In this document: positions 1 to 64,000 of the stretch, in pieces | Layout of the letters: each line of letters starts with the position of its first letter | Numbering within the stretch: the first letter of the stretch is position 1 | NCBI RefSeq assembly: GCF_008704795.1 | Contig: NZ_CP023690.1 | Span: forward strand, 8,380,501-8,444,500 | DNA from: Streptomyces spectabilis | GTDB taxonomy: Bacteria > Actinomycetota > Actinomycetes > Streptomycetales > Streptomycetaceae | Direction: 5' to 3' | DNA length: 64,000 nt | Notes under the pieces: model-generated | The model's database searches: none | What the model was told of the DNA's origin: nothing | The model's input: only the letters and a program-made list of their open reading frames with translations | Program-made: the position numbers and the translations under genes

Positions 1-38
1 AAGCGCTCGCGACCGCGCGTACCGCCGCGGCGGCCTGA
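1..38 (+). CDS. C-terminal end of an upstream gene (partial)
   Basis: An open frame entering from the left edge ends with TGA at 36-38, 38 nt before the next gene. It encodes an Ala/Arg-rich tail of about a dozen residues typical of actinobacterial C termini. Too little is present to name a family, and the frame could be chance. Confidence 0.35.
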   Translation, partial: ALATARTAAAA

Positions 39-76
39 CACGGACCCCGTTCCGAACCACCCTCCAGGAGACACTC

Positions 77-1063
77 GTGCAGCACCGCCGCATCGGCGAC
101 ACCACCGTCAGCGCCATCGGCCTCGGCGCCATGCCCCTGTCCATCGAGGGGCGGCCCGACGAGGACAGGGCCGTCGCCACCGTCCACGCCGCCCTCGACG
201 CGGGCGTCACGCTGATCGACACCGCCGACTCGTACCACTGGCACGCGGGCGAGAGGGGGCACAACGAAGAACTCGTCGCCCGCGCCCTGGCCCGCTACGG
301 CGGCGACACCTCCGGGGTGCTCGTCGCCACGAAGGGCGGGCGCGGGCGGCCCGGCGACGGCAGTTGGACGGTCACCGGCACCCCCGGTCATCTGAAGCGC
401 GCCGCCGAGGGCTCGCTGCGCCGCCTCGGCACCGAGGCGATCGGCCTGTACCAGCTGCACAAGCCGGACCCGGACGTGCCGTGGGCCGAATCCGTCGGCG
501 CCCTGCGCGCACTGCTCGACGCGGGCACGATCAGGGCGGCCGGGGTCTCCAATGTGACGCCCGGCCAGATCCGGGAGGCCCACGCGATCCTCGGGGCGGG
601 TCTCGTCTCCGTGCAGAACCAGTACTCGCCCGCCGTCCGGGACAGTGAGGAGGCGCTGCGCCTGGCCACCGAGCTGGGGCTCGCGTTCCTGCCCTGGAGT
701 CCGCTCGGCGGCATCTCCCGCAGCTCCCTGGACGGGCCTTCGGGCGGGGCGTCGGCCGGTACGGCCTTCCACCGGGTCGCCGCCGCCCGCGGCACGAGCC
801 CGCAGCAGATCGCGCTCGCCTGGCTCCTGACCCGCTCGCCGGTGCTGATCCCCGTCCCCGGAGCGAGCCGCCCGGCGTCGGTGCGGGACTCCGCGGGAGC
901 CGCGGACCTCACCCTCACCGAGGAGGAGCTGGCCCTCCTGAACGCGCCGGACGCGGCGGCCCCGGGGGCGGCCGCGTCCGGCGGGACGGCGTGGCGTCAG
1001 CCGTCGATGCCGGGGAAGAGCAGCGCGAAGGGCTCCGCCGTGGCCGCGATGCCGCGGCTGTAA
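77..1063 (+). CDS. Aldo/keto reductase
   Basis: NAD(P)H-dependent oxidoreductase of the AKR superfamily, 328 aa, usual length, cytosolic. The barrel is recognisable from the N-terminal GLGAMPL strand, the catalytic Asp/Tyr region around DTADSYHW, the catalytic Lys in VATKGG, the LYQLHKPD strand, GVSNV, the LPWSPLGG segment, and the C-terminal IPVPGASRP cofactor-binding loop. The GTG start at 77 is preceded by CCAGGAG at 64-70. The last 66 nt overlap the convergent DUF4239 gene, so the Ala-rich C terminus beyond the barrel may be dispensable. The substrate cannot be inferred, and no partner gene is obvious. Confidence 0.9.
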   Translation: MQHRRIGDTTVSAIGLGAMPLSIEGRPDEDRAVATVHAALDAGVTLIDTADSYHWHAGERGHNEELVARALARYGGDTSGVLVATKGGRGRPGDGSWTVTGTPGHLKRAAEGSLRRLGTEAIGLYQLHKPDPDVPWAESVGALRALLDAGTIRAAGVSNVTPGQIREAHAILGAGLVSVQNQYSPAVRDSEEALRLATELGLAFLPWSPLGGISRSSLDGPSGGASAGTAFHRVAAARGTSPQQIALAWLLTRSPVLIPVPGASRPASVRDSAGAADLTLTEEELALLNAPDAAAPGAAASGGTAWRQPSMPGKSSAKGSAVAAMPRL

Positions 1064-1761
1064 GGGGCGTCGAAGTCCCAGATCAGGAAGAGCAGGAAGG
1101 CGATCAGGGCGGAGAAGAGGCCCGCGAGGACGAGTTCGCGGACGTTGCGGCGGATCTGGAAGGCGAAGATGAGGCCGACGGTCACGAGGCCGCCGGTGAT
1201 CAGGCCGAACCAGACGACCCCCGGCATGGTGGCCTCCGCGCTGTCGCCGCGGGCCCCGCGCGCGTCGTCGGCGAGGGCCACCTGGTCGATGAGGGGCTGG
1301 TAGGCCTGGGCCTCGAAGTCGGACTTGGGTTCGTAGTCGGTGACGTCGTGGCGGAGCGTGGCCAGCAGGGCGGTGCCGCGCGGGGTGAGTTCACCGTTGT
1401 CGGCCATCTGGTCCCACTCCTTCGTCACCACATGGCCGACATACGCCCTTACGTCGTCGCGGATGCGGTCGCGGACCTCGGCGGGGTAGACACGGACCCG
1501 CTCATGCACCTCGTGCAGCGCCTGGGCCTCGGTACGGACGTGGTCCTGGGCGGCGCTGCGGGCCTCCCAGACACCGGCGATGGCCAGGCCGAGGACGATG
1601 GCGTAGACCACGCCGATCATCATCGTCATGTACTCCATCACGTCCGGAGTCTCCGATACGTCAGCGTTTGTGGAGCTCCGCCAGTGCCGCAGCACGACGA
1701 TGAGGAGCACGACGGCGCACGCGGCGGCCATCGCGAGGGTGAGAACAAGCCATTCCGTCAA
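997..1761 (-). CDS. DUF4239 membrane protein (copy 1)
   Basis: Integral membrane protein of the DUF4239 (bestrophin-like) family, 254 aa. It has two N-terminal hydrophobic segments (about residues 4-25 and 43-63), a charged alpha-helical middle, and two C-terminal membrane helices (about 180-200 and 210-230). The reading frame begins with TTG at 1761, preceded on the minus strand by a good GGAGG. An ATG at residue 11 is the alternative. It lies 16 nt downstream of the proline-rich protein gene on the same strand, so the two are probably co-transcribed. It is clearly paralogous to the protein at 47818-48558, sharing the MEYMTMMIGVVYA / AEYISMMVGVLYA segment. Function is unproven. Its 3' end overlaps the convergent reductase gene. 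Confidence 0.85.
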   Translation of the reverse strand: MTEWLVLTLAMAAACAVVLLIVVLRHWRSSTNADVSETPDVMEYMTMMIGVVYAIVLGLAIAGVWEARSAAQDHVRTEAQALHEVHERVRVYPAEVRDRIRDDVRAYVGHVVTKEWDQMADNGELTPRGTALLATLRHDVTDYEPKSDFEAQAYQPLIDQVALADDARGARGDSAEATMPGVVWFGLITGGLVTVGLIFAFQIRRNVRELVLAGLFSALIAFLLFLIWDFDAPYSRGIAATAEPFALLFPGIDG

Positions 1762-1777
1762 GGGAGTCCTCCGGCGG

Positions 1778-2428
1778 TCAGCGCGGCCGCAGCGCGGCGA
1801 CGGCGAGTACCGCGGGTGCGGTGATGAGCAGGGTGAGATGGACGAGGGAAGGCCCGTCGCGGGGCGGGCTCTTGCGCGGGGCCGTGTGGTACGCGGGGTA
1901 GTGCACGGCCTCCGGCGCGCGGTCCGGGCGCCGTGGTGAGGGCGTGGGCCGGGGCGCGGGGGGCGCGGGCCGGGGCGGAGGCTTGACCGACGGCGCGGGA
2001 GGCGCGGGCGTCGGCGGGGCGATCCGGGGCGACGGCGGCGCGGGCCGCGGCGGGGGAGGCGGCACGGGCCGCGGCGGCGCCGGGGGCTGCGGCGGCGCGG
2101 GCGGCGTCGGCTTCGGGGGAGTGGGCTTCGGGGGCGTCGGCTTGGGCGGCGTCGGTTTCGGAGGTGTGGGCGTGGGTTTCGGAGGGGTAGGGGTGGGCTT
2201 CGGCGGGGTCGGCTTGGGCGGCTTCGTGGGCGGCGGAGGGCAGTGACCGCCGCCCGCGTGAGCCGTGGCCGTCCCGCCCGGGCCGGTCGACGCGTACGCG
2301 CAGGCGTCGGCCTCGACGACGGCCGAGCCCGCCGGAAGGCCGACGAACAGGGCGAGCGTGAGCAGCGCGAACACGCGTGTGACGGGGGCGAGGAAGCCCC
2401 TGGAGGATCCGGGCACGACGCAGATCAT
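1778..2428 (-). CDS. Proline-rich surface-anchored protein (copy 1)
   Basis: A 216-aa protein with a hydrophobic N-terminal export signal (about residues 15-37), a Cys-containing short head, and a long extended stalk of KPTPP repeats followed by PAPP/RPAPP stretches. It ends in one hydrophobic helix (about 195-212) and a basic tail. This is the layout of a cell-wall-spanning stalk anchored in the membrane. No enzymatic domain is seen. It is immediately followed by a DUF4239 gene, as is its counterpart at 46449-47774, so the two proteins probably work together. The start is the ATG at 2428, whose ribosome site is weak. Confidence 0.7.
   Translation of the reverse strand: MICVVPGSSRGFLAPVTRVFALLTLALFVGLPAGSAVVEADACAYASTGPGGTATAHAGGGHCPPPPTKPPKPTPPKPTPTPPKPTPTPPKPTPPKPTPPKPTPPKPTPPAPPQPPAPPRPVPPPPPRPAPPSPRIAPPTPAPPAPSVKPPPRPAPPAPRPTPSPRRPDRAPEAVHYPAYHTAPRKSPPRDGPSLVHLTLLITAPAVLAVAALRPR
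2100..2236. repeat. Tandem repeat encoding KPTPP units
   Basis: Imperfect tandem repetition with a basic unit of about 15 nt (plus strand resembling GGCGTCGGCTTCGGG), lying inside the proline-rich protein gene and encoding its KPTPP stalk. Such arrays can change copy number and so stalk length. Confidence 0.75.
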
Positions 2429-2613
2429 GGGGGGCGCGCGACCGGCTCACGCGCAAACCTGAGGCGAATCGACCGAAGGGGGGAGCGCCCGCACGCGGGT
2501 TCGCGCGGGGGCTCCACCCGGGAGCGCCGCTCCGCGCGCCGTGCGGGCCCTGCGACCCCTGCCCCCCTGGTTCCCGCCCCGTGCCCGCCCGCAAAGAATC
2601 TTGAACCGGTGTT

Positions 2614-2638
2614 GAACGCTCTCCCCCGCCCCACCCGT
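2614..2638 (+). promoter_or_regulatory. Possible ECF-sigma promoter for the SCO0930-type lipoprotein
   Basis: GAAC at 2614-2617 and CGT at 2636-2638, separated by 18 nt, resemble the GAAC/CGT elements of extracytoplasmic-function sigma factors. They lie about 65 nt before the lipoprotein start. The match is short and the spacing is slightly long, so this is tentative. Confidence 0.35.
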
Positions 2639-2703
2639 ACCTAGGGCCATGTGCGACGCCAGTGGGCGGCGCACCACCCAAGCGGAGCGGGAGTGAGTGA
2701 GAG

Positions 2704-3669
2704 ATGAAGACCTGGCGGAGCGCCTCGCTCGTAGCGACAGCTGCGGCCGTGCTGGCGCTGACGACGGCGTGCGGTCAGGACGAGGGGGAGCAGTCCCCGA
2801 AGGGCCAGAACGTGGGCAACGAGGCGCCCGCCGGGGACGGCTACGGCTCGGGTGACGGCTACGGCGCCGACTCGGGCAGCGCCGCGAAGGGGGCGGCCAA
2901 GGCCAAGTCGGCGGGGCAGCTCGCCGTCCGGGACAGCAAGAAGCTCGGCAAGGTCGTCACGGACAGCGCGGGCTTCACGCTGTACCGCTTCGACAAGGAC
3001 ACCGCGCAGCCGCCGAAGTCGAACTGCGACGGCGCCTGTGAGCAGGCCTGGCCCGTGGTGCCCGCGAAGGGCGCGGAGGCGGCCCCCGGCGTCGACGAGT
3101 CCCTGCTCGGCGAGGTCACCCGGTCCGACGGCAGCAAGCAGCTGACCATCGACGGCTGGCCGATGTACCGATTCGCCAAGGACGCCGAGCCCGGTGACGC
3201 CAAGGGGCAGGGCGTGGGCGGCACCTGGTTCGCCTCGGCGCCCGACGGCAAGAAGGCCAAGCCCGCGGCCCCCGGCGGCGGTGCGGGCGCCGCGCGGCCC
3301 GCCGAGCGGGCCGGGCTCTCCACGCGCAACGACCCCGAGCTCGGCGAGATCGTCGTCGACAGGAACGGCATGACGGTCTACCGCTTCACCAAGGACTCCG
3401 CCTGGCCCATGAAGTCCGCCTGCACCGGCGCCTGCCTGGAGAAGTGGCCGGTCGTGGAGCCCGTGGCCAAGAACGACACCAAGGGCATCCTGGAGAAGGG
3501 GTTCGTCACCTTCGACCGCCCCGACGGCCGCAAGCAGCAGACGATCGACTGCTGGCCGCTGTACACCTTTGCCGGGGACAAGAAGCCCGGTGACACCAAC
3601 GGCCAGGGTGTGGGCGGCACCTGGTTCGCCGCGGCCCCGGACGGCAAGGCGGTGCGCGCCGCTCAGTAG
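2704..3669 (+). CDS. SCO0930-family lipoprotein with two secreted repeats
   Basis: Secreted lipoprotein of 321 aa. The signal peptide ends in a lipobox LTTAC with the lipidated Cys at residue 23. A Gly/Ser-rich linker (about 25-65) is followed by two homologous modules of the lipoprotein_15/secreted-repeat family (PF03640 type). Each carries LYRFxKD or VYRFTKD, a Cys pair (CDGACEQAWP and CTGACLEKWP) and GQGVGGTWFA. The modules are about 100 residues each and are separated by a Pro/Ala linker. These proteins sit on the outer face of the membrane, and their biochemical role is not established. The gene stands alone and ends at a strong hairpin terminator. Its neighbour rmdA-like gene keeps the order known around SCO0928-SCO0930 in S. 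coelicolor. Confidence 0.9.
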   Translation: MKTWRSASLVATAAAVLALTTACGQDEGEQSPKGQNVGNEAPAGDGYGSGDGYGADSGSAAKGAAKAKSAGQLAVRDSKKLGKVVTDSAGFTLYRFDKDTAQPPKSNCDGACEQAWPVVPAKGAEAAPGVDESLLGEVTRSDGSKQLTIDGWPMYRFAKDAEPGDAKGQGVGGTWFASAPDGKKAKPAAPGGGAGAARPAERAGLSTRNDPELGEIVVDRNGMTVYRFTKDSAWPMKSACTGACLEKWPVVEPVAKNDTKGILEKGFVTFDRPDGRKQQTIDCWPLYTFAGDKKPGDTNGQGVGGTWFAAAPDGKAVRAAQ

Positions 3670-3737
3670 GGCCCCCGCCGCCGCGCGGCACCCGGTCCGC
3701 CCGGCGCCCCGCCCCGGGGCCCGGGACGCACCCGGCC

Positions 3738-3786
3738 GACCGGCCCGTTCCTTCCGTACCAAACGGAGGGAATGGGCCGGTTCTTT
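3738..3786 (+). terminator. Strong intrinsic terminator after the lipoprotein gene
   Basis: A stem of about 20 bp (two or three G-U pairs) runs from 3738 to 3757 and pairs with 3763-3782 around the loop ACCAA, followed by TCTTT. It starts 69 nt after the lipoprotein stop codon and is the most stable hairpin I found in the window. Confidence 0.85.
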
Positions 3787-3952
3787 GGCGTTTCTCAGGG
3801 TGCGTACGGCATGTGCCACCGGCAGCCACCCAGGCAGTGACCGAGAACGGACGGCCAATTTCCGGTTTGACTCGCTCCCTTGGCTGGCGATCAGTAGCCT
3901 CACCCTCGAACACCGGCTCGCCTCCGCCCGATGTCTAAGCCTTGGAGTGTTG

Positions 3953-4765
3953 ATGGAGCGTCCCGCCTGGGCTCCGCCCGGCATCGACATCGCGATGCCG
4001 AGCGCGGCCCGGATCAACGACTGCTACCTGGGGGGCTCGTACAACTTCGAGGCGGACCGGGAGGCCGCGCGCCGGGCGCTCGAGTTCCTGCCCGGGTTAC
4101 CCAAGATCGCTCAGGCGAATCGTGCCTTCACCCGCCGCGCCGTGCGTTTCGCCGTGGAGGCGGGCATCGACCAGTTCCTCGACATCGGCTGCGGCCTGCC
4201 GTCCTTCGGGGCGGTCCACGAGGTGGTCCGGGCCGCGGCCCCGGGGGCGCGCGTCGTGTACGTGGACCACGACCCGGTGGCCGTCGCGCACGCCCGCGCG
4301 GTCGTGGACGGCGAGCCCCGATACGACGCGGTCTTCGCCGATCTGCGCAAACCCCGGGACATCCTGGGCAGTTCCGAGGTCAGGGCGCTGATCGACTTGG
4401 ACAAGCCGACTGCGCTTCTTCTGTCGGCCATACTCCACTTCGTCGAGGACGCGTACGATCCCTACGCGGCGGTCGGAGAGCTGCGGGACGCGACGGCGTC
4501 CGGCAGCCTGCTGGCCGTCACGCACATTTCGTACGAAGGGATACCGGTTCCGCAGGAGCAGGCCGCCGGCGCCGTCGGCGTGTACAACGACATCCGCAAT
4601 CCATTGATCATGCGATCGCGTGCCGAGATCGCGCGGTTCTTCGAGGGATACGACATGGTGGAACCCGGCCTCGTGCCGATGCCGCAGTGGCGGGCCGACA
4701 CGGAGCTCGCGGACGAGGACCCCTGGTCCTTCTCCGGTTTCGCCGGCGTGGGACGCAAGCGTTGA
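3953..4765 (+). CDS. SAM-dependent methyltransferase, DUF574/PF04672 type, with a TTA codon
   Basis: A 270-aa protein of the actinobacterial DUF574 methyltransferase family. Family marks are the N-terminal PPGIDIAMPSAARINDCYLGG block, the SAM-binding FLDIGCGLPS, the VVYVDHDPVAV acidic loop, and a C-terminal FAGVGRKR. The substrate is unknown. ATG 3953 was chosen because GGAG at 3944-3947 is 5 nt upstream; GTG 3947 is the alternative. Codon 49 (4097-4099) is TTA, read in Streptomyces only by the developmentally controlled bldA tRNA. The stop codon overlaps the TTG start of the next gene (TTGA), so translation of the c-di-GMP enzyme is probably coupled to this gene. Confidence 0.88.
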   Translation: MERPAWAPPGIDIAMPSAARINDCYLGGSYNFEADREAARRALEFLPGLPKIAQANRAFTRRAVRFAVEAGIDQFLDIGCGLPSFGAVHEVVRAAAPGARVVYVDHDPVAVAHARAVVDGEPRYDAVFADLRKPRDILGSSEVRALIDLDKPTALLLSAILHFVEDAYDPYAAVGELRDATASGSLLAVTHISYEGIPVPQEQAAGAVGVYNDIRNPLIMRSRAEIARFFEGYDMVEPGLVPMPQWRADTELADEDPWSFSGFAGVGRKR

Positions 4766-6894
4766 GCGCGGAGCCGGACGGGCCGGAGGACAGACTGCGC
4801 AGATTCGCCACGATCTGGAGTCGCGCGCTCTTCCCGGTGACCGCCACCTCGCTGACCCGGCCCGAGTTCGAGCGGCAACTCCAGCCGCTCGCCCGGTGGT
4901 TGCGCGACGCCCTGGACGAGCGGCCGTTCCGCGCCGCCACCGGCGAGGCGGTCGGCGCGGCCCTGGTCGAGGCGCACTGCACCGAGCCGGAGGCGCTCAG
5001 CCGCACCCTGAACGTGGTGGACGCCTACCTCGTCCTGTACTGCGGCGCCGAGGGGGAGCGCGAGGAGCTGCGGGCCCGCTGCGCCCGCATCCAGCACGCG
5101 GTCGCCGCCGGGTTCGCGCGGGCGCTGCGGACGCGCACCCTGGCCGAGCAGGAGGCCATATCCCGGGCGGCGCTCGACGCGCGCGGCACCGTCGCCGAGG
5201 CCCTGCACGCGAGCGAGGCCCGCTTCCGCGCGGTGTTCCACGGCGCCGCGGTCGGCATCGGCATCGCCGACCTCGAAGGCACCGTCCTGGAGGTCAACGA
5301 CGCCCTCGTGCGGATGTTCGGCGGCCTGGAGCACCATCTGCGCGGGCGCAACGTGGGCAGCTGGACGCACCCCGACGACTCCCCGCACGTGTGGAAGCTC
5401 TACGAGGAGCTGGTGCACGGCGAGCGCGAGCACTACCGCGTCGAGAAGGCCTTCTACCGCCCCGACGGCACCGTCCTGTGGACCAATCTGACGGTCTCTT
5501 TGCTGCGTGACGCCGACGGGGTGCCCCAGTACCAGCTCGCGCTCGTCGAGGACACCACCGAGCGCCGGCTCCTGAACCTGCGCCTGCGCTACGAGGCGAC
5601 GCACGACGCGCTCACCGGACTGCCCAACCGCACGCTGTTCTTCGAGCGCCTGGAGAAGGCGCTCGCGGCGGGGGAGCGCGCCCGGTTCGGGCTCTGCTAC
5701 CTGGACCTCGACGGCTTCAAGACGGTCAACGACAGCCTGGGGCACGCGGCGGGCGACCGGCTGCTCGTGGAAGTCGCCGACCGCCTCCAGGCCTGCGCGA
5801 CCGCGCCCGGAGAGATGGTGGCCCGGCTCGGCGGCGACGAGTTCGTGGCGCTGACCACCGGACCCGACACGGAGCGGGAGGTCGACGAGTTGGCCGGGCG
5901 CATCATGAACGCGCTCGCGACGCCGATCAGCGTCGACGGCCGCGAGCTGACCGTGCGCGGCTCCATCGGCATCGTCGAGGGCCCGGCCGCCGAGCGCGGC
6001 GCCGCCGAGGTGCTGCGCAGCGCCGACATCACGATGTACCGCGCGAAGCACGCGGGCGGCAACCGCTACGAGCTGGCCGACCCCGAGGCCGACGCCCGCG
6101 CCATCACCCGGCACGGCCTGACGACGGCGCTGCCGGTGGCCCTGGAGCGCGGCGAGTTCTTCATCGAGTACCAGCCGCTCGTGCATCTGGAGGACGGCAG
6201 TGTGCGCGGCGCCGAGGCGCTGGTGCGCTGGCTGCACCCGCAGCACGGCGTCATCGGACCGGACCGATTCATTCCGCTCGCCGAGCACACCGGGCTCATC
6301 GTGCCGCTCGGCCGCTGGGTCCTGGAGGAGTCCGTGCGCCAGGCCTACACCTGGCAGGCCCGGCACGAGCACGCGGGACCGCTGCGCGTGAACGTGAACC
6401 TCTCACCGTGCCAGCTCACCCACCCCGGCCTGGTCTCCGACACCGTGGAGATCCTGGAGCGGACCGGGCTCGCGCCCGGCGCGCTCTGCCTGGAGGTCAC
6501 CGAGTCCGCGCTGATCGGCGCCGACGAGGACCTGCTCAAGCCGCTGCGGCGGCTCGCCGAGATGGGCGTCGACATCGCGCTCGACGACTTCGGCACGGGG
6601 TACTCGAACCTGGCGAACCTCCGGCGCCTGCCGGTCAGCGTCCTGAAGCTCGACCGGGCCTTCACACAGGGCATGCAGCACTACCCCGTCGACCCCGTCG
6701 ACCTGAAGATCGTCGAGGGCATCGTGTCGCTCGCGCACAGCCTGGACCTGGCCGTGACGGTCGAGGGCGTCGAGACGGGGGCGCAGGCCGACCAGCTGCG
6801 GGAGCTGGGGTGCGACACCGCGCAGGGCTGGTACTACGCCCGGCCCGGGCCGCCGGACCGGCTGCACGAGCTGGCGCTCGCCGACGTGCCCTGA
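4762..6894 (+). CDS. rmdA: PAS-GGDEF-EAL cyclic-di-GMP enzyme, RmdA-like
   Basis: A 710-aa cytosolic protein with an N-terminal helical region (1-145), a PAS domain (about 150-275), a GGDEF diguanylate cyclase domain with an intact RLGGDEF at about residue 357, and an EAL phosphodiesterase domain with EALVRW at about 485. DDFGTGYSNL and the late TVEGVE/LGCDTAQGWYYA motifs are also present, so both catalytic signatures look complete. In S. coelicolor the homologue RmdA (SCO0928) controls morphological differentiation and lies close to the SCO0930 lipoprotein, as here. The TTG start at 4762 overlaps the stop of the methyltransferase gene. A perfect hairpin terminator overlaps the stop codon. 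The symbol rests on architecture and context. Confidence 0.85.
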   Translation: MSAEPDGPEDRLRRFATIWSRALFPVTATSLTRPEFERQLQPLARWLRDALDERPFRAATGEAVGAALVEAHCTEPEALSRTLNVVDAYLVLYCGAEGEREELRARCARIQHAVAAGFARALRTRTLAEQEAISRAALDARGTVAEALHASEARFRAVFHGAAVGIGIADLEGTVLEVNDALVRMFGGLEHHLRGRNVGSWTHPDDSPHVWKLYEELVHGEREHYRVEKAFYRPDGTVLWTNLTVSLLRDADGVPQYQLALVEDTTERRLLNLRLRYEATHDALTGLPNRTLFFERLEKALAAGERARFGLCYLDLDGFKTVNDSLGHAAGDRLLVEVADRLQACATAPGEMVARLGGDEFVALTTGPDTEREVDELAGRIMNALATPISVDGRELTVRGSIGIVEGPAAERGAAEVLRSADITMYRAKHAGGNRYELADPEADARAITRHGLTTALPVALERGEFFIEYQPLVHLEDGSVRGAEALVRWLHPQHGVIGPDRFIPLAEHTGLIVPLGRWVLEESVRQAYTWQARHEHAGPLRVNVNLSPCQLTHPGLVSDTVEILERTGLAPGALCLEVTESALIGADEDLLKPLRRLAEMGVDIALDDFGTGYSNLANLRRLPVSVLKLDRAFTQGMQHYPVDPVDLKIVEGIVSLAHSLDLAVTVEGVETGAQADQLRELGCDTAQGWYYARPGPPDRLHELALADVP

Positions 6895-6916
6895 GGCGGG
6901 CGGGCCGCCTCAGGGC
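6888..6916. terminator. Bidirectional terminator between convergent genes
   Basis: Perfect 12-bp inverted repeat, 6888-6899 against 6905-6916, with a 5-nt loop. It overlaps the stop codons of both the rmdA-like gene and the convergent membrane-protein gene. Confidence 0.85.
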
Positions 6917-9738
6917 TCTCCGGGTGGCGCCGTCGTCGTGGAGTGGGACGGGCTGGGGGTGTCCACCGGGGCCGTGACGTTGCTCGCCCACGTGGTGGCC
7001 AGGACGGTGGCGACCGCGGCGACGGCCGCCACCAGGACCGCGCTCACCGGTGTGGCCAGGGACGACAGGCGGCGGAAGTTGCGGATGTGACCCCACAGCA
7101 GGTCGGCCCGGCGGACGAGGCGCATCTCCCAGTACAGCGCGAGGCCCAGGGCCATGACGGTGCTCTGCGCCAGGATCAGGAAGACGGAGAGCGCGGTCGG
7201 CCCCTGGGGCACCCGCAGGCGCGGGACGAGCAGCAGGAGCTGGACCGCCGACATCACCGCCCACAGCCAGCCCGCCTTGCCGACGGGCGTGTTGCCGCGC
7301 AGCCACGGATACAGATAGCCGTACGTGAAGCCGTGGGCCAGCCAGACGCAGGTCGGCGCGCCCGCCACGGTCACCGACTCCGGTACGCCGCTGTAGCCCT
7401 CGGCCTGCCACGCGGTCCACGCCGTCCACGGCAGGGTGAGCAGCGCGGTGGCCGCCGCGGCGGCGACGCCGTTCGACCAGGCGGCGCGGCCCGCGGAGCC
7501 GCCGAGCGCGACGCCCTTGAGCCGCGCCGTCTCCCGGGCCGCGTCCGCGGCGGTGGGCCGGCGCAGGCTCTGCCACTTCTCCTCCCAGCTGTCGGCGGGC
7601 AGCGAGGTGTCGGCGAGGGTGCCCCGTGACGACGTCAGGAAGCGGTGCCGGCCCTCGGCGAACAGCAGGGCGCGGGCCAGGGAGTTGAGCAGCCGGGCGT
7701 GCGCGGCGCCGGAGAGGCCGTGCAGTTTCCGGGCGCGCTCCGCACGGCCGGAGGGCAGCAAGAGGTGCGCGCCCGCCCAGGCGACGAGGAGCGCGGCGGC
7801 GGTCGTCCAGTACGGCAGCCAGTTGTTCGGGGCGCCGATGACGGTCGCCGCGGCGGCGCACAGCAGCAGGGCGAGACAGTTCCGGCGCGCCCCCGCGCCC
7901 CAGCGGCCCTTCTCCACGCCGGTGGCGTAGAGCTGGGCCAGCAGGACGGCGACCGTCGCGCACCACATCACCTGTGCGCCGGGCGCGATGGTGCGCACGC
8001 CGTAGACGAGGCTGTCACCCGGCCACTGCCCGGCGAGCTGGGCCAGGAGGTCGCTGGTCGCGGGGCGGTCCGTGGAGGTCATGACGGTCCACCACGGGAG
8101 CAGGGCGGGGACGAGGACGGCCGCGAGCGCGAGGCGCCCCGTCCGGCCGACGCGGGCCGCGGGCGGCAGGAGCGGGACGACGACGAGCAGCAGCGCGGTG
8201 ACCCAGGGCACGACCAGGGTGAAGAGCAGCGGCCAGGACGCCCCGGCGCTCCGGCCGGTGAAGAGCCGCTGCCCGGTGAACGGCGTCGCGAGGTCCGTCT
8301 CCCAGGGCAGGACCTGGAGCACCACGCAGGAGATCGCCGCGGTCCAGGCGGCCAGGGCGAGCGGCACCGCCCACGCGCGCGCCGCGTTCCCGCACAGCCG
8401 CAGGCGCAGGACCGCGTAGACGGCGCAGGCGGCGAGCGCGGCGGTGACGAGACAGGTGACGACGGCCCGCGTCCAGGTGCCGCCGCCCATGAGCCAGGCC
8501 AGCAGGACCAGGGCGGCGGTGGGCGCGGCGAGGACGCCCGACTCGACGACTGCGGGACAGCGGGCGCCGCGCCGCCGGTGACTGACGACGACGGTCAGGA
8601 CGGGGAGCACGAACAGGACGGTGCCGAGCAGCGCGCCCTGGGTGCGCGACTCCATGGGCAGCGGCTCCGAGACGAGCCCGGTGTGGCCGTACACGAGGCC
8701 TCCCCACAGCCAGGAGAGCACCTTCCAGTGGGTGGAGTACGAGTCGATGAGGAGCGCGCCCAGGGCGACGGCGAGGCCCACCGCGACGAGCGGCACGAGG
8801 GGGCCCGCGCGCGGGCCCCCTCCCGGCGTGGTGCGGTAGCCGGTCAGCGCGGCGCAGGCCACGACGCCCAGGACGACGAGGGACAGCAGGGCCTCGGGGC
8901 TGCTGCCCGGCGGGTCCTGCGGAGCGGGCGAGCCGAGCGCGGCGGCGGCCGCCTCCCGGGACGTCAGGAGGCGGGCCGTCACCCGGCCGGGGTTCCCCTC
9001 GCGGGTCAGGACGAAGGTGACCGCGCGGGCCGTCTGCCGGGTCGGCGGGCCGCTGACCGCCAGGCCCCAGCCGCGCGGCACCTCGATGCTCCAGGCCCAG
9101 CGGCCGGGCAGGCGGGGCCGGGGGACCAGCTGACCCCTCTCGTCCTTGAAGGCGGACCCGATGGCGTACGTGATGCCGTCCGCGGCCATGGCGGCGGTCA
9201 AGGTGACGCGGTGTTCGGCGGTGACCGTCACCCTGTCGCGCGCCGACGGCTGGCTGACCGCGCACCAGTGGGGGTAACCGGGCCGCCGCATCCCGCCGTG
9301 CAGGGCGACGGCGGTGGCGTAGCCGCCCGGCAGACTGCTGGATACCTGGGCGAACTGGTCCGGCCACGCCCGGAGGCGGTTCGCGAGCGGATCCGCCGCG
9401 CGCAGCCGCAGCCGGTAGCGGACCACGGCCCGCCAGGACTTCTCGGGCGTGCGCTCGATGCGCACCGCGACCTCGCCGCTGCTGCCGTCGCCCGGGGTGT
9501 CCCGGCGGGTGCCCACGGGCACCTGGTCGGGCGGCTTCTTCGTGTCCTGCCACCACGGGAACGGATTCCGCGCCCTGTCGGCCTCCGTCCGCTGTGCCAG
9601 GACCTGGCCGCGCGCGGTGTCACCCCACTCGTCCGACGCCCACGTCACACACGCCGCGACGACGCCGCACAGCAGCAGCGCGGCCGTCGCGCGAGCAGCC
9701 CTGGCGAGCCCGTGGCGCACGCCCCGCGCAGCCCCCAT
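6910..9738 (-). CDS. Large polytopic membrane protein (probably DUF6185)
   Basis: A 942-aa protein with an N-terminal membrane segment (about residues 15-32) and a soluble extracytoplasmic region of about 220 residues with a beta-rich character. More than ten hydrophobic helices follow, interrupted by a cytosolic stretch (about 660-740) rich in Arg and Glu. It ends in a Ser/Thr/Pro tail. I recall Streptomyces proteins of this layout being annotated DUF6185, but I cannot confirm the assignment. No catalytic motif was found. The ATG at 9738 has a strong GGGAGGGGG upstream. It is monocistronic, with its promoter likely in 9739-9928. Confidence 0.75.
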   Translation of the reverse strand: MGAARGVRHGLARAARATAALLLCGVVAACVTWASDEWGDTARGQVLAQRTEADRARNPFPWWQDTKKPPDQVPVGTRRDTPGDGSSGEVAVRIERTPEKSWRAVVRYRLRLRAADPLANRLRAWPDQFAQVSSSLPGGYATAVALHGGMRRPGYPHWCAVSQPSARDRVTVTAEHRVTLTAAMAADGITYAIGSAFKDERGQLVPRPRLPGRWAWSIEVPRGWGLAVSGPPTRQTARAVTFVLTREGNPGRVTARLLTSREAAAAALGSPAPQDPPGSSPEALLSLVVLGVVACAALTGYRTTPGGGPRAGPLVPLVAVGLAVALGALLIDSYSTHWKVLSWLWGGLVYGHTGLVSEPLPMESRTQGALLGTVLFVLPVLTVVVSHRRRGARCPAVVESGVLAAPTAALVLLAWLMGGGTWTRAVVTCLVTAALAACAVYAVLRLRLCGNAARAWAVPLALAAWTAAISCVVLQVLPWETDLATPFTGQRLFTGRSAGASWPLLFTLVVPWVTALLLVVVPLLPPAARVGRTGRLALAAVLVPALLPWWTVMTSTDRPATSDLLAQLAGQWPGDSLVYGVRTIAPGAQVMWCATVAVLLAQLYATGVEKGRWGAGARRNCLALLLCAAAATVIGAPNNWLPYWTTAAALLVAWAGAHLLLPSGRAERARKLHGLSGAAHARLLNSLARALLFAEGRHRFLTSSRGTLADTSLPADSWEEKWQSLRRPTAADAARETARLKGVALGGSAGRAAWSNGVAAAAATALLTLPWTAWTAWQAEGYSGVPESVTVAGAPTCVWLAHGFTYGYLYPWLRGNTPVGKAGWLWAVMSAVQLLLLVPRLRVPQGPTALSVFLILAQSTVMALGLALYWEMRLVRRADLLWGHIRNFRRLSSLATPVSAVLVAAVAAVATVLATTWASNVTAPVDTPSPSHSTTTAPPGEP

Positions 9739-9928
9739 GCGCGCCCCCTCCCGCGTTCGGAGAGCCAGGGTAGGGCCGGGCGAGTGGTGGCCGGGAGGTA
9801 TCGGTTGGCGGGAAATCTCCTACGCACATGCCGTTCTGACGGGCGCACGGGAGCGGATCGGGGGCGCACTCTTTCCGGCGCATCACGCGGCGTGCGCCCG
9901 ATCACGCCGCCGCACGCCGCGTCGCCCC

Positions 9929-10813
9929 TCACCGGGCGAGCAGCATCCGCTGCAACTCCCGGGCCGCGCGCGGCGGCGCCACGTCGCTGCGGTGGGCGAG
10001 CGCGATCGTGCGGCGAAGGCGGGGCCGGGCGAGCGGCGTCATCCGCAGGCCGCTGCCCGCGCGCTCGGCGACCATGCGGGGGACGACGGCGACGCCGAGG
10101 CCCGCGCGCACGAAGCCGAGCACCGCGTCCATCTCGCCGCCCTCGACGGCGAACTCGGGCTCGAAACCCTCCGCGCGGCAGGCCGCGACCGTCAGCTCCC
10201 GCAGGTCGTAGCCGTGCCGGAACATCACGAGGCGCTCGCCCTGGAGGTCGGCGACGCGGGCCGTCGCGCCGAAGTCCGGTGTGTCGGGGGCGTCCGGCGA
10301 CGACACCACGACCAGGTCCTCGCGCAGCAGCTCCACCGTGGTCAGGGCGGGCGAGGGGCTGGGCAGCGGCAGCACCACGAGCGCCAGGTCGAGGGCGCCG
10401 CGCGCGAGCTGGCGGACGAGGTCGTGGCTGCCGCCCTCCTCGATCAGGAGCTGGATGCCGGGGTGCCGGTCGTGGAAGTCGCGCAGGACCTGCGGCAGCA
10501 GACCGGTGCAGACGCTCGGGGTCGCGCCGAGGCGCACCCGGCCGCGGCGCAGCTGCGCCAGCTCCTGCACCTCGATGCGCGCGGTGTCGGCGTCGGCGAG
10601 GATGCGCCGGGCCAGCGGAAGCAGCGCCTCGCCCGCGTCGGTGAGCGTGATGTTGCCGCGCGCCCGGCTGAACAGCTCGGCGCCCAGCTCCTTCTCCAGG
10701 GCGCGCACCTGTTGCGAGAGCGAGGGCTGCGAGACGTGCACCCGCTCGGCGGCCCGCGTGAAGTGCCGGGTCTCGGCGACGGCGACGAAATACAAGAGCT
10801 GCTGGAACTGCAT
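9929..10813 (-). CDS. LysR-family regulator divergent from sdhCAB
   Basis: A 294-aa LysR-type transcription factor. The N-terminal winged helix-turn-helix is clear (FTRAAERVHVSQPSLSQQVRALEKELG, residues about 18-42), followed by an effector-binding domain. It is transcribed away from the succinate dehydrogenase operon across a 94-nt gap. That gap holds a perfect T-N11-A inverted repeat, the classical arrangement for a LysR regulator controlling itself and its neighbour. A role in regulating sdhCAB is inferred from position only. Confidence 0.9.
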   Translation of the reverse strand: MQFQQLLYFVAVAETRHFTRAAERVHVSQPSLSQQVRALEKELGAELFSRARGNITLTDAGEALLPLARRILADADTARIEVQELAQLRRGRVRLGATPSVCTGLLPQVLRDFHDRHPGIQLLIEEGGSHDLVRQLARGALDLALVVLPLPSPSPALTTVELLREDLVVVSSPDAPDTPDFGATARVADLQGERLVMFRHGYDLRELTVAACRAEGFEPEFAVEGGEMDAVLGFVRAGLGVAVVPRMVAERAGSGLRMTPLARPRLRRTIALAHRSDVAPPRAARELQRMLLAR

Positions 10814-10831
10814 GCCTACACCCTAGACTTT

Positions 10832-10850
10832 CCATAGTCTCAACCTATGG
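10832..10850. promoter_or_regulatory. LysR-type operator between lysR and sdhC
   Basis: Perfect inverted repeat CCATAG-N7-CTATGG containing the LysR hallmark T-N11-A (T 10835, A 10847). It begins 19 nt upstream of the regulator start and ends 57 nt upstream of the sdhC start. Confidence 0.75.
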
Positions 10851-10907
10851 AGATGAGCGCCATCATCTCTTGGACTGATCGGGACCTTCGGCCGTAGCGT
10901 TGCTGGC

Positions 10908-11615
10908 ATGGCTCTGGCAACCCGGACGGACCGACGGCCGTCACTTCCGCGAACGGTGTGGGACTCCACCGTCGGCAAGAAGACCGTGATGGCGGTGAGC
11001 GGCCTGATCATGCTGCTCTACCTGGTCGCGCACATGATCGGGAACCTCAAGATCTTCTTCGGCCCGGACGACTTCAACCACTACGCGCACTGGCTGCGCA
11101 CCCTCGGCGGGCCCGTGATGCGCTGGGAGTGGACCCTGTGGGTCATCCGGGTCGTGCTCGTCGTCTCCGTGGTCGCGCACGCCGTCTCCGCGTACCAGCT
11201 GAGCAAGCGCGACCTCAAGGCGCGCCCCACCAAGTACGTGCACAAGAAGCCGCGCAGCAGCTATGCGACGCGCACCATGCGCTGGGGCGGCGTCATCGTC
11301 GGCCTGTTCATCGTCTGGCACATCCTGGACCTGACGACGGGCACCGCGCACCCCGGCGAGTACCAGCACCTGCACCCGTACCAGAACGTCATCGACACCT
11401 TCTCGACCTGGTACGGCAACGTCGTCTACATCGTCGCCGTGGTCGCCGTCGGCTTCCACGTGCGGCACGGCTTCTGGAGCGCCGCACAGACCCTCGGCGT
11501 GGGCAGCGCGGCCCGCGACCGCGCCCTGAAGACCTGCGCCAACGGCCTCGCGCTCCTGCTGACCGCTGGCTTCGTCTCCGTCCCCGTCGGCGTCATGACC
11601 GGAGTGGTGAGCTGA
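10908..11615 (+). CDS. sdhC: Succinate dehydrogenase/fumarate reductase cytochrome b subunit
   Basis: A 235-aa membrane anchor with five predicted helices, as in the single-subunit type B anchors. His residues that can ligate two b hemes are present in [32 protein letters not shown] and [11 protein letters not shown]. It passes electrons between menaquinone and the catalytic subunits. It is the first gene of sdhC-sdhA-sdhB, with sdhA starting 3 nt after its stop. The operon resembles the second, fumarate-reductase-like SDH of S. coelicolor (around SCO0922-0924) rather than the four-subunit sdhCDAB type. Confidence 0.93.
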
Positions 11616-11618
11616 CCG

Positions 11619-13564
<1,946 letters not shown>

Positions 13565-13568
<4 letters not shown>

Positions 13569-14311
13569 AGCTCACCCTGCGCGTCTGGCGCCAGCGCGAT
13601 GCCGGCGCCGAAGGCGCCATGTCCACCTACGAGGTGGACGGGATCTCTCCGGACATGTCCTTCCTGGAGATGCTCGACACCCTCAACGAAGAGCTCATCG
13701 TCAAGGGCGAGGAGCCGGTCGCCTTCGACCACGACTGCCGCGAGGGCATCTGCGGCGCCTGCTCGCTCGTCATCAACGGCGACGCGCACGGGCCCGAGCG
13801 CACCACCACCTGCCAGCTGCACATGCGCTCCTTCCAGGACGGCGACACCATCGACGTCGAGCCGTGGCGCGCGGCCGCCTTCCCGGTCATCAAGGACCTG
13901 GTCGTCGATCGCTCCGCCTTCGACCGCATCATCCAGGCGGGCGGCTACATCAGCGTGCCGACCGGCGCCGCCCCCGAGGCGCACGCCACGCCCGTGCCGA
14001 AGCCGGACGCCGACCACGCCTTCGAGCACGCCGAGTGCATCGGCTGCGGCGCCTGCGTGGCGGCCTGCCCCAACGGCTCGGCGATGCTGTTCACCTCGGC
14101 CAAGGTCAACCACCTGAACGTCCTTCCGCAGGGCGCGCCCGAGCGCGAGACCCGCGTCCTCGACATGGTCACGCAGATGGACTCCGAGGGCTTCGGCGGC
14201 TGCACCCTCACCGGTGAGTGCGCCACCGCCTGCCCGAAGGGCATCCCGCTGCCGTCCATCGCGGCGATGAACAAGGAGTGGCTGCGGGCTGCGCGCAAGG
14301 CGCCCCGCTAG
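13565..14311 (+). CDS. sdhB: Succinate dehydrogenase/fumarate reductase iron-sulfur subunit
   Basis: A 248-aa subunit that carries electrons from FAD to the membrane anchor. Three cluster motifs are visible: [10 protein letters not shown] plus a later Cys (2Fe-2S), [12 protein letters not shown], and [14 protein letters not shown] for the remaining clusters. The ATG at 13565 overlaps the sdhA stop (ATGA), so I did not use the much longer upstream reading in this frame. A perfect terminator overlaps the stop codon. Confidence 0.95.
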
Positions 14312-14339
14312 CGCCCCGCGCCCTTCGGGGCGCTAGCGG
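14305..14339. terminator. Bidirectional terminator, sdhB / hydrolase
   Basis: Perfect 14-bp inverted repeat, 14305-14318 against 14326-14339, with a 7-nt loop. It covers the ends of sdhB and of the convergent metallo-hydrolase gene. Confidence 0.85.
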
Positions 14340-15322
14340 CGGGGCCGCAGGTCGGCCCCGTACACCGTCTGGTAGTCCGGCACCACGAGCCGGGAGCGGG
14401 GGCTGACCGCACGGGCCCGGGCGAGGAAGTCGTCCAGGCCCGTGCCGTCCTTGCGGGGCGGCCGGCTCAGCGGCTGCTCGAAGTCGTCCCAGTGCACCGG
14501 CACGAGCACGTCGGGGCGGCCGAGCGCGTCGAGCAGCCGCGGCACATAGCGGTGCGTGGACGCGCTCGACGCCACCGCGACCATCGCGATGTCCGGCTCC
14601 AGGCCCCTGAAGGAGCGCTCGTCGAAGTCGCTGGCCCCCATGAACAGCGCCGAGGGCGCGCCGTCCGGCGTCACCTTGAACGCAAGGGTGTCGCCCTCGG
14701 GCAGGTCGGAGACGGTCCGGGGCGCCGTGGCGGGCGGGGCGTGCAGGGTGCCCGGCGCGAAGTAGGAGTACGAGCCGTTGCGGCTGTGCCGCGAGCTCGC
14801 CACCTCGATCACGTACCCGTCGAAGGCGAGCACCTCGCCGCCCTTCACCACGGAGATCTGCCCCGCGTCCACGCCGAGCGAGCGCAGTACGTGGTACGTC
14901 GTCTCGGTGCCGATGACCCTGGCCCCCGTCGAACGGGCCACGTGCGGAACGTCGTTGAGATGGTCCCAGTGGGTGTGCGTGACGCAGATGACCTCGGGTG
15001 TGCCCGTGTGCTCGCGTACCAGCGCCTCGTCGGTGCGCAGCGGCGTCGCGGGGTCGAAGGAGCCGGTGAACAGGCCGGTGTCGAAGCGGGTGACGTACGG
15101 ATCGACGAGGACGGTCCGCGTCTTCGGCTCCCCGCGCAGGTCGATGCGCCAGCCGGAGGTGCCGAGCCAGCGGTACGAGACGGCCGTCGCGGAACGGCGA
15201 CGCGCCGGGGCGCGCCCCTCGGCGGACGCGGCGGCGGGGATCAGGGGGACGGTGGCGCCGAGGGCGGCACCGCGCAGGAGGGTGCGACGGCCGGGGCCGC
15301 CGTGTCGTGCGTCGGTGTTCAT
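14333..15322 (-). CDS. Tat-exported metallo-beta-lactamase-fold hydrolase
   Basis: A 329-aa secreted protein. A twin-arginine leader (GRRTLLRGAALGAT) is followed by an Ala-rich cleavage region. The mature part has the metal-binding THTHWDHLND motif and later His/Asp ligands (SSRHSRN, MGASDFDE, PVHWDD). It resembles the UlaG/NAPE-PLD-like branch of the superfamily rather than true beta-lactamases. The substrate is unknown. The ATG at 15322 was chosen because the signal peptide begins there; the open frame extends further upstream without protein-like sequence. It lies downstream of the beta-lactamase-like gene on the same strand, 83 nt apart. Confidence 0.85.
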   Translation of the reverse strand: MNTDARHGGPGRRTLLRGAALGATVPLIPAAASAEGRAPARRRSATAVSYRWLGTSGWRIDLRGEPKTRTVLVDPYVTRFDTGLFTGSFDPATPLRTDEALVREHTGTPEVICVTHTHWDHLNDVPHVARSTGARVIGTETTYHVLRSLGVDAGQISVVKGGEVLAFDGYVIEVASSRHSRNGSYSYFAPGTLHAPPATAPRTVSDLPEGDTLAFKVTPDGAPSALFMGASDFDERSFRGLEPDIAMVAVASSASTHRYVPRLLDALGRPDVLVPVHWDDFEQPLSRPPRKDGTGLDDFLARARAVSPRSRLVVPDYQTVYGADLRPRR

Positions 15323-15405
15323 GGCGGCAGCAGACCAGGAGCCAGGGCCCGCCGTCCAAGAGCAAAGGGCCGTGAAGTCCATATCCGATTCTGTATAGCG
15401 CCAGG

Positions 15406-16347
15406 TCAGACCGGTTGACGTGGGTGGCCGGCCCCGGACCGCAAGCTGTCGACGGCGATTCTCGCGGCGGTGCCGATCGCGGCGTCCACCCGGGTGAGGT
15501 CGGCGACCATCGCACGGCTCCTGGCGAACACCGCCACCGCGTACGTGTCGCCCTCGGGCCAGCGCACCACCCCCGCCTCGATGTGCAGCCCCGGCAGCGT
15601 GCCGGTCTTCGCGGCGATCCGCACGTCGTCGGGGAAACCCGAGGTGAGCCGGTGCCGGAACACCTGGCGGCCCATCAGCTCCCGCACCCGCGCGCACGCC
15701 TCGGGCGGCCCCGCCGCGTCCCGCCAGATCAGGTCGAGGAGGCGGGTGACCTCGCGCGGTGTGCCGGCGTTGGCGCGCCGCGGGTCCAGGACGCCCAGGC
15801 GGCGCTTGCCCTCGTCCGACAGGGCGCGGTAGCGCGTGGCGAACTCCTCGGCCGTACGCGCCCCGACGTCGTCGAGCATCGAGGCGAGGGCCTCGCGCGG
15901 CCCGCCCACGATCCGGGTCCGCGTCAGACCCAGCTCCCGCGCCAGCATCCCCACCGTGTCGAGGCCGACGCGTGAGAGCAGGATGTCGGCCGCCGAGTTG
16001 TCGCTCACGGTCAGCGCGAAGTACGCGAGGTCGCGCAGCGAGATCTCCACGTCGTCCACGCACCCGGCGGTCCCCCAGCCGCCCAGCCGGTGCGCGTCCG
16101 TCACCAGGACCCGCTCCCGGGGATCGAGCTGCCCCGCGGCGGCCTGGCGGGCGAACTCCAGGACCAGCAGCACCTTGAAGACGGAGGAGATGGCGACGGG
16201 GGTGTCGGCGGCGACGGAGACGTCGTCCCCTCCGGGGGCGTCTACGCGCATCGCGTGCAGCGCGCCCTCCGCGCCCGCCCGGGCGAAGACCTCCCGTACG
16301 CGTTCCTCGACTCCGAGTCCCTCGGCCCCGTGTTCCTCGACCCGCAT
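15406..16347 (-). CDS. Class A beta-lactamase-like serine hydrolase
   Basis: A 313-aa protein of the penicillin-recognising serine hydrolase family. It has the catalytic S-V-F-K at residues 55-58, SDN at 115-117 and KTG at 247-249, in the class A spacing. No export signal is visible at the N terminus, which is odd for a beta-lactamase and may mean a later-exported, non-secreted or repurposed enzyme. It is transcribed divergently from a LysR regulator with only 35 nt between starts, recalling ampR-ampC and the LysR-linked beta-lactamase genes of streptomycetes. Inducibility by beta-lactams is an inference. Confidence 0.85.
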   Translation of the reverse strand: MRVEEHGAEGLGVEERVREVFARAGAEGALHAMRVDAPGGDDVSVAADTPVAISSVFKVLLVLEFARQAAAGQLDPRERVLVTDAHRLGGWGTAGCVDDVEISLRDLAYFALTVSDNSAADILLSRVGLDTVGMLARELGLTRTRIVGGPREALASMLDDVGARTAEEFATRYRALSDEGKRRLGVLDPRRANAGTPREVTRLLDLIWRDAAGPPEACARVRELMGRQVFRHRLTSGFPDDVRIAAKTGTLPGLHIEAGVVRWPEGDTYAVAVFARSRAMVADLTRVDAAIGTAARIAVDSLRSGAGHPRQPV

Positions 16348-16382
16348 CCCGTCCCTCGCTTCCTCTCGCCTACGCTCGTCGC

Positions 16383-17345
16383 GTGGATCTCTTGCGGCAC
16401 CTGCGTATTTTCGTCGTCACCGCGGAGGAGCTGCACTTCAGCCGGGCCGCCGAACTGCTCGGCATGGCACAGCCGCCGCTCAGCCAGGCCGTGCGGCGCC
16501 TGGAGAAGGAACTCGGCGCCGAACTCTTCGACCGGAGCAACCGGCAGGTCCGGCTCACCGCGGCCGGGTCCGTCCTCTACGACGAGGCCCGCGCGCTCCT
16601 CGTCCGCGAGGAGCGGCTGCGCTCCCTGGTGCGGCGCGCCGTCGACGGCGACGTCGGTACGCTGCGGGCCGGCGTGCCCGAGGACACCGCCGCGCCCGTG
16701 CTGCACGCGCTGCTCGCCGCCTGCGCCGAGCGCGCGCCCGGGCTCCGCGTCGACCTCCAGGAGGTGTCCACGCAGGAGCAGCTCCGGCTGCTCGCGTCCG
16801 GGGGCCTCGACGTCGGCCTGCTGCATCTGCCGGTCGACGCCACCGGCCTCGTCCTCGGCCCCGAAGTCGCCGTCGAGCTGGGGGTGGTGCTGCCCCGCAC
16901 GTCCCCGCTGGCCCGGCTACCGGAGGTCGCCCTCGCGGACCTGTCCGGGCACGATCTGGTGCTGTGCCCGCGGGACGCCGCGCCGGGCTGGTACGACACC
17001 ACGCTCGACGTCTGCCGCGGGGGCGGCTTCGTGCCCGGCCGCGTCCGGCACGCCCGCAACCCCGAGTTCCTGCTCGGCCTCGTGGCGGCAGGTCAGGGCG
17101 TGGCCTTCGAACGGGGTACCGCCGCGCGCAAGGAGCCGCGGGTGGTCTGGCGGCCCCTCGCCGGGCGGCCCCTCGCGCAGCGGGTCGCCGGGGCGTGGCC
17201 CGTGCAGGGGGCTCACGCCGGGGCCGGGCGCTTCGCGGGGCTCGCCGCGGAGGTGCTGTCCAGCAACGGTCCAGCGACCCCTCGCCCCCCGTCCACCCCG
17301 GGCCCGGTGCCCCGCCCCTGGACAGTGGTCTACGACCCCGCGTGA
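16383..17345 (+). CDS. LysR-family regulator divergent from the beta-lactamase-like gene
   Basis: A 320-aa LysR-type regulator. The N-terminal HTH (FSRAAELLGMAQPPLSQAVRRLEKELG) and ligand-binding domain are intact, and the tail is Pro-rich. The GTG at 16383 is the natural start, MDLLRHLRIFV being a canonical LysR N terminus. The short divergent gap means it probably binds the shared promoter of the beta-lactamase-like gene, in AmpR fashion. Confidence 0.9.
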   Translation: MDLLRHLRIFVVTAEELHFSRAAELLGMAQPPLSQAVRRLEKELGAELFDRSNRQVRLTAAGSVLYDEARALLVREERLRSLVRRAVDGDVGTLRAGVPEDTAAPVLHALLAACAERAPGLRVDLQEVSTQEQLRLLASGGLDVGLLHLPVDATGLVLGPEVAVELGVVLPRTSPLARLPEVALADLSGHDLVLCPRDAAPGWYDTTLDVCRGGGFVPGRVRHARNPEFLLGLVAAGQGVAFERGTAARKEPRVVWRPLAGRPLAQRVAGAWPVQGAHAGAGRFAGLAAEVLSSNGPATPRPPSTPGPVPRPWTVVYDPA

Positions 17346-17381
17346 GCCCACTCCCCACCCACCCGCCCCCATCGCGCTCCG

Positions 17382-17408
17382 CGCTCGTCCTCAATCGCCG
17401 GACGGGCT
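17382..17408. repeat. Streptomyces-type intergenic repeat
   Basis: The stretch CTCGTCCTCAATCGCCGGAC continuing into GGGCT matches a short intergenic sequence that I recognise as recurrent at gene ends in many Streptomyces genomes. It lies between the convergent lysR and uvrA-like genes. Only one copy is present in this window. Confidence 0.5.
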
Positions 17409-17443
17409 CACATTCCCCCAGGTACGGGTGGGAGGAGGGGCCG

Positions 17444-19801
17444 CTAGGCCGGGGAGGGCAGGGCCGCGGCCAGGTAGGGGGCCGTGCGGCTGTGGGCCTC
17501 GCGGGCGACCTGGCGGGGCGGGCCGCAGGCCACCACGCGGCCACCCCCCGCCCCACCCCCGGGCCCCAGGTCCACCACCCAGTCCGCCCCGGCCACCACG
17601 GCCATGTCGTGCTCGGCGACCACCACGGAGTGCCCCGCGTCGACCAGTTCGTGCAGCCGCCCCACGAGCAGCTCGACATCGGCGGGGTGCAGCCCGGTGG
17701 TGGGCTCGTCCAGGAGGTAGAGGGTGTGCCCGCGCCGCGCCCGCTGCAGCTCGCTGGCGAGCTTGATGCGCTGCGCCTCGCCCCCGGACAGCTCCGTGGC
17801 GGGCTGCCCGAGACGCAGATAGCCGAGGCCGACGTCGATGAGGGTGCCCAGGCTCCGCCGGACGGCGGGGACGTCGGCGAAGAAGTCGGCGGCGCCCTCG
17901 ACGGTGAGGTCGAGGACCTCGGCGATGTTCCGGCCGTGGTGGGTGACCTGGAGGGTCTCCGGGTTGTAGCGGGCGCCCGCGCAGTCGGGGCAGGGGGCGT
18001 ACGTACTGGGCAGGAAGAGCAGCTCCACGCTCACGAACCCCTCGCCCTGGCAGGTCTCGCACCGGCCGCCCGCCACGTTGAAGGAGAACCGCCCGACGCC
18101 GTACCCGCGCTCCCGCGCCTCGTCCGTGGCCGCGAAGACCTTGCGTACGACGTCGAAGAGACCGGTGTAGGTGGCCAGGTTGGAGCGGGGGGTGCGGCCG
18201 ATGGGCTTCTGGTCGACGCGGACCAGGCGGCCGACGCCGTCGAGCTCCTCGGTGAGCTCGCCGAGGAGCGTGGACTTTCCGGAGCCGGAGACGCCGGTGA
18301 CCGCGGTGAACGCGCCGAGGGGGAACTCCACCGTCACGTCCCGCAGGTTGTGCCGGGTCACCGGGCCCACCTTCAGCCATCCGCGCGGCTCGCGGGCCTC
18401 CCGCGCCGGGGCGGGGGCGCGGCCGAAGAGATAGCGGGCCGTCGCGGACTCGGGGACGTCGGCGAGGTCCGCCACGGGCCCGCTGTGCAGCACCTCGCCG
18501 CCGTGCTCGCCCGCGCGCGGGCCCACGTCCACGAGCCAGTCGGCGTGCCGCATCACGTCGAGGTGGTGCTCCACGACGAACACCGAGTTGCCCGCGGCCT
18601 TGAGCCGGTCGAGCACCGCGAGGAGGGACTCGGTGTCCGCCGGGTGCAGCCCGGCCGACGGCTCGTCGAGGACGTACACGACGCCGAAGAGCCCGGAGCG
18701 CAGCTGGGTCGCGAGGCGCAGGCGCTGGAGTTCGCCGGGGGAGAGCGTCGGCGTGGCGCGGTCGGGGGAGAGGTAGCCGAGGCCCAGCTCGGTGATGGTG
18801 TCGATGCGGGAGAGGAGGTCGGCGGTGAGGACGCGGGCCGTCTCCGAGCCACCGGCGTCCCGCAGGCACGCGGCGAGGTCGCTCAGCGGCAGCGCGGCCA
18901 GCTCCGCGATCGTGCGGCCCGCGAACGTCACCGCGAGCGCCTCGGGCCGCAGCCTGCTGCCGCCGCACGCCGGGCAGGGCTCGCTGGTCAGGAAGCGCTC
19001 GGCCTTGGCGCGCAGGGTCGGGCTCTTGGAGTCGGAGAAGGTCTTCATGACGTAGCGCCGGGCGCTCATATACGTGCCCTGGTAGGGGCGTTGGATGCGG
19101 CCGGCCTCGCGGACGGGGTGGACCGTCACCACCGGCTGCTCGTCGGTGAACAGGATCCAGTCCCGCTCGCCCTGCGGCAGTTCGCGCCAGGGGCGGTCCA
19201 CGTCGTGGCCGAGCGTGTCGAGGACGTCGCGGAGGTTCTTGCCCTGCCAGGCGCCGGGCCAGGCCGCGATGGCGCCGTCGCGGATGGACAGGGACGCGTC
19301 GGGGACCAGGAGTTCCTCCGTGGTGCGGTGCACCCGGCCGAGGCCGTGGCACGCGGGACACGCCCCGGCGGCCGTGTTCGGCGAGAACGCGTCGGAATCG
19401 AGCCGCTCGGCGCCCGCGGGGTAGGAACCGGCCCGCGAGAACAGCATCCGCAGCGAGTTGGAGAGCGTCGTGACGGTGCCCACCGAGGAGCGCGAGGTGG
19501 GCGCCGCCCTGCGCTGCTGGAGCGAGACGGCGGGCGGAAGACCCGTGATCTCGCCGACCTCGGGCGCCCCGACCTGGTGGATGAGGCGGCGCGCGTACGG
19601 CGCGACGGACTCGAAGTAGCGGCGCTGGGCCTCCGCGTAGATGGTCCCGAAGGCCAGCGAGGACTTCCCGGACCCGGAGACGCCGGTGAACACGGCGATC
19701 ACGTCGCGCGGGACGTCCACGTCGACGCCGCGCAGATTGTGCTCGCGGGCGCCCCGGACGCGGACGAACGGGTCGTGGTCGTGGGCGCGGGGGCTTGGCA
19801 T
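17444..19801 (-). CDS. UvrA-like ABC ATPase (class II / DrrC-like)
   Basis: A 785-aa soluble protein with two ABC ATPase modules. Walker A motifs are GVSGSGKSS (about residue 45) and GVSGSGKST (about 500), and signature motifs are LSPGELQRLRLA and LSGGEAQRIKLA. Cys-rich zinc modules (CPACHGLG, CPACGGSRL, CETCQGEG...CPDC) are present. It is about 150 residues shorter than housekeeping UvrA, fitting the UvrA2/DrrC group that lacks the UvrB-binding insert and protects DNA from intercalating drugs. A role in drug or damage tolerance is inferred from the family. It is a stand-alone gene. Confidence 0.88.
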   Translation of the reverse strand: MPSPRAHDHDPFVRVRGAREHNLRGVDVDVPRDVIAVFTGVSGSGKSSLAFGTIYAEAQRRYFESVAPYARRLIHQVGAPEVGEITGLPPAVSLQQRRAAPTSRSSVGTVTTLSNSLRMLFSRAGSYPAGAERLDSDAFSPNTAAGACPACHGLGRVHRTTEELLVPDASLSIRDGAIAAWPGAWQGKNLRDVLDTLGHDVDRPWRELPQGERDWILFTDEQPVVTVHPVREAGRIQRPYQGTYMSARRYVMKTFSDSKSPTLRAKAERFLTSEPCPACGGSRLRPEALAVTFAGRTIAELAALPLSDLAACLRDAGGSETARVLTADLLSRIDTITELGLGYLSPDRATPTLSPGELQRLRLATQLRSGLFGVVYVLDEPSAGLHPADTESLLAVLDRLKAAGNSVFVVEHHLDVMRHADWLVDVGPRAGEHGGEVLHSGPVADLADVPESATARYLFGRAPAPAREAREPRGWLKVGPVTRHNLRDVTVEFPLGAFTAVTGVSGSGKSTLLGELTEELDGVGRLVRVDQKPIGRTPRSNLATYTGLFDVVRKVFAATDEARERGYGVGRFSFNVAGGRCETCQGEGFVSVELLFLPSTYAPCPDCAGARYNPETLQVTHHGRNIAEVLDLTVEGAADFFADVPAVRRSLGTLIDVGLGYLRLGQPATELSGGEAQRIKLASELQRARRGHTLYLLDEPTTGLHPADVELLVGRLHELVDAGHSVVVAEHDMAVVAGADWVVDLGPGGGAGGGRVVACGPPRQVAREAHSRTAPYLAAALPSPA

Positions 19802-19875
19802 GGGGCGGGCTCCGAACGCGGCGATGGGGCAAACCCCACGATTCTAGGCCGGAGCCGTTCGCGCACCTCGGGCGG

Positions 19876-20928
19876 TCACCGCCGGTCGGCCGGCGTGGTC
19901 CCCGCGGCCCCGGTGAGGCCCGCCACGCGCGCAAGGCGCCGGTAGGAGTCGAGCAGGCCCGTCCGGTCGTGCGTACTCGTGGTGACCAGGACCTCCTGGG
20001 CGCCGCTGTCCTTGAGCAGTCCCTCCAGGGCGTCGGCGACCTGCTCCTCGGTGCCGTGGATGTGGCCCTGGAGCCCGGACTCGTACAGCTCGCGCTCCTT
20101 GTCGGCCATGCCGCCCGTCGCCGCCAGTTCCTCGACGCGCTCGGCGGGCGGCAGCGGCGGGAACGTGCCGCGGGTGCGGGAGTACGCCATCGACCAGGCC
20201 TCCGGCACGAGCAGCCGGCGGGCCGCCGCCTCGGTCTCCGCGACGGCGACCGAACCCGAGACGATCACGTACGGCTCCCGCGCCCACGGCGAGGGCGTGA
20301 AGGCCGCGCGGTAGCCGTCGACGGCGCGGAGCATCCTGTCGCGGCCCCTCAGATCGCCGATGACCAGCGGCAGGCCCGCGGCCGCCGCGATGGCGGCGCC
20401 CTCGCCGGTGGCCAGGACGTACGCGGGGACCCGTACGCCGTCGGCGGGGTAGGCGCGCACGCCGGTGTCCGACGCGCCGCGGAACCAGTCGAGCAGCTCC
20501 GTGAGCTGTGCCGCGAAGTCCTCGGCGGCGTGCTTGTCGCGGCCGAGCGCCTTGCGGACGCCGTCCGTGAACCCGACCGAGCGGCCGAGCCCCATGTCGA
20601 TCCGGCCGGGGAAGAGCGCCTCCAGGACCCCGAACTGCTCGGCGACCACGAGCGGCTGATGGTTCGGCAGCATCACGCCGCCCGTGCCGACCCGGATCGT
20701 CCGGGTGGCCCCGGCGACGGCCGCCGCGAGCACGGTCGGCGCGGAACCGGCGACGCCGGGCACGCCGTGGTGTTCGGACACCCAGAAGCGGTGGTAGCCG
20801 AGGGCTTCCAGGTCCTGCGCGAAGCGGACCGTGTCGCGCAGCGCCTCGGGGCCCTCGTGCCCCTCGCGGACGCGCGAGCGGTCGAGGACGGAGAACCGGG
20901 TGGATTCGATCACTGTGCTCACAGACAT
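19876..20928 (-). CDS. LLM-class flavin-dependent oxidoreductase
   Basis: A 350-aa luciferase-like monooxygenase of the single-component group (MsnO8-like). It shows YHRFWVSEHHGVPGVAGSAP, the TRTIRVGTGGVMLPNHQPL flavin-pocket region, and GRIDMGLGRSVGF. The start ATG at 20928 gives MSVSTVIESTRFSVLD; the open frame runs further upstream but overlaps the divergent HAD gene without homology. The substrate is unknown. Confidence 0.88.
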   Translation of the reverse strand: MSVSTVIESTRFSVLDRSRVREGHEGPEALRDTVRFAQDLEALGYHRFWVSEHHGVPGVAGSAPTVLAAAVAGATRTIRVGTGGVMLPNHQPLVVAEQFGVLEALFPGRIDMGLGRSVGFTDGVRKALGRDKHAAEDFAAQLTELLDWFRGASDTGVRAYPADGVRVPAYVLATGEGAAIAAAAGLPLVIGDLRGRDRMLRAVDGYRAAFTPSPWAREPYVIVSGSVAVAETEAAARRLLVPEAWSMAYSRTRGTFPPLPPAERVEELAATGGMADKERELYESGLQGHIHGTEEQVADALEGLLKDSGAQEVLVTTSTHDRTGLLDSYRRLARVAGLTGAAGTTPADRR

Positions 20929-21006
20929 GTTCAACGCTCGCCGCGGCCGGGGATTCCCGCTCGCGCCAGGTCGCCGCGCACTTCGGCGGGTCCGTACGCT
21001 GGGCGC

Positions 21007-21495
21007 GTGACGGACGACCTCAGACCGCTCGCCGTGTTCGACCTCGACGGCACCCTCGCCGACACCGCGCACCGCCAGCGGTTCCTGGAGCGCGAGCCGC
21101 GCGACTGGGACGCCTTCTTCGCGGCGGCGCCGCACGACCCGCCGCTGCCGCCGGGTGTCGCGCTCGTGCGGCAGAGCGCCGTGGAGTGCGAGGTCGTGTA
21201 CCTCACGGGGCGGCCGGAGCGCTGCCGCGCCGACACCGAGGCGTGGCTCGCCGCGCAGGGGCTGCCCGCGGGGCGGATCTGGATGCGGCGCGACCACGAC
21301 CGGCGGCCCGCCCGCCGCACCAAGGTGGAGATCCTGCGGCGCCTCGCGCGGGATCGGGAGGTGCGCGTGCTGGTGGACGACGACGCGCTGGTGTGCGACG
21401 ACGCGGAGCGGGCCGGGTTCACGGTGGTGCGGGCGGACTGGGCGCGGCCGTCGGACGCGCTCAAGGACGCGCAGGAGCGCGAGGGGCGCACCTGA
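21007..21495 (+). CDS. HAD-superfamily phosphatase
   Basis: A 162-aa single-domain HAD hydrolase. The nucleophile motif FDLDGTLAD is near residue 11, LTGRPERCR is motif II, Lys in TKVEILRRL is motif III, and VLVDDD is motif IV. The set resembles the phosphatase half of polynucleotide kinase/phosphatases, so a nucleotide or RNA 3'-phosphate substrate is possible. The GTG at 21007 is assumed as start; it diverges from the LLM oxidoreductase gene. Confidence 0.8.
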   Translation: MTDDLRPLAVFDLDGTLADTAHRQRFLEREPRDWDAFFAAAPHDPPLPPGVALVRQSAVECEVVYLTGRPERCRADTEAWLAAQGLPAGRIWMRRDHDRRPARRTKVEILRRLARDREVRVLVDDDALVCDDAERAGFTVVRADWARPSDALKDAQEREGRT

Positions 21496-21533
21496 GGCCG
21501 CGAGGGGCGACGGCGCACCTGAGGCCGCGAGGG
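21485..21533. repeat. Micro-duplication of the HAD gene 3' end
   Basis: Two identical 22-nt copies (21485-21506 and 21512-21533) repeat with a period of 27 nt. The first contains the HAD stop codon. Confidence 0.8.
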
Positions 21534-21564
21534 TCGGCGGCGCGGCCGGGGCGGCGCCGGGCGG

Positions 21565-21780
21565 TCAGTCCGCGTCCTCCAGACGGAAGCCGACCTTCAG
21601 ACCCACCTGGAAGTGCCGGATCTCCCCGTCCTCGATGTGGCCGCGCACCTGCGTGACCTCGAACCAGTCCAGGCCGCGCAGCGTCTGCGAGGCGCGGGTG
21701 ATGCCGTTGCGGATGGCCTGGTCGACGCCTTCGTGGGAGGTGCCGACGATCTCGGTGACCCGGTAGGTGTGCTCGGACAT
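21565..21780 (-). CDS. Dodecin family flavin-storage protein
   Basis: A 71-aa protein with the complete dodecin pattern: YRVTEIVGTSHEGVDQAI, TLRGLDWFEVTQVRG, and FQVGLKVGFRLED. Dodecins form hollow dodecamers that bind and protect flavins (and CoA in some bacteria) in the cytosol. The start is the ATG at 21780, with a GGAGAAGGA-like ribosome site. It is monocistronic. Confidence 0.93.
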   Translation of the reverse strand: MSEHTYRVTEIVGTSHEGVDQAIRNGITRASQTLRGLDWFEVTQVRGHIEDGEIRHFQVGLKVGFRLEDAD

Positions 21781-21937
21781 GCGGTCCTTCTCCTCTCCGC
21801 GGCGGTGCGGCTGCACTCCACGGTAGTGCCGGGGCTCCGCACGGGCCTGTTGGCGGCGGTGCGGCGGGGGAGCGATGTGTGTGACCGATGGAGGTGCCGT
21901 GAGGGACCGATGCGCCCGAGCCCCTTGACCGAAGTTG

Positions 21938-21949
21938 TGGTCCGTACCA
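21938..21949. promoter_or_regulatory. DasR/GntR-like operator TGGT-N4-ACCA
   Basis: TGGTCCGTACCA keeps both arms and nine of twelve positions of the DasR-responsive element core TGGTCTAGACCA. It lies 73 nt upstream of the sugar-binding lipoprotein start and just after a TTGACC that could be a -35 element. GlcNAc-type control is an inference. Confidence 0.45.
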
Positions 21950-22022
21950 AAATCCCACACACCCGTTCGAGCACCGCTCTTCCCCACGTCGGGCCCTACC
22001 CCCATGCTGTCCACCGCAGAAA

Positions 22023-23303
22023 GTGACCGACGTGAACGCGCGCCACAGACGCATCTCGCTGTCCCTCGCCCTGGCCTTCGCCGCCACCGCCCTGCTGCCC
22101 GGCTGCGGCCTCCTGCCCGGCGGTGACGACGACAAGAGCACCGTCACGGTCTGGCTGATGCGGGGCAGCGCGTCGGACGCGTTCGTCGAGCGGTTCACCG
22201 AGGGCTTCGAGAAGGAGCACGACGACATCGACCTGGACATCCGCGTCCACGAATGGACCGGCATCGGCCCCAAGGTGCAGAAGGCCCTCAAGAAGGCGGA
22301 CGGGCCCGACGTCATCGAGGTCGGCAACACCCAGGTCTCCCAGTACGTCGACCGGGGCGGCCTGGAGGACCTCACCCTGGAGTCCGCGCGCGACCTCGGC
22401 ATGGAGGACTGGCTGCCCGGCCTCGGCGAGCCCGGGCGCTACCGGGGCGCCCAGTACGGCGTGCCGTGGTACGCCGCCAACCGCGTCGTCCTCTACAACA
22501 AGGACCTGTTCGCCCAGGCCGGGATCAAGCAGCCGCCCAAGACCCGGCAGCAGTGGCTGGACGCGACGGCGCGCCTCGACAACGGCGCCAATCAGGGCAT
22601 CTACCTCGCCGGACAGGACTGGTACACGCTGTCCGGCTTCATCTGGGACGAGGGCGGCGACCTCGCCAAGGAGAAGAACGGCGCCTGGAAGGGCAGCCTG
22701 CACTCCCCGGCCGCCCTGCGCGGCATGGAGTTCTACAAGCAGCTCCAGGCGCTCGGCGACGGCCCGCAGAACGCGGACGAGGAACACCCGCCGCAGGCCG
22801 GGGTGTTCGCCAAGGGCGACGTCGCCCAGATCATCGCGGTGCCCGGCAGCGCCCGCGCCATCGAGGCGAAGAACCCCCGTCTGAAGGGGAAGATCGGCTA
22901 CTTCCCGATCCCCGGCAAGACCGCGGGCAAGCCCGGCGCGGTCTTCACCGGCGGCTCCGACCTCGTCGTGCGCGAGGGCACGAAGGAGCGCAAGGCGGCC
23001 GTCGAGGTCGTCAAGGCGCTCGCGGGCGCGAAGTGGCAGAAGGACCTGGCGCGCACCATGGACTACGTGCCGAACAAGACGAAGCTCGCCCCGACCGTGT
23101 CCGGCGACGCCGGGGTGGCCGCGATGGCGGCCGGGGCCGCACGGGGCCGGGCCACGCCCAACTCGCCGCGCTGGGCCCTGGTCGAGGCCAACAACCCGAT
23201 CAAGGCGTATATGTCGAAGGTCCTCGCCGGCGCCGACGCGGCCGCCGAGGCCAAGGCGGCCTCCGGCCGGATCACCGAGGCGCTGGAGGACTACGGGCGC
23301 TGA
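22023..23303 (+). CDS. Orphan ABC-type sugar-binding lipoprotein
   Basis: A 426-aa extracellular solute-binding protein (family 1). The signal peptide ends in LLPGC (lipid-bearing Cys about residue 28). The mature protein has the bilobed binding-protein pattern (VTVWLMRGS, DVIEVGNTQV, YGVPWYAANRVVLYNKDLF, VFTGGSDLVV, DYVPNKTK). It would capture a sugar or oligosaccharide outside the cell. No permease or ATPase gene is adjacent, so it must use components encoded elsewhere, as is common with MsiK-energised systems in Streptomyces. The start is GTG 22023, with GTG 22032 as alternative. Confidence 0.9.
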   Translation: MTDVNARHRRISLSLALAFAATALLPGCGLLPGGDDDKSTVTVWLMRGSASDAFVERFTEGFEKEHDDIDLDIRVHEWTGIGPKVQKALKKADGPDVIEVGNTQVSQYVDRGGLEDLTLESARDLGMEDWLPGLGEPGRYRGAQYGVPWYAANRVVLYNKDLFAQAGIKQPPKTRQQWLDATARLDNGANQGIYLAGQDWYTLSGFIWDEGGDLAKEKNGAWKGSLHSPAALRGMEFYKQLQALGDGPQNADEEHPPQAGVFAKGDVAQIIAVPGSARAIEAKNPRLKGKIGYFPIPGKTAGKPGAVFTGGSDLVVREGTKERKAAVEVVKALAGAKWQKDLARTMDYVPNKTKLAPTVSGDAGVAAMAAGAARGRATPNSPRWALVEANNPIKAYMSKVLAGADAAAEAKAASGRITEALEDYGR

Positions 23304-23314
23304 GCCCGGCCCGA

Positions 23315-23343
23315 GGGGCCCGCCGCCGTCGGCGCCGGGCCCC
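23315..23343. terminator. Terminator between convergent genes
   Basis: GGGGCCCG (23315-23322) pairs with CGGGCCCC (23336-23343), with further pairing inside the loop. It is located between the solute-binding protein gene and egtD. Confidence 0.7.
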
Positions 23344-23358
23344 GGGAACGGCTGCCTC

Positions 23359-24321
23359 TCAGGAGGCCGTGCTCAACGACAGCGCGAAGCGGCCGCGCTC
23401 GTCCGTCCACCAGTGCGTCAGCTTCAGGCCCGCCGCGGCGAGTTCGGAGCGGACGCCGTCCTCGCGGAACTTCGCGGAGACCTCGGTGCGCAGGTCCTCG
23501 CCCCGCTCGAAGTCGACCGTCAGGTCCAGGGCGGGGATCTTCACCGTCTGCGCGAGGCGGGAGCGCAGCCGCATCTCGATCCACTCCCGGTCGCCGTCCC
23601 AGACCGCGACGTGGCCGAACGCCTCGGGGTCGAAGTCCGCGCCGAGCTCGCGGTTCACGACGTGCAGGACGTTCTTGTTGAACGCGGCGGTCACGCCCGC
23701 CCCGTCGTCGTACGCGGACACGAGGACCGAGGCGTCCTTGACCAGGTCCGTGCCGAGGAGCAGCGAGTCGCCGGGGGAGAGCAGGCCGCGCACCGAGGCC
23801 AGGAACGCGGCGCGCTCGGCGGGCAGCAGATTGCCGATGGTGCCGCCGAGGAACGCCACCAGGCGCGGCCCCGGCGTCCCGGGCAGCGCCAGGCCCTGGG
23901 TGAAGTCGGCGACGAGCGCGTGCACGCTCAGGGACGGCCGCTCCGCGAGGAGCGTGTTCGCCGCGCCGGTGAGCGCGGACTCGCTGACGTCCACGGGCAC
24001 GTACGTGTGCAGGTCCGTCAGCGCGTCGATGAGGTGCCGGGTCTTGTCGGAGGAGCCAGAGCCGAGCTCTATCAGCGTGCGCGCGCCGGTGACCTCGGCG
24101 ATCCGCGCCGACCTGGCGACGAGGATCTCGCGCTCGGCACGCGTCGGGTAGTACTCGGGCAGGGTGGTGATCTCGTCGAAGAGGACGCTGCCGCGCGCGT
24201 CGTAGAACCACTTGGGCGGGAGCGTCTTCGGCGTGTGGGTGAGGCCGTGCAGGACGTCGGCGCGCAGGGCGGCGTCGGTGGCGTCCTCGGGCAGGGTGCG
24301 GGTCAGCAGGAACGGGCTCAC
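23359..24321 (-). CDS. egtD: L-histidine N-alpha-methyltransferase EgtD
   Basis: A 320-aa cytosolic SAM methyltransferase that trimethylates histidine to hercynine, the entry step of ergothioneine synthesis. Markers are the PPKWFYDARGSVLFDEIT substrate region, LIELGSGSSDKTR (SAM binding), VPVDVSESAL, FLGGTIGNL, and the late FREDGV...LTHWWTDERGRFALS. It is the last gene of egtA-B-C-D. The GTG start at 24321 overlaps the egtC stop (GTGA). Confidence 0.95.
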   Translation of the reverse strand: MSPFLLTRTLPEDATDAALRADVLHGLTHTPKTLPPKWFYDARGSVLFDEITTLPEYYPTRAEREILVARSARIAEVTGARTLIELGSGSSDKTRHLIDALTDLHTYVPVDVSESALTGAANTLLAERPSLSVHALVADFTQGLALPGTPGPRLVAFLGGTIGNLLPAERAAFLASVRGLLSPGDSLLLGTDLVKDASVLVSAYDDGAGVTAAFNKNVLHVVNRELGADFDPEAFGHVAVWDGDREWIEMRLRSRLAQTVKIPALDLTVDFERGEDLRTEVSAKFREDGVRSELAAAGLKLTHWWTDERGRFALSLSTAS

Positions 24322-25073
24322 GCGGGTGGCTCCTTGAGCGGGGTGAGAAGGACGTCGGTGCGGCTCGCGTGGAGCAGCGTGTGGTCGGGGACCTCCCGCC
24401 AGCGCGGGTCGTCGTCGTAGGGCTCGGACGCGGCGACGGTGCCGCGCCCCGGCACGGCCAGGTACCAGAGGGTGTCGCCCCAGGCTGTCGCGGCGATCGT
24501 CGTGCCGTCGGTGAGCAGCAGGTTCAGACGTGCTCCCGGGGCCGCCTCTGCGACCTCCACGACGGTGTCCGCGAGCGCCTGCGACAGCGGCTCGCCGCGC
24601 CGGAGGCGGGCCTGTACGAGCGCCCAGACGAGCGCGGAGTCGCAGCGCGCCTCGAGGGAGAGGAGATCGGTGGGCGGCAGGCCCGCGGCGAGCGGCGCGA
24701 GCGAGCCGGGCCAGCCGGAGACCGCGCCGTTGTGGCTGAACAGCCAGCGGTCCGCGGCGAACGGCGCCGCCGCGGCCTCCCCGTCCGCGCCCGCCACGGT
24801 GGCGTCGCGCACGGCGGCCAGGACCGCCCCCGAGCGCACCACGCGGGCCAGGTCCGCGAACGACTGGTCGCCCCAGATCGGCCCGGCCCGCCGGTAGCGC
24901 GCGGGCACCGGGTCGCCGTCGGCGTACCAGCCCACGCCGAAGCCGTCGGCGTTGACCGTGCCGTGCCGCTGGTGCCGGGGCGCCCAGGACTGCCGCAAGA
25001 GGCTGTGCGCGGGCTCCACGAGCAGCGCGCCCAGGTGCGCGGGCGCGCCCACGTAGGCGAGGTGACGGCACAT
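24318..25073 (-). CDS. egtC: Ergothioneine biosynthesis amidohydrolase EgtC
   Basis: A 251-aa class II glutamine-amidotransferase-like hydrolase that removes the glutamyl group from gamma-glutamyl-hercynylcysteine sulfoxide. The N terminus MCRHLAYVG provides the catalytic Cys2. Typical features follow: NADGFGVGWY, FSHNGAVSG and SLEARCDSALVWAL. ATG 25073 overlaps the egtB stop by 1 nt, and its own stop overlaps the egtD GTG start. Confidence 0.94.
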   Translation of the reverse strand: MCRHLAYVGAPAHLGALLVEPAHSLLRQSWAPRHQRHGTVNADGFGVGWYADGDPVPARYRRAGPIWGDQSFADLARVVRSGAVLAAVRDATVAGADGEAAAAPFAADRWLFSHNGAVSGWPGSLAPLAAGLPPTDLLSLEARCDSALVWALVQARLRRGEPLSQALADTVVEVAEAAPGARLNLLLTDGTTIAATAWGDTLWYLAVPGRGTVAASEPYDDDPRWREVPDHTLLHASRTDVLLTPLKEPPA

Positions 25074-26488
25074 CAGCCCAGCTCCGCGGCCAGCTCGGCG
25101 GTGGTGGCGTCGCGGGCCGTGCGGAAGCCGGAGAAGATCTGCCGCCGCACCGGGTGGTCCCAGTTGCGGAAGGTGCCCCGGCAGGCCACGGCGTCCACGG
25201 AGAAGGCGCCGCCGCGCAGGACCTTGTAGTCGCCGCCGAAGAACACCTCCGAGTACTCGCGGTAGGGGAAGGCGACGAAGCCCGGGTACGGCAGGAAGTC
25301 GCTCGCCGTCCACTCCCACACGTCACCCATCAACTGCCGTATGCCGAGCGGGGACTCGCCCCGCGGATAGCTGCCCGCGGGCGCGGGCCGCAGATGGCGC
25401 TGCCCCAGGTTCGCGTGGTGGGGCGCGGGGTCCTCGTCGCCCCACGGGTAGCGCGTCGAGCGGTCCTCCTCCGGCTTGTGGCGGGCCGCCTTCTCCCACT
25501 CGGCCTCCGTCGGCAGGCGCCGTCCCGCCCAGCGCGCGTAGGCGTCCGCCTCGTACCAGCTGACGTGCACCACCGGCTCGTCGGCGGGCACCGGCTCGAC
25601 GCGGCCGAAGCGCCGCCGCAGCCACTGGCCGCCCTCGCGCCGCCAGAACAGCGGCGCCGTGAGGCCGTGGCCGCGGACCGCCTCCCAGCCGCGCTCGTGC
25701 CACCAGCGCGGCTCGTCGTACCCGCCGTCGTCGATGAAGCGCTGGTACGCGGCGTTCGTCACCGGTGTGGTGTCGAGGAAGAACGGCGGTACGAGACGCC
25801 GGTGGGCGGGGCGCTCGTTGTCGAGCGCCCAGGGCTCGGTGGACGTGCCCATGGTGAACGTGGAGCCGGGCACGAGGACTTCGTCCGGGCCGCCGAAGGC
25901 CGGAGCGGGCTCCGGGTCCGGGGCGGTGAGCGCCGGGGCGCCCGCCCGCAGCTGATGGGTGATCAGCATGGTCTCGTCGTGCTGCTGCTCGTGCTGGGCG
26001 ATCATGCCGAAGGCGAAGCCCGCGTCGGTGAGGCCGCGGACCGCCTGCGCGGCGCCCTCCGCAAGCGGGGTGCCCGTGAACGGGGTGCCGTCCGTGAACG
26101 GGGTGCTCTGAAGGACGTCGAGCGCCCGGCCGCGCACGTCGGCGGCGTAGCGACGGGCCTCGGCGGGCGCGAGCAGCGGCAGCGAGGGACGCGCGGCGCG
26201 CGGGTGCTCGAAGGCGTCGTACAGGGAGTCGATCTCGGGCCGCAGCGCGTCGCGGCCGCCGACCGCGCGCAGCAGCCACTGCTCCTCCTGGTTGCCGATG
26301 TGGGCGAGGTCCCACACCAGCGGTGACATCAACGGCGAGTGCTGGGCTGTCAGTTCGCCGTCCTCGACGCACGAGGTGAGCAGCGCGGTGCGCTCGCGCG
26401 CGGCGCGGAGCGCGGTGAGCGCGCGCTGCCGCAGCTCCTCGGGGCCGACGGGCACCTCGGGCGGGGCTCCGGTCGTGGAACCGGTCAT
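25073..26488 (-). CDS. egtB: Ergothioneine biosynthesis sulfoxide synthase EgtB
   Basis: A 471-aa non-heme iron enzyme joining hercynine to gamma-glutamylcysteine. An N-terminal DinB-like domain supplies the iron ligands (HIGNQEEQW and the H-x3-H-x-E motif HEQQHDE). A C-terminal formylglycine-generating-enzyme-like domain (about residues 185-465) carries LPTEAEWEKAAR, GDVWEWTASDF, and VLRGGAFSVD...RGTFRNWDHP. ATG 26488 overlaps the egtA stop. The much longer upstream open frame is antisense or out of frame with egtA. Confidence 0.95.
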   Translation of the reverse strand: MTGSTTGAPPEVPVGPEELRQRALTALRAARERTALLTSCVEDGELTAQHSPLMSPLVWDLAHIGNQEEQWLLRAVGGRDALRPEIDSLYDAFEHPRAARPSLPLLAPAEARRYAADVRGRALDVLQSTPFTDGTPFTGTPLAEGAAQAVRGLTDAGFAFGMIAQHEQQHDETMLITHQLRAGAPALTAPDPEPAPAFGGPDEVLVPGSTFTMGTSTEPWALDNERPAHRRLVPPFFLDTTPVTNAAYQRFIDDGGYDEPRWWHERGWEAVRGHGLTAPLFWRREGGQWLRRRFGRVEPVPADEPVVHVSWYEADAYARWAGRRLPTEAEWEKAARHKPEEDRSTRYPWGDEDPAPHHANLGQRHLRPAPAGSYPRGESPLGIRQLMGDVWEWTASDFLPYPGFVAFPYREYSEVFFGGDYKVLRGGAFSVDAVACRGTFRNWDHPVRRQIFSGFRTARDATTAELAAELG

Positions 26489-27810
26489 CGCGGTACGTCC
26501 TTCCCGGGGGCCAGCGCCCCTTGTGCGTCGAGTTCGTCGAGCAGGTCGTCCGCCGGGCAGCGGCCGCGGACGACGTACCGGTCGGCGTGCGCCGCGACGG
26601 CGGCCAGCACCGCGGGCGCGGCGCCGAGCCGGGGCAGCGCGTCCAGGGCGGCGTCGAAGCAGGCCGTCGCCGCCTCGCGCAGCTCCGGGTCCGCGAGGCC
26701 GTGGCGCGCCGCGTCCAGCCACAGCGGGCTGTGCGGCGCGGGCGTCGCCCCGGCCCGCTCGGCCAGCGGCTTGACCGTGCGGTAGGCCGTCTCGGCGGCC
26801 TGCGCGTCGTCGAAGAGCGCCATGGTCACCGCAAGGGGCACCACCCAGCCGTCCGCGCCGCTCTGCGCGTCGACCATGCGCAGCTCCAGGTGTCCGCGCG
26901 GTCTGACCGGCGGGAACAGCGTGGTGAGGTGGTAGTCGAGGTCCCCGCGGGTGGGCGGCCGCGGCAGGCCCGAGCGCACCCAGGACCGGAAGCTCAGGCC
27001 TTGGGGCACCAGCCACGGCGCCCCGTCCGCGGCCCCGGCGCTCTCGGTGCGCACGCACATCACCGGCGCGTCCAGGGCGTGCCGGGCCCAGGCCGCCCGC
27101 GGCTCCTCGTCGAGCGCGGGCGCGCCCGACCTGCCGGGGTCGATGCCCGCCCACACGGCCTGCCGGGTGGACCGCCAGCCCGTGGCGCGGCCGTCCTGCA
27201 CCGGCGAGTTGGCGAACGCCGCCACCAGGACGGGGCCGAGGAGGTGCGCGAGCCGCCAGCGCCGGGCGAAGCCGAGCGGCCCCGGCTCCGCGTACCCGGC
27301 GTCCAGACAGATCTGCACGGACGCCGTGGAGCACATCATGCGGCGGCCCGCCTCACCCGCGCGGTCGAGCCAGGACTCCATGGCGTCGTAGCGCGGCTCC
27401 CGGAGCAGCCGCGTCGGGGCGCGCCACGGATCGGCGCCGAGGCCGGTGAGGGTGAGGTCCAGGGGGCGGAGCGTGTCGCGGACGACGGTGAGATCGGCCG
27501 CCACGGCCGATACGCACTCCATGAGCGAGGCGGCGGGCAGCGAGCTGAGCTCCAGCTGACCGCCGGGTTCCACGGTGACCGCCGAGTGCAGGGACCGGGT
27601 CCGAAGGGCCGCGCGGGCGGCCTCCACACGGGCGGACGTGACGGGAAGGCGCGGTGAGCGCCGGTCGTGGACGAGCCATTCCAGCTCGACGCCGACGGCG
27701 GCGGGCGGCCCGTTCTTGAAGCAGATGCCGCGCACCAGGGCCTCGACCTCCGCCTCGGTCACGGCGTCCCGAGGACGCGCGCGACGGTTCGTACAGTCTC
27801 CTTCTGGCAT
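26485..27810 (-). CDS. egtA: Glutamate-cysteine ligase EgtA
   Basis: A 441-aa ATP-dependent ligase making gamma-glutamylcysteine for ergothioneine. Motifs include GVELEWLVHD, EPGGQLELSS, MMCSTASVQICLD and FANSPVQDG, with the C-terminal helical part intact. ATG 27810 has AGGAGGA upstream on the minus strand. It is the first gene of egtA-B-C-D, with all junctions overlapping. egtE (the final C-S lyase) is not in the window. The promoter should lie in 27811-28056, where I could not place convincing -35/-10 elements. Confidence 0.94.
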   Translation of the reverse strand: MPEGDCTNRRARPRDAVTEAEVEALVRGICFKNGPPAAVGVELEWLVHDRRSPRLPVTSARVEAARAALRTRSLHSAVTVEPGGQLELSSLPAASLMECVSAVAADLTVVRDTLRPLDLTLTGLGADPWRAPTRLLREPRYDAMESWLDRAGEAGRRMMCSTASVQICLDAGYAEPGPLGFARRWRLAHLLGPVLVAAFANSPVQDGRATGWRSTRQAVWAGIDPGRSGAPALDEEPRAAWARHALDAPVMCVRTESAGAADGAPWLVPQGLSFRSWVRSGLPRPPTRGDLDYHLTTLFPPVRPRGHLELRMVDAQSGADGWVVPLAVTMALFDDAQAAETAYRTVKPLAERAGATPAPHSPLWLDAARHGLADPELREAATACFDAALDALPRLGAAPAVLAAVAAHADRYVVRGRCPADDLLDELDAQGALAPGKDVPR

Positions 27811-28056
27811 GCCGGGGGTCCTCCTGTTCCGGGCGGTCCGGACGTCGCGTCCGGGCAGCGCTCGTAACACCCAAGACCTTGAAGCTATTTCGCACAAGAC
27901 GGCCCCGGGTGGCCGGAAGATGCCGTCGCGGTGAACGACGGCCGCGCCGCGCCGTCGGTTCGCGCACCACACGGGGCATTCCTTCCAATAGACCACGCGT
28001 GTGCCGTTCCCGCACGGGATGGCCGAAACGCCACGTCCGCCCCGGGAGCGCGCCGG

Positions 28057-28374
28057 TCAGTCGCCGGCGGCGGGGCGCTCGACGCGGTACTGCCCCATCA
28101 GCTCGTCGAAGGCGTCGCTGGTCGGCCCGCCCAGGACGGCCGGGTGCGCGCCGCCCACGAACGACCGCACCCGGTCCGTCACCTCCGCCGCCCGCGCGGC
28201 GCTCGCGTAGATGCCGAGCACCAGAGAGCCGTCCCCCGCGGTGAAGCCCCAGGGCACCTCGCAGGGCCCCTCGTGGTCCTCGACCGGACACAGCAGCCGG
28301 GCGAGGGGCTCCTGGAGCGCGAGCGCGGCTTCCGTGTCGGCGAAACCGTGGATGTGGATCTCGTAGAGCTGCAC
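28057..28374 (-). CDS. Conserved hypothetical small protein
   Basis: A 105-aa acidic cytosolic protein starting MQLYEIHIHGFAD, without membrane segment or recognisable catalytic motif. It keeps alternating beta/alpha hydrophobicity and strong third-position GC, which supports a real gene. It is flanked by egtA and an amidase on the same strand, with 56 nt between it and the amidase gene. Function is not recognised. Confidence 0.65.
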   Translation of the reverse strand: MQLYEIHIHGFADTEAALALQEPLARLLCPVEDHEGPCEVPWGFTAGDGSLVLGIYASAARAAEVTDRVRSFVGGAHPAVLGGPTSDAFDELMGQYRVERPAAGD

Positions 28375-28430
28375 GGCTCAGACGGTAGACGGCGTCCGCA
28401 CGGGCCGCACGGCATTTTCGGCCCGCCCGC

Positions 28431-29849
28431 TCAGGGGGCCGCCCGCGTGTCCGCGGGCTCCGGCCAGGACTCGTGCCAGCGCCGGTCGGCCTCCAGCTGC
28501 GCCGCGAGCGAGATGAGCAGCGGCTCGCTGCCCGCCGGGCCGAGGAGCTGGGCGCCCACCGGCAGACCGCCCGCGACCCGGCCCGCGGGGACGTTCACTC
28601 CCGGCCAGCCGAGCACGTTCCACGGCCAGGCGTACGGACACGCCGCGATCATCGCCTGGTCCGTGCGCAAGGCGCTGAGCCCCGCGAGCGCCCCGACGGG
28701 CGGCGGCGGGGTGGCGGTCGTGGGCGCGAGGACCACGTCGTACGTGTCGAAGACGGCGCCCACGCGCCGGTGCAGGGTCGCCTCCGCCCGCCGGGAGAGC
28801 CGCAGCGGCGCACCGCCGAGCAGCCGCCCCAGGCGGGCGGCGTCCTTGGTGCGCGGGTCGAGCAGGGCGGGGTCGGGCACCTCGCGCACCCAGTCGGCGA
28901 CGCCCGCCGTGGCCCGCGGCACGAAGGCGAGGCCGATCTGGCCGTAGCGCGGGTCGGCCTCCTCCACGTCGTGCCCGAGCGCGGCCAGGCGGTCGGCGAG
29001 GTCCACGACCTTGGCCCGCACGAGCGGGTGCAGACGCTTGGGCGTGGCCGTGAACGGCGTGCGTAGGGAGAGCGCGACACGCAGTTTGCGCGGCTCGCGC
29101 GTCGCCGCGTCGGCGGCGCGGATCGCGGACGGCTGGTGCGGGTCGTCCCGGTGGTTGCCGCTCGCCGCGTCCAGGAGCAGCGCGGCATCGGTCACGGTGC
29201 GCGCGAGCGGGCCGTTGACGGTGATGCCGTTGAACGCCTCCGGCCACGGCCACGTCGAGATGCGCCCGCGCTGCGGCTTGACCCCGACCAGGTGCGTCCA
29301 CGCGGCCGGGATCCGCACCGAGCCCGCCCCGTCCGAGCCGAGCGCCACCGGCACCAGGCCCGCCGCGACCGCCGCGGCGGAGCCGCCCGACGAACCGCCC
29401 GGCGTGTGGCGGGTGTTCCACGGATTGCGGGTGTCGCCGAACGCGGGCCCCTCCGTGAACGGCCACTGCCCCAGCTCGCACGTGTTGGTCTTGCCGACGA
29501 TGACCGCGCCCGCCGCCCGCAGCCTGCGCACCGCCTCCGCGTCGCGCGCCTTGGGCGGGAAGTCGCCGGGGCAGCCGAACGCCGTCGGCTCGCCCGCCAC
29601 GTCCGTGTCGTCCTTCACCGCGATCGGCACCCCGAGCAGCGGGGCGCGGACGCCCGCCGCCAACTGCCGGTCGGCGGCGTCCGCTTCGGCGAGCGCGGCC
29701 TCGGCGCGCACCACGCGGAAGGCGTTGAGCGTGCCCTGGGTCGCCAGGATGCGGGTGAGCGTCCGCTCGGCGAGTTCGCGCGCGGACACCTCGCCCGCGC
29801 TGAGCGCGCGGACGGTCTCCGCGAGGCCTTCGGAACGGTCGCTGCTCAT
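28431..29849 (-). CDS. Amidase-signature family amidase
   Basis: A 472-aa hydrolase of the amidase signature family. The Ser-cisSer-Lys triad is visible as Lys in GVPIAVKDDTDV and the Gly/Ser-rich HTPGGSSGGSAAAVAAGL, plus GSDGAGSVRIPAAW. It hydrolyses amide bonds of unknown substrates in the cytosol; indoleacetamide- or acylamide-type enzymes share this pattern. The start is ATG 29849. It diverges from a LacI regulator, which may control it. Confidence 0.9.
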   Translation of the reverse strand: MSSDRSEGLAETVRALSAGEVSARELAERTLTRILATQGTLNAFRVVRAEAALAEADAADRQLAAGVRAPLLGVPIAVKDDTDVAGEPTAFGCPGDFPPKARDAEAVRRLRAAGAVIVGKTNTCELGQWPFTEGPAFGDTRNPWNTRHTPGGSSGGSAAAVAAGLVPVALGSDGAGSVRIPAAWTHLVGVKPQRGRISTWPWPEAFNGITVNGPLARTVTDAALLLDAASGNHRDDPHQPSAIRAADAATREPRKLRVALSLRTPFTATPKRLHPLVRAKVVDLADRLAALGHDVEEADPRYGQIGLAFVPRATAGVADWVREVPDPALLDPRTKDAARLGRLLGGAPLRLSRRAEATLHRRVGAVFDTYDVVLAPTTATPPPPVGALAGLSALRTDQAMIAACPYAWPWNVLGWPGVNVPAGRVAGGLPVGAQLLGPAGSEPLLISLAAQLEADRRWHESWPEPADTRAAP

Positions 29850-30155
29850 GTGGGGGCACCTTCGGTCGGGCGGCGCGGCCGCGGTTGCTTACCGCACGGT
29901 AGCTTCCGGTGGGCCAACGCGGAATCGGCCAGGCGCAGTTCACTCCCGCCCGCCGCGCGCGCTCCGCATCGGCGCGGCGCGCGCGAGCGGCGTGGGCCGC
30001 CCCGGCCGAGCCGTGTGTGCGCGGGTACGGGCGCGTGTGACCTCCCGCGCTACCAGCCAGGATGGCGTGCGCGCCCATGCCCCGGCGACTGCCCGGCAGC
30101 GCCCCCGCGCCCGCCTGGGTGCGCCCCGGGGGCGTCTGGAAGGATTGCCCCCGTC
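29850..30155. promoter_or_regulatory. Divergent intergenic region with a small palindrome
   Basis: This 306-nt stretch separates the amidase and lacI-type genes and contains no gene that I can support. A short inverted repeat TACCG-CA-CGGTA (29890-29901), about 40 nt upstream of the amidase start, could be an operator for the LacI regulator. The arms are only 5 bp. Confidence 0.35.
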
Positions 30156-31253
30156 ATGGTGCAGATACCGAAGCAGCAGCCCGCGCCGGATCCGGCGCCG
30201 ACCGCGCCGAGCCCGCCATCCGACCCCGAGCCGCAGGACGCCGCGCAGCGCGTGCCGCACTCCGTTCCGACCAGCGCCGACGTCGCACGCCTCGCGGGCG
30301 TCTCGCGCGCCACCGTGAGCTACGTCCTGAACAACACCAGTGCCGTGCGCATCAGCGAGCCCACGCGCCACCGCGTCCGCGAGGCCGCCAAGGAGCTCGG
30401 CTACGTCCCGCACGCCGCCGCCCGCAGTCTGCGCGCCGGGCACACCCGCATGGTCCTCATGCCCACGCCCCAGATCCCCGTGGGCCCGCTCTTCAGCCGC
30501 TTCTTCAGCGAACTCCAGTGGGCGCTCAGCCGGTTCGACTACACCGTCGTGCAGTACGGCAGCCTCGGCCTCACCGGTGAGGAGGCCGCCCGCGCCTGGG
30601 CCGAGCTGCGCCCGGTCGCGGTCCTCGCCCCCGACGCGACCGCGCTCGGCGCCCGCGGCGTCTCCGTCCTCAAGCGCTCCGGCGCCAAGGCGGTCTTCAC
30701 GCTCGGCCCGCAGCGGGCCGAGGGCGCGCACGCGCTGCTCATGGACCAGCGCCTGGTCGGCCGCAGCGCCGCCGAGCACCTGCTGGCCCGCGGCCGCCGC
30801 CGCATAGGCGTGGTGGTCCCCGATGAGCCCGGGCTCGAACCCTTCTCGCGGCCGCGCCTCGACGGCGTGCGGGCCGCCGTGCGCGGCACGGGCGACGGCG
30901 AGGTGACCGAGCTGCCGCTGGGCTACGGCGAGGACTCCGCCGCCCGGCTCGCGGGCCGCTGGCGCGCGCTCGGCCTCGACGCCGTCTTCGCGTACAACGA
31001 CGAGTACGCGATGCTCCTCATGCGCGCCCTCCAGGACGAGGGGCTGCGCGTCCCGGACGACACCGCCGTCGTGGGTGCCGACGACCTGATGCTCGGGAGA
31101 CTCCTTCGGCCGCGCCTGAGCAGCGTCCGCATCGAGCTGCCGTCGGGCCGCGGCCTGGCCGAGCTGGTCGACCGCGTGGTGCGGGAGCCGGGGGCGCGGC
31201 CGGAGGTGCACGACGTGCTCGGCGCGAGCGTGGTGCACCGCGAGTCGAGCTGA
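30156..31253 (+). CDS. LacI-family transcriptional regulator
   Basis: A 365-aa regulator with a Pro-rich N-terminal extension of about 42 residues. The LacI HTH and hinge follow (TSADVARLAGVSRATVSYVLNN...RVREAAKELGYVPHAAARSLRAG), then a periplasmic-binding-protein-like effector domain (about 105-360). The ligand is unknown. ATG 30156 is preceded by GGAAGGA. It diverges from the amidase gene. Confidence 0.9.
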   Translation: MVQIPKQQPAPDPAPTAPSPPSDPEPQDAAQRVPHSVPTSADVARLAGVSRATVSYVLNNTSAVRISEPTRHRVREAAKELGYVPHAAARSLRAGHTRMVLMPTPQIPVGPLFSRFFSELQWALSRFDYTVVQYGSLGLTGEEAARAWAELRPVAVLAPDATALGARGVSVLKRSGAKAVFTLGPQRAEGAHALLMDQRLVGRSAAEHLLARGRRRIGVVVPDEPGLEPFSRPRLDGVRAAVRGTGDGEVTELPLGYGEDSAARLAGRWRALGLDAVFAYNDEYAMLLMRALQDEGLRVPDDTAVVGADDLMLGRLLRPRLSSVRIELPSGRGLAELVDRVVREPGARPEVHDVLGASVVHRESS

Positions 31254-31259
31254 GCCCCG

Positions 31260-31276
31260 GCCCGGCGCCCCCGGGC
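31260..31276. terminator. Small terminator hairpin, lacI-type / trxA
   Basis: GCCCGG (31260-31265) and CCGGGC (31271-31276) with a 5-nt loop, between two convergent stop codons. Confidence 0.5.
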
Positions 31277-31282
31277 GACGTG

Positions 31283-31663
31283 TTACGCCCCCTGCTCCTT
31301 GGCCTGCTGCTCCGCCACCGACTTGCGGACCTCGTTCATGTCGAGCTGGCGGGCCTGACCGATCACGTCCTCCAGGGCGGACTCCGGAAGGGCGCCCGGC
31401 TGCGCGAACACCGCGACCTGGTCCCGGACGATCATCAGCGTGGGAATCGACTGGATGCCGAACGCGGCCGCGAGCTCCGGCTGGGCCTCCGTGTCCACCT
31501 TGCCGAAGACCAGGTCCGGGTTGGCCTCCGCGGCCTTCTCGTACACCGGTGCGAACTGGCGGCAGGGACCGCACCAGGACGCCCAGAAGTCGATCAGGAC
31601 GAAGTCGTTCTCCGTCATCGTCTGGTCGAAGTTTTCCTTCGTGAGCTCCACGGTCGTGCTCAT
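31283..31663 (-). CDS. trxA: Thioredoxin
   Basis: A 126-aa thioredoxin reducing cytosolic protein disulfides. It has the canonical active site FWASWCGPC, the cis-Pro in IPTLMIV, and the usual fold. A helical C-terminal extension of about 15 residues (NEVRKSVAEQQAKEQGA) follows. The ATG at 31663 was chosen by homology; longer in-frame starts lie upstream of or inside the promoter. A perfect SigR promoter lies 43-68 nt upstream, fitting control by disulfide stress. Confidence 0.95.
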   Translation of the reverse strand: MSTTVELTKENFDQTMTENDFVLIDFWASWCGPCRQFAPVYEKAAEANPDLVFGKVDTEAQPELAAAFGIQSIPTLMIVRDQVAVFAQPGALPESALEDVIGQARQLDMNEVRKSVAEQQAKEQGA

Positions 31664-31705
31664 GATTGAGTCTCTCTTCCTGGTGGGGGCGAAGCCGTCG
31701 TGCAC

Positions 31706-31731
31706 AACGGCCGCGGCGGCGGCCGTATTCC
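31706..31731 (-). promoter_or_regulatory. SigR-type promoter of trxA
   Basis: On the minus strand GGAAT (31731-31727) is followed after exactly 18 nt by GTTG (31708-31705), the S. coelicolor SigR consensus GGAAT-N18-GTT. The predicted transcription start is near 31698. Confidence 0.85.
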
Positions 31732-31781
31732 GCGCGCGTACCCGTGTGGCCACGCCGCACACCTGGCACCAGACTGGCCTC

Positions 31782-33233
31782 ATGACGCAATCCACGGACG
31801 CCACGGGCGAAACAGCGGACAACACCTACGACGTAGTGGTCATCGGGGCCGGACCGGTCGGGGAGAACGTCGCCGACCGGGCGCGCGCGGCGGGCCTCAG
31901 CGCGGCGATCGTGGAGAGCGAGCTGGTCGGCGGGGAGTGCTCGTACTGGGCCTGCATGCCCAGCAAGGCGCTGCTGCGGCCCGTCGTGGCGCGCGCCGAC
32001 GCGCGCCGCGTGCCGGGCCTGCGCCACCTGGTGGAGGGCGCCCTGGACGCGTCCGCCGTCCTCGCCCACCGGGACGAGTACGCCTCCCACTGGAAGGACG
32101 ACGGCCAGGTCGGCTGGCTCGACTCGATCGGCGTCGACCTGTTCCGGGGCCACGGCCGGCTCGCGGGCACGCGCCGGGTGACCGTCACCGCCGCCGACGG
32201 CACCGTCACGGAGCTGGCGGCCCGGCACGCGGTCGCCGTGTGCACCGGCAGCCGGGCCGTCGTCCCCGACCTGCCGGGCGCCGCCGACGCCAAGCCGTGG
32301 ACCAGCCGCGAGGCGACCGGCGCCGACCACGTGCCCGGCCGCCTGGTCGTGGTCGGCGGCGGGGTGGTCGGCGTGGAGATGGCCACGGTCTGGCAGGCCC
32401 TCGGCTCCCGGGTGACGCTCCTGGTGCGGGGTGGGGGGCTGCTGCCCAAGATGGAGCCGTTCGCCGGGGAGCTGGTCGCCGACGCGCTGCGCGAGGCGGG
32501 CGCGGAGGTCCGTACGGACACCTCGGTGAAGGCGGTGCGCAGGGACGGCGCCACGGTCACCGTCGAGCTCGACGGCGGCGACCTGATCGAGGCCGACGAG
32601 GTGCTCTTCGCCACCGGCCGCGCCCCGCGCACCGACGACCTCGGCCTGGACACGGTCGGCCTGGAGCCCGGCGCGTGGCTGTCCGTCGACGACAGCTGCC
32701 AGGTCGCCGGCAGCGACTGGCTGTACGCCGTCGGTGACGTGAACCACCGGGCTCTGCTGACCCACCAGGGCAAGTATCAGGCGCGGATCGCGGGCGCCGC
32801 GATCGCCGCCCGCGCGCGGCGCGTGCCGATCCTGGAGACCGACCGGTGGGGCGCCCACAGCGCGACCGCCGACCACGACGCCGTCCCGCAGGTCGTCTTC
32901 ACCGACCCCGAGGCGGCCTCGGCGGGCCTCACCCTCGCCGCCGCCGAGGAGGCGGGCCACCGGGTGCGCGCCGTCGACTACGACCTCGCGTCCGTCGCCG
33001 GGTCCGGCCTGTACGCCGACGGGTACCGGGGCCGCGCCCGCATGGTCGTCGACCTGGACCGCGAGGTCGTCCTTGGCGTCACCTTCGTCGGTCCCGGCGT
33101 CGGCGAGCTGATCCACTCCGCCACGGTCGCCATCGCGGGCGAGGTCCCCGTCGACCGCCTGTGGCACGCGGTCCCGGCGTATCCGACGATCAGCGAGGTG
33201 TGGCTGCGGCTCCTGGAGACGTACCGGGGCTGA
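31782..33233 (+). CDS. FAD-dependent pyridine nucleotide-disulfide oxidoreductase
   Basis: A 483-aa flavoprotein of the class I disulfide reductase family (lipoamide dehydrogenase/mercuric reductase branch). It shows an N-terminal FAD fold VVVIGAGPVGENVA, redox-active C53-SYWA-C58 (CX4C) followed by MPSKAL, an NAD fold VVVGGGVVGVEMATVW, YAVGDVN, and the dimerisation domain ending in PAYPTISEVW. The His of the His-Glu dyad seen in lipoamide dehydrogenase is Tyr, as in mercuric-reductase-like proteins. No HMA domain or C-terminal Cys pair is present, so mercury is unlikely. The substrate is unknown. It diverges from trxA. Confidence 0.88.
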   Translation: MTQSTDATGETADNTYDVVVIGAGPVGENVADRARAAGLSAAIVESELVGGECSYWACMPSKALLRPVVARADARRVPGLRHLVEGALDASAVLAHRDEYASHWKDDGQVGWLDSIGVDLFRGHGRLAGTRRVTVTAADGTVTELAARHAVAVCTGSRAVVPDLPGAADAKPWTSREATGADHVPGRLVVVGGGVVGVEMATVWQALGSRVTLLVRGGGLLPKMEPFAGELVADALREAGAEVRTDTSVKAVRRDGATVTVELDGGDLIEADEVLFATGRAPRTDDLGLDTVGLEPGAWLSVDDSCQVAGSDWLYAVGDVNHRALLTHQGKYQARIAGAAIAARARRVPILETDRWGAHSATADHDAVPQVVFTDPEAASAGLTLAAAEEAGHRVRAVDYDLASVAGSGLYADGYRGRARMVVDLDREVVLGVTFVGPGVGELIHSATVAIAGEVPVDRLWHAVPAYPTISEVWLRLLETYRG

Positions 33234-33253
33234 GCGAGCGCCCCGCCGAACGG

Positions 33254-33278
33254 GGCACGGCCCAGCGGGGGCCGTGCC
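33254..33278. terminator. Terminator between oxidoreductase and whiB-type genes
   Basis: Perfect 10-bp arms (33254-33263 and 33269-33278) with a 5-nt loop, preceded by a second small hairpin CCCCG...CGGGG. It sits between convergent stop codons. Confidence 0.8.
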
Positions 33279-33544
33279 TACGCCCGCCTGCGGGCGGGCC
33301 GGGAGCGGCGGAGGCCCGCGAGTTCGTCCTCGCCCTTGCCGCCCCAGACTCCCGACGTCTGGCCGGAGCTGAGCGCGTAGGCGAGACACTCCCGCGCCAC
33401 CGCGCAGTGCGCGCAGATGCGTTTGGCTTCCTCCTGGTCCCGTTCGGCCGGTCCTGAGGTGCCGACGGGGAAGAACAGCTCGGGGTCCTCATCAGCACAC
33501 GCGGCCCGGTGGATCCAGTCCTGTCGCAGGGGCACCAGTTCCAT
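33278..33544 (-). CDS. WhiB-family [4Fe-4S] transcription factor
   Basis: An 88-aa Wbl protein. The four cluster Cys are seen in AACADEDPELFFP and ICAHCAVARECL. They are followed by the GVWGGKGEDE turn and a basic C-terminal DNA-binding tail (GLRRSRPARRRA). Wbl proteins act with the principal sigma factor and respond to redox or NO. Which paralogue this is cannot be decided by eye. A palindrome lies 35-48 nt upstream. Confidence 0.93.
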   Translation of the reverse strand: MELVPLRQDWIHRAACADEDPELFFPVGTSGPAERDQEEAKRICAHCAVARECLAYALSSGQTSGVWGGKGEDELAGLRRSRPARRRA

Positions 33545-33578
33545 GCGGGCCCGGGTGCCCGGGAGGCGAGGGGACGAA

Positions 33579-33592
33579 ACGGAATGTTCCGT
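33579..33592. promoter_or_regulatory. Palindrome upstream of the whiB-type gene
   Basis: ACGGAA-TG-TTCCGT, a perfect 6-bp-arm inverted repeat, at -35 to -48 from the start codon, where an operator or promoter element would sit. Confidence 0.45.
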
Positions 33593-33619
33593 ACTGTGTG
33601 CGCGGGGAGCGCGGCCGTG

Positions 33620-33640
33620 GGCTGAGCCGGCCGCTCAGCC
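33620..33640 (-). terminator. Hairpin after the phosphotransferase gene
   Basis: GGCTGAGC (33620-33627) pairs with GCTCAGCC (33633-33640) around 5 nt. It lies 68 nt beyond the phosphotransferase stop, at the end of a tandem repeat. Confidence 0.55.
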
Positions 33641-33716
33641 GTCGGTTCGGCCACCCGCTCAGCCGTCGGCACAGCCATCCGCTCAGCCGTCCGACTCAGC
33701 CGCCTGCTCAGCCGTC
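33631..33716. repeat. 24-nt imperfect tandem repeat
   Basis: Four copies of a unit containing GCTCAGCCGTC start at 33633, 33657, 33681 and 33706, giving a period of 24-25 nt. They begin in the 3' flank of the phosphotransferase gene and reach into its last codons. Confidence 0.8.
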
Positions 33717-34691
33717 CGCGAGGATCGCCTTCAGATGCCGCAGCGCCGTCGTCACGCGGGCCGGGTCCTGCTGGAAGAACGGGTCGTCGGGGACCGGCAG
33801 GGACCCGGCGAGCGCGATGCCGCGGCCGCGTGCCCACGTCGCGTCGTCCGCGCCGACGGCCGCGCGGAACGTGGCGCGGGCCGTCGCGGGCAGGAACATC
33901 CACGCCGGGATCAGATCGCACGCCGGGTCGCCGACGGCCAGCGTCCCGAAGTCGATGACGGCGGTCAGGCGCCCGTCGACGGCCAGCAGATTGCCGGTCG
34001 CCAGGTCGCCGTGCAGCCACACCGGCGGACGGTCCCAGGCGGGCGCCGCGAGCGCCTGCTCCCACACCGCCGTGACGGCGTCCGTGTCGACCATGCCGTC
34101 CAGCTTCGCGATCTTCGCCCGCACCGTGGAGTCGGCGGCGAGCTGCGGACACTCGGCGCCCACGCGCGCGCCCCGGAAGGCGTTGCTCCACTGCGGCGGC
34201 GGCCCGTCCGTCGGATCGATCCGCTGCAACGTGCCGATGAAGTCGGCGAGTTGGGCGGCGGCCTCATGCGGATCCGCCAGGCCATCCGTCGTCGCGGGCT
34301 CGCCCTCCAGCCAGCGGCAGACCGACCACGGGAACGGATAGCCCTCGCCCGGCCCGCCCTGCGCCAGCGGCTGCGAGACCGCGAGCGGCAGCTGCGGCGC
34401 CAGCCACGGGAGCCAGCGCTGCTCCCGCTCGACCTGGCCCCTCCAGCGGGCGTGGCGGGGCAACCGAAGGGCCATGTCGTCGCCCAGGCGGAAGGTCGCG
34501 TTGTCCATGCCCGAGCGGGGCACCGGGGTCACGGGCAGGTGCGCCCACCGCGGGAACTGCGCCGCGAGGAGGCGCCGCACCAGCGGCACGTCGATGGTCA
34601 CCGCGACCTCGTCGTCGTCCTGGGCGCCCGGGATGTCCAGGGCGTCCTGGTCCGGTTCGTCGTACGTCTCGTCGGTACCGCTCGGTGACAC
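33708..34691 (-). CDS. Aminoglycoside-phosphotransferase-family kinase
   Basis: A 327-aa APH/choline-kinase-fold protein. It has a nucleotide-binding N lobe (MDNATFRLGDDMALRLPRH with Lys replaced by Arg), the catalytic loop VWLHGDLATGNLL, and metal-binding VIDFGTLAVGDPACDL. It is often annotated as an antibiotic phosphotransferase, but many relatives phosphorylate metabolites. The GTG at 34691 has GAGGGG six nt upstream; an ATG 21 codons further upstream lacks one. It is monocistronic. Confidence 0.85.
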   Translation of the reverse strand: MSPSGTDETYDEPDQDALDIPGAQDDDEVAVTIDVPLVRRLLAAQFPRWAHLPVTPVPRSGMDNATFRLGDDMALRLPRHARWRGQVEREQRWLPWLAPQLPLAVSQPLAQGGPGEGYPFPWSVCRWLEGEPATTDGLADPHEAAAQLADFIGTLQRIDPTDGPPPQWSNAFRGARVGAECPQLAADSTVRAKIAKLDGMVDTDAVTAVWEQALAAPAWDRPPVWLHGDLATGNLLAVDGRLTAVIDFGTLAVGDPACDLIPAWMFLPATARATFRAAVGADDATWARGRGIALAGSLPVPDDPFFQQDPARVTTALRHLKAILADG

Positions 34692-34827
34692 GGGGATCCC
34701 CTCGGCCGGGCCATGTGCCCGGCGCCTTCGTCGACTTGGTGGCAGGCGGCCCATTCCACCCGTCGGCGAGATCCGCCGTCCACCGGATTTCCCGGCCGGA
34801 TTTTCCGGCGCCCCGCCGCGCGGCAGG

Positions 34828-35769
34828 TCAGCCCCGCAGCGCCGATGACACCTCCGCCGCCCACCGCCACGGCGCCGCGGTGCCGCCGGGCCGCGAGTTG
34901 AAGTACTCCCAGCCCATCACGCCGCCCATCTGCGGGTACTTGGCGACCAGGCGGCGCACGGTGGACTTCAGCCGGGGGGTGTCGACATAGCCGCTGCCGC
35001 CGTTGGACGGGTCGGTGAGGGTGCCCGCGACGACCTTCGACGCCGGTACGATGCCGCGCCGCATGACCGCGTCGTAGCTCGACGTCGACGCCATGCTGCC
35101 CCAGCCGTTGTAGAACTGGGCGTTGAACCAGGCGATGTCGCGGCCCCGGTCGCGGTACAGGCGCTCGTAGTCGAAGCCGGAGAGGTTGCCGCCGCCGCTG
35201 AGGGCGCTGCCCACCGGCGCCAGGGTGATGAGGAAGCCGGGGCCGAAGTCCCGGCGCAGGGCGTCGATGACGCGCTCGATGCCCGCGAGCGACATCCGCT
35301 CCTCGACGTCGAGGTCGACGCCGTCGAGGCCGTACTGGCGTATGAAGTCCCGAAGGAGCGGGTAATACGTGTCGAATTCCGTGTCGAGCCGCGTGAAGCT
35401 GCCCGGCGCCGCCCCGCCGACCATCCCGAGGACGTGCACGCCCTGGCTCTGGAGGGTCTTCAGGTCCCGCCACATCTGGTCGAACTTGGCCGCGTTCGGC
35501 GGATCGTCGTTCAGATGCACCGGCTTGTACGGGCCGTTGACGTCGTTGAGGTGCACCGCGGCGACGATGACGTCGGTCACCCCGGTGCGGTGCGCGGTCA
35601 GGCCGAGCGGCGAGACGTACGTGCCGTTCGTGTACTGCGTCTGGTAGTAGACGACGACGCGCTTGCCCGCCGCGGCGCGCGGCGCGGCGCTCGTGGCGGC
35701 GGCGTTCGCCGTGGCGGCGCTGCCCGCCGTGAGTGCGAGCGCGCCGAGAAGTACCGAGCGTCTTTTCAT
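34828..35769 (-). CDS. Secreted GH18 glycosidase
   Basis: A 313-aa extracellular protein. The signal peptide MKRRSVLLGALALTAG ends after an Ala-rich region. The catalytic barrel has the GH18 signature DGVDLDVEE (DxxDxDxE with the acid Glu at the end, about residue 161), SAxGG-like VHVLGMVGG, FNAQFYNGWG, and MGWEYFN. It should cleave beta-1,4 GlcNAc linkages (chitin) or chitobiose cores; the short single-domain form without a chitin-binding module leaves either possible. It is preceded by a long inverted repeat in the leader. Confidence 0.88.
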   Translation of the reverse strand: MKRRSVLLGALALTAGSAATANAAATSAAPRAAAGKRVVVYYQTQYTNGTYVSPLGLTAHRTGVTDVIVAAVHLNDVNGPYKPVHLNDDPPNAAKFDQMWRDLKTLQSQGVHVLGMVGGAAPGSFTRLDTEFDTYYPLLRDFIRQYGLDGVDLDVEERMSLAGIERVIDALRRDFGPGFLITLAPVGSALSGGGNLSGFDYERLYRDRGRDIAWFNAQFYNGWGSMASTSSYDAVMRRGIVPASKVVAGTLTDPSNGGSGYVDTPRLKSTVRRLVAKYPQMGGVMGWEYFNSRPGGTAAPWRWAAEVSSALRG

Positions 35770-35803
35770 GCGGAACTCTCCTCCGTGTCCTGCGCATTAC
35801 CGG

Positions 35804-35842
35804 CCGGAGCCGTTATCGGCCCGGTACCGCTAACGGCTCCGG
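35804..35842. promoter_or_regulatory. 12-bp-arm inverted repeat upstream of the GH18 gene
   Basis: CCGGAGCCGTTA (35804-35815) and TAACGGCTCCGG (35831-35842) are perfect complements around a 15-nt spacer. It lies 35-73 nt upstream of the GH18 start and downstream of the glycosyltransferase, so it is either an operator/leader hairpin or a terminator without a U tract. Confidence 0.6.
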
Positions 35843-35939
35843 GCCGAAAGCGGCCGCACCGGCAGCGGCGGTCACGATCATTGATCGAGACCGCCGCAAT
35901 TCTGACGACGGAGGGGGGACACGGCTAGAGCACGGCGTG

Positions 35940-35957
35940 AACTAATGCGCTTTAGTT
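35940..35957 (-). terminator. AT-rich hairpin at the glycosyltransferase stop
   Basis: AACTAA (35940-35945) and TTAGTT (35952-35957) with a 6-nt loop straddle the TAA stop codon of the glycosyltransferase gene. It is weak as a terminator because the stem is A/T-rich. Confidence 0.35.
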
Positions 35958-37274
35958 GGAGCTGGTGGCGACCGGCGTCCGCGCCTCGCGCGGCGTACGG
36001 TCCGGCCCCGCCGAGCCCGACGCCGACCGCGCGGGCACCGCGGCGGAGCCCCCGCCCCGGGCGCGGAGCCGCCGCAGCGCACGCCGCGCCCGCGCGGGCA
36101 CCACCCGCCGCCAGGACCGTCTGCGACGTGTGGAGCGCAGCTCGGCGAAGAGCAGTTCGTGCCGGGCCGCGATCGGTTCCGGGTCGTACCGCCGAGCGCT
36201 CTCCAGGGCGGCGGCGCCCATCGCGCGCCGCCGCGGCGCGTCCTCGATGAGTTCGAGCAGCGCCTTGGCCAGGGCGGCCTCGTCGCCCGTCGGCACCAGA
36301 CGGCCGTCGTGGCCGTCACTGATGATCTCGGCGGGGCCGAGCGGACAGTCGGTGCTCACCACCGGCACGCCGCACCGCATCGCCTCCACAAGCGTCATGC
36401 CGAACGACTCGGCGTCGGACGCCGACGCGACCACGGACGCCTGGGCGAACTCCGGCTCGATCGGCGAGCGCACCCCCATCAGCTCCACGTGCCCGCGCAG
36501 CCCGAGCTCCTCGACCGCGCGCTCCAGCGGCTCCTTCTGCTGCCCGCCGCCGTAGATCCGAAGGCGCCAGTCGGGGTGCCGCTCAGCGACCGTGGCGAAC
36601 GCCGCCACCAGCAGGTCGAACCGCTTGCCCGGCACGAGCCGCCCGGCGGCGGCGACGACCTTGGCGGTGCCGTCGGACGGCAGGACGTGCGGCCTCGGCA
36701 CCATGTTCGGGATGCTCAGGATCCGCACCCCCGGCAGCGGCATCCGCCTGCGGTACACCTCCGCGTCCGCCTCCGTGGTGGTCACCAGGGCGTCGAGGTC
36801 GCGGTAGTGGCGGGCGAGTTGGGCGCGAAGGCGTTTGCTGTGCGCGTCGTGCCGCAGGTGCTCCTGGCCGACCAGCAGCGCGCGGCGCGGGCCGAACCGC
36901 GCGAGGTACACATTGATCCCCGGCCGCGTACCGACGACCACGTCCGCGTCGCAGCGCCGCAGGTACGCCGCGACGCGCTCGTCGTGCAGGCGCGTGTACT
37001 GGTGGTGGCGCCGCTCCGCCGACGGGAACACCTCGGCGGGCTCGGCGAACGCCGGGTCCAGCGTGTCCGCGCTCCCGGCCCTGATGTCCACCAGCGGTAC
37101 GAGCCGCACGCGCGGGTCGACCTCGAAGCGCGGCCACTCGCGGTGGCGCATCAGCGAGACGATGGTGACGTCGTGGCGCTCGGACAACGCGGAGGCGAGA
37201 TTGAGGGTGGTGCGAATGGTGCCCCCCACGCCGTACACGTTGTGCAGCAGGAACACGACCTTCAGAGCCTTCAT
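35952..37274 (-). CDS. GT4-family glycosyltransferase
   Basis: A 440-aa GT-B glycosyltransferase. The N-terminal LLHNVYGVGGTIRTTLNLA acceptor-domain loop is followed by VVAAAGRLVPGKRFDLLVAAF and the donor-site SDAESFGMTLVEAMRCGVPVVSTDCPLGPAEII with its EX7E pattern. A basic C-terminal tail of about 70 residues, rich in Arg, is unlikely to be catalytic and may hold the enzyme at the membrane. It probably builds a cell-surface glycan; donor and acceptor are unknown. The ATG at 37274 was chosen because MKALKVVFLLHN is the typical start; the frame upstream is antisense to the response regulator gene. Confidence 0.88.
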   Translation of the reverse strand: MKALKVVFLLHNVYGVGGTIRTTLNLASALSERHDVTIVSLMRHREWPRFEVDPRVRLVPLVDIRAGSADTLDPAFAEPAEVFPSAERRHHQYTRLHDERVAAYLRRCDADVVVGTRPGINVYLARFGPRRALLVGQEHLRHDAHSKRLRAQLARHYRDLDALVTTTEADAEVYRRRMPLPGVRILSIPNMVPRPHVLPSDGTAKVVAAAGRLVPGKRFDLLVAAFATVAERHPDWRLRIYGGGQQKEPLERAVEELGLRGHVELMGVRSPIEPEFAQASVVASASDAESFGMTLVEAMRCGVPVVSTDCPLGPAEIISDGHDGRLVPTGDEAALAKALLELIEDAPRRRAMGAAALESARRYDPEPIAARHELLFAELRSTRRRRSWRRVVPARARRALRRLRARGGGSAAVPARSASGSAGPDRTPREARTPVATSSN

Positions 37275-37460
37275 GCGGAGCTTTCCCCTCGGCGGTGCTC
37301 GACAGATCCGCGCGTGCGTCGGGACGCGCGGCGAAATGACGCGGCAGAAACGCAAGCCACCTTCCCGCGCCCGGGTAAGCCGGGATTCCGGCCACGGTGA
37401 GAGGACGGTAAGAACGCGGCCCTTGGCCGGTGGAACAGGGGCGGTTGGCAGACTAACGGG

Positions 37461-38213
37461 ATGCCGCACACCGAGCCGTATCGCAACACGCCGACTCCCG
37501 GCGGTCCGTCGCACACCGTGCTGCTCGCCGAGGACGACCGTGCCATCCGCAACTCGCTCGAGCGCGCCCTGACGCTGGAGGGCTACCGCGTCACCGCCGT
37601 CGCCGACGGCGTCCAGGCGCTCGCGGCCGCGCACCGGCAACCGCCCGACCTGCTCGTCCTGGACGTGATGATGCCCGGCATCGACGGTCTCCAGGTGTGC
37701 CGGGTGCTGCGCGCCGAAGGCAGCAGGACGCCCGTCCTGATGCTCACCGCCCGGGTGGAGACCGCCGCCCGCGTCGCCGGACTCGACGCGGGCGCCGACG
37801 ACTACGTGGCCAAGCCCTTCGAGGTCGACGAGGTCTTCGCCCGGCTGCGCGCGCTGCTGCGCCGGGCGGACGGAGCGGTGGCGGCGGGTGGAACCGCCGG
37901 CGACGGCCCCGACGGTGTCCTCAGGGCGGGCGACCTGCACATCGACCCCGGGGCCCGGCGCGCCTGGCGCGGACCCCGCGAAGTCGAACTCACCCGCACC
38001 GAGTTCGACCTCCTGCACCTGCTGGCCCGCAACGAGGGCATCGTCCTCGACCACGCCACCATCTACGACCGCATCTGGGGCTACGACTTCGGGCCGAACT
38101 CCAAGAACCTCGCCGTGTACGTGGGTTACCTGCGCCGCAAGCTCGACGCGCCCGGGGCGCCGCCGCTCATCCACACCCTGCGCGGCGTCGGGTACGTCCT
38201 GCGGGCGTCATGA
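37461..38213 (+). CDS. OmpR-family response regulator
   Basis: A 250-aa two-component regulator. The receiver domain has acidic pocket LLAEDD, phospho-acceptor Asp in LLVLDVMMPGIDG (about residue 72), Thr in LMLTAR and Lys in VAKPF. A winged-helix DNA-binding domain follows (VELTRTEFDLLHLLARNEG...YVGYLRRKLD...IHTLRGVGYVLR). It overlaps the sensor kinase start by 4 nt (ATGA) and is similar in pattern to mycobacterial MprA. An extra 15-residue N-terminal segment precedes the receiver. Confidence 0.94.
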   Translation: MPHTEPYRNTPTPGGPSHTVLLAEDDRAIRNSLERALTLEGYRVTAVADGVQALAAAHRQPPDLLVLDVMMPGIDGLQVCRVLRAEGSRTPVLMLTARVETAARVAGLDAGADDYVAKPFEVDEVFARLRALLRRADGAVAAGGTAGDGPDGVLRAGDLHIDPGARRAWRGPREVELTRTEFDLLHLLARNEGIVLDHATIYDRIWGYDFGPNSKNLAVYVGYLRRKLDAPGAPPLIHTLRGVGYVLRAS

Positions 38214-39589
38214 GGACCGGCGCCCGGATCGGCACGAGCCTCGGCACGAGGTTCGCCGCCTCGTTCGCGGCGGTCGCCGTCGTCGTCACCCTCCTCGTGG
38301 GCTTCCTCAGCTACGACGCGGCGGCCCGCCTCATCCGCCGCGACCAGCACTCGGCCTTCAACGAAGTCGTCGAGGACCTGCGCGAGCAGGTGCGCAGACA
38401 CCGCCTGAACGTCTCCATCGCCACAGACCTCGACGGCGACGGCGTCCGCGACGACCTGCTGCGGCCCACCCGCTTCGACGCCCAGGTCCTCGGCCCCCGC
38501 GGCGGGGTCACCGAGCGCGGCAGACGCCGCCTTCCGGTGGGCGACGAGGAGCGCGCGACGGCCGCGAAGGAGCGGCCCGGCGTGGTGACGCGCCGCGACG
38601 TCGACCTCGCCCACGGGGACTACTGGCTGGTCACCGTCTCCCTCGGCGACGGCCTCGGCGCCATCCAGGTGGCGCGGGAGTTCAGCGACACCGAGGACCT
38701 GCTGCACAGCCTCCAGCGGCGCACGCTGCTGCTCGCCACGCTCGTGGTCCTGGCCGCGGCCCTCGCGGGCTGGTGGCTGGCCCGCCGGATCACCCGGCGC
38801 CTGGTGCGGCTCGCCCACGCGGCCGAGGACGTGGCGCAGACCGGCCGCGTCGACCGGCAGGTGCCGGTGGCCGGGAGCGACGAGGTGGGGCGGCTCGGCC
38901 GCTCCTTCGACCGCATGCTGGGCCGCCTCGCGCAGGCCGAGGACGACCAGCGGCGGCTCGTCCAGGACGCGGGGCACGAGCTGCGCACGCCGCTCACCTC
39001 ACTGCGTACGAACATCGCGGTGCTGCGCCGCATCGACGAACTGGAGCCGTCCGTGCGGGCGGAGCTGGTCGTCGACCTGGCCGACGAGTCCCGTGAACTC
39101 ACCGACCTCGTCAACGAACTCGTCGCCATCGCCGCGGGCCGCCACGGTGACGAACCGCCCGTCGACCTCGTCCTCGCGGACGTCGCCGAAGAGGCCGCGG
39201 CGGTGGCGCGCCGCCGCACCGGCCGCGAGATCGCGGTCCGCGCGCGGGACGACACACCCGTCCGGGCCCGCCCCGCCGCGGTCAAGGGCGCGATCACCAA
39301 CCTCCTGGAGAACGCCGCCAAGTTCGACCGCGACGGCACCGCCCCCATCGACCTGGAGGTCTCTGCCGACCGCGTCGAGGTCCGCGACCGGGGGCCCGGC
39401 ATCGCGGCCACCGACCTCGCGCGCGTCTTCGACCGCTTCTACCGCGCCCCGGCCGCGCGCAGCCTCCCCGGCTCGGGCCTCGGCCTGTCGATCGTCCGCG
39501 ACGTGGCGAGGTCCCACGGCGGCACGGTCTTCGCCGGGGCGAGGCCCGGGGGAGGGGCGGTGGTGGGCTTCACGCTCGGCGAGCCCTGA
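38210..39589 (+). CDS. Sensor histidine kinase with a DxDGDG motif in its sensor domain
   Basis: A 459-aa membrane kinase partner of the preceding regulator. It has TM1 (about residues 17-38) and an extracytoplasmic sensor of about 125 residues containing DLDGDGVRDD (73-82), which looks like a calcium-binding loop. TM2 (about 165-185), a HAMP linker, and the H box DAGHELRTPLTSLRTN follow. The ATPase domain has N box NLLENAAKF, DRGPGI, and GSGLGLSIVRD. It resembles mycobacterial MprB and Streptomyces CseC-type envelope sensors. ATG 38210 overlaps the regulator stop. Confidence 0.94.
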   Translation: MRTGARIGTSLGTRFAASFAAVAVVVTLLVGFLSYDAAARLIRRDQHSAFNEVVEDLREQVRRHRLNVSIATDLDGDGVRDDLLRPTRFDAQVLGPRGGVTERGRRRLPVGDEERATAAKERPGVVTRRDVDLAHGDYWLVTVSLGDGLGAIQVAREFSDTEDLLHSLQRRTLLLATLVVLAAALAGWWLARRITRRLVRLAHAAEDVAQTGRVDRQVPVAGSDEVGRLGRSFDRMLGRLAQAEDDQRRLVQDAGHELRTPLTSLRTNIAVLRRIDELEPSVRAELVVDLADESRELTDLVNELVAIAAGRHGDEPPVDLVLADVAEEAAAVARRRTGREIAVRARDDTPVRARPAAVKGAITNLLENAAKFDRDGTAPIDLEVSADRVEVRDRGPGIAATDLARVFDRFYRAPAARSLPGSGLGLSIVRDVARSHGGTVFAGARPGGGAVVGFTLGEP

Positions 39590-39610
39590 GGCCGGGCCGG
39601 GGGCCCGGCC
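39590..39610. terminator. Terminator between kinase and TPR genes
   Basis: Perfect 9-bp arms (39590-39598 and 39602-39610) with a 3-nt loop, placed between convergent stop codons. Confidence 0.7.
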
Positions 39611-39613
39611 CGC

Positions 39614-39958
39614 TCACGGGGTCGGCTCACCGGACAGCGCGGCCGCCATCCGCAGCTGCGGTACGGCCTCCGCGTCCCGGCCCTGCCGTTCGAGGGTGCG
39701 GCCGAGCATCAGCCGGGCGTAGCTCTCCACGGGGTCGAGCTCCAGGACCGCGCGCAGCTCGGTCTCGGCGCGGCGCAGCTGGGCCGAGTGGTAGTAGGCG
39801 CGGGCGAGCAGCAGCCGCGGGGCGACCTGCTCGGGCACCTCGTCCGCCAGCGGGGCGAGGATGCGCGCCGCCGTCGCGTACTCCTTGGCGTCGAAGAACT
39901 GCCCCGCCCGCTCCCAGCGCTCGGCGGCGGTTCCGTGGTCGTAGTAGGTGATGTTCAC
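39614..39958 (-). CDS. Small tetratricopeptide-repeat protein
   Basis: A 114-aa protein made of about three TPR helical hairpins (ERAGQFFDAKEYATAARILAP, APRLLLARAYYHSAQLRRAE, ESYARLMLGRTLERQGRDAE), a protein-interaction scaffold. I chose the GTG at 39958 because GAGGAGG lies 7 nt upstream. An earlier ATG at 39985 overlaps the -10 element of a perfect SigR promoter and cannot be on the transcript. It is therefore a likely member of the disulfide-stress regulon. Confidence 0.85.
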   Translation of the reverse strand: MNITYYDHGTAAERWERAGQFFDAKEYATAARILAPLADEVPEQVAPRLLLARAYYHSAQLRRAETELRAVLELDPVESYARLMLGRTLERQGRDAEAVPQLRMAAALSGEPTP

Positions 39959-39983
39959 TGTGGTGGCCTCCTCGACGGCCCAC

Positions 39984-40009
39984 AACGAAGCCAGGTATTT
40001 GAATATTCC
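39984..40009 (-). promoter_or_regulatory. SigR-type promoter of the TPR gene
   Basis: On the minus strand GGAAT (40009-40005), 18 nt, then GTT (39986-39984) followed by G: an exact match to GGAAT-N18-GTT. The predicted start point near 39976 leaves a leader of about 18 nt. Confidence 0.85.
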
Positions 40010-40182
40010 ACTACGTCGTGGTGTGGGCTCGGGGCATGGGCCCAGGGGCGTGGGCCCGAGGACGCATCCGGCTCCGGAACGGCTCCGGACAGGCTCCGTC
40101 TCCGGACAGTCTCCGGACCGTCTCCTGGCGGCGCGAAGGCGGATGCTGACGGGCCGGGCTCGTCGGGGCTAGGTTGTGCGAC

Positions 40183-41148
40183 ATGAGCAATCTTGATCGC
40201 GAGGCGGTGCCGGCCCAGTGCGGCGGCCGCGGGTTCGTCGTCGCGGAACCGGTGCGGGAACTCCTCAGCCCTCGACGCGTGCAGCTCGGCGAGTCCACCG
40301 AGGTGCGACGGCTCCTGCCGAACCTGGGGCGGCGCATGGTGGGCGCCTGGTGCTTCGTCGATCACTACGGCCCCGACGACATCGCCGACGAGCCCGGCAT
40401 GCAGGTGCCGCCGCACCCGCACATGGGCCTGCAGACCGTGTCGTGGCTGCACGAGGGTGAGGTCCTGCACCGCGACAGCACGGGCAGCCTGCAGACGGTC
40501 CGCCCGCGCGAGCTGGGTCTGATGACGTCGGGCCGGGCCATCTCCCACTCCGAGGAGAGCCCCAAGTCGCACGCCCGCCTCCTGCACGGCGCGCAGCTCT
40601 GGGTGGCGCTGCCGGACGCCCACCGCCACACCGAGCCGCACTTCGAGCACCACCCCGACCTGCCGGTCGTCACGGCACCGGGTCTGAGCGCGAAGCTCCT
40701 GCTCGGCTCCCTCGACGGCACCACGTCACCCGGTACGACGTACACCCCGATCGTCGGCGCGGACCTGACCCTCACCCAGGGCGCCGACCTCCGCCTCCCT
40801 CTGGAGCCCGACTTCGAGTACGCCGTCCTGTCCATGTCCGGCGAGGCCCACGTGGACGGCGTCCCCCTGCTCCCCGGCTCCATGCTCTACCTGGGCTGCG
40901 GCCGCACCGAACTCCCCGTACGCGCCGCGTCCGACGCGAGCCTCATGCTCCTCGGCGGCGAGCCGTTCGAGGAGGAACTGATCATGTGGTGGAACTTCAT
41001 CGGCCGCACCCAGTCCGACATCGAACAGGCCCGCACGGACTGGATGACGGGCACCCGCTTCGGCGAGGTGAAGGGCTACGACGGGGCCCCGCTGCCCGCG
41101 CCTGAGCTGCCGCCGGTGGCGTTGAAGCCTCGGGGGAGGGTCCGTTGA
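40183..41148 (+). CDS. Pirin family protein
   Basis: A 321-aa bicupin. The N-terminal cupin has the pirin metal ligands (FVDHYGPDD, PPHPHMGLQTVSWLHEGEVLHRDS, LMTSGRAISHSEES). The C-terminal part has FEEELIMWWNFIGRTQSDIEQARTDW, typical of pirins. Bacterial pirins act as quercetinases or regulators of central metabolism; which applies here is unknown. ATG 40183 is preferred, with GTG 40174 in frame. The region just upstream contains repeated CTCCGGA motifs without clear function. Confidence 0.9.
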   Translation: MSNLDREAVPAQCGGRGFVVAEPVRELLSPRRVQLGESTEVRRLLPNLGRRMVGAWCFVDHYGPDDIADEPGMQVPPHPHMGLQTVSWLHEGEVLHRDSTGSLQTVRPRELGLMTSGRAISHSEESPKSHARLLHGAQLWVALPDAHRHTEPHFEHHPDLPVVTAPGLSAKLLLGSLDGTTSPGTTYTPIVGADLTLTQGADLRLPLEPDFEYAVLSMSGEAHVDGVPLLPGSMLYLGCGRTELPVRAASDASLMLLGGEPFEEELIMWWNFIGRTQSDIEQARTDWMTGTRFGEVKGYDGAPLPAPELPPVALKPRGRVR

Positions 41149-41190
41149 CCTGGGCGGACGTGGCGGGAGAGCTACTGCGCGGCGCCGCCG

Positions 41191-42396
41191 TCAACGGCGG
41201 GCCGAGGACCGGTCGCGCCAGCCGACCGGCAGCGCGTCGAACTTCCTGAACTTCCAGCCGCACGGCTGTGACTCCTGCGCCAGGCTCAGGTGGGGGAAGC
41301 GTTCCAGTAGTGCGTGCAGCGCGCCCGCGACGATGGCCGGGACGACGGACGCGGCGAGACACTCGTGCCGACCGAACCCGAGCGACAAGGGGGTGGTGGT
41401 GCGGGCGCGCCGAAGGTCGAACCGGTCCGCGTCGGGGAAGACGGACTCGTCCCGGTTGGCCGAGGCGATGCCGGGCGCCACCGGTGCGCCGGCGGGGAGG
41501 TCCCGGCCTCCCAGGACCAGGGGCCTTGTCGTGAGCCGGCCGACGGTTCCGACCGGGGCGGCCCAGCGGATCCCCTCGTGCACCGCGGCGCCCAGCAGTC
41601 CCAGGTCGGCCCGCAGGGCGTCCATCTGCTCCGGGTGAGTGAGCAGGGCGTGCAGCGTGTTGCCTGCCAGCCAGCCCGGCTCCCGTACCGCGCTCGTCAT
41701 CATCCTGAGTGTCGCCAGCGCCTGCGTCGCGTTGCCTGACGCGTCGGTCCCCGGGAGCCCGGCGTGGACCAGCGCCGACAGTGGCGAGTCGTCCGGCCGC
41801 GTGAGCAACCGTGTCAGATACGGCGTCAGAGTCCGCTCCATCTCCGCCGATACGGCCGCTCCGGTCTGGTGCGCCGCGGTGTCCTTGGTCGGGTTGTACA
41901 GCGCCGCGGTCAGGTTCGACGACCAGCGCGTGAGGCCGGCCGTGTCGATGCCGTCGACGTCGTCGAGGCCGAGGAGCCACATCGAGGTGGCCACGGAGAC
42001 CGGTTCGAAGTATTCGGCCATCAGATCGGCGTGATCGTGGTGGGCGAGGTCCTGGAGCCGCCGAGCGGCGAGGGAGCGGGCATGGGCGGCGACCGCGGGG
42101 GCCGTCTCCCGGCGGAACCGGTCGTCGACCGACGCGCGGATCGCGGCATGCCGGTCGCCCTCCTGGTTCAGGACGTTCTCCGCCCCGCAGTACGTGGACA
42201 GCGGGGAGACGTCGTTGGTGGTGGTGAACGACTCCGGACTCGTCAGCACGTGACGCACATCGCTCCAGCGGGTGACGAGCCAGGCGCCCACGGCGGGCAC
42301 CCACGCCACCGGCTCCTCGGCGCGCAACCGCTCGTAGATCGGATAGGGGTCCGCCTCCAGGCGGTCCACCGTGATGCTGTCGGTCAGCGCGGACAT
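41191..42396 (-). CDS. Cytochrome P450 lacking the I-helix Thr
   Basis: A 401-aa soluble bacterial P450. The heme Cys motif is LGFGRHECLA, the ExxR is EGIRW, and PxxF-like DADRFDLRR is present. The I helix, where monooxygenases normally have AGxET, reads SAVREPGWLAGN. The conserved Thr that protonates the peroxo intermediate is replaced by Pro, suggesting atypical chemistry or a peroxide-dependent enzyme. The ATG at 42396 has GAGGAG seven nt upstream. It diverges from an aldolase/lyase/decarboxylase operon across a shared regulatory gap. Confidence 0.88.
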   Translation of the reverse strand: MSALTDSITVDRLEADPYPIYERLRAEEPVAWVPAVGAWLVTRWSDVRHVLTSPESFTTTNDVSPLSTYCGAENVLNQEGDRHAAIRASVDDRFRRETAPAVAAHARSLAARRLQDLAHHDHADLMAEYFEPVSVATSMWLLGLDDVDGIDTAGLTRWSSNLTAALYNPTKDTAAHQTGAAVSAEMERTLTPYLTRLLTRPDDSPLSALVHAGLPGTDASGNATQALATLRMMTSAVREPGWLAGNTLHALLTHPEQMDALRADLGLLGAAVHEGIRWAAPVGTVGRLTTRPLVLGGRDLPAGAPVAPGIASANRDESVFPDADRFDLRRARTTTPLSLGFGRHECLAASVVPAIVAGALHALLERFPHLSLAQESQPCGWKFRKFDALPVGWRDRSSARR

Positions 42397-42465
42397 GATG
42401 CCACTCCTCGGGCGGATTTCCACCGGTACTGCCCCGCGCCTGGAACATAACCCGCCGGAGCGTCC

Positions 42466-42486
42466 GGCAATCTGGCACGAATTGCC
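42466..42486. promoter_or_regulatory. Inverted repeat in the P450/aldolase divergent promoter
   Basis: GGCAAT-N9-ATTGCC, a perfect 6-bp-arm inverted repeat immediately followed by TAGTAC, which could be a -10 hexamer for the aldolase operon. It is a candidate operator for co-regulation of both directions. Confidence 0.5.
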
Positions 42487-42585
42487 TAGTACCAAAGGAT
42501 CGAAGGTCGTCGCCGGGTGGCATGCGCGGGCTTTCTGGCTGAGGATCGCGAAGGGAGTCCTGTGAAAGTCAGAGGAGACACGGCC

Positions 42586-43434
42586 ATGGGCGAATCCTTC
42601 GAGGCCCGCAAGTCGGATCTGGTGCGGTTGGCTCAGGAGCGCATGCAGTCCGCGATCGCCGACAATACCTGGACGAAACTTCAGAAACTTGCTCTGACCT
42701 GCCGGATTCTTTTCCATATGGGGCACGACTCCGGGTTGTCCGGGCAGATCACCACGCGCGCGGAGGAACCGGGGACGTACTACACCCAGCGCCTCGGGCT
42801 CGGCTTCGACGAGATAACCGAGTGGAATCTCCTCAAGGTCGACGAGGACCTCAACGTGCTCGAAGGCGGCGGGATGGCGAATCCGGCCAACCGCTTTCAC
42901 AGCTGGGTCTACCGGGCCCGTCCGGACGTGAACTGCATCATTCACACCCATCCACCGTACGTATCGGCCCTCTCCATGCTGGAGATTCCGCTGGCCCTCT
43001 CCCACATGGACACCTGCCCCCTCTACGAGGACTGTGCATTCCTGCCGAAATGGCCGGGAATTCCAGTCGGAAACGAAGAGGGCGAACTGATAGCCGGGGC
43101 CCTGGGCGACAAGAAGGCGCTCATGCTCGCCCACCACGGCCAACTGGTGGCATGCGCCTCCGTCGAGGAAGCGTGCGTGCTCGCCGTACTGTTCGAACGC
43201 GCGGCCAGGCTGCAGTTGCTCGCGATGGCTGCGGGCGACATCAAGCCGGTGGACGAACTGCTGGCCGTGGAGGCGCACGACTGGGTCTCCACCCCCAAAC
43301 GCCATCAGGCCGCCTTCGCGTACTACGCGCGCCGGGCGCTGCGCCATGGGCACGACGACTGCATCGACGCGGCTCCGCCGGACGTCTCCGGGGCCACGGA
43401 CCGGCACACGATCCCCATCGAGGGAGGGGTGTGA
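42586..43434 (+). CDS. Class II aldolase/adducin family protein
   Basis: A 282-aa zinc enzyme of the fuculose-phosphate-aldolase fold. The region GHDSGLSGQITTR forms the phosphate/substrate loop. IIHTHPPYVSAL and the later MLAHHGQLVAC supply metal-binding His, and ANRFHSWVYRARPD is typical. It cleaves or forms a C-C bond next to a carbonyl, or decarboxylates; the substrate is not identified. ATG 42586 follows AGAGGAG by 8 nt; GTG 42562 is an alternative. The next gene starts 1 nt after its stop. Confidence 0.87.
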   Translation: MGESFEARKSDLVRLAQERMQSAIADNTWTKLQKLALTCRILFHMGHDSGLSGQITTRAEEPGTYYTQRLGLGFDEITEWNLLKVDEDLNVLEGGGMANPANRFHSWVYRARPDVNCIIHTHPPYVSALSMLEIPLALSHMDTCPLYEDCAFLPKWPGIPVGNEEGELIAGALGDKKALMLAHHGQLVACASVEEACVLAVLFERAARLQLLAMAAGDIKPVDELLAVEAHDWVSTPKRHQAAFAYYARRALRHGHDDCIDAAPPDVSGATDRHTIPIEGGV

Positions 43435-43435
43435 C

Positions 43436-44320
43436 ATGGAAGGGCCGACGATCGGGGGAGTCATCGCCTACCCGGTCACACCGTTCCGCCGGTCCGACGG
43501 CGCCGTGGACACGGACGCGCTGCGCGCTCTGATCGACCGGCTGGTCGCATCCGGCGTGCACGGCATCGCACCGCTGGGGTCCGCCGGTGAGAGTGCGTAC
43601 CTGTCCGATGCCGAGTGGTGCGAGGTGGCGGAGGCGTCCTTGGAGGCCGTGGCGCGGCGGGTGCCGACCGTGGTGGGCATCTCCGACCTCACCACGGAGG
43701 GCGCCGTCCGGCGTGCCCGGTTCGCCGAGCGAGCCGGTGCGGACGTCGTGATGGTGTTGCCGGTCTCGTACTGGAAGCTCTCGGAGCGGGAGATCGTCAG
43801 CCACTACGGTGCGGTCGCCGAAGCGATCGCTCTTCCGGTCATGGTCTACAACAACCCGGCGACGAGCGGCATCGACATGTCGCCCGACCTGCTGATCCGG
43901 CTCGTCTCCGAGTTCGACAACGTGACTATGGTCAAGGAGAGTTCGGGCGACGTGCAGCGCATGCACCGGCTCCACGAGCTGACGGACGGGCGCCTGCCGT
44001 TCTTCAACGGGAGCAATCCGCTGGCGCTCGAAGCGTTCGCCGCGGGCGCGACGGGCTGGTGCACGGCCGCCCCGTGCCTGTTCCCCGCCGAGATCCTGGC
44101 GTTCTACGAGACCGTGCGCGCGGGCGATCTCGCGGACGCCCGCAAGCAGTTCTACCGGCTGCTGCCGCCGCTCCGCTTCCTCATGGCGAACGGGCTGCCC
44201 ACGGCGGTCAAGGCCGGGCTCGCCCTCCAGGGGCTCGACGTCGGGGAACCGCGCCGCCCTCTGCTCCCGCTGGAAGAGAGTCGCGTGCGGCAACTCGAGG
44301 CGCTGCTGGCGCAGTTGTGA
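43436..44320 (+). CDS. Dihydrodipicolinate synthase/N-acetylneuraminate lyase family protein
   Basis: A 294-aa Schiff-base aldolase. The Schiff-base Lys is in VTMVKESSGD (about residue 164), the catalytic Tyr is in VMVYNNPATSG, and GSAGESAYLSDAEW is the substrate-carboxylate loop. Family members add pyruvate to aldehydes or split such adducts. It is translationally close-coupled to the class II aldolase, implying consecutive steps on one carbon skeleton. It is unlikely to be the lysine-pathway DapA given the context. Confidence 0.88.
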   Translation: MEGPTIGGVIAYPVTPFRRSDGAVDTDALRALIDRLVASGVHGIAPLGSAGESAYLSDAEWCEVAEASLEAVARRVPTVVGISDLTTEGAVRRARFAERAGADVVMVLPVSYWKLSEREIVSHYGAVAEAIALPVMVYNNPATSGIDMSPDLLIRLVSEFDNVTMVKESSGDVQRMHRLHELTDGRLPFFNGSNPLALEAFAAGATGWCTAAPCLFPAEILAFYETVRAGDLADARKQFYRLLPPLRFLMANGLPTAVKAGLALQGLDVGEPRRPLLPLEESRVRQLEALLAQL

Positions 44321-44434
44321 ACAGCGGCCGGGCGGCCGCTATCCCGCCCCGTCCCCCTGCTCCGTACGGGAGCGCGGGGCTCACCCCGCAGACCGCGAAC
44401 TGAACTGCACCACCAGCGTGAGGAGAACCCATCC

Positions 44435-45790
44435 ATGCTGCGTCCCATTCACTCCGACCGTCGTGAGGAAGTACTGCCGGTCAACCCGCTGTACAGCGAT
44501 CTCGTGCCGCCCGGCGGAGTGCCGCGCTTCCAGCTGTCGGACGCGTCGATGACGGCCGATGCCGCGACCGCTCTGATCCGCGACGAGCTGATCCTGGAGT
44601 CCCACGCCCGGCTCAACCTGGCGACGTACTGCACCACATGGATGGAACCGCAGGCCAGAGAGCTGATCGCGGAGTGCCTCGACCGGAACCTGATGGACCA
44701 CGACCAGTACCCGCAGACCGCGGACATCGAGACGCGCTGCGTCAACATCCTCACCAACCTGTGGAACGACCCGGACGGTGTCGGTGTCGGCTGCTCGACG
44801 GCCGGCTCCAGTGAGGCGGCGATGCTCGCGGGCCTGGCGATGAAGTTCGCCTGGCGCAACCGCCGCCGGGCCGCCGGGCTGGCCACCGACCGGCCCAACC
44901 TGGTCATGTCCACCGCGGTGCACACCTGCTGGCCGAAGTTCTGCCGCTACTGGGACGTCGAACCGCGCTACGTCCCCATCAGCGAGCCCGGCTACAACAT
45001 CGACCCGGCCGCGGTCGCCGCGGCCTGCGACGAGAACACGATCGGCGTGGTCGCGATCCTGGGTTCCAGCGCTCTGGGCACCTACGATCCCGTCGCCGAG
45101 ATCTCCGCCCAGTTGGACCGGCTGCAAGCCGATCAGGGCCTCGACGTCCCGATCCATGTGGACGCCGCCGTCGGCGGTTTCGTCACCCCGTTCCTGGATC
45201 CCGAGCGGGTCTGGGACTTCCGGTTGCCGCGCGTACGGTCGATCAACGCCTCTGGCCACAAATTCGGGCTGGTCTACCCGGGAGTCGGCTGGATCGTCTG
45301 GGAGGACCGTGCCGACCTCGCCGAGGAACTGGTCTTCGACTGTGAACTGCTCGGCGGTTGCCTGCCGACCTTCACGCTCAACTTCTCCCGCTCCGGCGCC
45401 CCGGTGGTCGCGCAGTACTACAACTTCCTGCGGCTGGGCTTCGAGGGGTACCGCGCGGTGCAGCACACCTCGCGCGAGGTGGCCCGCTACCTGGCGAAGG
45501 AGATCGCGCTGGTCCCCGGTCTTGACGTGATCACCGATGGCACTGATCTGCCGGTGGTCGGCATCCGGATCCGGCCGGGAGAGGACGCGATGACGGTCTT
45601 CGACATCCACGATCGCATGCGCCGTCACGGCTGGCACATCCCCGCCTACAACCTGCCCCCCGACCTGGAACACATCGGAGTACTGCGGGTCGTGGTCCGC
45701 CACGGGTTCAGTCAAGATATCGCTGAGCACCTCGTGCGAGACCTGCGTACGGAGGTCGCCGCCCTGCTCGACGGAGACCCGCAGCCGTGA
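44435..45790 (+). CDS. Glutamate-decarboxylase-like PLP enzyme
   Basis: A 451-aa group II PLP decarboxylase closest in pattern to GadB. It shows ARLNLATYCTTWMEPQA, DHDQYPQTADIETRCVN, CSTAGSSEAAMLAG, HVDAAVGGF, and the PLP-binding Lys in INASGHKFGLVYPG. It would convert glutamate, or a substituted glutamate made by the aldolase-type neighbours, to the amine. The ATG at 44435 has GAGGAG nine nt upstream. The gap of 114 nt after the lyase gene may hold a second promoter. Confidence 0.88.
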   Translation: MLRPIHSDRREEVLPVNPLYSDLVPPGGVPRFQLSDASMTADAATALIRDELILESHARLNLATYCTTWMEPQARELIAECLDRNLMDHDQYPQTADIETRCVNILTNLWNDPDGVGVGCSTAGSSEAAMLAGLAMKFAWRNRRRAAGLATDRPNLVMSTAVHTCWPKFCRYWDVEPRYVPISEPGYNIDPAAVAAACDENTIGVVAILGSSALGTYDPVAEISAQLDRLQADQGLDVPIHVDAAVGGFVTPFLDPERVWDFRLPRVRSINASGHKFGLVYPGVGWIVWEDRADLAEELVFDCELLGGCLPTFTLNFSRSGAPVVAQYYNFLRLGFEGYRAVQHTSREVARYLAKEIALVPGLDVITDGTDLPVVGIRIRPGEDAMTVFDIHDRMRRHGWHIPAYNLPPDLEHIGVLRVVVRHGFSQDIAEHLVRDLRTEVAALLDGDPQP

Positions 45791-45854
45791 CCCCCGGGCC
45801 CGTGTCAGTCCGACGGACCACGGGGTGTGCGAACAGTGGCGAGGAGGAGGACGG

Positions 45855-46271
45855 GTGAGCACGTGCGGCAGCGCATGCGCTCCTGACTGCGGTCAGGAAC
45901 AGGACAGAGCGGCGCGCGCCCTGTTGAAAGAGACGACGGAGTGCCTGAGTCAGCTCACCGGGGTGCTCCTGCGGCTGGAAGTCCTGCTGGGCTCGAACGC
46001 GCTGAGCCCGCCTTCCCGCACGCAGGGCTACGACAGTCCGACGCGACCGTTCGAGGGCATGGCCCGTGTGCTGCACGACGCCCGTCTCACGCGGCGGGAG
46101 CGGGAAGTGGTGGAGCTCCTCGCACAGGGACTGTCCAACCGTCGTATCGCCTGCGATCTCAGCATTTCGGAGCCGACGGTGAAGAACCATCTGCGCGCCG
46201 CCTTCCTGAAGCTCGACGTCACGGACCGCACCCAGGCAGTCGTGAAGGTGCTGGAGGCCCATCAGCCGTGA
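45855..46271 (+). CDS. Small LuxR-type regulator with N-terminal Cys cluster
   Basis: A 138-aa protein. The C-terminal LuxR/FixJ HTH is intact (LTRREREVVELLAQGLSNRRIACDLSISEPTVKNHLRAAFLKLDV). There is no receiver domain. The short N terminus carries three Cys in a C-x3-C-x3-C arrangement (about residues 4, 8 and 12) and one more in a following helix, suggesting metal or redox sensing. GTG 45855 follows GGAGGAGG closely. It lies 64 nt after the decarboxylase gene and probably regulates this operon or the adjacent surface-protein genes. Confidence 0.85.
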   Translation: MSTCGSACAPDCGQEQDRAARALLKETTECLSQLTGVLLRLEVLLGSNALSPPSRTQGYDSPTRPFEGMARVLHDARLTRREREVVELLAQGLSNRRIACDLSISEPTVKNHLRAAFLKLDVTDRTQAVVKVLEAHQP

Positions 46272-46448
46272 GGTCCGGCCGGAGGGCTGCCGAGCCATCG
46301 GCGGATGGCGGCGCGCGCGGGCGTGGTGACCCCGGTCGGCAGGGGACAGGCGCACCACCCGTGGCAGTCGGGGGATCTTCGGCGGCCGGCTGCGCGCTCC
46401 GGCGTGCCGTCCGGCTCGCGAGGCGCCACCGGCCAGGAGGATGCCGGT

Positions 46449-47774
46449 GTGATCATCGACAGTCGAGCGGAGCGCCGACGGCCACGCACGCAGTGGCGTG
46501 TCCTGTTCGTGCTGGCCTCTTCCGTTCCGGCCGTGATGATCGGCGCGGCTCCGGCGGGCCCGGCCGTGTCCGACGGCGCGAGCACGAACGGACTGGCGCT
46601 GCGGGTGACCGTGAACTCCCACCCCGAGGTCGGCGCCCTGCGGCCGGGCATCCGGGTGGGCGACCCGGTGGTCAAGACATACCGCCTCATCAACCGGGGC
46701 GGAGCGGACCTGTACCAGGTCCGGGTGACCGACCCGGGCCTGCCGGGCGTCGCGATCCGCTGCCAGGGCGGCGGTGACCGGGTGCGGATGCTGCGCGGAC
46801 TCAGCTCCACCCACTGCACGGCCCGCACAGCGGCGCGCGCCGGCGTGTGGACCGGCCAGGTCGTGGCGACCGGGAACATCCCCTACCTGCGTGCCCGATC
46901 GGTGGCCCGGGCGCGGTCCGGGTACGCGGGTGTCGGGGGCGGTCTCGCGCTGTCGGAGGGGGTGATGGTCAGGGACCGGCAGGCGACTGTCACGTACCGG
47001 GTGCGGAACACGGGAAACCGCACGGTGCACGCCATTCGGCTCGGCGACCCGCCGCTCACCGGCGCGCGCATCGACTGCGGGGGTGGGCAGCCGGTCGTCC
47101 CCACGCTCCAGCCGGGGCGGTCCGCCGAGTGCCGCACCGTGGTGCGCCGGGCTCCGGGCGCGTACACCAGCGCCGGGGTCGCCGAGGGCAGCGACAGGGT
47201 ACGCACGATCGGCCGGTCGGGCGGAACGGTGCCGCCACCGAGACTCACCGCGCGTGCGCTGCGGCGCTTCGAGATCCCCCGGCCGGCGGTGACGCCCAAG
47301 CCGCCCAAGCCGCCCAAGCCGTCGGAGCCCCGGCGGCCCGGCGGAGGTCCGGCCGGACCTCCGGTCCCGGCTCCGCCGCCCGCCGGGCCTCCACCGGCTG
47401 CGGGACCGCTTCCCGCCATGGGCCCGGTGCCTCCCGAGGCGCTGCCGGTGCCGCTGCTGCCGGGGGAGGTGGGGCCGCCCGTCCCCCCGCCCGGTGTCGC
47501 GGCACCCGGTGACGGCCCAGGCGCCGCCGAGGCCGCCGGGGAAGCCGATGCCCCCGCAGAACCTCCTGGCGGGGCAGTGGCAGGCGCGGCCGTCGCCGGC
47601 GCGGACACGGGGGGAGCCGCTGTGCCCCCTGCGGCACGGCCGCGAGGCGACGCACTGGGCCGCTTCTACCGCGCCGGGGAGGGGCCCACCGGACTCGGAC
47701 TCCTGACCGCCCTCTTCCTCGTGCTGATCCCCGCTGCCGTCGCGGCCGCCGTGCTCGGGTCCCGTCGGGGTTAG
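46449..47774 (+). CDS. Proline-rich surface-anchored protein (copy 2)
   Basis: A 441-aa exported protein with a signal sequence (about residues 16-38) and two repeated beta-sandwich-like modules (about 45-150 and 155-250). Each has a YRLINRGG/YRVRNTGN strand and a Cys pair, recalling DUF11/CARDB-type surface modules. A Pro/Gly/Ala stalk with KPPKPPKP follows, then one C-terminal membrane helix (about 418-435) and a basic tail. The GTG at 46449 has AGGAGG 8 nt upstream. It is followed by a DUF4239 gene, duplicating the arrangement at 2428-997. Confidence 0.75.
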   Translation: MIIDSRAERRRPRTQWRVLFVLASSVPAVMIGAAPAGPAVSDGASTNGLALRVTVNSHPEVGALRPGIRVGDPVVKTYRLINRGGADLYQVRVTDPGLPGVAIRCQGGGDRVRMLRGLSSTHCTARTAARAGVWTGQVVATGNIPYLRARSVARARSGYAGVGGGLALSEGVMVRDRQATVTYRVRNTGNRTVHAIRLGDPPLTGARIDCGGGQPVVPTLQPGRSAECRTVVRRAPGAYTSAGVAEGSDRVRTIGRSGGTVPPPRLTARALRRFEIPRPAVTPKPPKPPKPSEPRRPGGGPAGPPVPAPPPAGPPPAAGPLPAMGPVPPEALPVPLLPGEVGPPVPPPGVAAPGDGPGAAEAAGEADAPAEPPGGAVAGAAVAGADTGGAAVPPAARPRGDALGRFYRAGEGPTGLGLLTALFLVLIPAAVAAAVLGSRRG

Positions 47775-47817
47775 CCGAGCCGCCGCGATCCACGCACTCG
47801 ACAGGAGCCCGGCCCCG

Positions 47818-48558
47818 ATGCTCGAAACCCTCGCCATCATCATCGGTGTATCCCTGCTGGCTGCGGCGTGCGTGGTGGTCAAGCACCGCTTCTGGCCGCC
47901 CGATCCGGACGACGAACCGCGCGAGGACGTGGCCGAGTACATCTCGATGATGGTGGGCGTGCTCTACGCGCTCGTGCTCGGGCTCGCTCTGGTGTCGGTG
48001 TGGGACACCCGTTCCGCAGCCGACGAACACACGCAGACCGAGGCGAGCGCCGCGCACCAGGTGCGCCTCCTCTCCGACGGCCTGCCCCAGCGGCAGGCAC
48101 GGGAAGTGCGCTCCGGCATCGAGGCGTACGTCAGCCATGTGGTGGACGTCGAGTTTCCGGCGATGGCGGCGGGCGATCCGCTCGGACAGCGTGGCTGGGA
48201 CCTGCTGTCGGCGCTGCGCCACGCCAGCAGGACGGCCGCCGACGCCACGCCGTCGCAGCATATGACGGCTCAGGAGGTCCTGGCCCAGCTCGGCACGTTG
48301 GACGACGCGCGGCGCGGCCGGGAGAGCGATGCGGACGGCGGACTGGCGCCGGCGCTGTGGGTGGGGCTGATCATGGGCGGCGTACTCACCGTGGCGTTCA
48401 TGTTCATGTTCGGCGTGGAGCGGAGCTACACCCATGTGGTGATGGTGATGGGCCTTTCCGCGCTCATCACCTTCATGGTGCTGCTGATCCACGAGCTCGA
48501 CCGTCCGTTCACAGGCATGCTCGCCGTGGACGCCACGCCGTTCACCCGGTACTTCTGA
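47818..48558 (+). CDS. DUF4239 membrane protein (copy 2)
   Basis: A 246-aa paralogue of the protein at 997-1761. It has the same two N-terminal and two C-terminal membrane segments and the conserved EYISMMVGVLYALVLGLAL and WDTRSAADEHTQTEA blocks. The ATG at 47818 follows AGGAG by about 11 nt. It is co-directional with the proline-rich surface protein, 43 nt apart. Function is unknown; pairing with a wall-spanning protein suggests an envelope complex. Confidence 0.85.
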   Translation: MLETLAIIIGVSLLAAACVVVKHRFWPPDPDDEPREDVAEYISMMVGVLYALVLGLALVSVWDTRSAADEHTQTEASAAHQVRLLSDGLPQRQAREVRSGIEAYVSHVVDVEFPAMAAGDPLGQRGWDLLSALRHASRTAADATPSQHMTAQEVLAQLGTLDDARRGRESDADGGLAPALWVGLIMGGVLTVAFMFMFGVERSYTHVVMVMGLSALITFMVLLIHELDRPFTGMLAVDATPFTRYF

Positions 48559-48963
48559 CACCTGAGCACTGTTGCCGCGAGCCGTGTTCCGGCTCCGCTC
48601 CCGACGGCCCTTGCGGGGCCTGACGGTGGGTGCGGCCGAGCGGCAGGTGCCGCCCCAGCTGTGCCGGTCATGGCAAGTCCTCCCAGTACTGGGTGTCGCC
48701 GCAGTGGCCCACGCTGCGGTGGGTCTGTGCCGGGGCGGGGAGTCTGGGCGCATGGAACCCCGGTAGCCGGGCGGTCCAAGAAGGCGAGGGCGGCTGGTCC
48801 ACGGGGGCATCCGTAGCTCTTCTCGCACACTACTTCCCGCCACTGCCGCGTAGTCCTGCGTAAACGCTGTCCCGCAAGTGTCGGACGAGTCGACAGTCCT
48901 CAAGCGCGCGGCGAGGATGTGGGGCGTCGTCGATCCGTTTTAGCTCTTGCTGAGGGGCAGCGC
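48559..48963. other. Intergenic stretch without a supportable gene
   Basis: About 405 nt with lower coding bias than its surroundings. Open frames on both strands are short and lack protein-like character. It is the left part of a decayed segment that continues to about 50.2 kb. Confidence 0.5.
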
Positions 48964-49218
48964 GTGAGTCTGTCGTATCGAGCGCGGGTGGCTGCGCTTC
49001 TGGGGGATTCCCCGCTGGCCTCGGAGGCTGTCATCACGGATGTGCGCGACCTGCTCTCGCACGGCGAGGAGGCGTTGGCGTTCGACACGATGTGCTCGTG
49101 GATCTATGAGGACGCCCTGCCCCTCACCCGGCAGTTCCACGCTCGACTGGTGGCGCTGGCCAGCGAGATGGAGACTCCGACGTCCGTGCAGCGACTCGAC
49201 GAGCTGCTGGGCGACTGA
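48964..49218 (+). CDS. Orphan MafI-like immunity protein
   Basis: An 84-aa acidic helical protein. The pattern VRDLLSHGEEALAFDTMCSWIYEDALPLT followed by a C-terminal helix ending in LDELLGD resembles MafI-family immunity proteins of polymorphic toxins. The GTG at 48964 follows TGAGGGG by 6 nt. No toxin gene is adjacent; the DNA on both sides is degraded, so the toxin may have been lost. The family call is by eye and tentative. Confidence 0.5.
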   Translation: MSLSYRARVAALLGDSPLASEAVITDVRDLLSHGEEALAFDTMCSWIYEDALPLTRQFHARLVALASEMETPTSVQRLDELLGD

Positions 49219-49258
49219 CATCACCCTCTCGGTGATCTTGCTGAGAGATGATCTGTCC

Positions 49259-49350
49259 GTGGCTGGTGTGATCCCAGCGTCGGAGCCGTCCTGGACAGCC
49301 CCGTGCACCGGGCTGAGCCCGCGGCAGTTCGGCAAGCTGCTCACCGTGCC
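49259..49350 (+). mobile_element. Remnant of an IS5-like transposase gene
   Basis: The frame VAGVIPASEPSWTAPCTGLS continuing PRQFGKLLTV resembles the N terminus of transposases of Streptomyces IS5-type elements. The similarity stops after about 30 codons and nothing of the catalytic part remains. No terminal inverted repeats were found. Confidence 0.4.
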
Positions 49351-49439
49351 TCGGTTGAAGCAGCGTTCGCTCGTGTTGCGCCGCCGGTAGGTTCGCCGGT
49401 CTAACCCTGGCGGTCGGCCGCCGTGGCCACCGCGCCTCA

Positions 49440-50066
49440 GCCGGTTCCTTCGCTGGTCGGTCTTCTCGGGGAGCCTGCCCTGTTCGACAAGTTCGGCGAG
49501 ACCTCGCAGGGCGACCCGGCCGGGGTCGACGGCGATGCCGCTGAAGCGCATGCCGGCCGCCTCGTACGTGGCGATGAGCTCCGCGTTTCGGCGATCGCCG
49601 TCATGAAGTGGCCGCCCGGGCGGAGCACTTCGAGCGACCGCTCGGCGGCGTCGCCGCCGATCGTGTCGAGCGCGACGTCGATGTCGCGGACCGCGTCGGT
49701 GAAGTCGACGGCCTTGTAGTCGATCACCTCGTCGGCCCCGACCCCCTCGACGCACTCCCGCTTGCTCCCGCTCGGGGTCGCGATCACGTGCGCGCCGAAC
49801 GCTTTCGCGATCTGGATCGCGACGTGGCCGACCCCGCCACCGCCGCCGTGGACCAGGACGCGGTCGCCTTCGCTCACGCCGCCGAGGTCGACGAGGCCCT
49901 GCCATGCCGTCAGCCCGACGACCGGCAGCGCCGCCGCCTCGACGTGCGAGTGCGACGCGGGCTTGTGTGCCAGGTGTAACGCCGGCGCCGGCACGACCTC
50001 GGCGTACGCGCTCACCGCCCGCGGGAACAGGGGCATCCCGAACACCTCGTCGCCCGCGAGGTCACC
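49440..50066 (-). pseudogene. Decayed zinc-type alcohol dehydrogenase/quinone oxidoreductase
   Basis: The minus strand carries the middle of an MDR-family oxidoreductase: AGDEVFGMP, AAALPVVGLTAWQGLVDLGGV, the NADPH fold LVHGGGGGVGHVAIQIAKAFGAHVIAT, GADEVIDY, and LRPGGHFMTAIAE. The first 60-80 residues of the family are missing. A frameshift near 49590 moves the continuation (NAELIATYEAAGMRFSGIAV) to another frame, and the last 25 or so residues are replaced. A TTA codon is present. It is non-functional. Confidence 0.75.
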
Positions 50067-50243
50067 CCATCCGGCGCACCTCAACGATGATCGCCGCAAC
50101 GCGGGCGTACCACCGGTGTCACGCCAGGACATGCCGACAACCCGCCTGCCCGTGGGCCTGCCCTCGGCTGGGCACGGTGTCATTCCGCGGCGGTGCCCCT
50201 GGCAGACGGCCGCGTCCGCATGCGGGGAACACGCCACGTGTGC

Positions 50244-50945
50244 TCAGAAGTTGGGCAACACCTTGATCAACTCCACATTGACGCCCGCCGGTTTGGCCAC
50301 CGCCCAGCTCACGCAGTCGGCGACGTCATCGGCGCTCAACGGTTGGATCTCTCCGTACGCCTCTTCGGCCTTCTTCTCGTCGCCGCCGAATCGCACGAGG
50401 TTGAACTCGGTGCGCACCAGGCCGGGGGCGATCTCGATCACCTGGACGGGCGTTCCCTGCATCTCCTTGCGCAGGGTGTCGGCGACCGCCACCTGACCGT
50501 ACTTCGCCGACGCGTAGCCCGCGGCACCGGGATAGGTCTGGTACCCGGTCAGCGAGGTGATCACCACGATCCTCGCGTCACCGCTCGCCCGCAGCGCGGG
50601 CAGCAGCTTCTGCGTGACGCGGATCGTGCCCAGGACATTGATCTCGTACATGCGCAGACAGGCCTCCGGATCGAGGTCCGCGATCCGGTCCACCCCCAGG
50701 GAGCATCCCGCGTTGTTCACGAGGACCTTGCACTCGGACACCGACTCGGCCAGCTCCGCGACCGACCGGGCGTCGGTGACGTCCAGCCGGATCGCTCGCC
50801 CTCCGATCTCCTTCGCCAGGGTTTCGAGCCTGTCGAAGCGACGTGCCGCGACGACGACGTCGAATCCGTCGGAGGCCAGGCGGCGGGCGGAAGCAAGCCC
50901 GATCCCGCTACTGGCACCCGTCACCACAGCTATGGGGTTCGCCAT
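50244..50945 (-). CDS. Short-chain dehydrogenase/reductase
   Basis: A 233-aa classical SDR with cofactor motif TGASSGIG, NNAG, catalytic Ser in ITSLTGY, and YASAK (YxxxK). An NADP(H)-preferring pattern is suggested by the Arg pair in VVVAARRFDRL. It would interconvert an alcohol and a ketone. It points away from the NRPS operon and could supply or modify a precursor, or be unrelated. ATG 50945 is the typical N terminus MANPIAVVTG. Confidence 0.9.
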   Translation of the reverse strand: MANPIAVVTGASSGIGLASARRLASDGFDVVVAARRFDRLETLAKEIGGRAIRLDVTDARSVAELAESVSECKVLVNNAGCSLGVDRIADLDPEACLRMYEINVLGTIRVTQKLLPALRASGDARIVVITSLTGYQTYPGAAGYASAKYGQVAVADTLRKEMQGTPVQVIEIAPGLVRTEFNLVRFGGDEKKAEEAYGEIQPLSADDVADCVSWAVAKPAGVNVELIKVLPNF

Positions 50946-51212
50946 GCCCGCAGATCTTGCCTCACGCATCCGGTGGTGACCACCCCCCAGATCGCCGGTT
51001 CGGTCTCCGGTGAAGCGTGAGTTGACCCAGGGCGGGCCGAACGGCCGTCGGCCCGGCTGCCCATCCGCGCCCGTGGCGTGGAGGCAGGCGCCAGGTGCGC
51101 GCAGCCGGCGTGCCCCGCTGTGTGCTCTTCGGCCATCGCTATCGCCGTGTAGCGCAGCTCACAGGCGGCAACCCTGTGTCCCATCTGCTGCTACGAACAG
51201 GGATGTTTTTGG

Positions 51213-51242
51213 TTGACGTCGGTCGTCGACGATACGTAGGCT
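51213..51242 (+). promoter_or_regulatory. HrdB-type promoter of the exporter/NRPS operon
   Basis: TTGACG (51213-51218), 18 nt, TAGGCT (51237-51242): a good match to the Streptomyces principal-sigma consensus. It lies in the 434-nt gap upstream of the MFS gene, with predicted start about 51249, giving a leader of about 130 nt. I see no gene in the rest of the gap (50946-51212). Confidence 0.6.
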
Positions 51243-51249
51243 CCGGTCG

Positions 51250-51311
51250 TTCAAGCCAAAAGTTGTCCATCACAAGGCCGTTCGGGCCGCAAGTTGTCCG
51301 CCACACGAAAG
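51250..51311. repeat. Two 31-nt tandem repeats at the transcription start
   Basis: 51250-51280 and 51281-51311 share 21 of 31 positions, including an identical 9-nt AAGTTGTCC and a following CACA. The period of about three helical turns, directly downstream of the predicted start point, suggests a two-site operator. Confidence 0.6.
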
Positions 51312-51379
51312 GCTTTCGTGTCAGTGCGAGCAGTCACCCCACAGGGTTCCTTTCCCATAGCGGCCAGGACCGGCCATTG

Positions 51380-52672
51380 ATGGGGTCTCGAGAACGGTTC
51401 GCGGTATTTCGGGACCGTGATTTCTCCGTCTTCTTCGTCGGCTACGTCACGTCCAACCTCGGTACGTCGATGGCATCCGTGGCGCTGGCGTTCGCGGTCC
51501 TGCACAACGACGGATCACCCACCGACCTGAGTCTGGTCCTCGCCGCGCGCATCGTGCCGATGGTGCTGCTGCTCCTCGGCGGCGGGGTGCTCGGCGACCG
51601 GCTGCCGCGGCGCCTGGTGATGCTGGTGGCCGACTCCGTGCGCGCCCTCAGCCAGGGTGCCCTGGCCGTGCTGTTGCTGATCGGGCCCGTGCCCCTGTGG
51701 GTAGTGCTCACCCTCGCCGCCTGCGGTGGGGTCGGCGAGGCCCTGTTCCGTCCCTCGTTCGACGGTATGGTGCCGCAACTCGCCCCGAAGGACCGGCTGC
51801 CGGAGGCCAACTCCCTGCTGGGGATGGCCCAGTCGGCCGCGAGCGTGGGCGGTCCGGCGCTCGCGGGCGTCCTGGTCGCGGTCACCTCGGCGGCCACGGT
51901 TCTGCTGGTGGACGCGCTGAGCTATGTGGTGAGCGTCGGCGCCCTGCTCATGCTGCGGGCCGGCAACCAGGCTCCCGACTCCGGCGGCAGCTCCATGGTG
52001 GCCGAACTGCGGGCCGGATGGCGGGCCTTCTCGGCCCACACGTGGTTGTGGACCGTCACCCTCCAGTTCACTCTGTTCAACCTGCTGGTGTGGGCGCCCT
52101 ACTTGGTCCTCGGCCCCGTCTCGGCGGGCCGCAGCTACGGCGGGTCCGAGGCCTGGGGGCTGATCGTCGGCACCTTCGGCGGCGGCTCGCTGCTCGGCGG
52201 TCTGCTGCTGCTCGGCCGACGGCCCTCGCGCCCGCTGGTCGTGACCACACTGATCACCTTCCTGTGGGCGGCTCCCTCAGCGGCCCTCGCCGTCCGCGCC
52301 CCGCTGTGGACGGTGTGCGCCGCGGCCCTCGCGGCCGGCGTGTCGAGCGCGGTGTTCAACAGCCTCTGGATGACGACGATCCAGCAGCACGTGCCCGCGG
52401 ACAGCCTGTCCCGGGTGATGTCGTACGTGACCTTCGGAGCCTATTCCGTCGGGCCGGTCGGGCTCGCCCTCGCCGGTCCGCTGGCGGAACAGACCAGCAT
52501 CGGCCTGATCCTGGCCATCGGCGTCGGCTGGCAGGTCCTTGCTAATTCCGTGGTGCTCATGCTGCCGGCCGTACGCAATCTGCACGCGCCGAATGCGGAT
52601 CAGAACGAGAGCGCCGCGGAGAACTCCGCAGAATCAGCCGAGTCCAGTACATCTGACGTACCGGCGACCTGA
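51380..52672 (+). CDS. MFS exporter (EntS-like)
   Basis: A 430-aa major facilitator with about 10-12 membrane helices. The DRDFSVFFVGYVTSNLGTSM start, the GVLGDRLPRR loop between helices 2 and 3, and NSLLGMAQSAASVGGPALAG are typical of EntS/tetracycline-type drug exporters. A polar Ser/Glu-rich tail closes the protein. It is the first gene of the NRPS operon, 47 nt before the first A-PCP gene, so it most likely exports the product and gives self-protection. ATG 51380 is the start, with a weak ribosome site. Confidence 0.88.
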   Translation: MGSRERFAVFRDRDFSVFFVGYVTSNLGTSMASVALAFAVLHNDGSPTDLSLVLAARIVPMVLLLLGGGVLGDRLPRRLVMLVADSVRALSQGALAVLLLIGPVPLWVVLTLAACGGVGEALFRPSFDGMVPQLAPKDRLPEANSLLGMAQSAASVGGPALAGVLVAVTSAATVLLVDALSYVVSVGALLMLRAGNQAPDSGGSSMVAELRAGWRAFSAHTWLWTVTLQFTLFNLLVWAPYLVLGPVSAGRSYGGSEAWGLIVGTFGGGSLLGGLLLLGRRPSRPLVVTTLITFLWAAPSAALAVRAPLWTVCAAALAAGVSSAVFNSLWMTTIQQHVPADSLSRVMSYVTFGAYSVGPVGLALAGPLAEQTSIGLILAIGVGWQVLANSVVLMLPAVRNLHAPNADQNESAAENSAESAESSTSDVPAT

Positions 52673-52719
52673 CCCACCCCTTCTTCTCCTTTTCGCCGCA
52701 GTTCCCGAAACGGGGGTTC

Positions 52720-54543
52720 ATGGTGACTGTGCAGCGTTCGCATGCCCTTGCCCAAAAAGAGACGACAGTATGGGACCTGATATCTGAGACACGGGTGCGC
52801 CGTCCCGACGCGGTGGCCCTCACCGACGGAATGCGCCACTTCACTTATGCGGAATTGGTGGCGATCGCTGTCCGGGTCGCGCACGTCCTGCGCGACAAGG
52901 GGATCGGGCCGGGAGACACCGTGGCCCTGTGCTCCGTGCGGTCCACGGAGCAGGTCCTCGCTCTGGTCGGCACCCTCGCCTCCGGAGCCGCCGTGGCGCC
53001 CTTCGACGTGCGCCAGGCCGCCACGGCCGTACGCGAGAACGTGACGCGGCTCGCGCCCGCCGTCGTCCTCGCCGACGCCGACGGGGCGGAGCTCTTCCCC
53101 GACGCGCTGCGCCTGGACGGCCTGCTGGCCGTGGACGGGGCCCCGGATGTGGCGCTGCCGCCCGGTCCGGATCCGACGGACCTCGCGTACGTGCTGCACA
53201 CCTCCGGCTCCTCGGGGCGGCCCAAGCCGGTGCAGGTGCCGCACAGCGCCGTGCAGAACCGCTTCCTGTGGGGGCAGACCCGCTACCCCATCGGCCCTGA
53301 CGACACCGTCGCCCACTGGGGATCCCTGGTCTTCGACTGCTCGTTCTGGGTGGTGCTCGCGCCCCTGTGCTTCGGTGCCACCCTGCTCGTGGCCCCCGAC
53401 GGCCTTGAGGCCGAACCCGAAGAACTCGCGGCGCTGTTCGACCGCCACCGGGTCACCGTGATGCACTCCGTGCCCTCCCTGCTGCGCGAGTTCACCTCCG
53501 AAGGCGGAGCTGCGGCCCTGGCCTCGCTGCGCTATCTGCTGATCGCGGGCGAGCGGCTGCCCGGCGATCTGATCCGGCAGGTCCTGGATCTGACGGGTGC
53601 CCGGATCTTCAACCAGTACGGCCCCACCGAGACGTGCATCGACGTCCTCACCCACGAGATCGCCCCCGGGGACGAGGCACTGGACGCCATGCCCATCGGC
53701 CGCCCCCTCGACGGGGTGCACGCCGTGGTCGCCGACGAGGCCGGTGCCCCGGTCCCGGCCGGTACCGCCGGTGAGCTGCTGATCGGCGGTACCAGCGTGG
53801 CCTGGGGGTATGCGGGGGCCGCCGCCGCGACCGCCGAGCGCTTCGTGCCCGACCCGTACGGCGCCCCCGGCGGCCGGCTCTACCGGACCGGCGACCTCGT
53901 GCGCGAACGGCCCGACGGAGCACTGGAGTTCCTCGGCCGCGTGGATCACCAGGTCAAGATCCGCGGGGTCCGCGTGGAGCCCTCCGACGTCGAACACGCC
54001 CTGCTGCTGCACCCCGACGTCAGCCAGGCGGCCGTGGTCGCGGTGGAGGACCCCGAACACGGGGGCATCCGCCTCGCCGCGCACCTGGTGACGGGCGAGA
54101 AGACGCCCGACGACGCCGACCTGCGTGACTTCCTCGCCCAGCGCCTGGTCTCCGCCGCCCTCCCCGAAAGCTACCGGCGGCACCCGACCCTGCCCCGGCT
54201 GACCAGCGGAAAGATCGACCGCCTCACCCTGGCCCAGCAGGCCGCACACCACCCGCGAGACGCATCCGACGAGCCGCCGTACGACGCCCCGCGCACCAAG
54301 ACCGAGCAGACCATCGCCCAGATGTGGCAGGACCTGCTCGGGGTCGAACGCGTGGGACGCGACTCCGACTTCCACACCCTCGGCGGACAGTCGCTCCTGG
54401 CCATGCGGCTGATCGCCCGCGTCCGGGCCGGATTCCGTGTGCGGCTGCCCGCCCGCGCGGTCTTCCGCGCCCCGACCCTGGCGCGCTTCGCCGCCGTCGT
54501 GGACGAGGCCGTCGCCCAACGGGAAGGCGCCGGCGTTGGCTGA
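52720..54543 (+). CDS. Stand-alone A-PCP didomain NRPS protein 1
   Basis: A 607-aa protein with an adenylation domain (about residues 15-510) and a carrier domain (about 525-600). Motifs are HTSGSSGRPKP (A3), FDCSFW (A4), NQYGPTET (A5), GRLYRTGDLV (A7), GRVDHQVKIRG (A8), the TSGKIDR lysine (A10), and GGQSLLAMR with the phosphopantetheine Ser. By alignment with GrsA the pocket reads D-C-W-H-L-A-Q-I-D-K, closest to Glu/Gln codes, so an acidic or amide side chain is a weak prediction. It has no condensation domain, so it loads an amino acid for use in trans. It overlaps the next gene by 8 nt. Confidence 0.9.
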   Translation: MVTVQRSHALAQKETTVWDLISETRVRRPDAVALTDGMRHFTYAELVAIAVRVAHVLRDKGIGPGDTVALCSVRSTEQVLALVGTLASGAAVAPFDVRQAATAVRENVTRLAPAVVLADADGAELFPDALRLDGLLAVDGAPDVALPPGPDPTDLAYVLHTSGSSGRPKPVQVPHSAVQNRFLWGQTRYPIGPDDTVAHWGSLVFDCSFWVVLAPLCFGATLLVAPDGLEAEPEELAALFDRHRVTVMHSVPSLLREFTSEGGAAALASLRYLLIAGERLPGDLIRQVLDLTGARIFNQYGPTETCIDVLTHEIAPGDEALDAMPIGRPLDGVHAVVADEAGAPVPAGTAGELLIGGTSVAWGYAGAAAATAERFVPDPYGAPGGRLYRTGDLVRERPDGALEFLGRVDHQVKIRGVRVEPSDVEHALLLHPDVSQAAVVAVEDPEHGGIRLAAHLVTGEKTPDDADLRDFLAQRLVSAALPESYRRHPTLPRLTSGKIDRLTLAQQAAHHPRDASDEPPYDAPRTKTEQTIAQMWQDLLGVERVGRDSDFHTLGGQSLLAMRLIARVRAGFRVRLPARAVFRAPTLARFAAVVDEAVAQREGAGVG

Positions 54544-55297
54544 GCGACACGAACTCCGGATCCCGGCCCGCTACAACGGACCGCCCGACTCCGGGCACGG
54601 CGGATACGTCTCCGGCCGGTTCGCCGCCCTTGCGGCCCCCCACCAGGGCGCCACCGTCACCGTGACCCTGACCGAGCCCACCCCGCTGGACGAGCCGCTG
54701 ACCTTCACCCCCGGCCCGCGACGGTCCACGGTCACCCACGGCACCCGGCTGATCGCCACGGTGGCGCCCGGCCATGCCCCCGTCGATCCACCGCCCTCCG
54801 TGGACCCGGCCGCCGCGCGCGCTGCCGCGGCCCGCTTCGAGGGGCACGCGGGCCACCCGTTCCCCACCTGCTTCGCGTGCGGGCACAGCCGCACCGCCCA
54901 GGACGGCCTCGCTCTGGCCCCAGGACCGGTGGACGGCGTGCCGGACACCGTGGCCACCCCCTGGACTCCCGCCGCCGAGGGGATCGCCGACGGCTTCCCC
55001 GTCCCGGACGAGCTCGTGTGGAGCGCGCTCGACTGCCCCGGCGGCTGGGCCGACGACCCGCTGGCCCGCCCCCGTCTCCTGAGCCGGATGACTGCCGTCG
55101 TGCGGCGCGCGCCGCGAGCCGGTGAGCCGTGCGTGGTGGTGGCCAGGCGCGGCGCCGTCAGCGGGCGGCTGCTGCGGGTCGACAGCGCCCTGTACGACGC
55201 CACGGAGCAGCTCCTGGCGAGCGCGACCGCCACCTGGACGGCGCTCGTCGACTCCGGCACCCACGTCTCGAACTCGCCAGGAAAGGACACGGCATGA
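54536..55297 (+). CDS. Hotdog-fold thioesterase-like protein
   Basis: A 253-aa protein with two hotdog-like halves. It has an N-terminal GPPDSGHGGYVSGRFAAL helix region, then FPTCFACGHSRTAQDGLAL and VWSALDCPGGWAD, as in acyl-CoA thioesterase-like proteins of actinomycetes. Inserted between two A-PCP genes and fused by overlaps on both sides (TTG start at 54536 inside the previous gene; ATGA with the next), it may unload or proofread carrier-bound acyl groups. The TTG start is supported by GGAAGG 8 nt upstream. Function is an inference. Confidence 0.75.
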   Translation: MAERHELRIPARYNGPPDSGHGGYVSGRFAALAAPHQGATVTVTLTEPTPLDEPLTFTPGPRRSTVTHGTRLIATVAPGHAPVDPPPSVDPAAARAAAARFEGHAGHPFPTCFACGHSRTAQDGLALAPGPVDGVPDTVATPWTPAAEGIADGFPVPDELVWSALDCPGGWADDPLARPRLLSRMTAVVRRAPRAGEPCVVVARRGAVSGRLLRVDSALYDATEQLLASATATWTALVDSGTHVSNSPGKDTA

Positions 55298-57105
55298 ACC
55301 AGCACCAGGGCTCCGTGATCCGGGACGACAGCCGGGCCACCGTGCACGGCCAGTTCACGGCTCAGGCCCGTGCGACCCCGCAGGCCCCGGCCCTCAGTTG
55401 CGACGGCACCGTCCTGACGTACGCGCAGGTGGACGCCGCGGCCGACGCGGTGGCTGCCCGGCTGCGCGATCTCGGCGCCGGGCCGGGCCGCCCGGTGGGC
55501 GTCCGCATCGAACGCTCACCGCACCTGGTCATCGCCCTGCTCGCGGTGCTGAAGACCGGCGGCTTCTACGTGGCGCTGAACCCGGGCGAGCCCGCCGTAC
55601 GGTCGGCGTCGCTGCTGCGCGACTGCGGCGCCGGACTGCTGGTCACCCGTCCAGAAGTGCCCGCCGAACTGCTCGCCGAGGCCAAGCCGGTGTACCTGGA
55701 CTCCCTCCACCCCGCAGACGCGCCGGCCGGCACCGCCCCCGCGGCCGTCCCGCCGGGCGGCGACCAGGACGCGGCCTACCTTGCCTACACCTCCGGCACC
55801 ACCGGCGAGCCCAAAGGCGTGCTGGTGCCGCACGGTGCGGTACTGCGCCTGGTCCAGGACAGCGACGTGCTGCCGGTCGGGCCAGGGGACGTGGTGCTCC
55901 ACCTGGCACCGGCCGCGTTCGACGCCTCGACGCTGGAGCTGTGGGCGCCCCTCCTGAACGGTGCGCGCCTCGCGGTGTTCCCGGCCGGTGAGGTGACCCC
56001 GGAACGGCTCGCCGAGGTCGTCGAGGCGGAAGGGGTGACCGCGATGTGGCTCACCGCAGGCCTGTTCCACCTGGTCGCGGAGAGGCCCGACCCGCGCCTC
56101 GCGGGAGTGCGCAGGCTGCTCGCGGGCGGCGACGTCCTCTCGCCCCGGCACGTCGACGCGATGCTCGCGGCCTTCCCCGGACTGACGCTGGTGAATGGCT
56201 ACGGCCCGACGGAGAACACCACGTTCACGTGCTGCCACGCCATGGCGGAACCGGTCTCCGCCCACCAGGTGCCCATCGGGCGCCCGATCCCCGGCACCCA
56301 GGCACATCTGCTCGACGAACGGCTGCGCCCCGTGGCCGACGGAACCGTGGGGGAGCTGTACGCGGGCGGCAGGGGTGTCGCCCACGGCTACTGGGGCCTT
56401 CCGGTGGCCACCGCCGAGCGGTTCGTCCCCGACCCGTTCTCGGGTACGCCGGGCGCCCGCCTGTACCGCACCGGCGACCTGGCCCTGCGGCGGCCGGACG
56501 GGGTCCTGGAATTCCACGGGCGCGTGGACGACCAGGTGAAGATCCGCGGATTCAGAGTGGAACCCGGCGAGGTGGAGGCGGCGCTGCGCGAGCTGCCCGG
56601 CGTCGGGGACAGCGCGGTCGTCGCCCGTACCGGGCCCACCGGAGAGCGCGCTCTGGTCGCGTATGTGACGGGGAAGCAGGAGCAGCCGCTGCAACTTCCC
56701 GGCCTGCGGCGCGCCCTGGCCGAGAAGCTGCCCGCCCATCTGGTGCCCGGCTCCTTCGTCCAGCTGGAGAGCCTGCCGCTGGGCAGCACCGGCAAGGTCG
56801 ACCGGCGCGCCCTGGCGGCACGCGGGGAACGCGCCCGGCCCGAGACGGACGTACCGCTGCGCCTGCCCGAGAACGAACTGGAGCAGTGGCTCGCGCAGCT
56901 CTGGTGCGACCTGCTTGGGATCGACCAGGTCGGTGTGGACGACGACTTCTTCGAAGTGGGCGGACACTCGCTCGTCGCCGCCGCGATCACCGGGGAGATC
57001 GGTCAGGTCCAGGGGGTGTTCGTCACCGCCAGGTCCTTCTACGAGAACCCCACGGTGGCCGAACTCGCCGAGCTGGTCGCCGAGTTGAGGGAGAGCGTCC
57101 GATGA
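55294..57105 (+). CDS. Stand-alone A-PCP didomain NRPS protein 2 (Val-like code)
   Basis: A 603-aa adenylation-carrier didomain. Motifs are YTSGTTGEPKG, FDASTLELW, NGYGPTEN, RLYRTGDLA, GRVDDQVKIRGFRVEPGEVE, STGKVDR, and the carrier VGGHSLVAAA. The pocket residues read D-A-L-W-L-G-G-T-F-K, a well-known valine-type code. The P450 gene immediately downstream overlaps it by 4 nt. The likely scheme is valine loaded here and hydroxylated on the carrier before transfer. Confidence 0.92.
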   Translation: MNQHQGSVIRDDSRATVHGQFTAQARATPQAPALSCDGTVLTYAQVDAAADAVAARLRDLGAGPGRPVGVRIERSPHLVIALLAVLKTGGFYVALNPGEPAVRSASLLRDCGAGLLVTRPEVPAELLAEAKPVYLDSLHPADAPAGTAPAAVPPGGDQDAAYLAYTSGTTGEPKGVLVPHGAVLRLVQDSDVLPVGPGDVVLHLAPAAFDASTLELWAPLLNGARLAVFPAGEVTPERLAEVVEAEGVTAMWLTAGLFHLVAERPDPRLAGVRRLLAGGDVLSPRHVDAMLAAFPGLTLVNGYGPTENTTFTCCHAMAEPVSAHQVPIGRPIPGTQAHLLDERLRPVADGTVGELYAGGRGVAHGYWGLPVATAERFVPDPFSGTPGARLYRTGDLALRRPDGVLEFHGRVDDQVKIRGFRVEPGEVEAALRELPGVGDSAVVARTGPTGERALVAYVTGKQEQPLQLPGLRRALAEKLPAHLVPGSFVQLESLPLGSTGKVDRRALAARGERARPETDVPLRLPENELEQWLAQLWCDLLGIDQVGVDDDFFEVGGHSLVAAAITGEIGQVQGVFVTARSFYENPTVAELAELVAELRESVR

Positions 57106-58394
57106 GGATCGGCAGCCCCGCGGCGACTGCGGACATCGCGCTCGACACCATCGACCTCGCGGACCCCGAGCTGTACGCCTCGGGCGACCCGCACACCCTG
57201 TGGCACGCGCTGCGCGAGCGGGAACCGGTCCACCGCCAGACCCTGCCCGACGGCCGCTCCTTCTGGTCGGTGACCTCCTATCGCGACGTCAACGACGTGC
57301 TGCGCGACCACACCCGGTACACCTCACAGCGCGGCACGCTGCTGTCCATCCTGGGCTCCTCCGACCCGGCCGGCGGCCTGATGATGGCGGCCAGTGACCC
57401 GCCCGTGCACACCGCGCTGCGCGAGCCGATGGGCAAGGCGCTGTCGGCCCGCGCCCTCGCGCACTGGGAGCCACGCATCCGCGAGGTGGTGCTGCGGCTG
57501 CTCGCGCCGCTCGCCGAAGGACCGCTGGACCTGGCGCAGGCCGGCACGGCCTTCCCGATGGCCTTCACCGGGGCGCTGATGGGCCTGCCGGAGGACGACT
57601 GGGCCCGGCTCGCCCACCTGACCACGATGGCCGTCGCCCCGGAGGACCCGGCGTTCGAGGCGGGCGGGGGACACACGACGCTGCTCTCCGCCCACCACGA
57701 GCTGTTCGAGTACTTCGCCCGGCGGGTGCGCACGGTCTCCGCCGCGCCCGGCGACGACCTCACCGGATTCCTGCTCCGGATGAGGCCCGACGGCCGCCCG
57801 CTGCGCCAGGACGAGTTGGTGTACAACTGCTACAGCCTGCTCCTGGGTGCGAACGTCACCACCCCGCACGCCCTGGCGGCGACCGTGCTTGCCCTCATGG
57901 AGCACCCTGATCAGTACCGTCGCCTCCTGGCCGAACCGGCCCTGGTGACCAGCGCCGTGGAGGAGGGGCTGCGCTGGTCCTCGCCGGCCAACCACTTCAT
58001 GCGGTACGCCGTCAAGGACACCGAGCAGAACGGTGTGCGGATCGCTCGCGGCGACGCCGTGGTCGCCTGGCTGGGCTCGGCGAACCGGGACGCCGCTGTC
58101 TTCCCCGACCCGTACCGCTTCGCCGTCGACCGCAGTCCGAACCGGCACGTGGCCTTCGGCTTCGGACCGCACTACTGCATCGGCGCGCCGCTGGCCCGCA
58201 TCGCGCTGCGCGTGATGTTCCAGGAGATCGTGCGGCTCGTGGCCGAGTTCCGGCCCGCGGGGCCGGTCCGCCATCTGAAGTCCAACTTCGTCGCGGGCAT
58301 CAGCTCCCTTCCCGTCACCGCCGCCCTGCGCGACGGCGCGGCCGAAGCCCTGGCTGCCCACGCGCCCCTGCCGCGCCCGGAGGCCGTCGCATGA
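57102..58394 (+). CDS. Cytochrome P450, probably acting on PCP-bound amino acid (1)
   Basis: A 430-aa P450. The heme Cys motif is FGFGPHYCIGAPLAR, ExxR is EEGLRW, and the I helix LLLGANVTTPHALA keeps the Thr. Genes of this type placed next to A-PCP didomains generally hydroxylate the tethered aminoacyl group, often at the beta carbon (NovI/NikQ logic). The translational coupling on both sides (ATGA with the A-PCP gene and with the thioesterase gene) supports this. Ferredoxin and reductase must come from elsewhere. Confidence 0.9.
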   Translation: MRIGSPAATADIALDTIDLADPELYASGDPHTLWHALREREPVHRQTLPDGRSFWSVTSYRDVNDVLRDHTRYTSQRGTLLSILGSSDPAGGLMMAASDPPVHTALREPMGKALSARALAHWEPRIREVVLRLLAPLAEGPLDLAQAGTAFPMAFTGALMGLPEDDWARLAHLTTMAVAPEDPAFEAGGGHTTLLSAHHELFEYFARRVRTVSAAPGDDLTGFLLRMRPDGRPLRQDELVYNCYSLLLGANVTTPHALAATVLALMEHPDQYRRLLAEPALVTSAVEEGLRWSSPANHFMRYAVKDTEQNGVRIARGDAVVAWLGSANRDAAVFPDPYRFAVDRSPNRHVAFGFGPHYCIGAPLARIALRVMFQEIVRLVAEFRPAGPVRHLKSNFVAGISSLPVTAALRDGAAEALAAHAPLPRPEAVA

Positions 58395-59209
58395 CCGCGC
58401 AGACACCACAGAAGCCGCAGACACCGCAGAAGCCATACACACCGCAGAGACCGCCGAAGAAGAAGCGATGGCTGCTGCGCACCCCGGCGGCGGACGCCTC
58501 CGCCCGGCTGTTCTGCTTCCCGTACTCGGGGACCGGCGCCTCGATGTACAACAAGTGGCCGGACCGGGTAGGACCGGCCGAGGTGTGCCGCATCCAGTTG
58601 CCGGGTCGCGAGAACCGGGTGCGGGAAGAGCACTTCGGCACCTATGAGGCGCTTGCCGCCGACCTGGCGCCGGCCCTGCTGCCCCACCTCGACCGGCCGT
58701 TCGGCTTCTTCGGCCACTGCGGCGGCGCCCTCGCGGCCTTCGCGACGGCGCACCGCCTTGCCGAGCTCGGCATGCCCGTCCCCGACGTGCTCTTCATGTC
58801 CTCCCAGGTAGCCCCGCACCAGGGCCCCTACGGCCGCTACCTCACGATGGACGAGACGGGGCTGCGCGGCGAGCTGGAGCGCCTCACCAGGGTCATGGGC
58901 TCGGAGCCGGTGCCGGACCTGATCGACCTGGGCCTGGGCGTCATGAACGCGGACCTCGCGGCGAACCGCGCCTACCGCACCCCCGAGCCGGTCGTGCTGC
59001 CCACGCGCATCCGCCCCCTCGGCTGGCGCGACGACCAGGAGGTCGCACCGGAGCGCATGACCGGCTGGGAGGAGTGCGCCCCCGCGGGGCGGTGCGCGCG
59101 CACGGTGCTGCCGGGAGACCACCACGCCTTCCTGCGCGCCCCCGACCCGCTGGTCGACGTGCTCGCCGCGGACCTTGGCGACGCGGTCGCCGCGAGGGCG
59201 GCCCAGTGA
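58391..59209 (+). CDS. Type II thioesterase with Cys nucleophile
   Basis: A 272-aa alpha/beta hydrolase of the NRPS/PKS external thioesterase family, with LFCFPYSGTGASMY, RIQLPGRENR, and a C-terminal GDHHAFL His. The nucleophile elbow reads FGHCGGALA: Cys110 replaces the usual Ser of GHSxG. The N terminus has an unusual extension of about 25 residues rich in TPQKP repeats and Lys/Arg. Standard members clear misprimed carriers; a Cys version may instead favour transfer or cyclisation. It is overlapped by 4 nt with the genes on both sides. Confidence 0.9.
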   Translation: MTAQTPQKPQTPQKPYTPQRPPKKKRWLLRTPAADASARLFCFPYSGTGASMYNKWPDRVGPAEVCRIQLPGRENRVREEHFGTYEALAADLAPALLPHLDRPFGFFGHCGGALAAFATAHRLAELGMPVPDVLFMSSQVAPHQGPYGRYLTMDETGLRGELERLTRVMGSEPVPDLIDLGLGVMNADLAANRAYRTPEPVVLPTRIRPLGWRDDQEVAPERMTGWEECAPAGRCARTVLPGDHHAFLRAPDPLVDVLAADLGDAVAARAAQ

Positions 59210-60453
59210 ACACCGAGCCGACCGGAAGAGAGGAACCCGTGGCATCCGACCCCTATGTGTCCGGCTCGCTCAAGGAGACCGGCGACCCCGACCCGTACGC
59301 CAACTACGCCTGGCTGCGTGAGCACGCACCGGTCAGCGAGGTCTACACCCCCCACCGGGAGGGCACCACCTGGCTGGTCACCACCTACGACCTCGCCCGC
59401 GCCTGCCTGACCGACCCGCGCCTGAGCAACGACGACCGCAACTCGGCGGGCGCGCAGGGTGCCTTCGGCAGCGGTGAGTGGGATCCCGCACGGGGGCTGC
59501 TCGACCTGGACCGGCCCGAACACGCCCGGCTGCGGCGCCTGGTGGCGGGTGCGTTCAGCGCGGGCGCCGTCGAGCGGATGCGGGACATGATGGTCCGCAT
59601 CACCGATGAGGCCCTCGACACCCTGGCGGGCCTGGAGAGCTGCGACCTCGTCGAGCACTTCTCGCTGCCGGTGCCGGTGGCGATCATCCACGAGGTGCTC
59701 GGGATCCCGCCGGAGCAGCGCGAGTCCCCGGCGCACTGCCTCGACCTCTTCTACCACACGGGCCTGACCGACCCGCTGGACGTGGACAAGCTGGGCGAAC
59801 TCCTTGAGTACACGGCCAAACTGGCGGCGTACAAGCGCACCCATCCCGGGCCCGATGTCGGCACCCACCTGGTCCGGGGCCTGGAGACGGGCGAGCTGCG
59901 CGACGACAACGAACTCGCGGCGATGATCCTGTCGGTGCTCGGCGCCGGACACGTGACGACCGTTCAGTTCCTGGGCACGGCCGTCTACCGGCTGCTGCAG
60001 CACCCGGACCAACTGGCGGCGATCCGCGAAGGAAGCATCACCTGGCAGTCGGCCGTGAACGAACTGCTGCGCTACGACGCCCCGGTCCAGTCCACGGTGT
60101 ACCGCTACGCCAAGGAGGACCTGGACCTCGGCGGGGTGCGCATCGGCAAGGGGGACGCGCTCCTTGTGTCGCTCGCCGCGGCCAACCGTGATCCGGCCCG
60201 GTTCCCCGACCCGGACACCTTCCGTGCCGACCGCGGCGGCTCGGGCCACCTCGGCTTCGGCCACGGCGCCCACTTGTGCCTGGGCGCCCATCTCGCCCGC
60301 CTGGAGGGCGAGATCGCCCTCGACATCCTCTTCCGCCGCCTGGACGGGATCGAACTGGCCGTGCCCTTCGACGAGGTGGTGTGGACGTATGGGCCCATGC
60401 TCCGTGGACCGCGTGCGCTGCCGGTGCTGCTGCCCACCCCCGCGGCTCGCTGA
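59206..60453 (+). CDS. Cytochrome P450, probably acting on PCP-bound amino acid (2)
   Basis: A 415-aa P450. The heme motif is FGHGAHLCLGAHLAR, ExxR is NELLRY, and the I helix LGAGHVTTVQF is complete. GTG 59206 overlaps the thioesterase stop (GTGA). An internal GTG at 59239 with GAGAGGA upstream is an alternative that would shorten the protein by 11 residues. It lies 47 nt before the third A-PCP gene, so it probably oxidises the amino acid loaded there or a later peptide intermediate. Confidence 0.9.
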   Translation: MNTEPTGREEPVASDPYVSGSLKETGDPDPYANYAWLREHAPVSEVYTPHREGTTWLVTTYDLARACLTDPRLSNDDRNSAGAQGAFGSGEWDPARGLLDLDRPEHARLRRLVAGAFSAGAVERMRDMMVRITDEALDTLAGLESCDLVEHFSLPVPVAIIHEVLGIPPEQRESPAHCLDLFYHTGLTDPLDVDKLGELLEYTAKLAAYKRTHPGPDVGTHLVRGLETGELRDDNELAAMILSVLGAGHVTTVQFLGTAVYRLLQHPDQLAAIREGSITWQSAVNELLRYDAPVQSTVYRYAKEDLDLGGVRIGKGDALLVSLAAANRDPARFPDPDTFRADRGGSGHLGFGHGAHLCLGAHLARLEGEIALDILFRRLDGIELAVPFDEVVWTYGPMLRGPRALPVLLPTPAAR

Positions 60454-60500
60454 GCTCGCGACGCCCCCGACAACAACGACACGAAGATCTGGAGTGCGCC

Positions 60501-62309
60501 ATGGCACAAGAGCAGCAGGCGGCCCCGAGCCGGTCGGCCCGCACGGTCCTGGAGGGCTTCGACGCCTGGGCCGCCAAGGCCCCCGACGAGCCCGCCGTGA
60601 TCTCGGACGGCACCGCGCTGAGCTACCGGCAACTGGACGAGGAGGCCGAGGCCCTCGCCCGTGACCTGCGGGCGCTGGGGTGCGGGCCCGAGACCGTGGT
60701 CGGGCTGTGCGTCACGCGCGGCACCGGCCTGGCCGTCGCGGTCCTGGGCGTGGTCAAGGCGGGCGCGGCGTACCTGCCGCTGGACCCCGCCCACCCCGCG
60801 GCGCGGTCCCGGACGGTCCTTGCCGACGCCGGGGCGCGCCTCGTGGTGACGGACCGGTCGGTGTCGGCCGGTCTGGATGCCGAAGGCTGGGGCAGGACGC
60901 CGGTGTACGAGCTGGACGGTGAGCGCCCGGCGCCGACCGTCGCGGACCCGGACGCCTGCCCCGCCGGCGAGGCCGACCAGTTGCTGTACGTCATCTACAC
61001 CTCGGGCTCCACCGGGCGGCCCAAGGGCATCGCCATGCAGAGCGGGCCGCAGATCACGCTGCTCGACTGGTGCCGGGAGCACTACGCCGAGCGCCCGGTC
61101 GCCCTGCAGTACTTCCCCGTGACCGCCGACGTGGCCTTCCTCGAGCTCATGTCCACGTGGTGGCTCGGCGGTTGTGCGGTGGTCGCCACCGAACCGGAGC
61201 GCTACGACATCGAGGCCCTGGCCGCCCTGATCGCCCGGCACGCCGTGAGCAAGGTCCTGCTGCCGGTGGTCGCGCTCGACGAGCTCGCCCGGCACAGCAG
61301 GAGCGCACCCGACCAGGTGGCCACCCTCCGTGAACTGATCACCACCGGTGACCGGCAGGCGATCACTCCGGCCATCCGTGACCTGTGCGACCAGCACCCC
61401 GAGATGTTCCTGGACAACCACTACGGTTCCACCGAGGTGAACGTGGTCACCGCGCCGCGCCTGACGGCACCGGCCGCCGAGTGGCCCGACCACCCGCTGA
61501 CGGGACGGCCCATGTCCGGCGCGCGGATCTACGTGCTCGACGCGAACCTCTCGCCGGTACCGCCGAACGTCCAGGGCGAGATCTACGTGGGTGGCGGACC
61601 GCCCGCCCGCGGCTACGCGGGGCGCCCGGGCCTGACGGCCGCCGCGTTCCTGCCCGACCCCTACGCGGCGGAGCCCGGCGCGCGCATGTACCGCACCGGT
61701 GACCTGGGCCGGTGGCGGCCCGGGGGAGTCCTGGAGTACCTGGGCCGGGTCGACTTCCAGCTCAAGCTGCACGGCTACCGCATCGAACCGGGTGAGATCG
61801 AGTCGTTGCTGCGCGAGCGCGCGGACGTGGAGCGGGCCGTCGTGCTGCGGATCGGCGAGGGCCAGGACGCCTACCTGGCGGCGTATCTGATCGCCGACGG
61901 CGAACCGCCGGCCCCGAGCGAGCTGCGCGAGTACCTCGGCCTTCGGCTGCCCGCGCCCATGGTGCCCAGCACCTACGTCTTCCTGCCGGAGTTCCCGCTC
62001 ACCGACACCGGAAAGGTGGACCGCAAGGCGCTGCCGCTGCCGGACGGCGGCGGGGCGCAGTGGGTCGCGCCGCGCGACGAGACCGAGCGGGCGGCCGCGG
62101 AGGTGCTCGCCCAGGTCCTCGGCCGGGACCGGATCGGCGTCACCGACGACTTCTTCCGCCTGGGCGGGCACTCGCTGTTGGTCACCCAGGTGGTGCACCG
62201 GCTGCGCGCCGCGCTCGGGGTGCAGCTCCCGATGCGGGCGGTCTTCGAAGGTCCGACCGCCGCGGCACTGGCCAAGGAAGCGCGCCGGCTGCGCGAGGAG
62301 CGCGGATGA
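60501..62309 (+). CDS. Stand-alone A-PCP didomain NRPS protein 3 (Pro-like code)
   Basis: A 602-aa adenylation-carrier didomain. It has YTSGSTGRPKG, a divergent A4 (FPVTADVAFLEL), A5 NHYGSTEV with Ser in place of the usual Pro, MYRTGDLG, GRVDFQLKLHGYRIEPGE, DTGKVDRK, and the carrier LGGHSLLVTQ. The pocket reads D-V-L-L-I-T-H-V-V-K, close to the proline code D-V-Q-L-I-A-H-V-V-K, so proline or a cyclic imino acid is predicted. ATG 60501 follows CTGGAG by 6 nt. It is coupled to the large NRPS gene by ATGA. Confidence 0.9.
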   Translation: MAQEQQAAPSRSARTVLEGFDAWAAKAPDEPAVISDGTALSYRQLDEEAEALARDLRALGCGPETVVGLCVTRGTGLAVAVLGVVKAGAAYLPLDPAHPAARSRTVLADAGARLVVTDRSVSAGLDAEGWGRTPVYELDGERPAPTVADPDACPAGEADQLLYVIYTSGSTGRPKGIAMQSGPQITLLDWCREHYAERPVALQYFPVTADVAFLELMSTWWLGGCAVVATEPERYDIEALAALIARHAVSKVLLPVVALDELARHSRSAPDQVATLRELITTGDRQAITPAIRDLCDQHPEMFLDNHYGSTEVNVVTAPRLTAPAAEWPDHPLTGRPMSGARIYVLDANLSPVPPNVQGEIYVGGGPPARGYAGRPGLTAAAFLPDPYAAEPGARMYRTGDLGRWRPGGVLEYLGRVDFQLKLHGYRIEPGEIESLLRERADVERAVVLRIGEGQDAYLAAYLIADGEPPAPSELREYLGLRLPAPMVPSTYVFLPEFPLTDTGKVDRKALPLPDGGGAQWVAPRDETERAAAEVLAQVLGRDRIGVTDDFFRLGGHSLLVTQVVHRLRAALGVQLPMRAVFEGPTAAALAKEARRLREERG

Positions 62310-64000
62310 AGGAGGGGACGGCGGCGGGGGAGCCGACCGGTCGGCCCGAGCTGTCCTTCGCCCAGGAGCGGCTGTGGTTCCTCGACCAGCTCTCACCGGG
62401 GGAGTCCGGCTACCTCACGCCGTTCAGCCGCCGTCTTGACGGCCCGGTGGACGCGGACCTGTTGGAGCGCGCGCTGCGGGCGGTCGCGGAGCGCCATCCG
62501 GTGCTGCGGTCACGGATCGACGATGCTTCGGGGACACCGGTTCCCGTGGTCGAGGCGGCCGCGACGGTCCGCCTGGAGCGCGTCGACCTGAGCGGTGCGC
62601 CGGACCCGGAGCGCGCCGCCGAGGCCGCCGTGGCGACGATGCTGAACACGCCCATGGACCTGACGGCGGCGCCGTGGCTGCGGGCCGCGCTGTTCACACT
62701 GGGCGAGGGCAGCGCCCTCTTCCACGTCCAGGTGCACCACATCGCCTTCGACGGGATCTCCCGGGGCCTGTTCGAGCGGGAGCTGTCGGCGCAGTACCGG
62801 GCCCTGGCGGGGGGCCGCCCGGCACTGGAGCCCCCGCCAGGGCAGGACTACGCCGCCCACGCGGCCCGGCAGCGGGCGGCGCTCGGACCCGCCGAGCGCG
62901 AGGAGTTGCTGGCCCAGTGGCGCACCGCCCTGGACGGCGCGCCGCACGTGCTCGAGCTGCCCTCGGACCGCCCGCGCCCGGCCAGGCCGGGCCCGCGGGC
63001 GGGGCGGGTGGACTTCGTGGTCCCCGAAGAGGTCACCGCCGCCCTGCACCGCGTCGCGCAAGCGCGACGGACGACCCTGTTCTGTGTCGGCCTGGCCGCC
63101 TACCAGCATCTGCTCGGCCGGTACGCGGATGCCCGGGACGTGCTGGTGGGGGTGCCGTTCGCGGGCCGCGAGGACCCGGAGACGGAGCAGATCATCGGGT
63201 TCTTCACGCACTCCGTGCCGCTGCGCGGGGAGTTGGCCGGGTCACCGTCGCTCGACGCACTGACCCGGCAGGCGCGGGACCGGGTGCTCGAGGCGATGGA
63301 CCTCCAGGAACTGCCGCTTGAGCAGCTCGTGGACGGGCTCGGCGTGACCCGCGAGGCCAACCGCAATCCGCTGTTCCAGCACTGGTTCGACCTGGCGGAC
63401 CCGCAGTGGGACCGGCCTGCGCTGATCCTGCCCGGCGTTCGGATCCGGCCGGTCCCGGTCACCGAGACCACCACCCGCTTCGACACCGAACTGCATCTGC
63501 GTCCCGCGGGAGCGGGTCTGGCGGGACGGCTCCTGTACTCGGCGGAGCTGTTCGACGAGGAGACGGCCGCGGGCCTTGCCGGACACTATGCCGCGCTGCT
63601 CGCCGCGGCGGCCGCGGAGCCGGGGCGACCCCTCGACTCGATCCCGCTCACCGGGGCGGACGAGAGCGCGCGACTGATCGACCTGGGCACCGGGCCTGCC
63701 GTGCGGCGCGGCCCGGCGACGGTGGACGCGTACGTGGAGCGCACGGTGGCCCGCGTTCCGGACGAGGTGGCCGTCCGCTCCGGCGAACGGCGGCTGACCT
63801 ACCGTCAGCTCGACGAGCGGTCACGGCGGATCGCCCGGGCGCTGCGGGAGCACGGGGCCGGGCCCGAGCAGGTGGTCGCGGTCTGTCTGCCGCGCGGGCC
63901 CGAGCTGGTCTGCGCCCTGCTGGGCGTCGTGCGGTCGGGGGCGGCCTACGTGCCGGTGGATCCGGAGCTTCCGGCCGAGCGGATCGCGTACCTGCTGCGC
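62306..64000 (+). CDS. NRPS, condensation-adenylation start (truncated by window edge)
   Basis: The first 565 residues of a modular NRPS. The condensation domain (about 12-450) has LSFAQERLWFLDQL, the active motif HHIAFDG (H144, H145, D149), VGVPFAGRE and NPLFQHWF. The adenylation domain begins at about residue 480 (LTYRQLDERSRRIARAL, SGAAYVPVDPELPAERIAYLL) and is cut before the specificity residues. No carrier domain precedes the C domain in cis, so the donor must be a separate carrier such as one of the upstream A-PCP proteins, or a fatty acyl group. The start ATG overlaps the previous stop. Confidence 0.95.
   Translation, partial: MKEGTAAGEPTGRPELSFAQERLWFLDQLSPGESGYLTPFSRRLDGPVDADLLERALRAVAERHPVLRSRIDDASGTPVPVVEAAATVRLERVDLSGAPDPERAAEAAVATMLNTPMDLTAAPWLRAALFTLGEGSALFHVQVHHIAFDGISRGLFERELSAQYRALAGGRPALEPPPGQDYAAHAARQRAALGPAEREELLAQWRTALDGAPHVLELPSDRPRPARPGPRAGRVDFVVPEEVTAALHRVAQARRTTLFCVGLAAYQHLLGRYADARDVLVGVPFAGREDPETEQIIGFFTHSVPLRGELAGSPSLDALTRQARDRVLEAMDLQELPLEQLVDGLGVTREANRNPLFQHWFDLADPQWDRPALILPGVRIRPVPVTETTTRFDTELHLRPAGAGLAGRLLYSAELFDEETAAGLAGHYAALLAAAAAEPGRPLDSIPLTGADESARLIDLGTGPAVRRGPATVDAYVERTVARVPDEVAVRSGERRLTYRQLDERSRRIARALREHGAGPEQVVAVCLPRGPELVCALLGVVRSGAAYVPVDPELPAERIAYLLR

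Follow-up and report, generated by a model that had tools for sequence, protein, structure and literature searches.

A Streptomyces spectabilis operon of separate A-PCP proteins, the probable loading stations of a dissociated NRPS

Results

We analysed a window of 64,000 nucleotides of Streptomyces spectabilis (contig NZ_CP023690.1, positions 8,380,501 to 8,444,500), and at its right end lies a real and intact operon (Table 1). The first-pass annotation had proposed nine gene types in the order MFS, A-PCP1, HotDog, A-PCP2, P450a, TEII1, P450b, A-PCP3 and an NRPS gene, and this order was borne out by Pfam or, for the HotDog protein, which has no Pfam or NCBIfam match, by predicted structure. 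Exactly two gaps, each of 47 nt, had been described and the coordinates confirm both (MFS/A-PCP1, 52673-52719; P450b/A-PCP3, 60454-60500); all remaining junctions in the window are overlaps of 4 or 8 nt. The operon as a unit stood, but its ends needed correction: the best MFS start is the ATG at 51380 instead of 51213, which does not share the reading frame of the MFS stop codon (52672), and the last gene encodes a C-A-PCP protein instead of C-A. The HotDog gene probably starts at a TTG codon. The operon carries PCP, A10 and C motifs throughout, including HHIAFDG in C-A-PCP; the exception is the free C domain to the right of the window, which reads HHIAFDR. With these motifs in place and the same gene order in S. 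huiliensis and S. cacaoi, the operon is not a product of chance. Its product would probably be a small modified peptide built from separately loaded amino acids.

Table 1. Genes of the operon that lie in, or begin in, the window.
Gene	Position	Strand	Basis
MFS transporter, probable exporter	51380..52672	+	PF05977 (E 8e-39), PF07690
A-PCP1, Ser-like code	52720..54543	+	PF00501, PF13193, PF00550
HotDog, TesB-like double-hotdog protein, cassette member	54536..55297	+	AlphaFold2 and structure search
A-PCP2, Val-type code, cassette member	55294..57105	+	Pfam, specificity code
P450a, cassette member	57102..58394	+	PF00067 (found on longer frame)
TEII1, thioesterase fold, Cys nucleophile (FGHCGG), cassette member	58391..59209	+	PF00975
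P450b, paired with A-PCP3	59206..60453	+	PF00067
A-PCP3, Pro-like code	60501..62309	+	Pfam, specificity code
C-A-PCP, Leu-like code	62306..64000, on to extended coordinate 65527	+	Pfam (L011:12060-15527)

Judged from coordinates only, the window would lie between streptovaricin and actinospectacin. In the published antiSMASH table for strains KCTC9218T and AN091965 of S. spectabilis, no known NRPS is named between these two (PMC9396898).

To the right of the window, C-A-PCP is followed by an MbtH gene, a free C domain (in-frame start at the GTG at extended coordinate 65977), a Ser-type thioesterase (TEII2), a PCP-C didomain, an ATP-grasp ligase, with which the block closes at extended coordinate 71372, and then an IS fragment, so that the operon holds four A and three C domains in total. 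The assembly line that had been expected directly beyond 64 kb was not borne out in this genome: a free C and a PCP-C are present, but there is no modular line within 48 kb, and the next condensation-domain match comes about 50 kb further right. Because of this, the A-PCP proteins probably act as loading stations within a dissociated NRPS. In S. huiliensis, other NRPS genes lie about 6 kb beyond the ATP-grasp gene in the same direction. The earlier count of two thioesterases has to be revised: one is TesB-like and the other, with its Cys nucleophile, is more likely a shuttle; the third, Ser-type enzyme is outside the window.

Domain and code reading supported the separate A-PCP proteins, the two P450s and the Val-like and Pro-like codes of the first-pass annotation. 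The codes are DCWHLAQIDK for A-PCP1 (Ser-like), DALWLGGTFK for A-PCP2 (Val-type), DVLLITHVVK for A-PCP3 (Pro-like) and DAWFLGHVVK for C-A-PCP (Leu-like), and each is identical in all five operon copies; the names follow an assumed residue numbering and assumed reference codes. In aurantimycin and polyoxypeptin, 3-hydroxyleucine is the residue behind a Val-type code (PMC10888640).

The gene order is common to Streptomyces sp. NRRL B-1347 (L045), S. huiliensis (L046), S. cacaoi (L047) and genome G602 (L083/L084). A scan of genome contigs yielded three loci out of 27 stretches. Protein identity to the window is 79-92 % in S. huiliensis and 50-69 % in S. cacaoi. The MFS gene is kept in L045, L046 and L083 and inverted in L047, and C-A-PCP, free C and PCP-C stay together in all four other copies. 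Protein searches scored about 8000 candidates sharing most words, and the best 120 of 243, 867 and 471 matches were listed. P450b was found at E <= 1e-100 in eight of 392 genomes of the genus, near-identical only in the window genome and G602, and at E <= 1e-125 in one of 394 and one of 100 genomes (overlapping sets), in both cases the window genome itself. Within 20 kb around each of the six weaker P450b matches in the genus, a full-length A-PCP3 homologue was seen only in G582. The P450b-A-PCP3 pair recurs (48 % and 50 %) in another NRPS locus, L085.

HotDog, A-PCP2, P450a and TEII1 recur together as a unit in other loci. The HotDog protein has a double-hotdog, TesB-like fold (AlphaFold2 pLDDT 91.7, pTM 0.89; structure search). 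Although this fold allows a dehydratase, a thioesterase is tentatively the preferred prediction, because the His beside the N-terminal GG differs from the family consensus. Orthologues are also named from S. californicus and Kitasatospora sp. NPDC101157. HotDog searches were positive in 43 of 297 genomes (the window genome included), and 18 loci were fetched, two of them as stretches shorter than 20 kb. Eight of the 18 carry a P450a homologue (48-69 %); these comprise eight of the ten best HotDogs by E-value and none of the eight weakest, a split that describes the fetched set alone, as seven loci of middle rank were skipped. A Val-type A-PCP lies within about 10 kb in seven of the eight other HotDog + P450a loci and directly adjoins P450a in six, and all seven A codes from these other cassette loci resemble the Val code. 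The Cys-TE is present in five of the eight and was not found, within the stretch read, in three. The annotation had singled out the stand-alone A-PCP next to a P450, and this adjacency, seen here and in six other loci, fits oxidation of a tethered amino acid; P450a probably oxidises the one on A-PCP2. Among 445 PDB matches of P450a, ranks 1 and 2 are CYP125-type, and ranks 3 and 4 are 4l0e and 3mgx, which we take to be P450sky and OxyD. The same layout, with a P450 right behind a Val-type A-PCP that stands alone, is known around skyllamycin P450sky, OxyD, NikQ and PlyR; here, however, HotDog and a Cys TE-like protein travel along, and the best PDB matches of the P450 are CYP125-type.

The nucleophile of TEII1 is Cys in five of five operon copies and in all 120 homologues among the matches listed (471 found). 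Furthermore, C110, D215 and H244 are invariant in 56 aligned TEII1 sequences, and together they would form a complete triad able to hold an aminoacyl group. The Cys nucleophile suggests that TEII1 is probably an aminoacyl shuttle. Cys is also the nucleophile of SyrC and CmaE. LgnA transfers Thr bound to an A-T didomain onto a second T domain (PMC8748450), and CysB, with SyrC and CmaE as cited there (PMC7966384), are further precedents; all resemble TEII1 in being TE/acyltransferase-type proteins beside a separate A-T didomain. However, a Cys is no proof of shuttling, since LgnA, a Ser thioesterase (Ser77, against Cys110 in TEII1), also shuttles. As a separate observation, the listed Cys-TE homologues include one from Streptomyces sp. 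SANK 60404, a strain presumably linked to vazabitide and s56-p1. Vazabitide and azinomycin were considered (PMC9570651).

In S. huiliensis and S. cacaoi, KtzI/KtzT-type genes lie inside the operon at the same site, between free C and TEII2; the pair is absent from the operon in S. spectabilis, NRRL B-1347 and G602. S. spectabilis has one pair at 7.896 Mb, 534 kb away, containing the sole KtzT match of the genome; this homologue matches piperazate synthase 9ebk best (E 1e-98) and its neighbour matches KtzI 4tlx. A second pair is found in S. huiliensis and a single KtzT match in S. cacaoi. The operon gap aligns with nt 507-636 of the 645 nt of S. huiliensis KtzT, scoring 56, 62 and 63 in S. spectabilis, NRRL B-1347 and G602, three alignments that are not independent. 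Of 998 slices taken from that region, 10 scored at least as high as the S. spectabilis gap, and neither the S. cacaoi KtzT nor the distant KtzT of S. spectabilis scored above shuffles against the gap. The gap is probably a KtzT scar, the KtzI/KtzT pair having been deleted in the window lineage; taken alone, the scar argues moderately for this.

None of the four operon A domains has the published piperazate code (DVF...Y), and a motif reading of the draft S. huiliensis and S. cacaoi genomes, which went without several rows, did not find it; DVFS opens the code of two A domains in S. cacaoi. Piperazate, if used, may thus enter by a non-canonical route, and since the four codes are unlike piperazate codes, its link to the operon rests on neighbourhood in two relatives. 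Elsewhere in S. spectabilis, a cluster at 7.38-7.42 Mb has the codes DVFSVGPYAK and, twice, DVFTVAAYAK. A further two A domains lie at 9.14 Mb and show 66 % identity to one from that cluster; the first seven positions of their codes are DVFSVAA and DVFSVGP, in a reading with some shifted or noisy columns. The distant pair may mainly serve these other NRPSs.

Discussion

Our best explanation of the operon is a dissociated NRPS for a small peptide, and as a full account we would give it a probability of about one half. Its reactions, its order of condensation and any use of piperazate are what we infer from gene content. The four A-PCP units would each load their own amino acid (Ser-like, Val-type, cyclic Pro-like and Leu-like); on A-PCP2, P450a would oxidise the Val-type residue, with 3-hydroxyvaline as the probable product, and on A-PCP3, P450b would oxidise the cyclic residue. 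TEII1 would then move the oxidised residue from A-PCP2 to a different carrier, for which the PCP in PCP-C, lacking an A domain of its own, is the likeliest candidate; HotDog would hydrolyse stray or finished aminoacyl groups. The three C domains, one in C-A-PCP, one free and one in PCP-C, would make three bonds, and the ATP-grasp ligase would add the final unit. In S. huiliensis and S. cacaoi, piperazate would come from the KtzI/KtzT of the operon; in S. spectabilis the distant pair could substitute. This explanation is weakened by the NRPS genes past the ATP-grasp in S. huiliensis and by the two DVFS A domains of S. cacaoi.

Pacidamycin, also the product of a dissociated NRPS, offers a likeness in its free domains and A-less PCP, the two systems being set side by side by description rather than sequence; the P450s, HotDog and the Cys protein are extra here. 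The kutzneride, himastatin, polyoxypeptin, aurantimycin and diperamycin systems share KtzI/KtzT-type genes with the S. huiliensis and S. cacaoi copies. However, the present operon has neither a published piperazate code nor a large modular NRPS. There is precedent in polyoxypeptin and aurantimycin for KtzI/KtzT-type genes outside the cluster (PMC3943440, PMC10888640), and in known piperazate cases the P450 is reported to act after peptide formation (HmtN) or is assumed to do so (PlyM) (PMC3943440). Neither the operon nor the four-gene cassette was found named in the open-licence literature, although we do not claim that they are absent from print.

It is a serious alternative, if somewhat short of an even chance, that the peptide does without the piperazate genes seen in S. 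huiliensis and S. cacaoi and contains proline, from which A-PCP3 and P450b would make hydroxyproline. The A-PCP3 code is Pro-like, the P450b-A-PCP3 pair of L085 stands on a contig without a KtzT match, three of the operons do without KtzI/KtzT and S. huiliensis has its second pair. Nevertheless, these genes occupy the same site in two distant copies, with a probable scar in a third lineage, and S. cacaoi combines a single KtzT match with no published piperazate code found there (two DVFS starts).

A related and rather more doubtful reading is that the 7.896 Mb pair is unrelated to the operon and serves canonical piperazate NRPSs, the operon being piperazate-free or dead. The DVF-type codes at 7.38-7.42 Mb and 9.14 Mb and the single KtzT match of the genome favour it, but serving those NRPSs does not exclude serving the operon, and the intact reading frames and codes speak against a dead operon. 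Free piperazate has reportedly been described as a precursor (title of Wei et al. 2022).

We consider it unlikely that the A-PCP/P450 units release oxidised amino acids in free form, by hydrolysis, for use by a separate modular NRPS elsewhere. The 97 condensation-domain matches in the S. spectabilis genome mean that other lines exist, the additional S. huiliensis NRPS genes would suit such a role, and in L085 a stand-alone A-PCP and one line module share the code DVYLVTQVVK; an A/PCP/TE route with re-activation has, moreover, been proposed for polyoxypeptin and diperamycin (PMC3943440, PMC10888640). However, C-A-PCP, free C and PCP-C belong to the operon itself and stay together in its four other copies, the shared block contains no modular NRPS, and with four different codes no A domain resembles a re-activating duplicate of another. 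Even less probable, taken whole, is the proposal that the Pro-like A domain, with a code unlike the known piperazate codes, loads piperazate for P450 oxidation on A-PCP3, that the Val cassette with its Cys shuttle is mobile and that the distant KtzI/KtzT pair, also supplying other piperazate NRPSs of the genome, replaces the lost genes. Finally, an azaserine-type hydrazinoacetate pathway, prompted by a HotDog homologue in S. fragilis and the azs ATP-grasp, was rejected on its different gene set (PMC10445470).

In summary, the precursor genes of this S. spectabilis operon seem to have been lost, with a distant pair in the same genome. The four-gene cassette would provide a genetic unit in which the oxidation and transfer of amino acids in trans can be tested, and its presence at several different loci may make it a portable tool for engineering. 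A new piperazate route, if true, would extend the reach of genome mining based on a single family of A codes.

Anatomy and right end of the operon

The operon has the gene order reported in the first-pass annotation, with 47-nt gaps before A-PCP1 and before A-PCP3. The same annotation had inferred an assembly line to its right, and we found none directly there when the sequence, which belongs to a single 9.8 Mb contig (window at G000:C1:8380501-8444500), was read up to extended coordinate 129700 (window numbering continued rightward). The stretch next to the operon holds an MbtH gene, a free C domain, the Ser-type thioesterase TEII2, PCP-C, an ATP-grasp gene and an IS fragment, and the next condensation-domain match lies about 50 kb beyond (start 8502224, extended 121724). 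On the plus strand of the window, class II aldolase, DHDPS-family and pyridoxal-dependent decarboxylase-family genes stand in a row at 42517-45790.

Coordinates of the operon, its right end and the distant KtzI/KtzT pair
Feature	Window or extended coordinates	Other coordinates	Remark
MFS	51380-52672		
A-PCP1	52720-54543		
HotDog	54536-55297		
A-PCP2	55294-57105		
P450a	57102-58394		
Cys-TE (TEII1)	58391-59209		
P450b	59206-60453		
A-PCP3	60501-62309		
C-A-PCP	62306 to extended 65527		
MbtH gene	extended 65615-65818		minus strand; PF03621
Free C domain	extended ~GTG 65977 to 67461	L011:15977-17461	
TEII2	extended 67645-68409		Ser-type thioesterase
PCP-C	extended 68399-70009		
ATP-grasp	extended 70002-71372		
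IS fragment, transposase DDE	extended 71399-71797	L012:1499-1897	directly after ATP-grasp
Distant KtzT homologue		L072:11673-12317 = G000:C1:7895673-7896317	divergent from KtzI homologue
Distant KtzT/KtzI pair		L072:11673-16365 = G000:C1:7895673-7900365	then ArgJ
DDE transposase gene		L072:8228-9688	near the distant pair

The GGxS site is present in every PCP and the A10 lysine in every A domain; both P450s of the window have a haem Cys motif. HHxxxDG is intact in C-A-PCP and PCP-C; the free C domain has HHIAFDR instead, as in S. huiliensis, and S. cacaoi has HHILFDR, so that the Arg is present in both relatives. By comparison with reference codes, the specificity residues are presumably Ser-like in A-PCP1 (DCWHLAQIDK), Val-type in A-PCP2 (DALWLGGTFK), Pro-like in A-PCP3 (DVLLITHVVK) and Leu-like in C-A-PCP (DAWFLGHVVK), and the Val-like and Pro-like readings of the first pass stand. 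The four codes are the same in the window, S. sp. NRRL B-1347, S. huiliensis, S. cacaoi and genome G602. PMC10888640 gives DVWHFSLV for Ser and, because it assigns a Val-type code to 3-hydroxyleucine in two clusters, A-PCP2 may activate another branched residue instead of Val.

Conservation of the operon

One scan of genome contigs yielded three further operon loci, in S. sp. NRRL B-1347 (94-99 % identical), S. huiliensis SCA2-4 (79-92 %) and S. cacaoi NBRC 12748 (50-69 %, with MFS inverted), and G602 holds a fourth copy besides the window (93-99 %). PCP-C followed by ATP-grasp is found in every copy, and the NRRL B-1347 and window sequences part directly after ATP-grasp, where the window genome has its transposase fragment. 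The right end is less clean in S. huiliensis than in the window genome: NRPS genes in the operon direction lie about 6 kb beyond ATP-grasp (L054:61-8308; codes DPMISGNVLK, DAFLIGGSFK and DVENVGAITK). No operon-type NRPS gene was found in the 14 kb beyond ATP-grasp in S. cacaoi.

A recurrent cassette

HotDog homologues occur in 43 of 297 genomes of the family, the window genome included. A P450a homologue (48-69 %) is present in 8 of the 18 HotDog loci examined; all eight fall within the ten best hotdogs by E-value of the fetched set, and none among the eight weakest. Seven of these eight also hold a Val-type A-PCP (DALWVGGTFK, DALWLGGTFK twice, DALLLGGTYK, DAWWLGGTFK, DAFWVGGTFK twice), which directly adjoins P450a in six and lies about 5 kb off on the other strand in one, and five of the eight also have Cys-TE. 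As gene order and orientation vary and neighbouring genes differ between loci, the cassette looks mobile. At two loci (L130:9711-15295 and L134:4762-10480), HotDog, the Val-type A-PCP and P450a stand beside an M20 peptidase and a LuxR regulator, with no operon-type C domain within about 10 kb and no Cys-TE in the stretch read; there the hotdog protein may simply free the oxidised amino acid, and the set is perhaps a pathway to that product.

By its sequence TEII1 counts among the RifR-like type II thioesterases, but it has FGHCGG instead of GHSxG; TEII2 retains Ser. The Cys is found in all five operon copies, in the five other cassette copies and in every one of the 120 homologues listed (the best 120 of 471). 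When the window protein is aligned with 55 of these 120, C110, D215 and H244 do not vary. The aminoacyl shuttles SyrC and CmaE use Cys. HotDog is 97 % identical to a protein from Streptomyces spectabilis in its best-match listing, and among the matches listed for Cys-TE is one from Streptomyces sp. AN091965 (95 %). Shuttling by TE-like proteins is established for LgnA, from a separate A-T didomain (PMC8748450, in part), and for CysB, a protein similar to SyrC and CmaE (PMC7966384, in part); however, the LgnA nucleophile is Ser77, as against Cys110 in TEII1.

Piperazate genes

In S. huiliensis and S. cacaoi, a PF13434 ornithine/lysine N-monooxygenase and a piperazate synthase family protein (PF04299 in S. 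huiliensis, 65 % identical in S. cacaoi) lie between free C and TEII2, where the window, NRRL B-1347 and G602 have a gap of just 183-185 nt. Once trimmed by the 44 nt that precede TEII2, the gap of the window matches nt 507-636 of the 645-nt S. huiliensis KtzT at a score of 56 (over 300 dinucleotide shuffles the mean is 39.9, the sd 4.8 and the max 55), the NRRL B-1347 gap at 62 (shuffles max 59) and the G602 gap at 63 (300 mononucleotide shuffles, max 58). Ten of 998 same-region slices reach 56 (maximum 61), and scores against S. cacaoi KtzT and the window genome's own distant KtzT were not above shuffles. The equal register in all three genomes and the expected place make the gap a probable KtzT scar.

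That distant KtzT is the only KtzT match in its genome at E <= 1e-6. Together with its KtzI neighbour it makes up a pair whose end is 534 kb short of the operon; in the PDB, the KtzT homologue best matches piperazate synthase 9ebk (E 1e-98) and the neighbour KtzI 4tlx (E 5e-167). With just 57 % identity between its KtzT and that of S. huiliensis, the pair is not simply a relocated operon copy. The next condensation-domain matches on either side lie 478 kb to its left and 545 kb to its right, the latter being the operon itself. The main clients of the pair may be canonical piperazate NRPSs at 7.4 and 9.14 Mb: the codes at 7.38-7.42 Mb are DVFSVGPYAK, identical to that given for KtzH-A1 in PMC3943440 and PMC5031334, and DVFTVAAYAK twice, and two A domains at 9.14 Mb, starting DVFSVAA and DVFSVGP, are 66 % identical to the DVFSVGPYAK domain.

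Queried with a canonical piperazate A domain, S. cacaoi gives 50 % at best and S. huiliensis 49 %, versus 60-66 % within the window genome's canonical set. The FDVxxFE DNA pattern gave no hits in the S. huiliensis draft and two in the S. cacaoi draft; both start DVFS but carry Ile and Val at the positions that Ser/Ala/Pro and Tyr take in published codes, and so are no match, though they may be piperazate users. No published piperazate code was thus found in either draft. A second KtzI/KtzT pair is present in S. huiliensis, and the single KtzT match of S. cacaoi lies inside the operon. If piperazate is made, the operon may therefore use it, by way of either a non-canonical A domain or its ATP-grasp ligase. 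A-PCP3 is our favoured candidate loader, given its Pro-like pocket and own P450. The P450b-A-PCP3 pair is shared by a cluster in G582 (L085:12230-17122), together with another A-PCP (DMQYIAQQAK) beside a modular NRPS (DIQFHAHVIK, DVYLVTQVVK, DAWFLGHVVK); DVYLVTQVVK occurs in both the stand-alone A-PCP of the pair and one module.

A probable dissociated NRPS

A published S. spectabilis KCTC9218T / AN091965 analysis lists clusters with known counterparts; in the part available, its list has no NRPS between streptovaricin and actinospectacin, where the window would lie by its similar coordinates (PMC9396898). The operon is real and intact and, as far as can be checked, uncharacterised. Including the right end, its four A and three C domains would fit a tetrapeptide built by discrete parts, plus a ligase, and the PCP of PCP-C, which lacks an A domain, must receive its substrate in trans. 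A dissociated NRPS that includes a recurrent valine-oxidation and shuttle cassette describes the locus better than three suppliers for a rightward assembly line.
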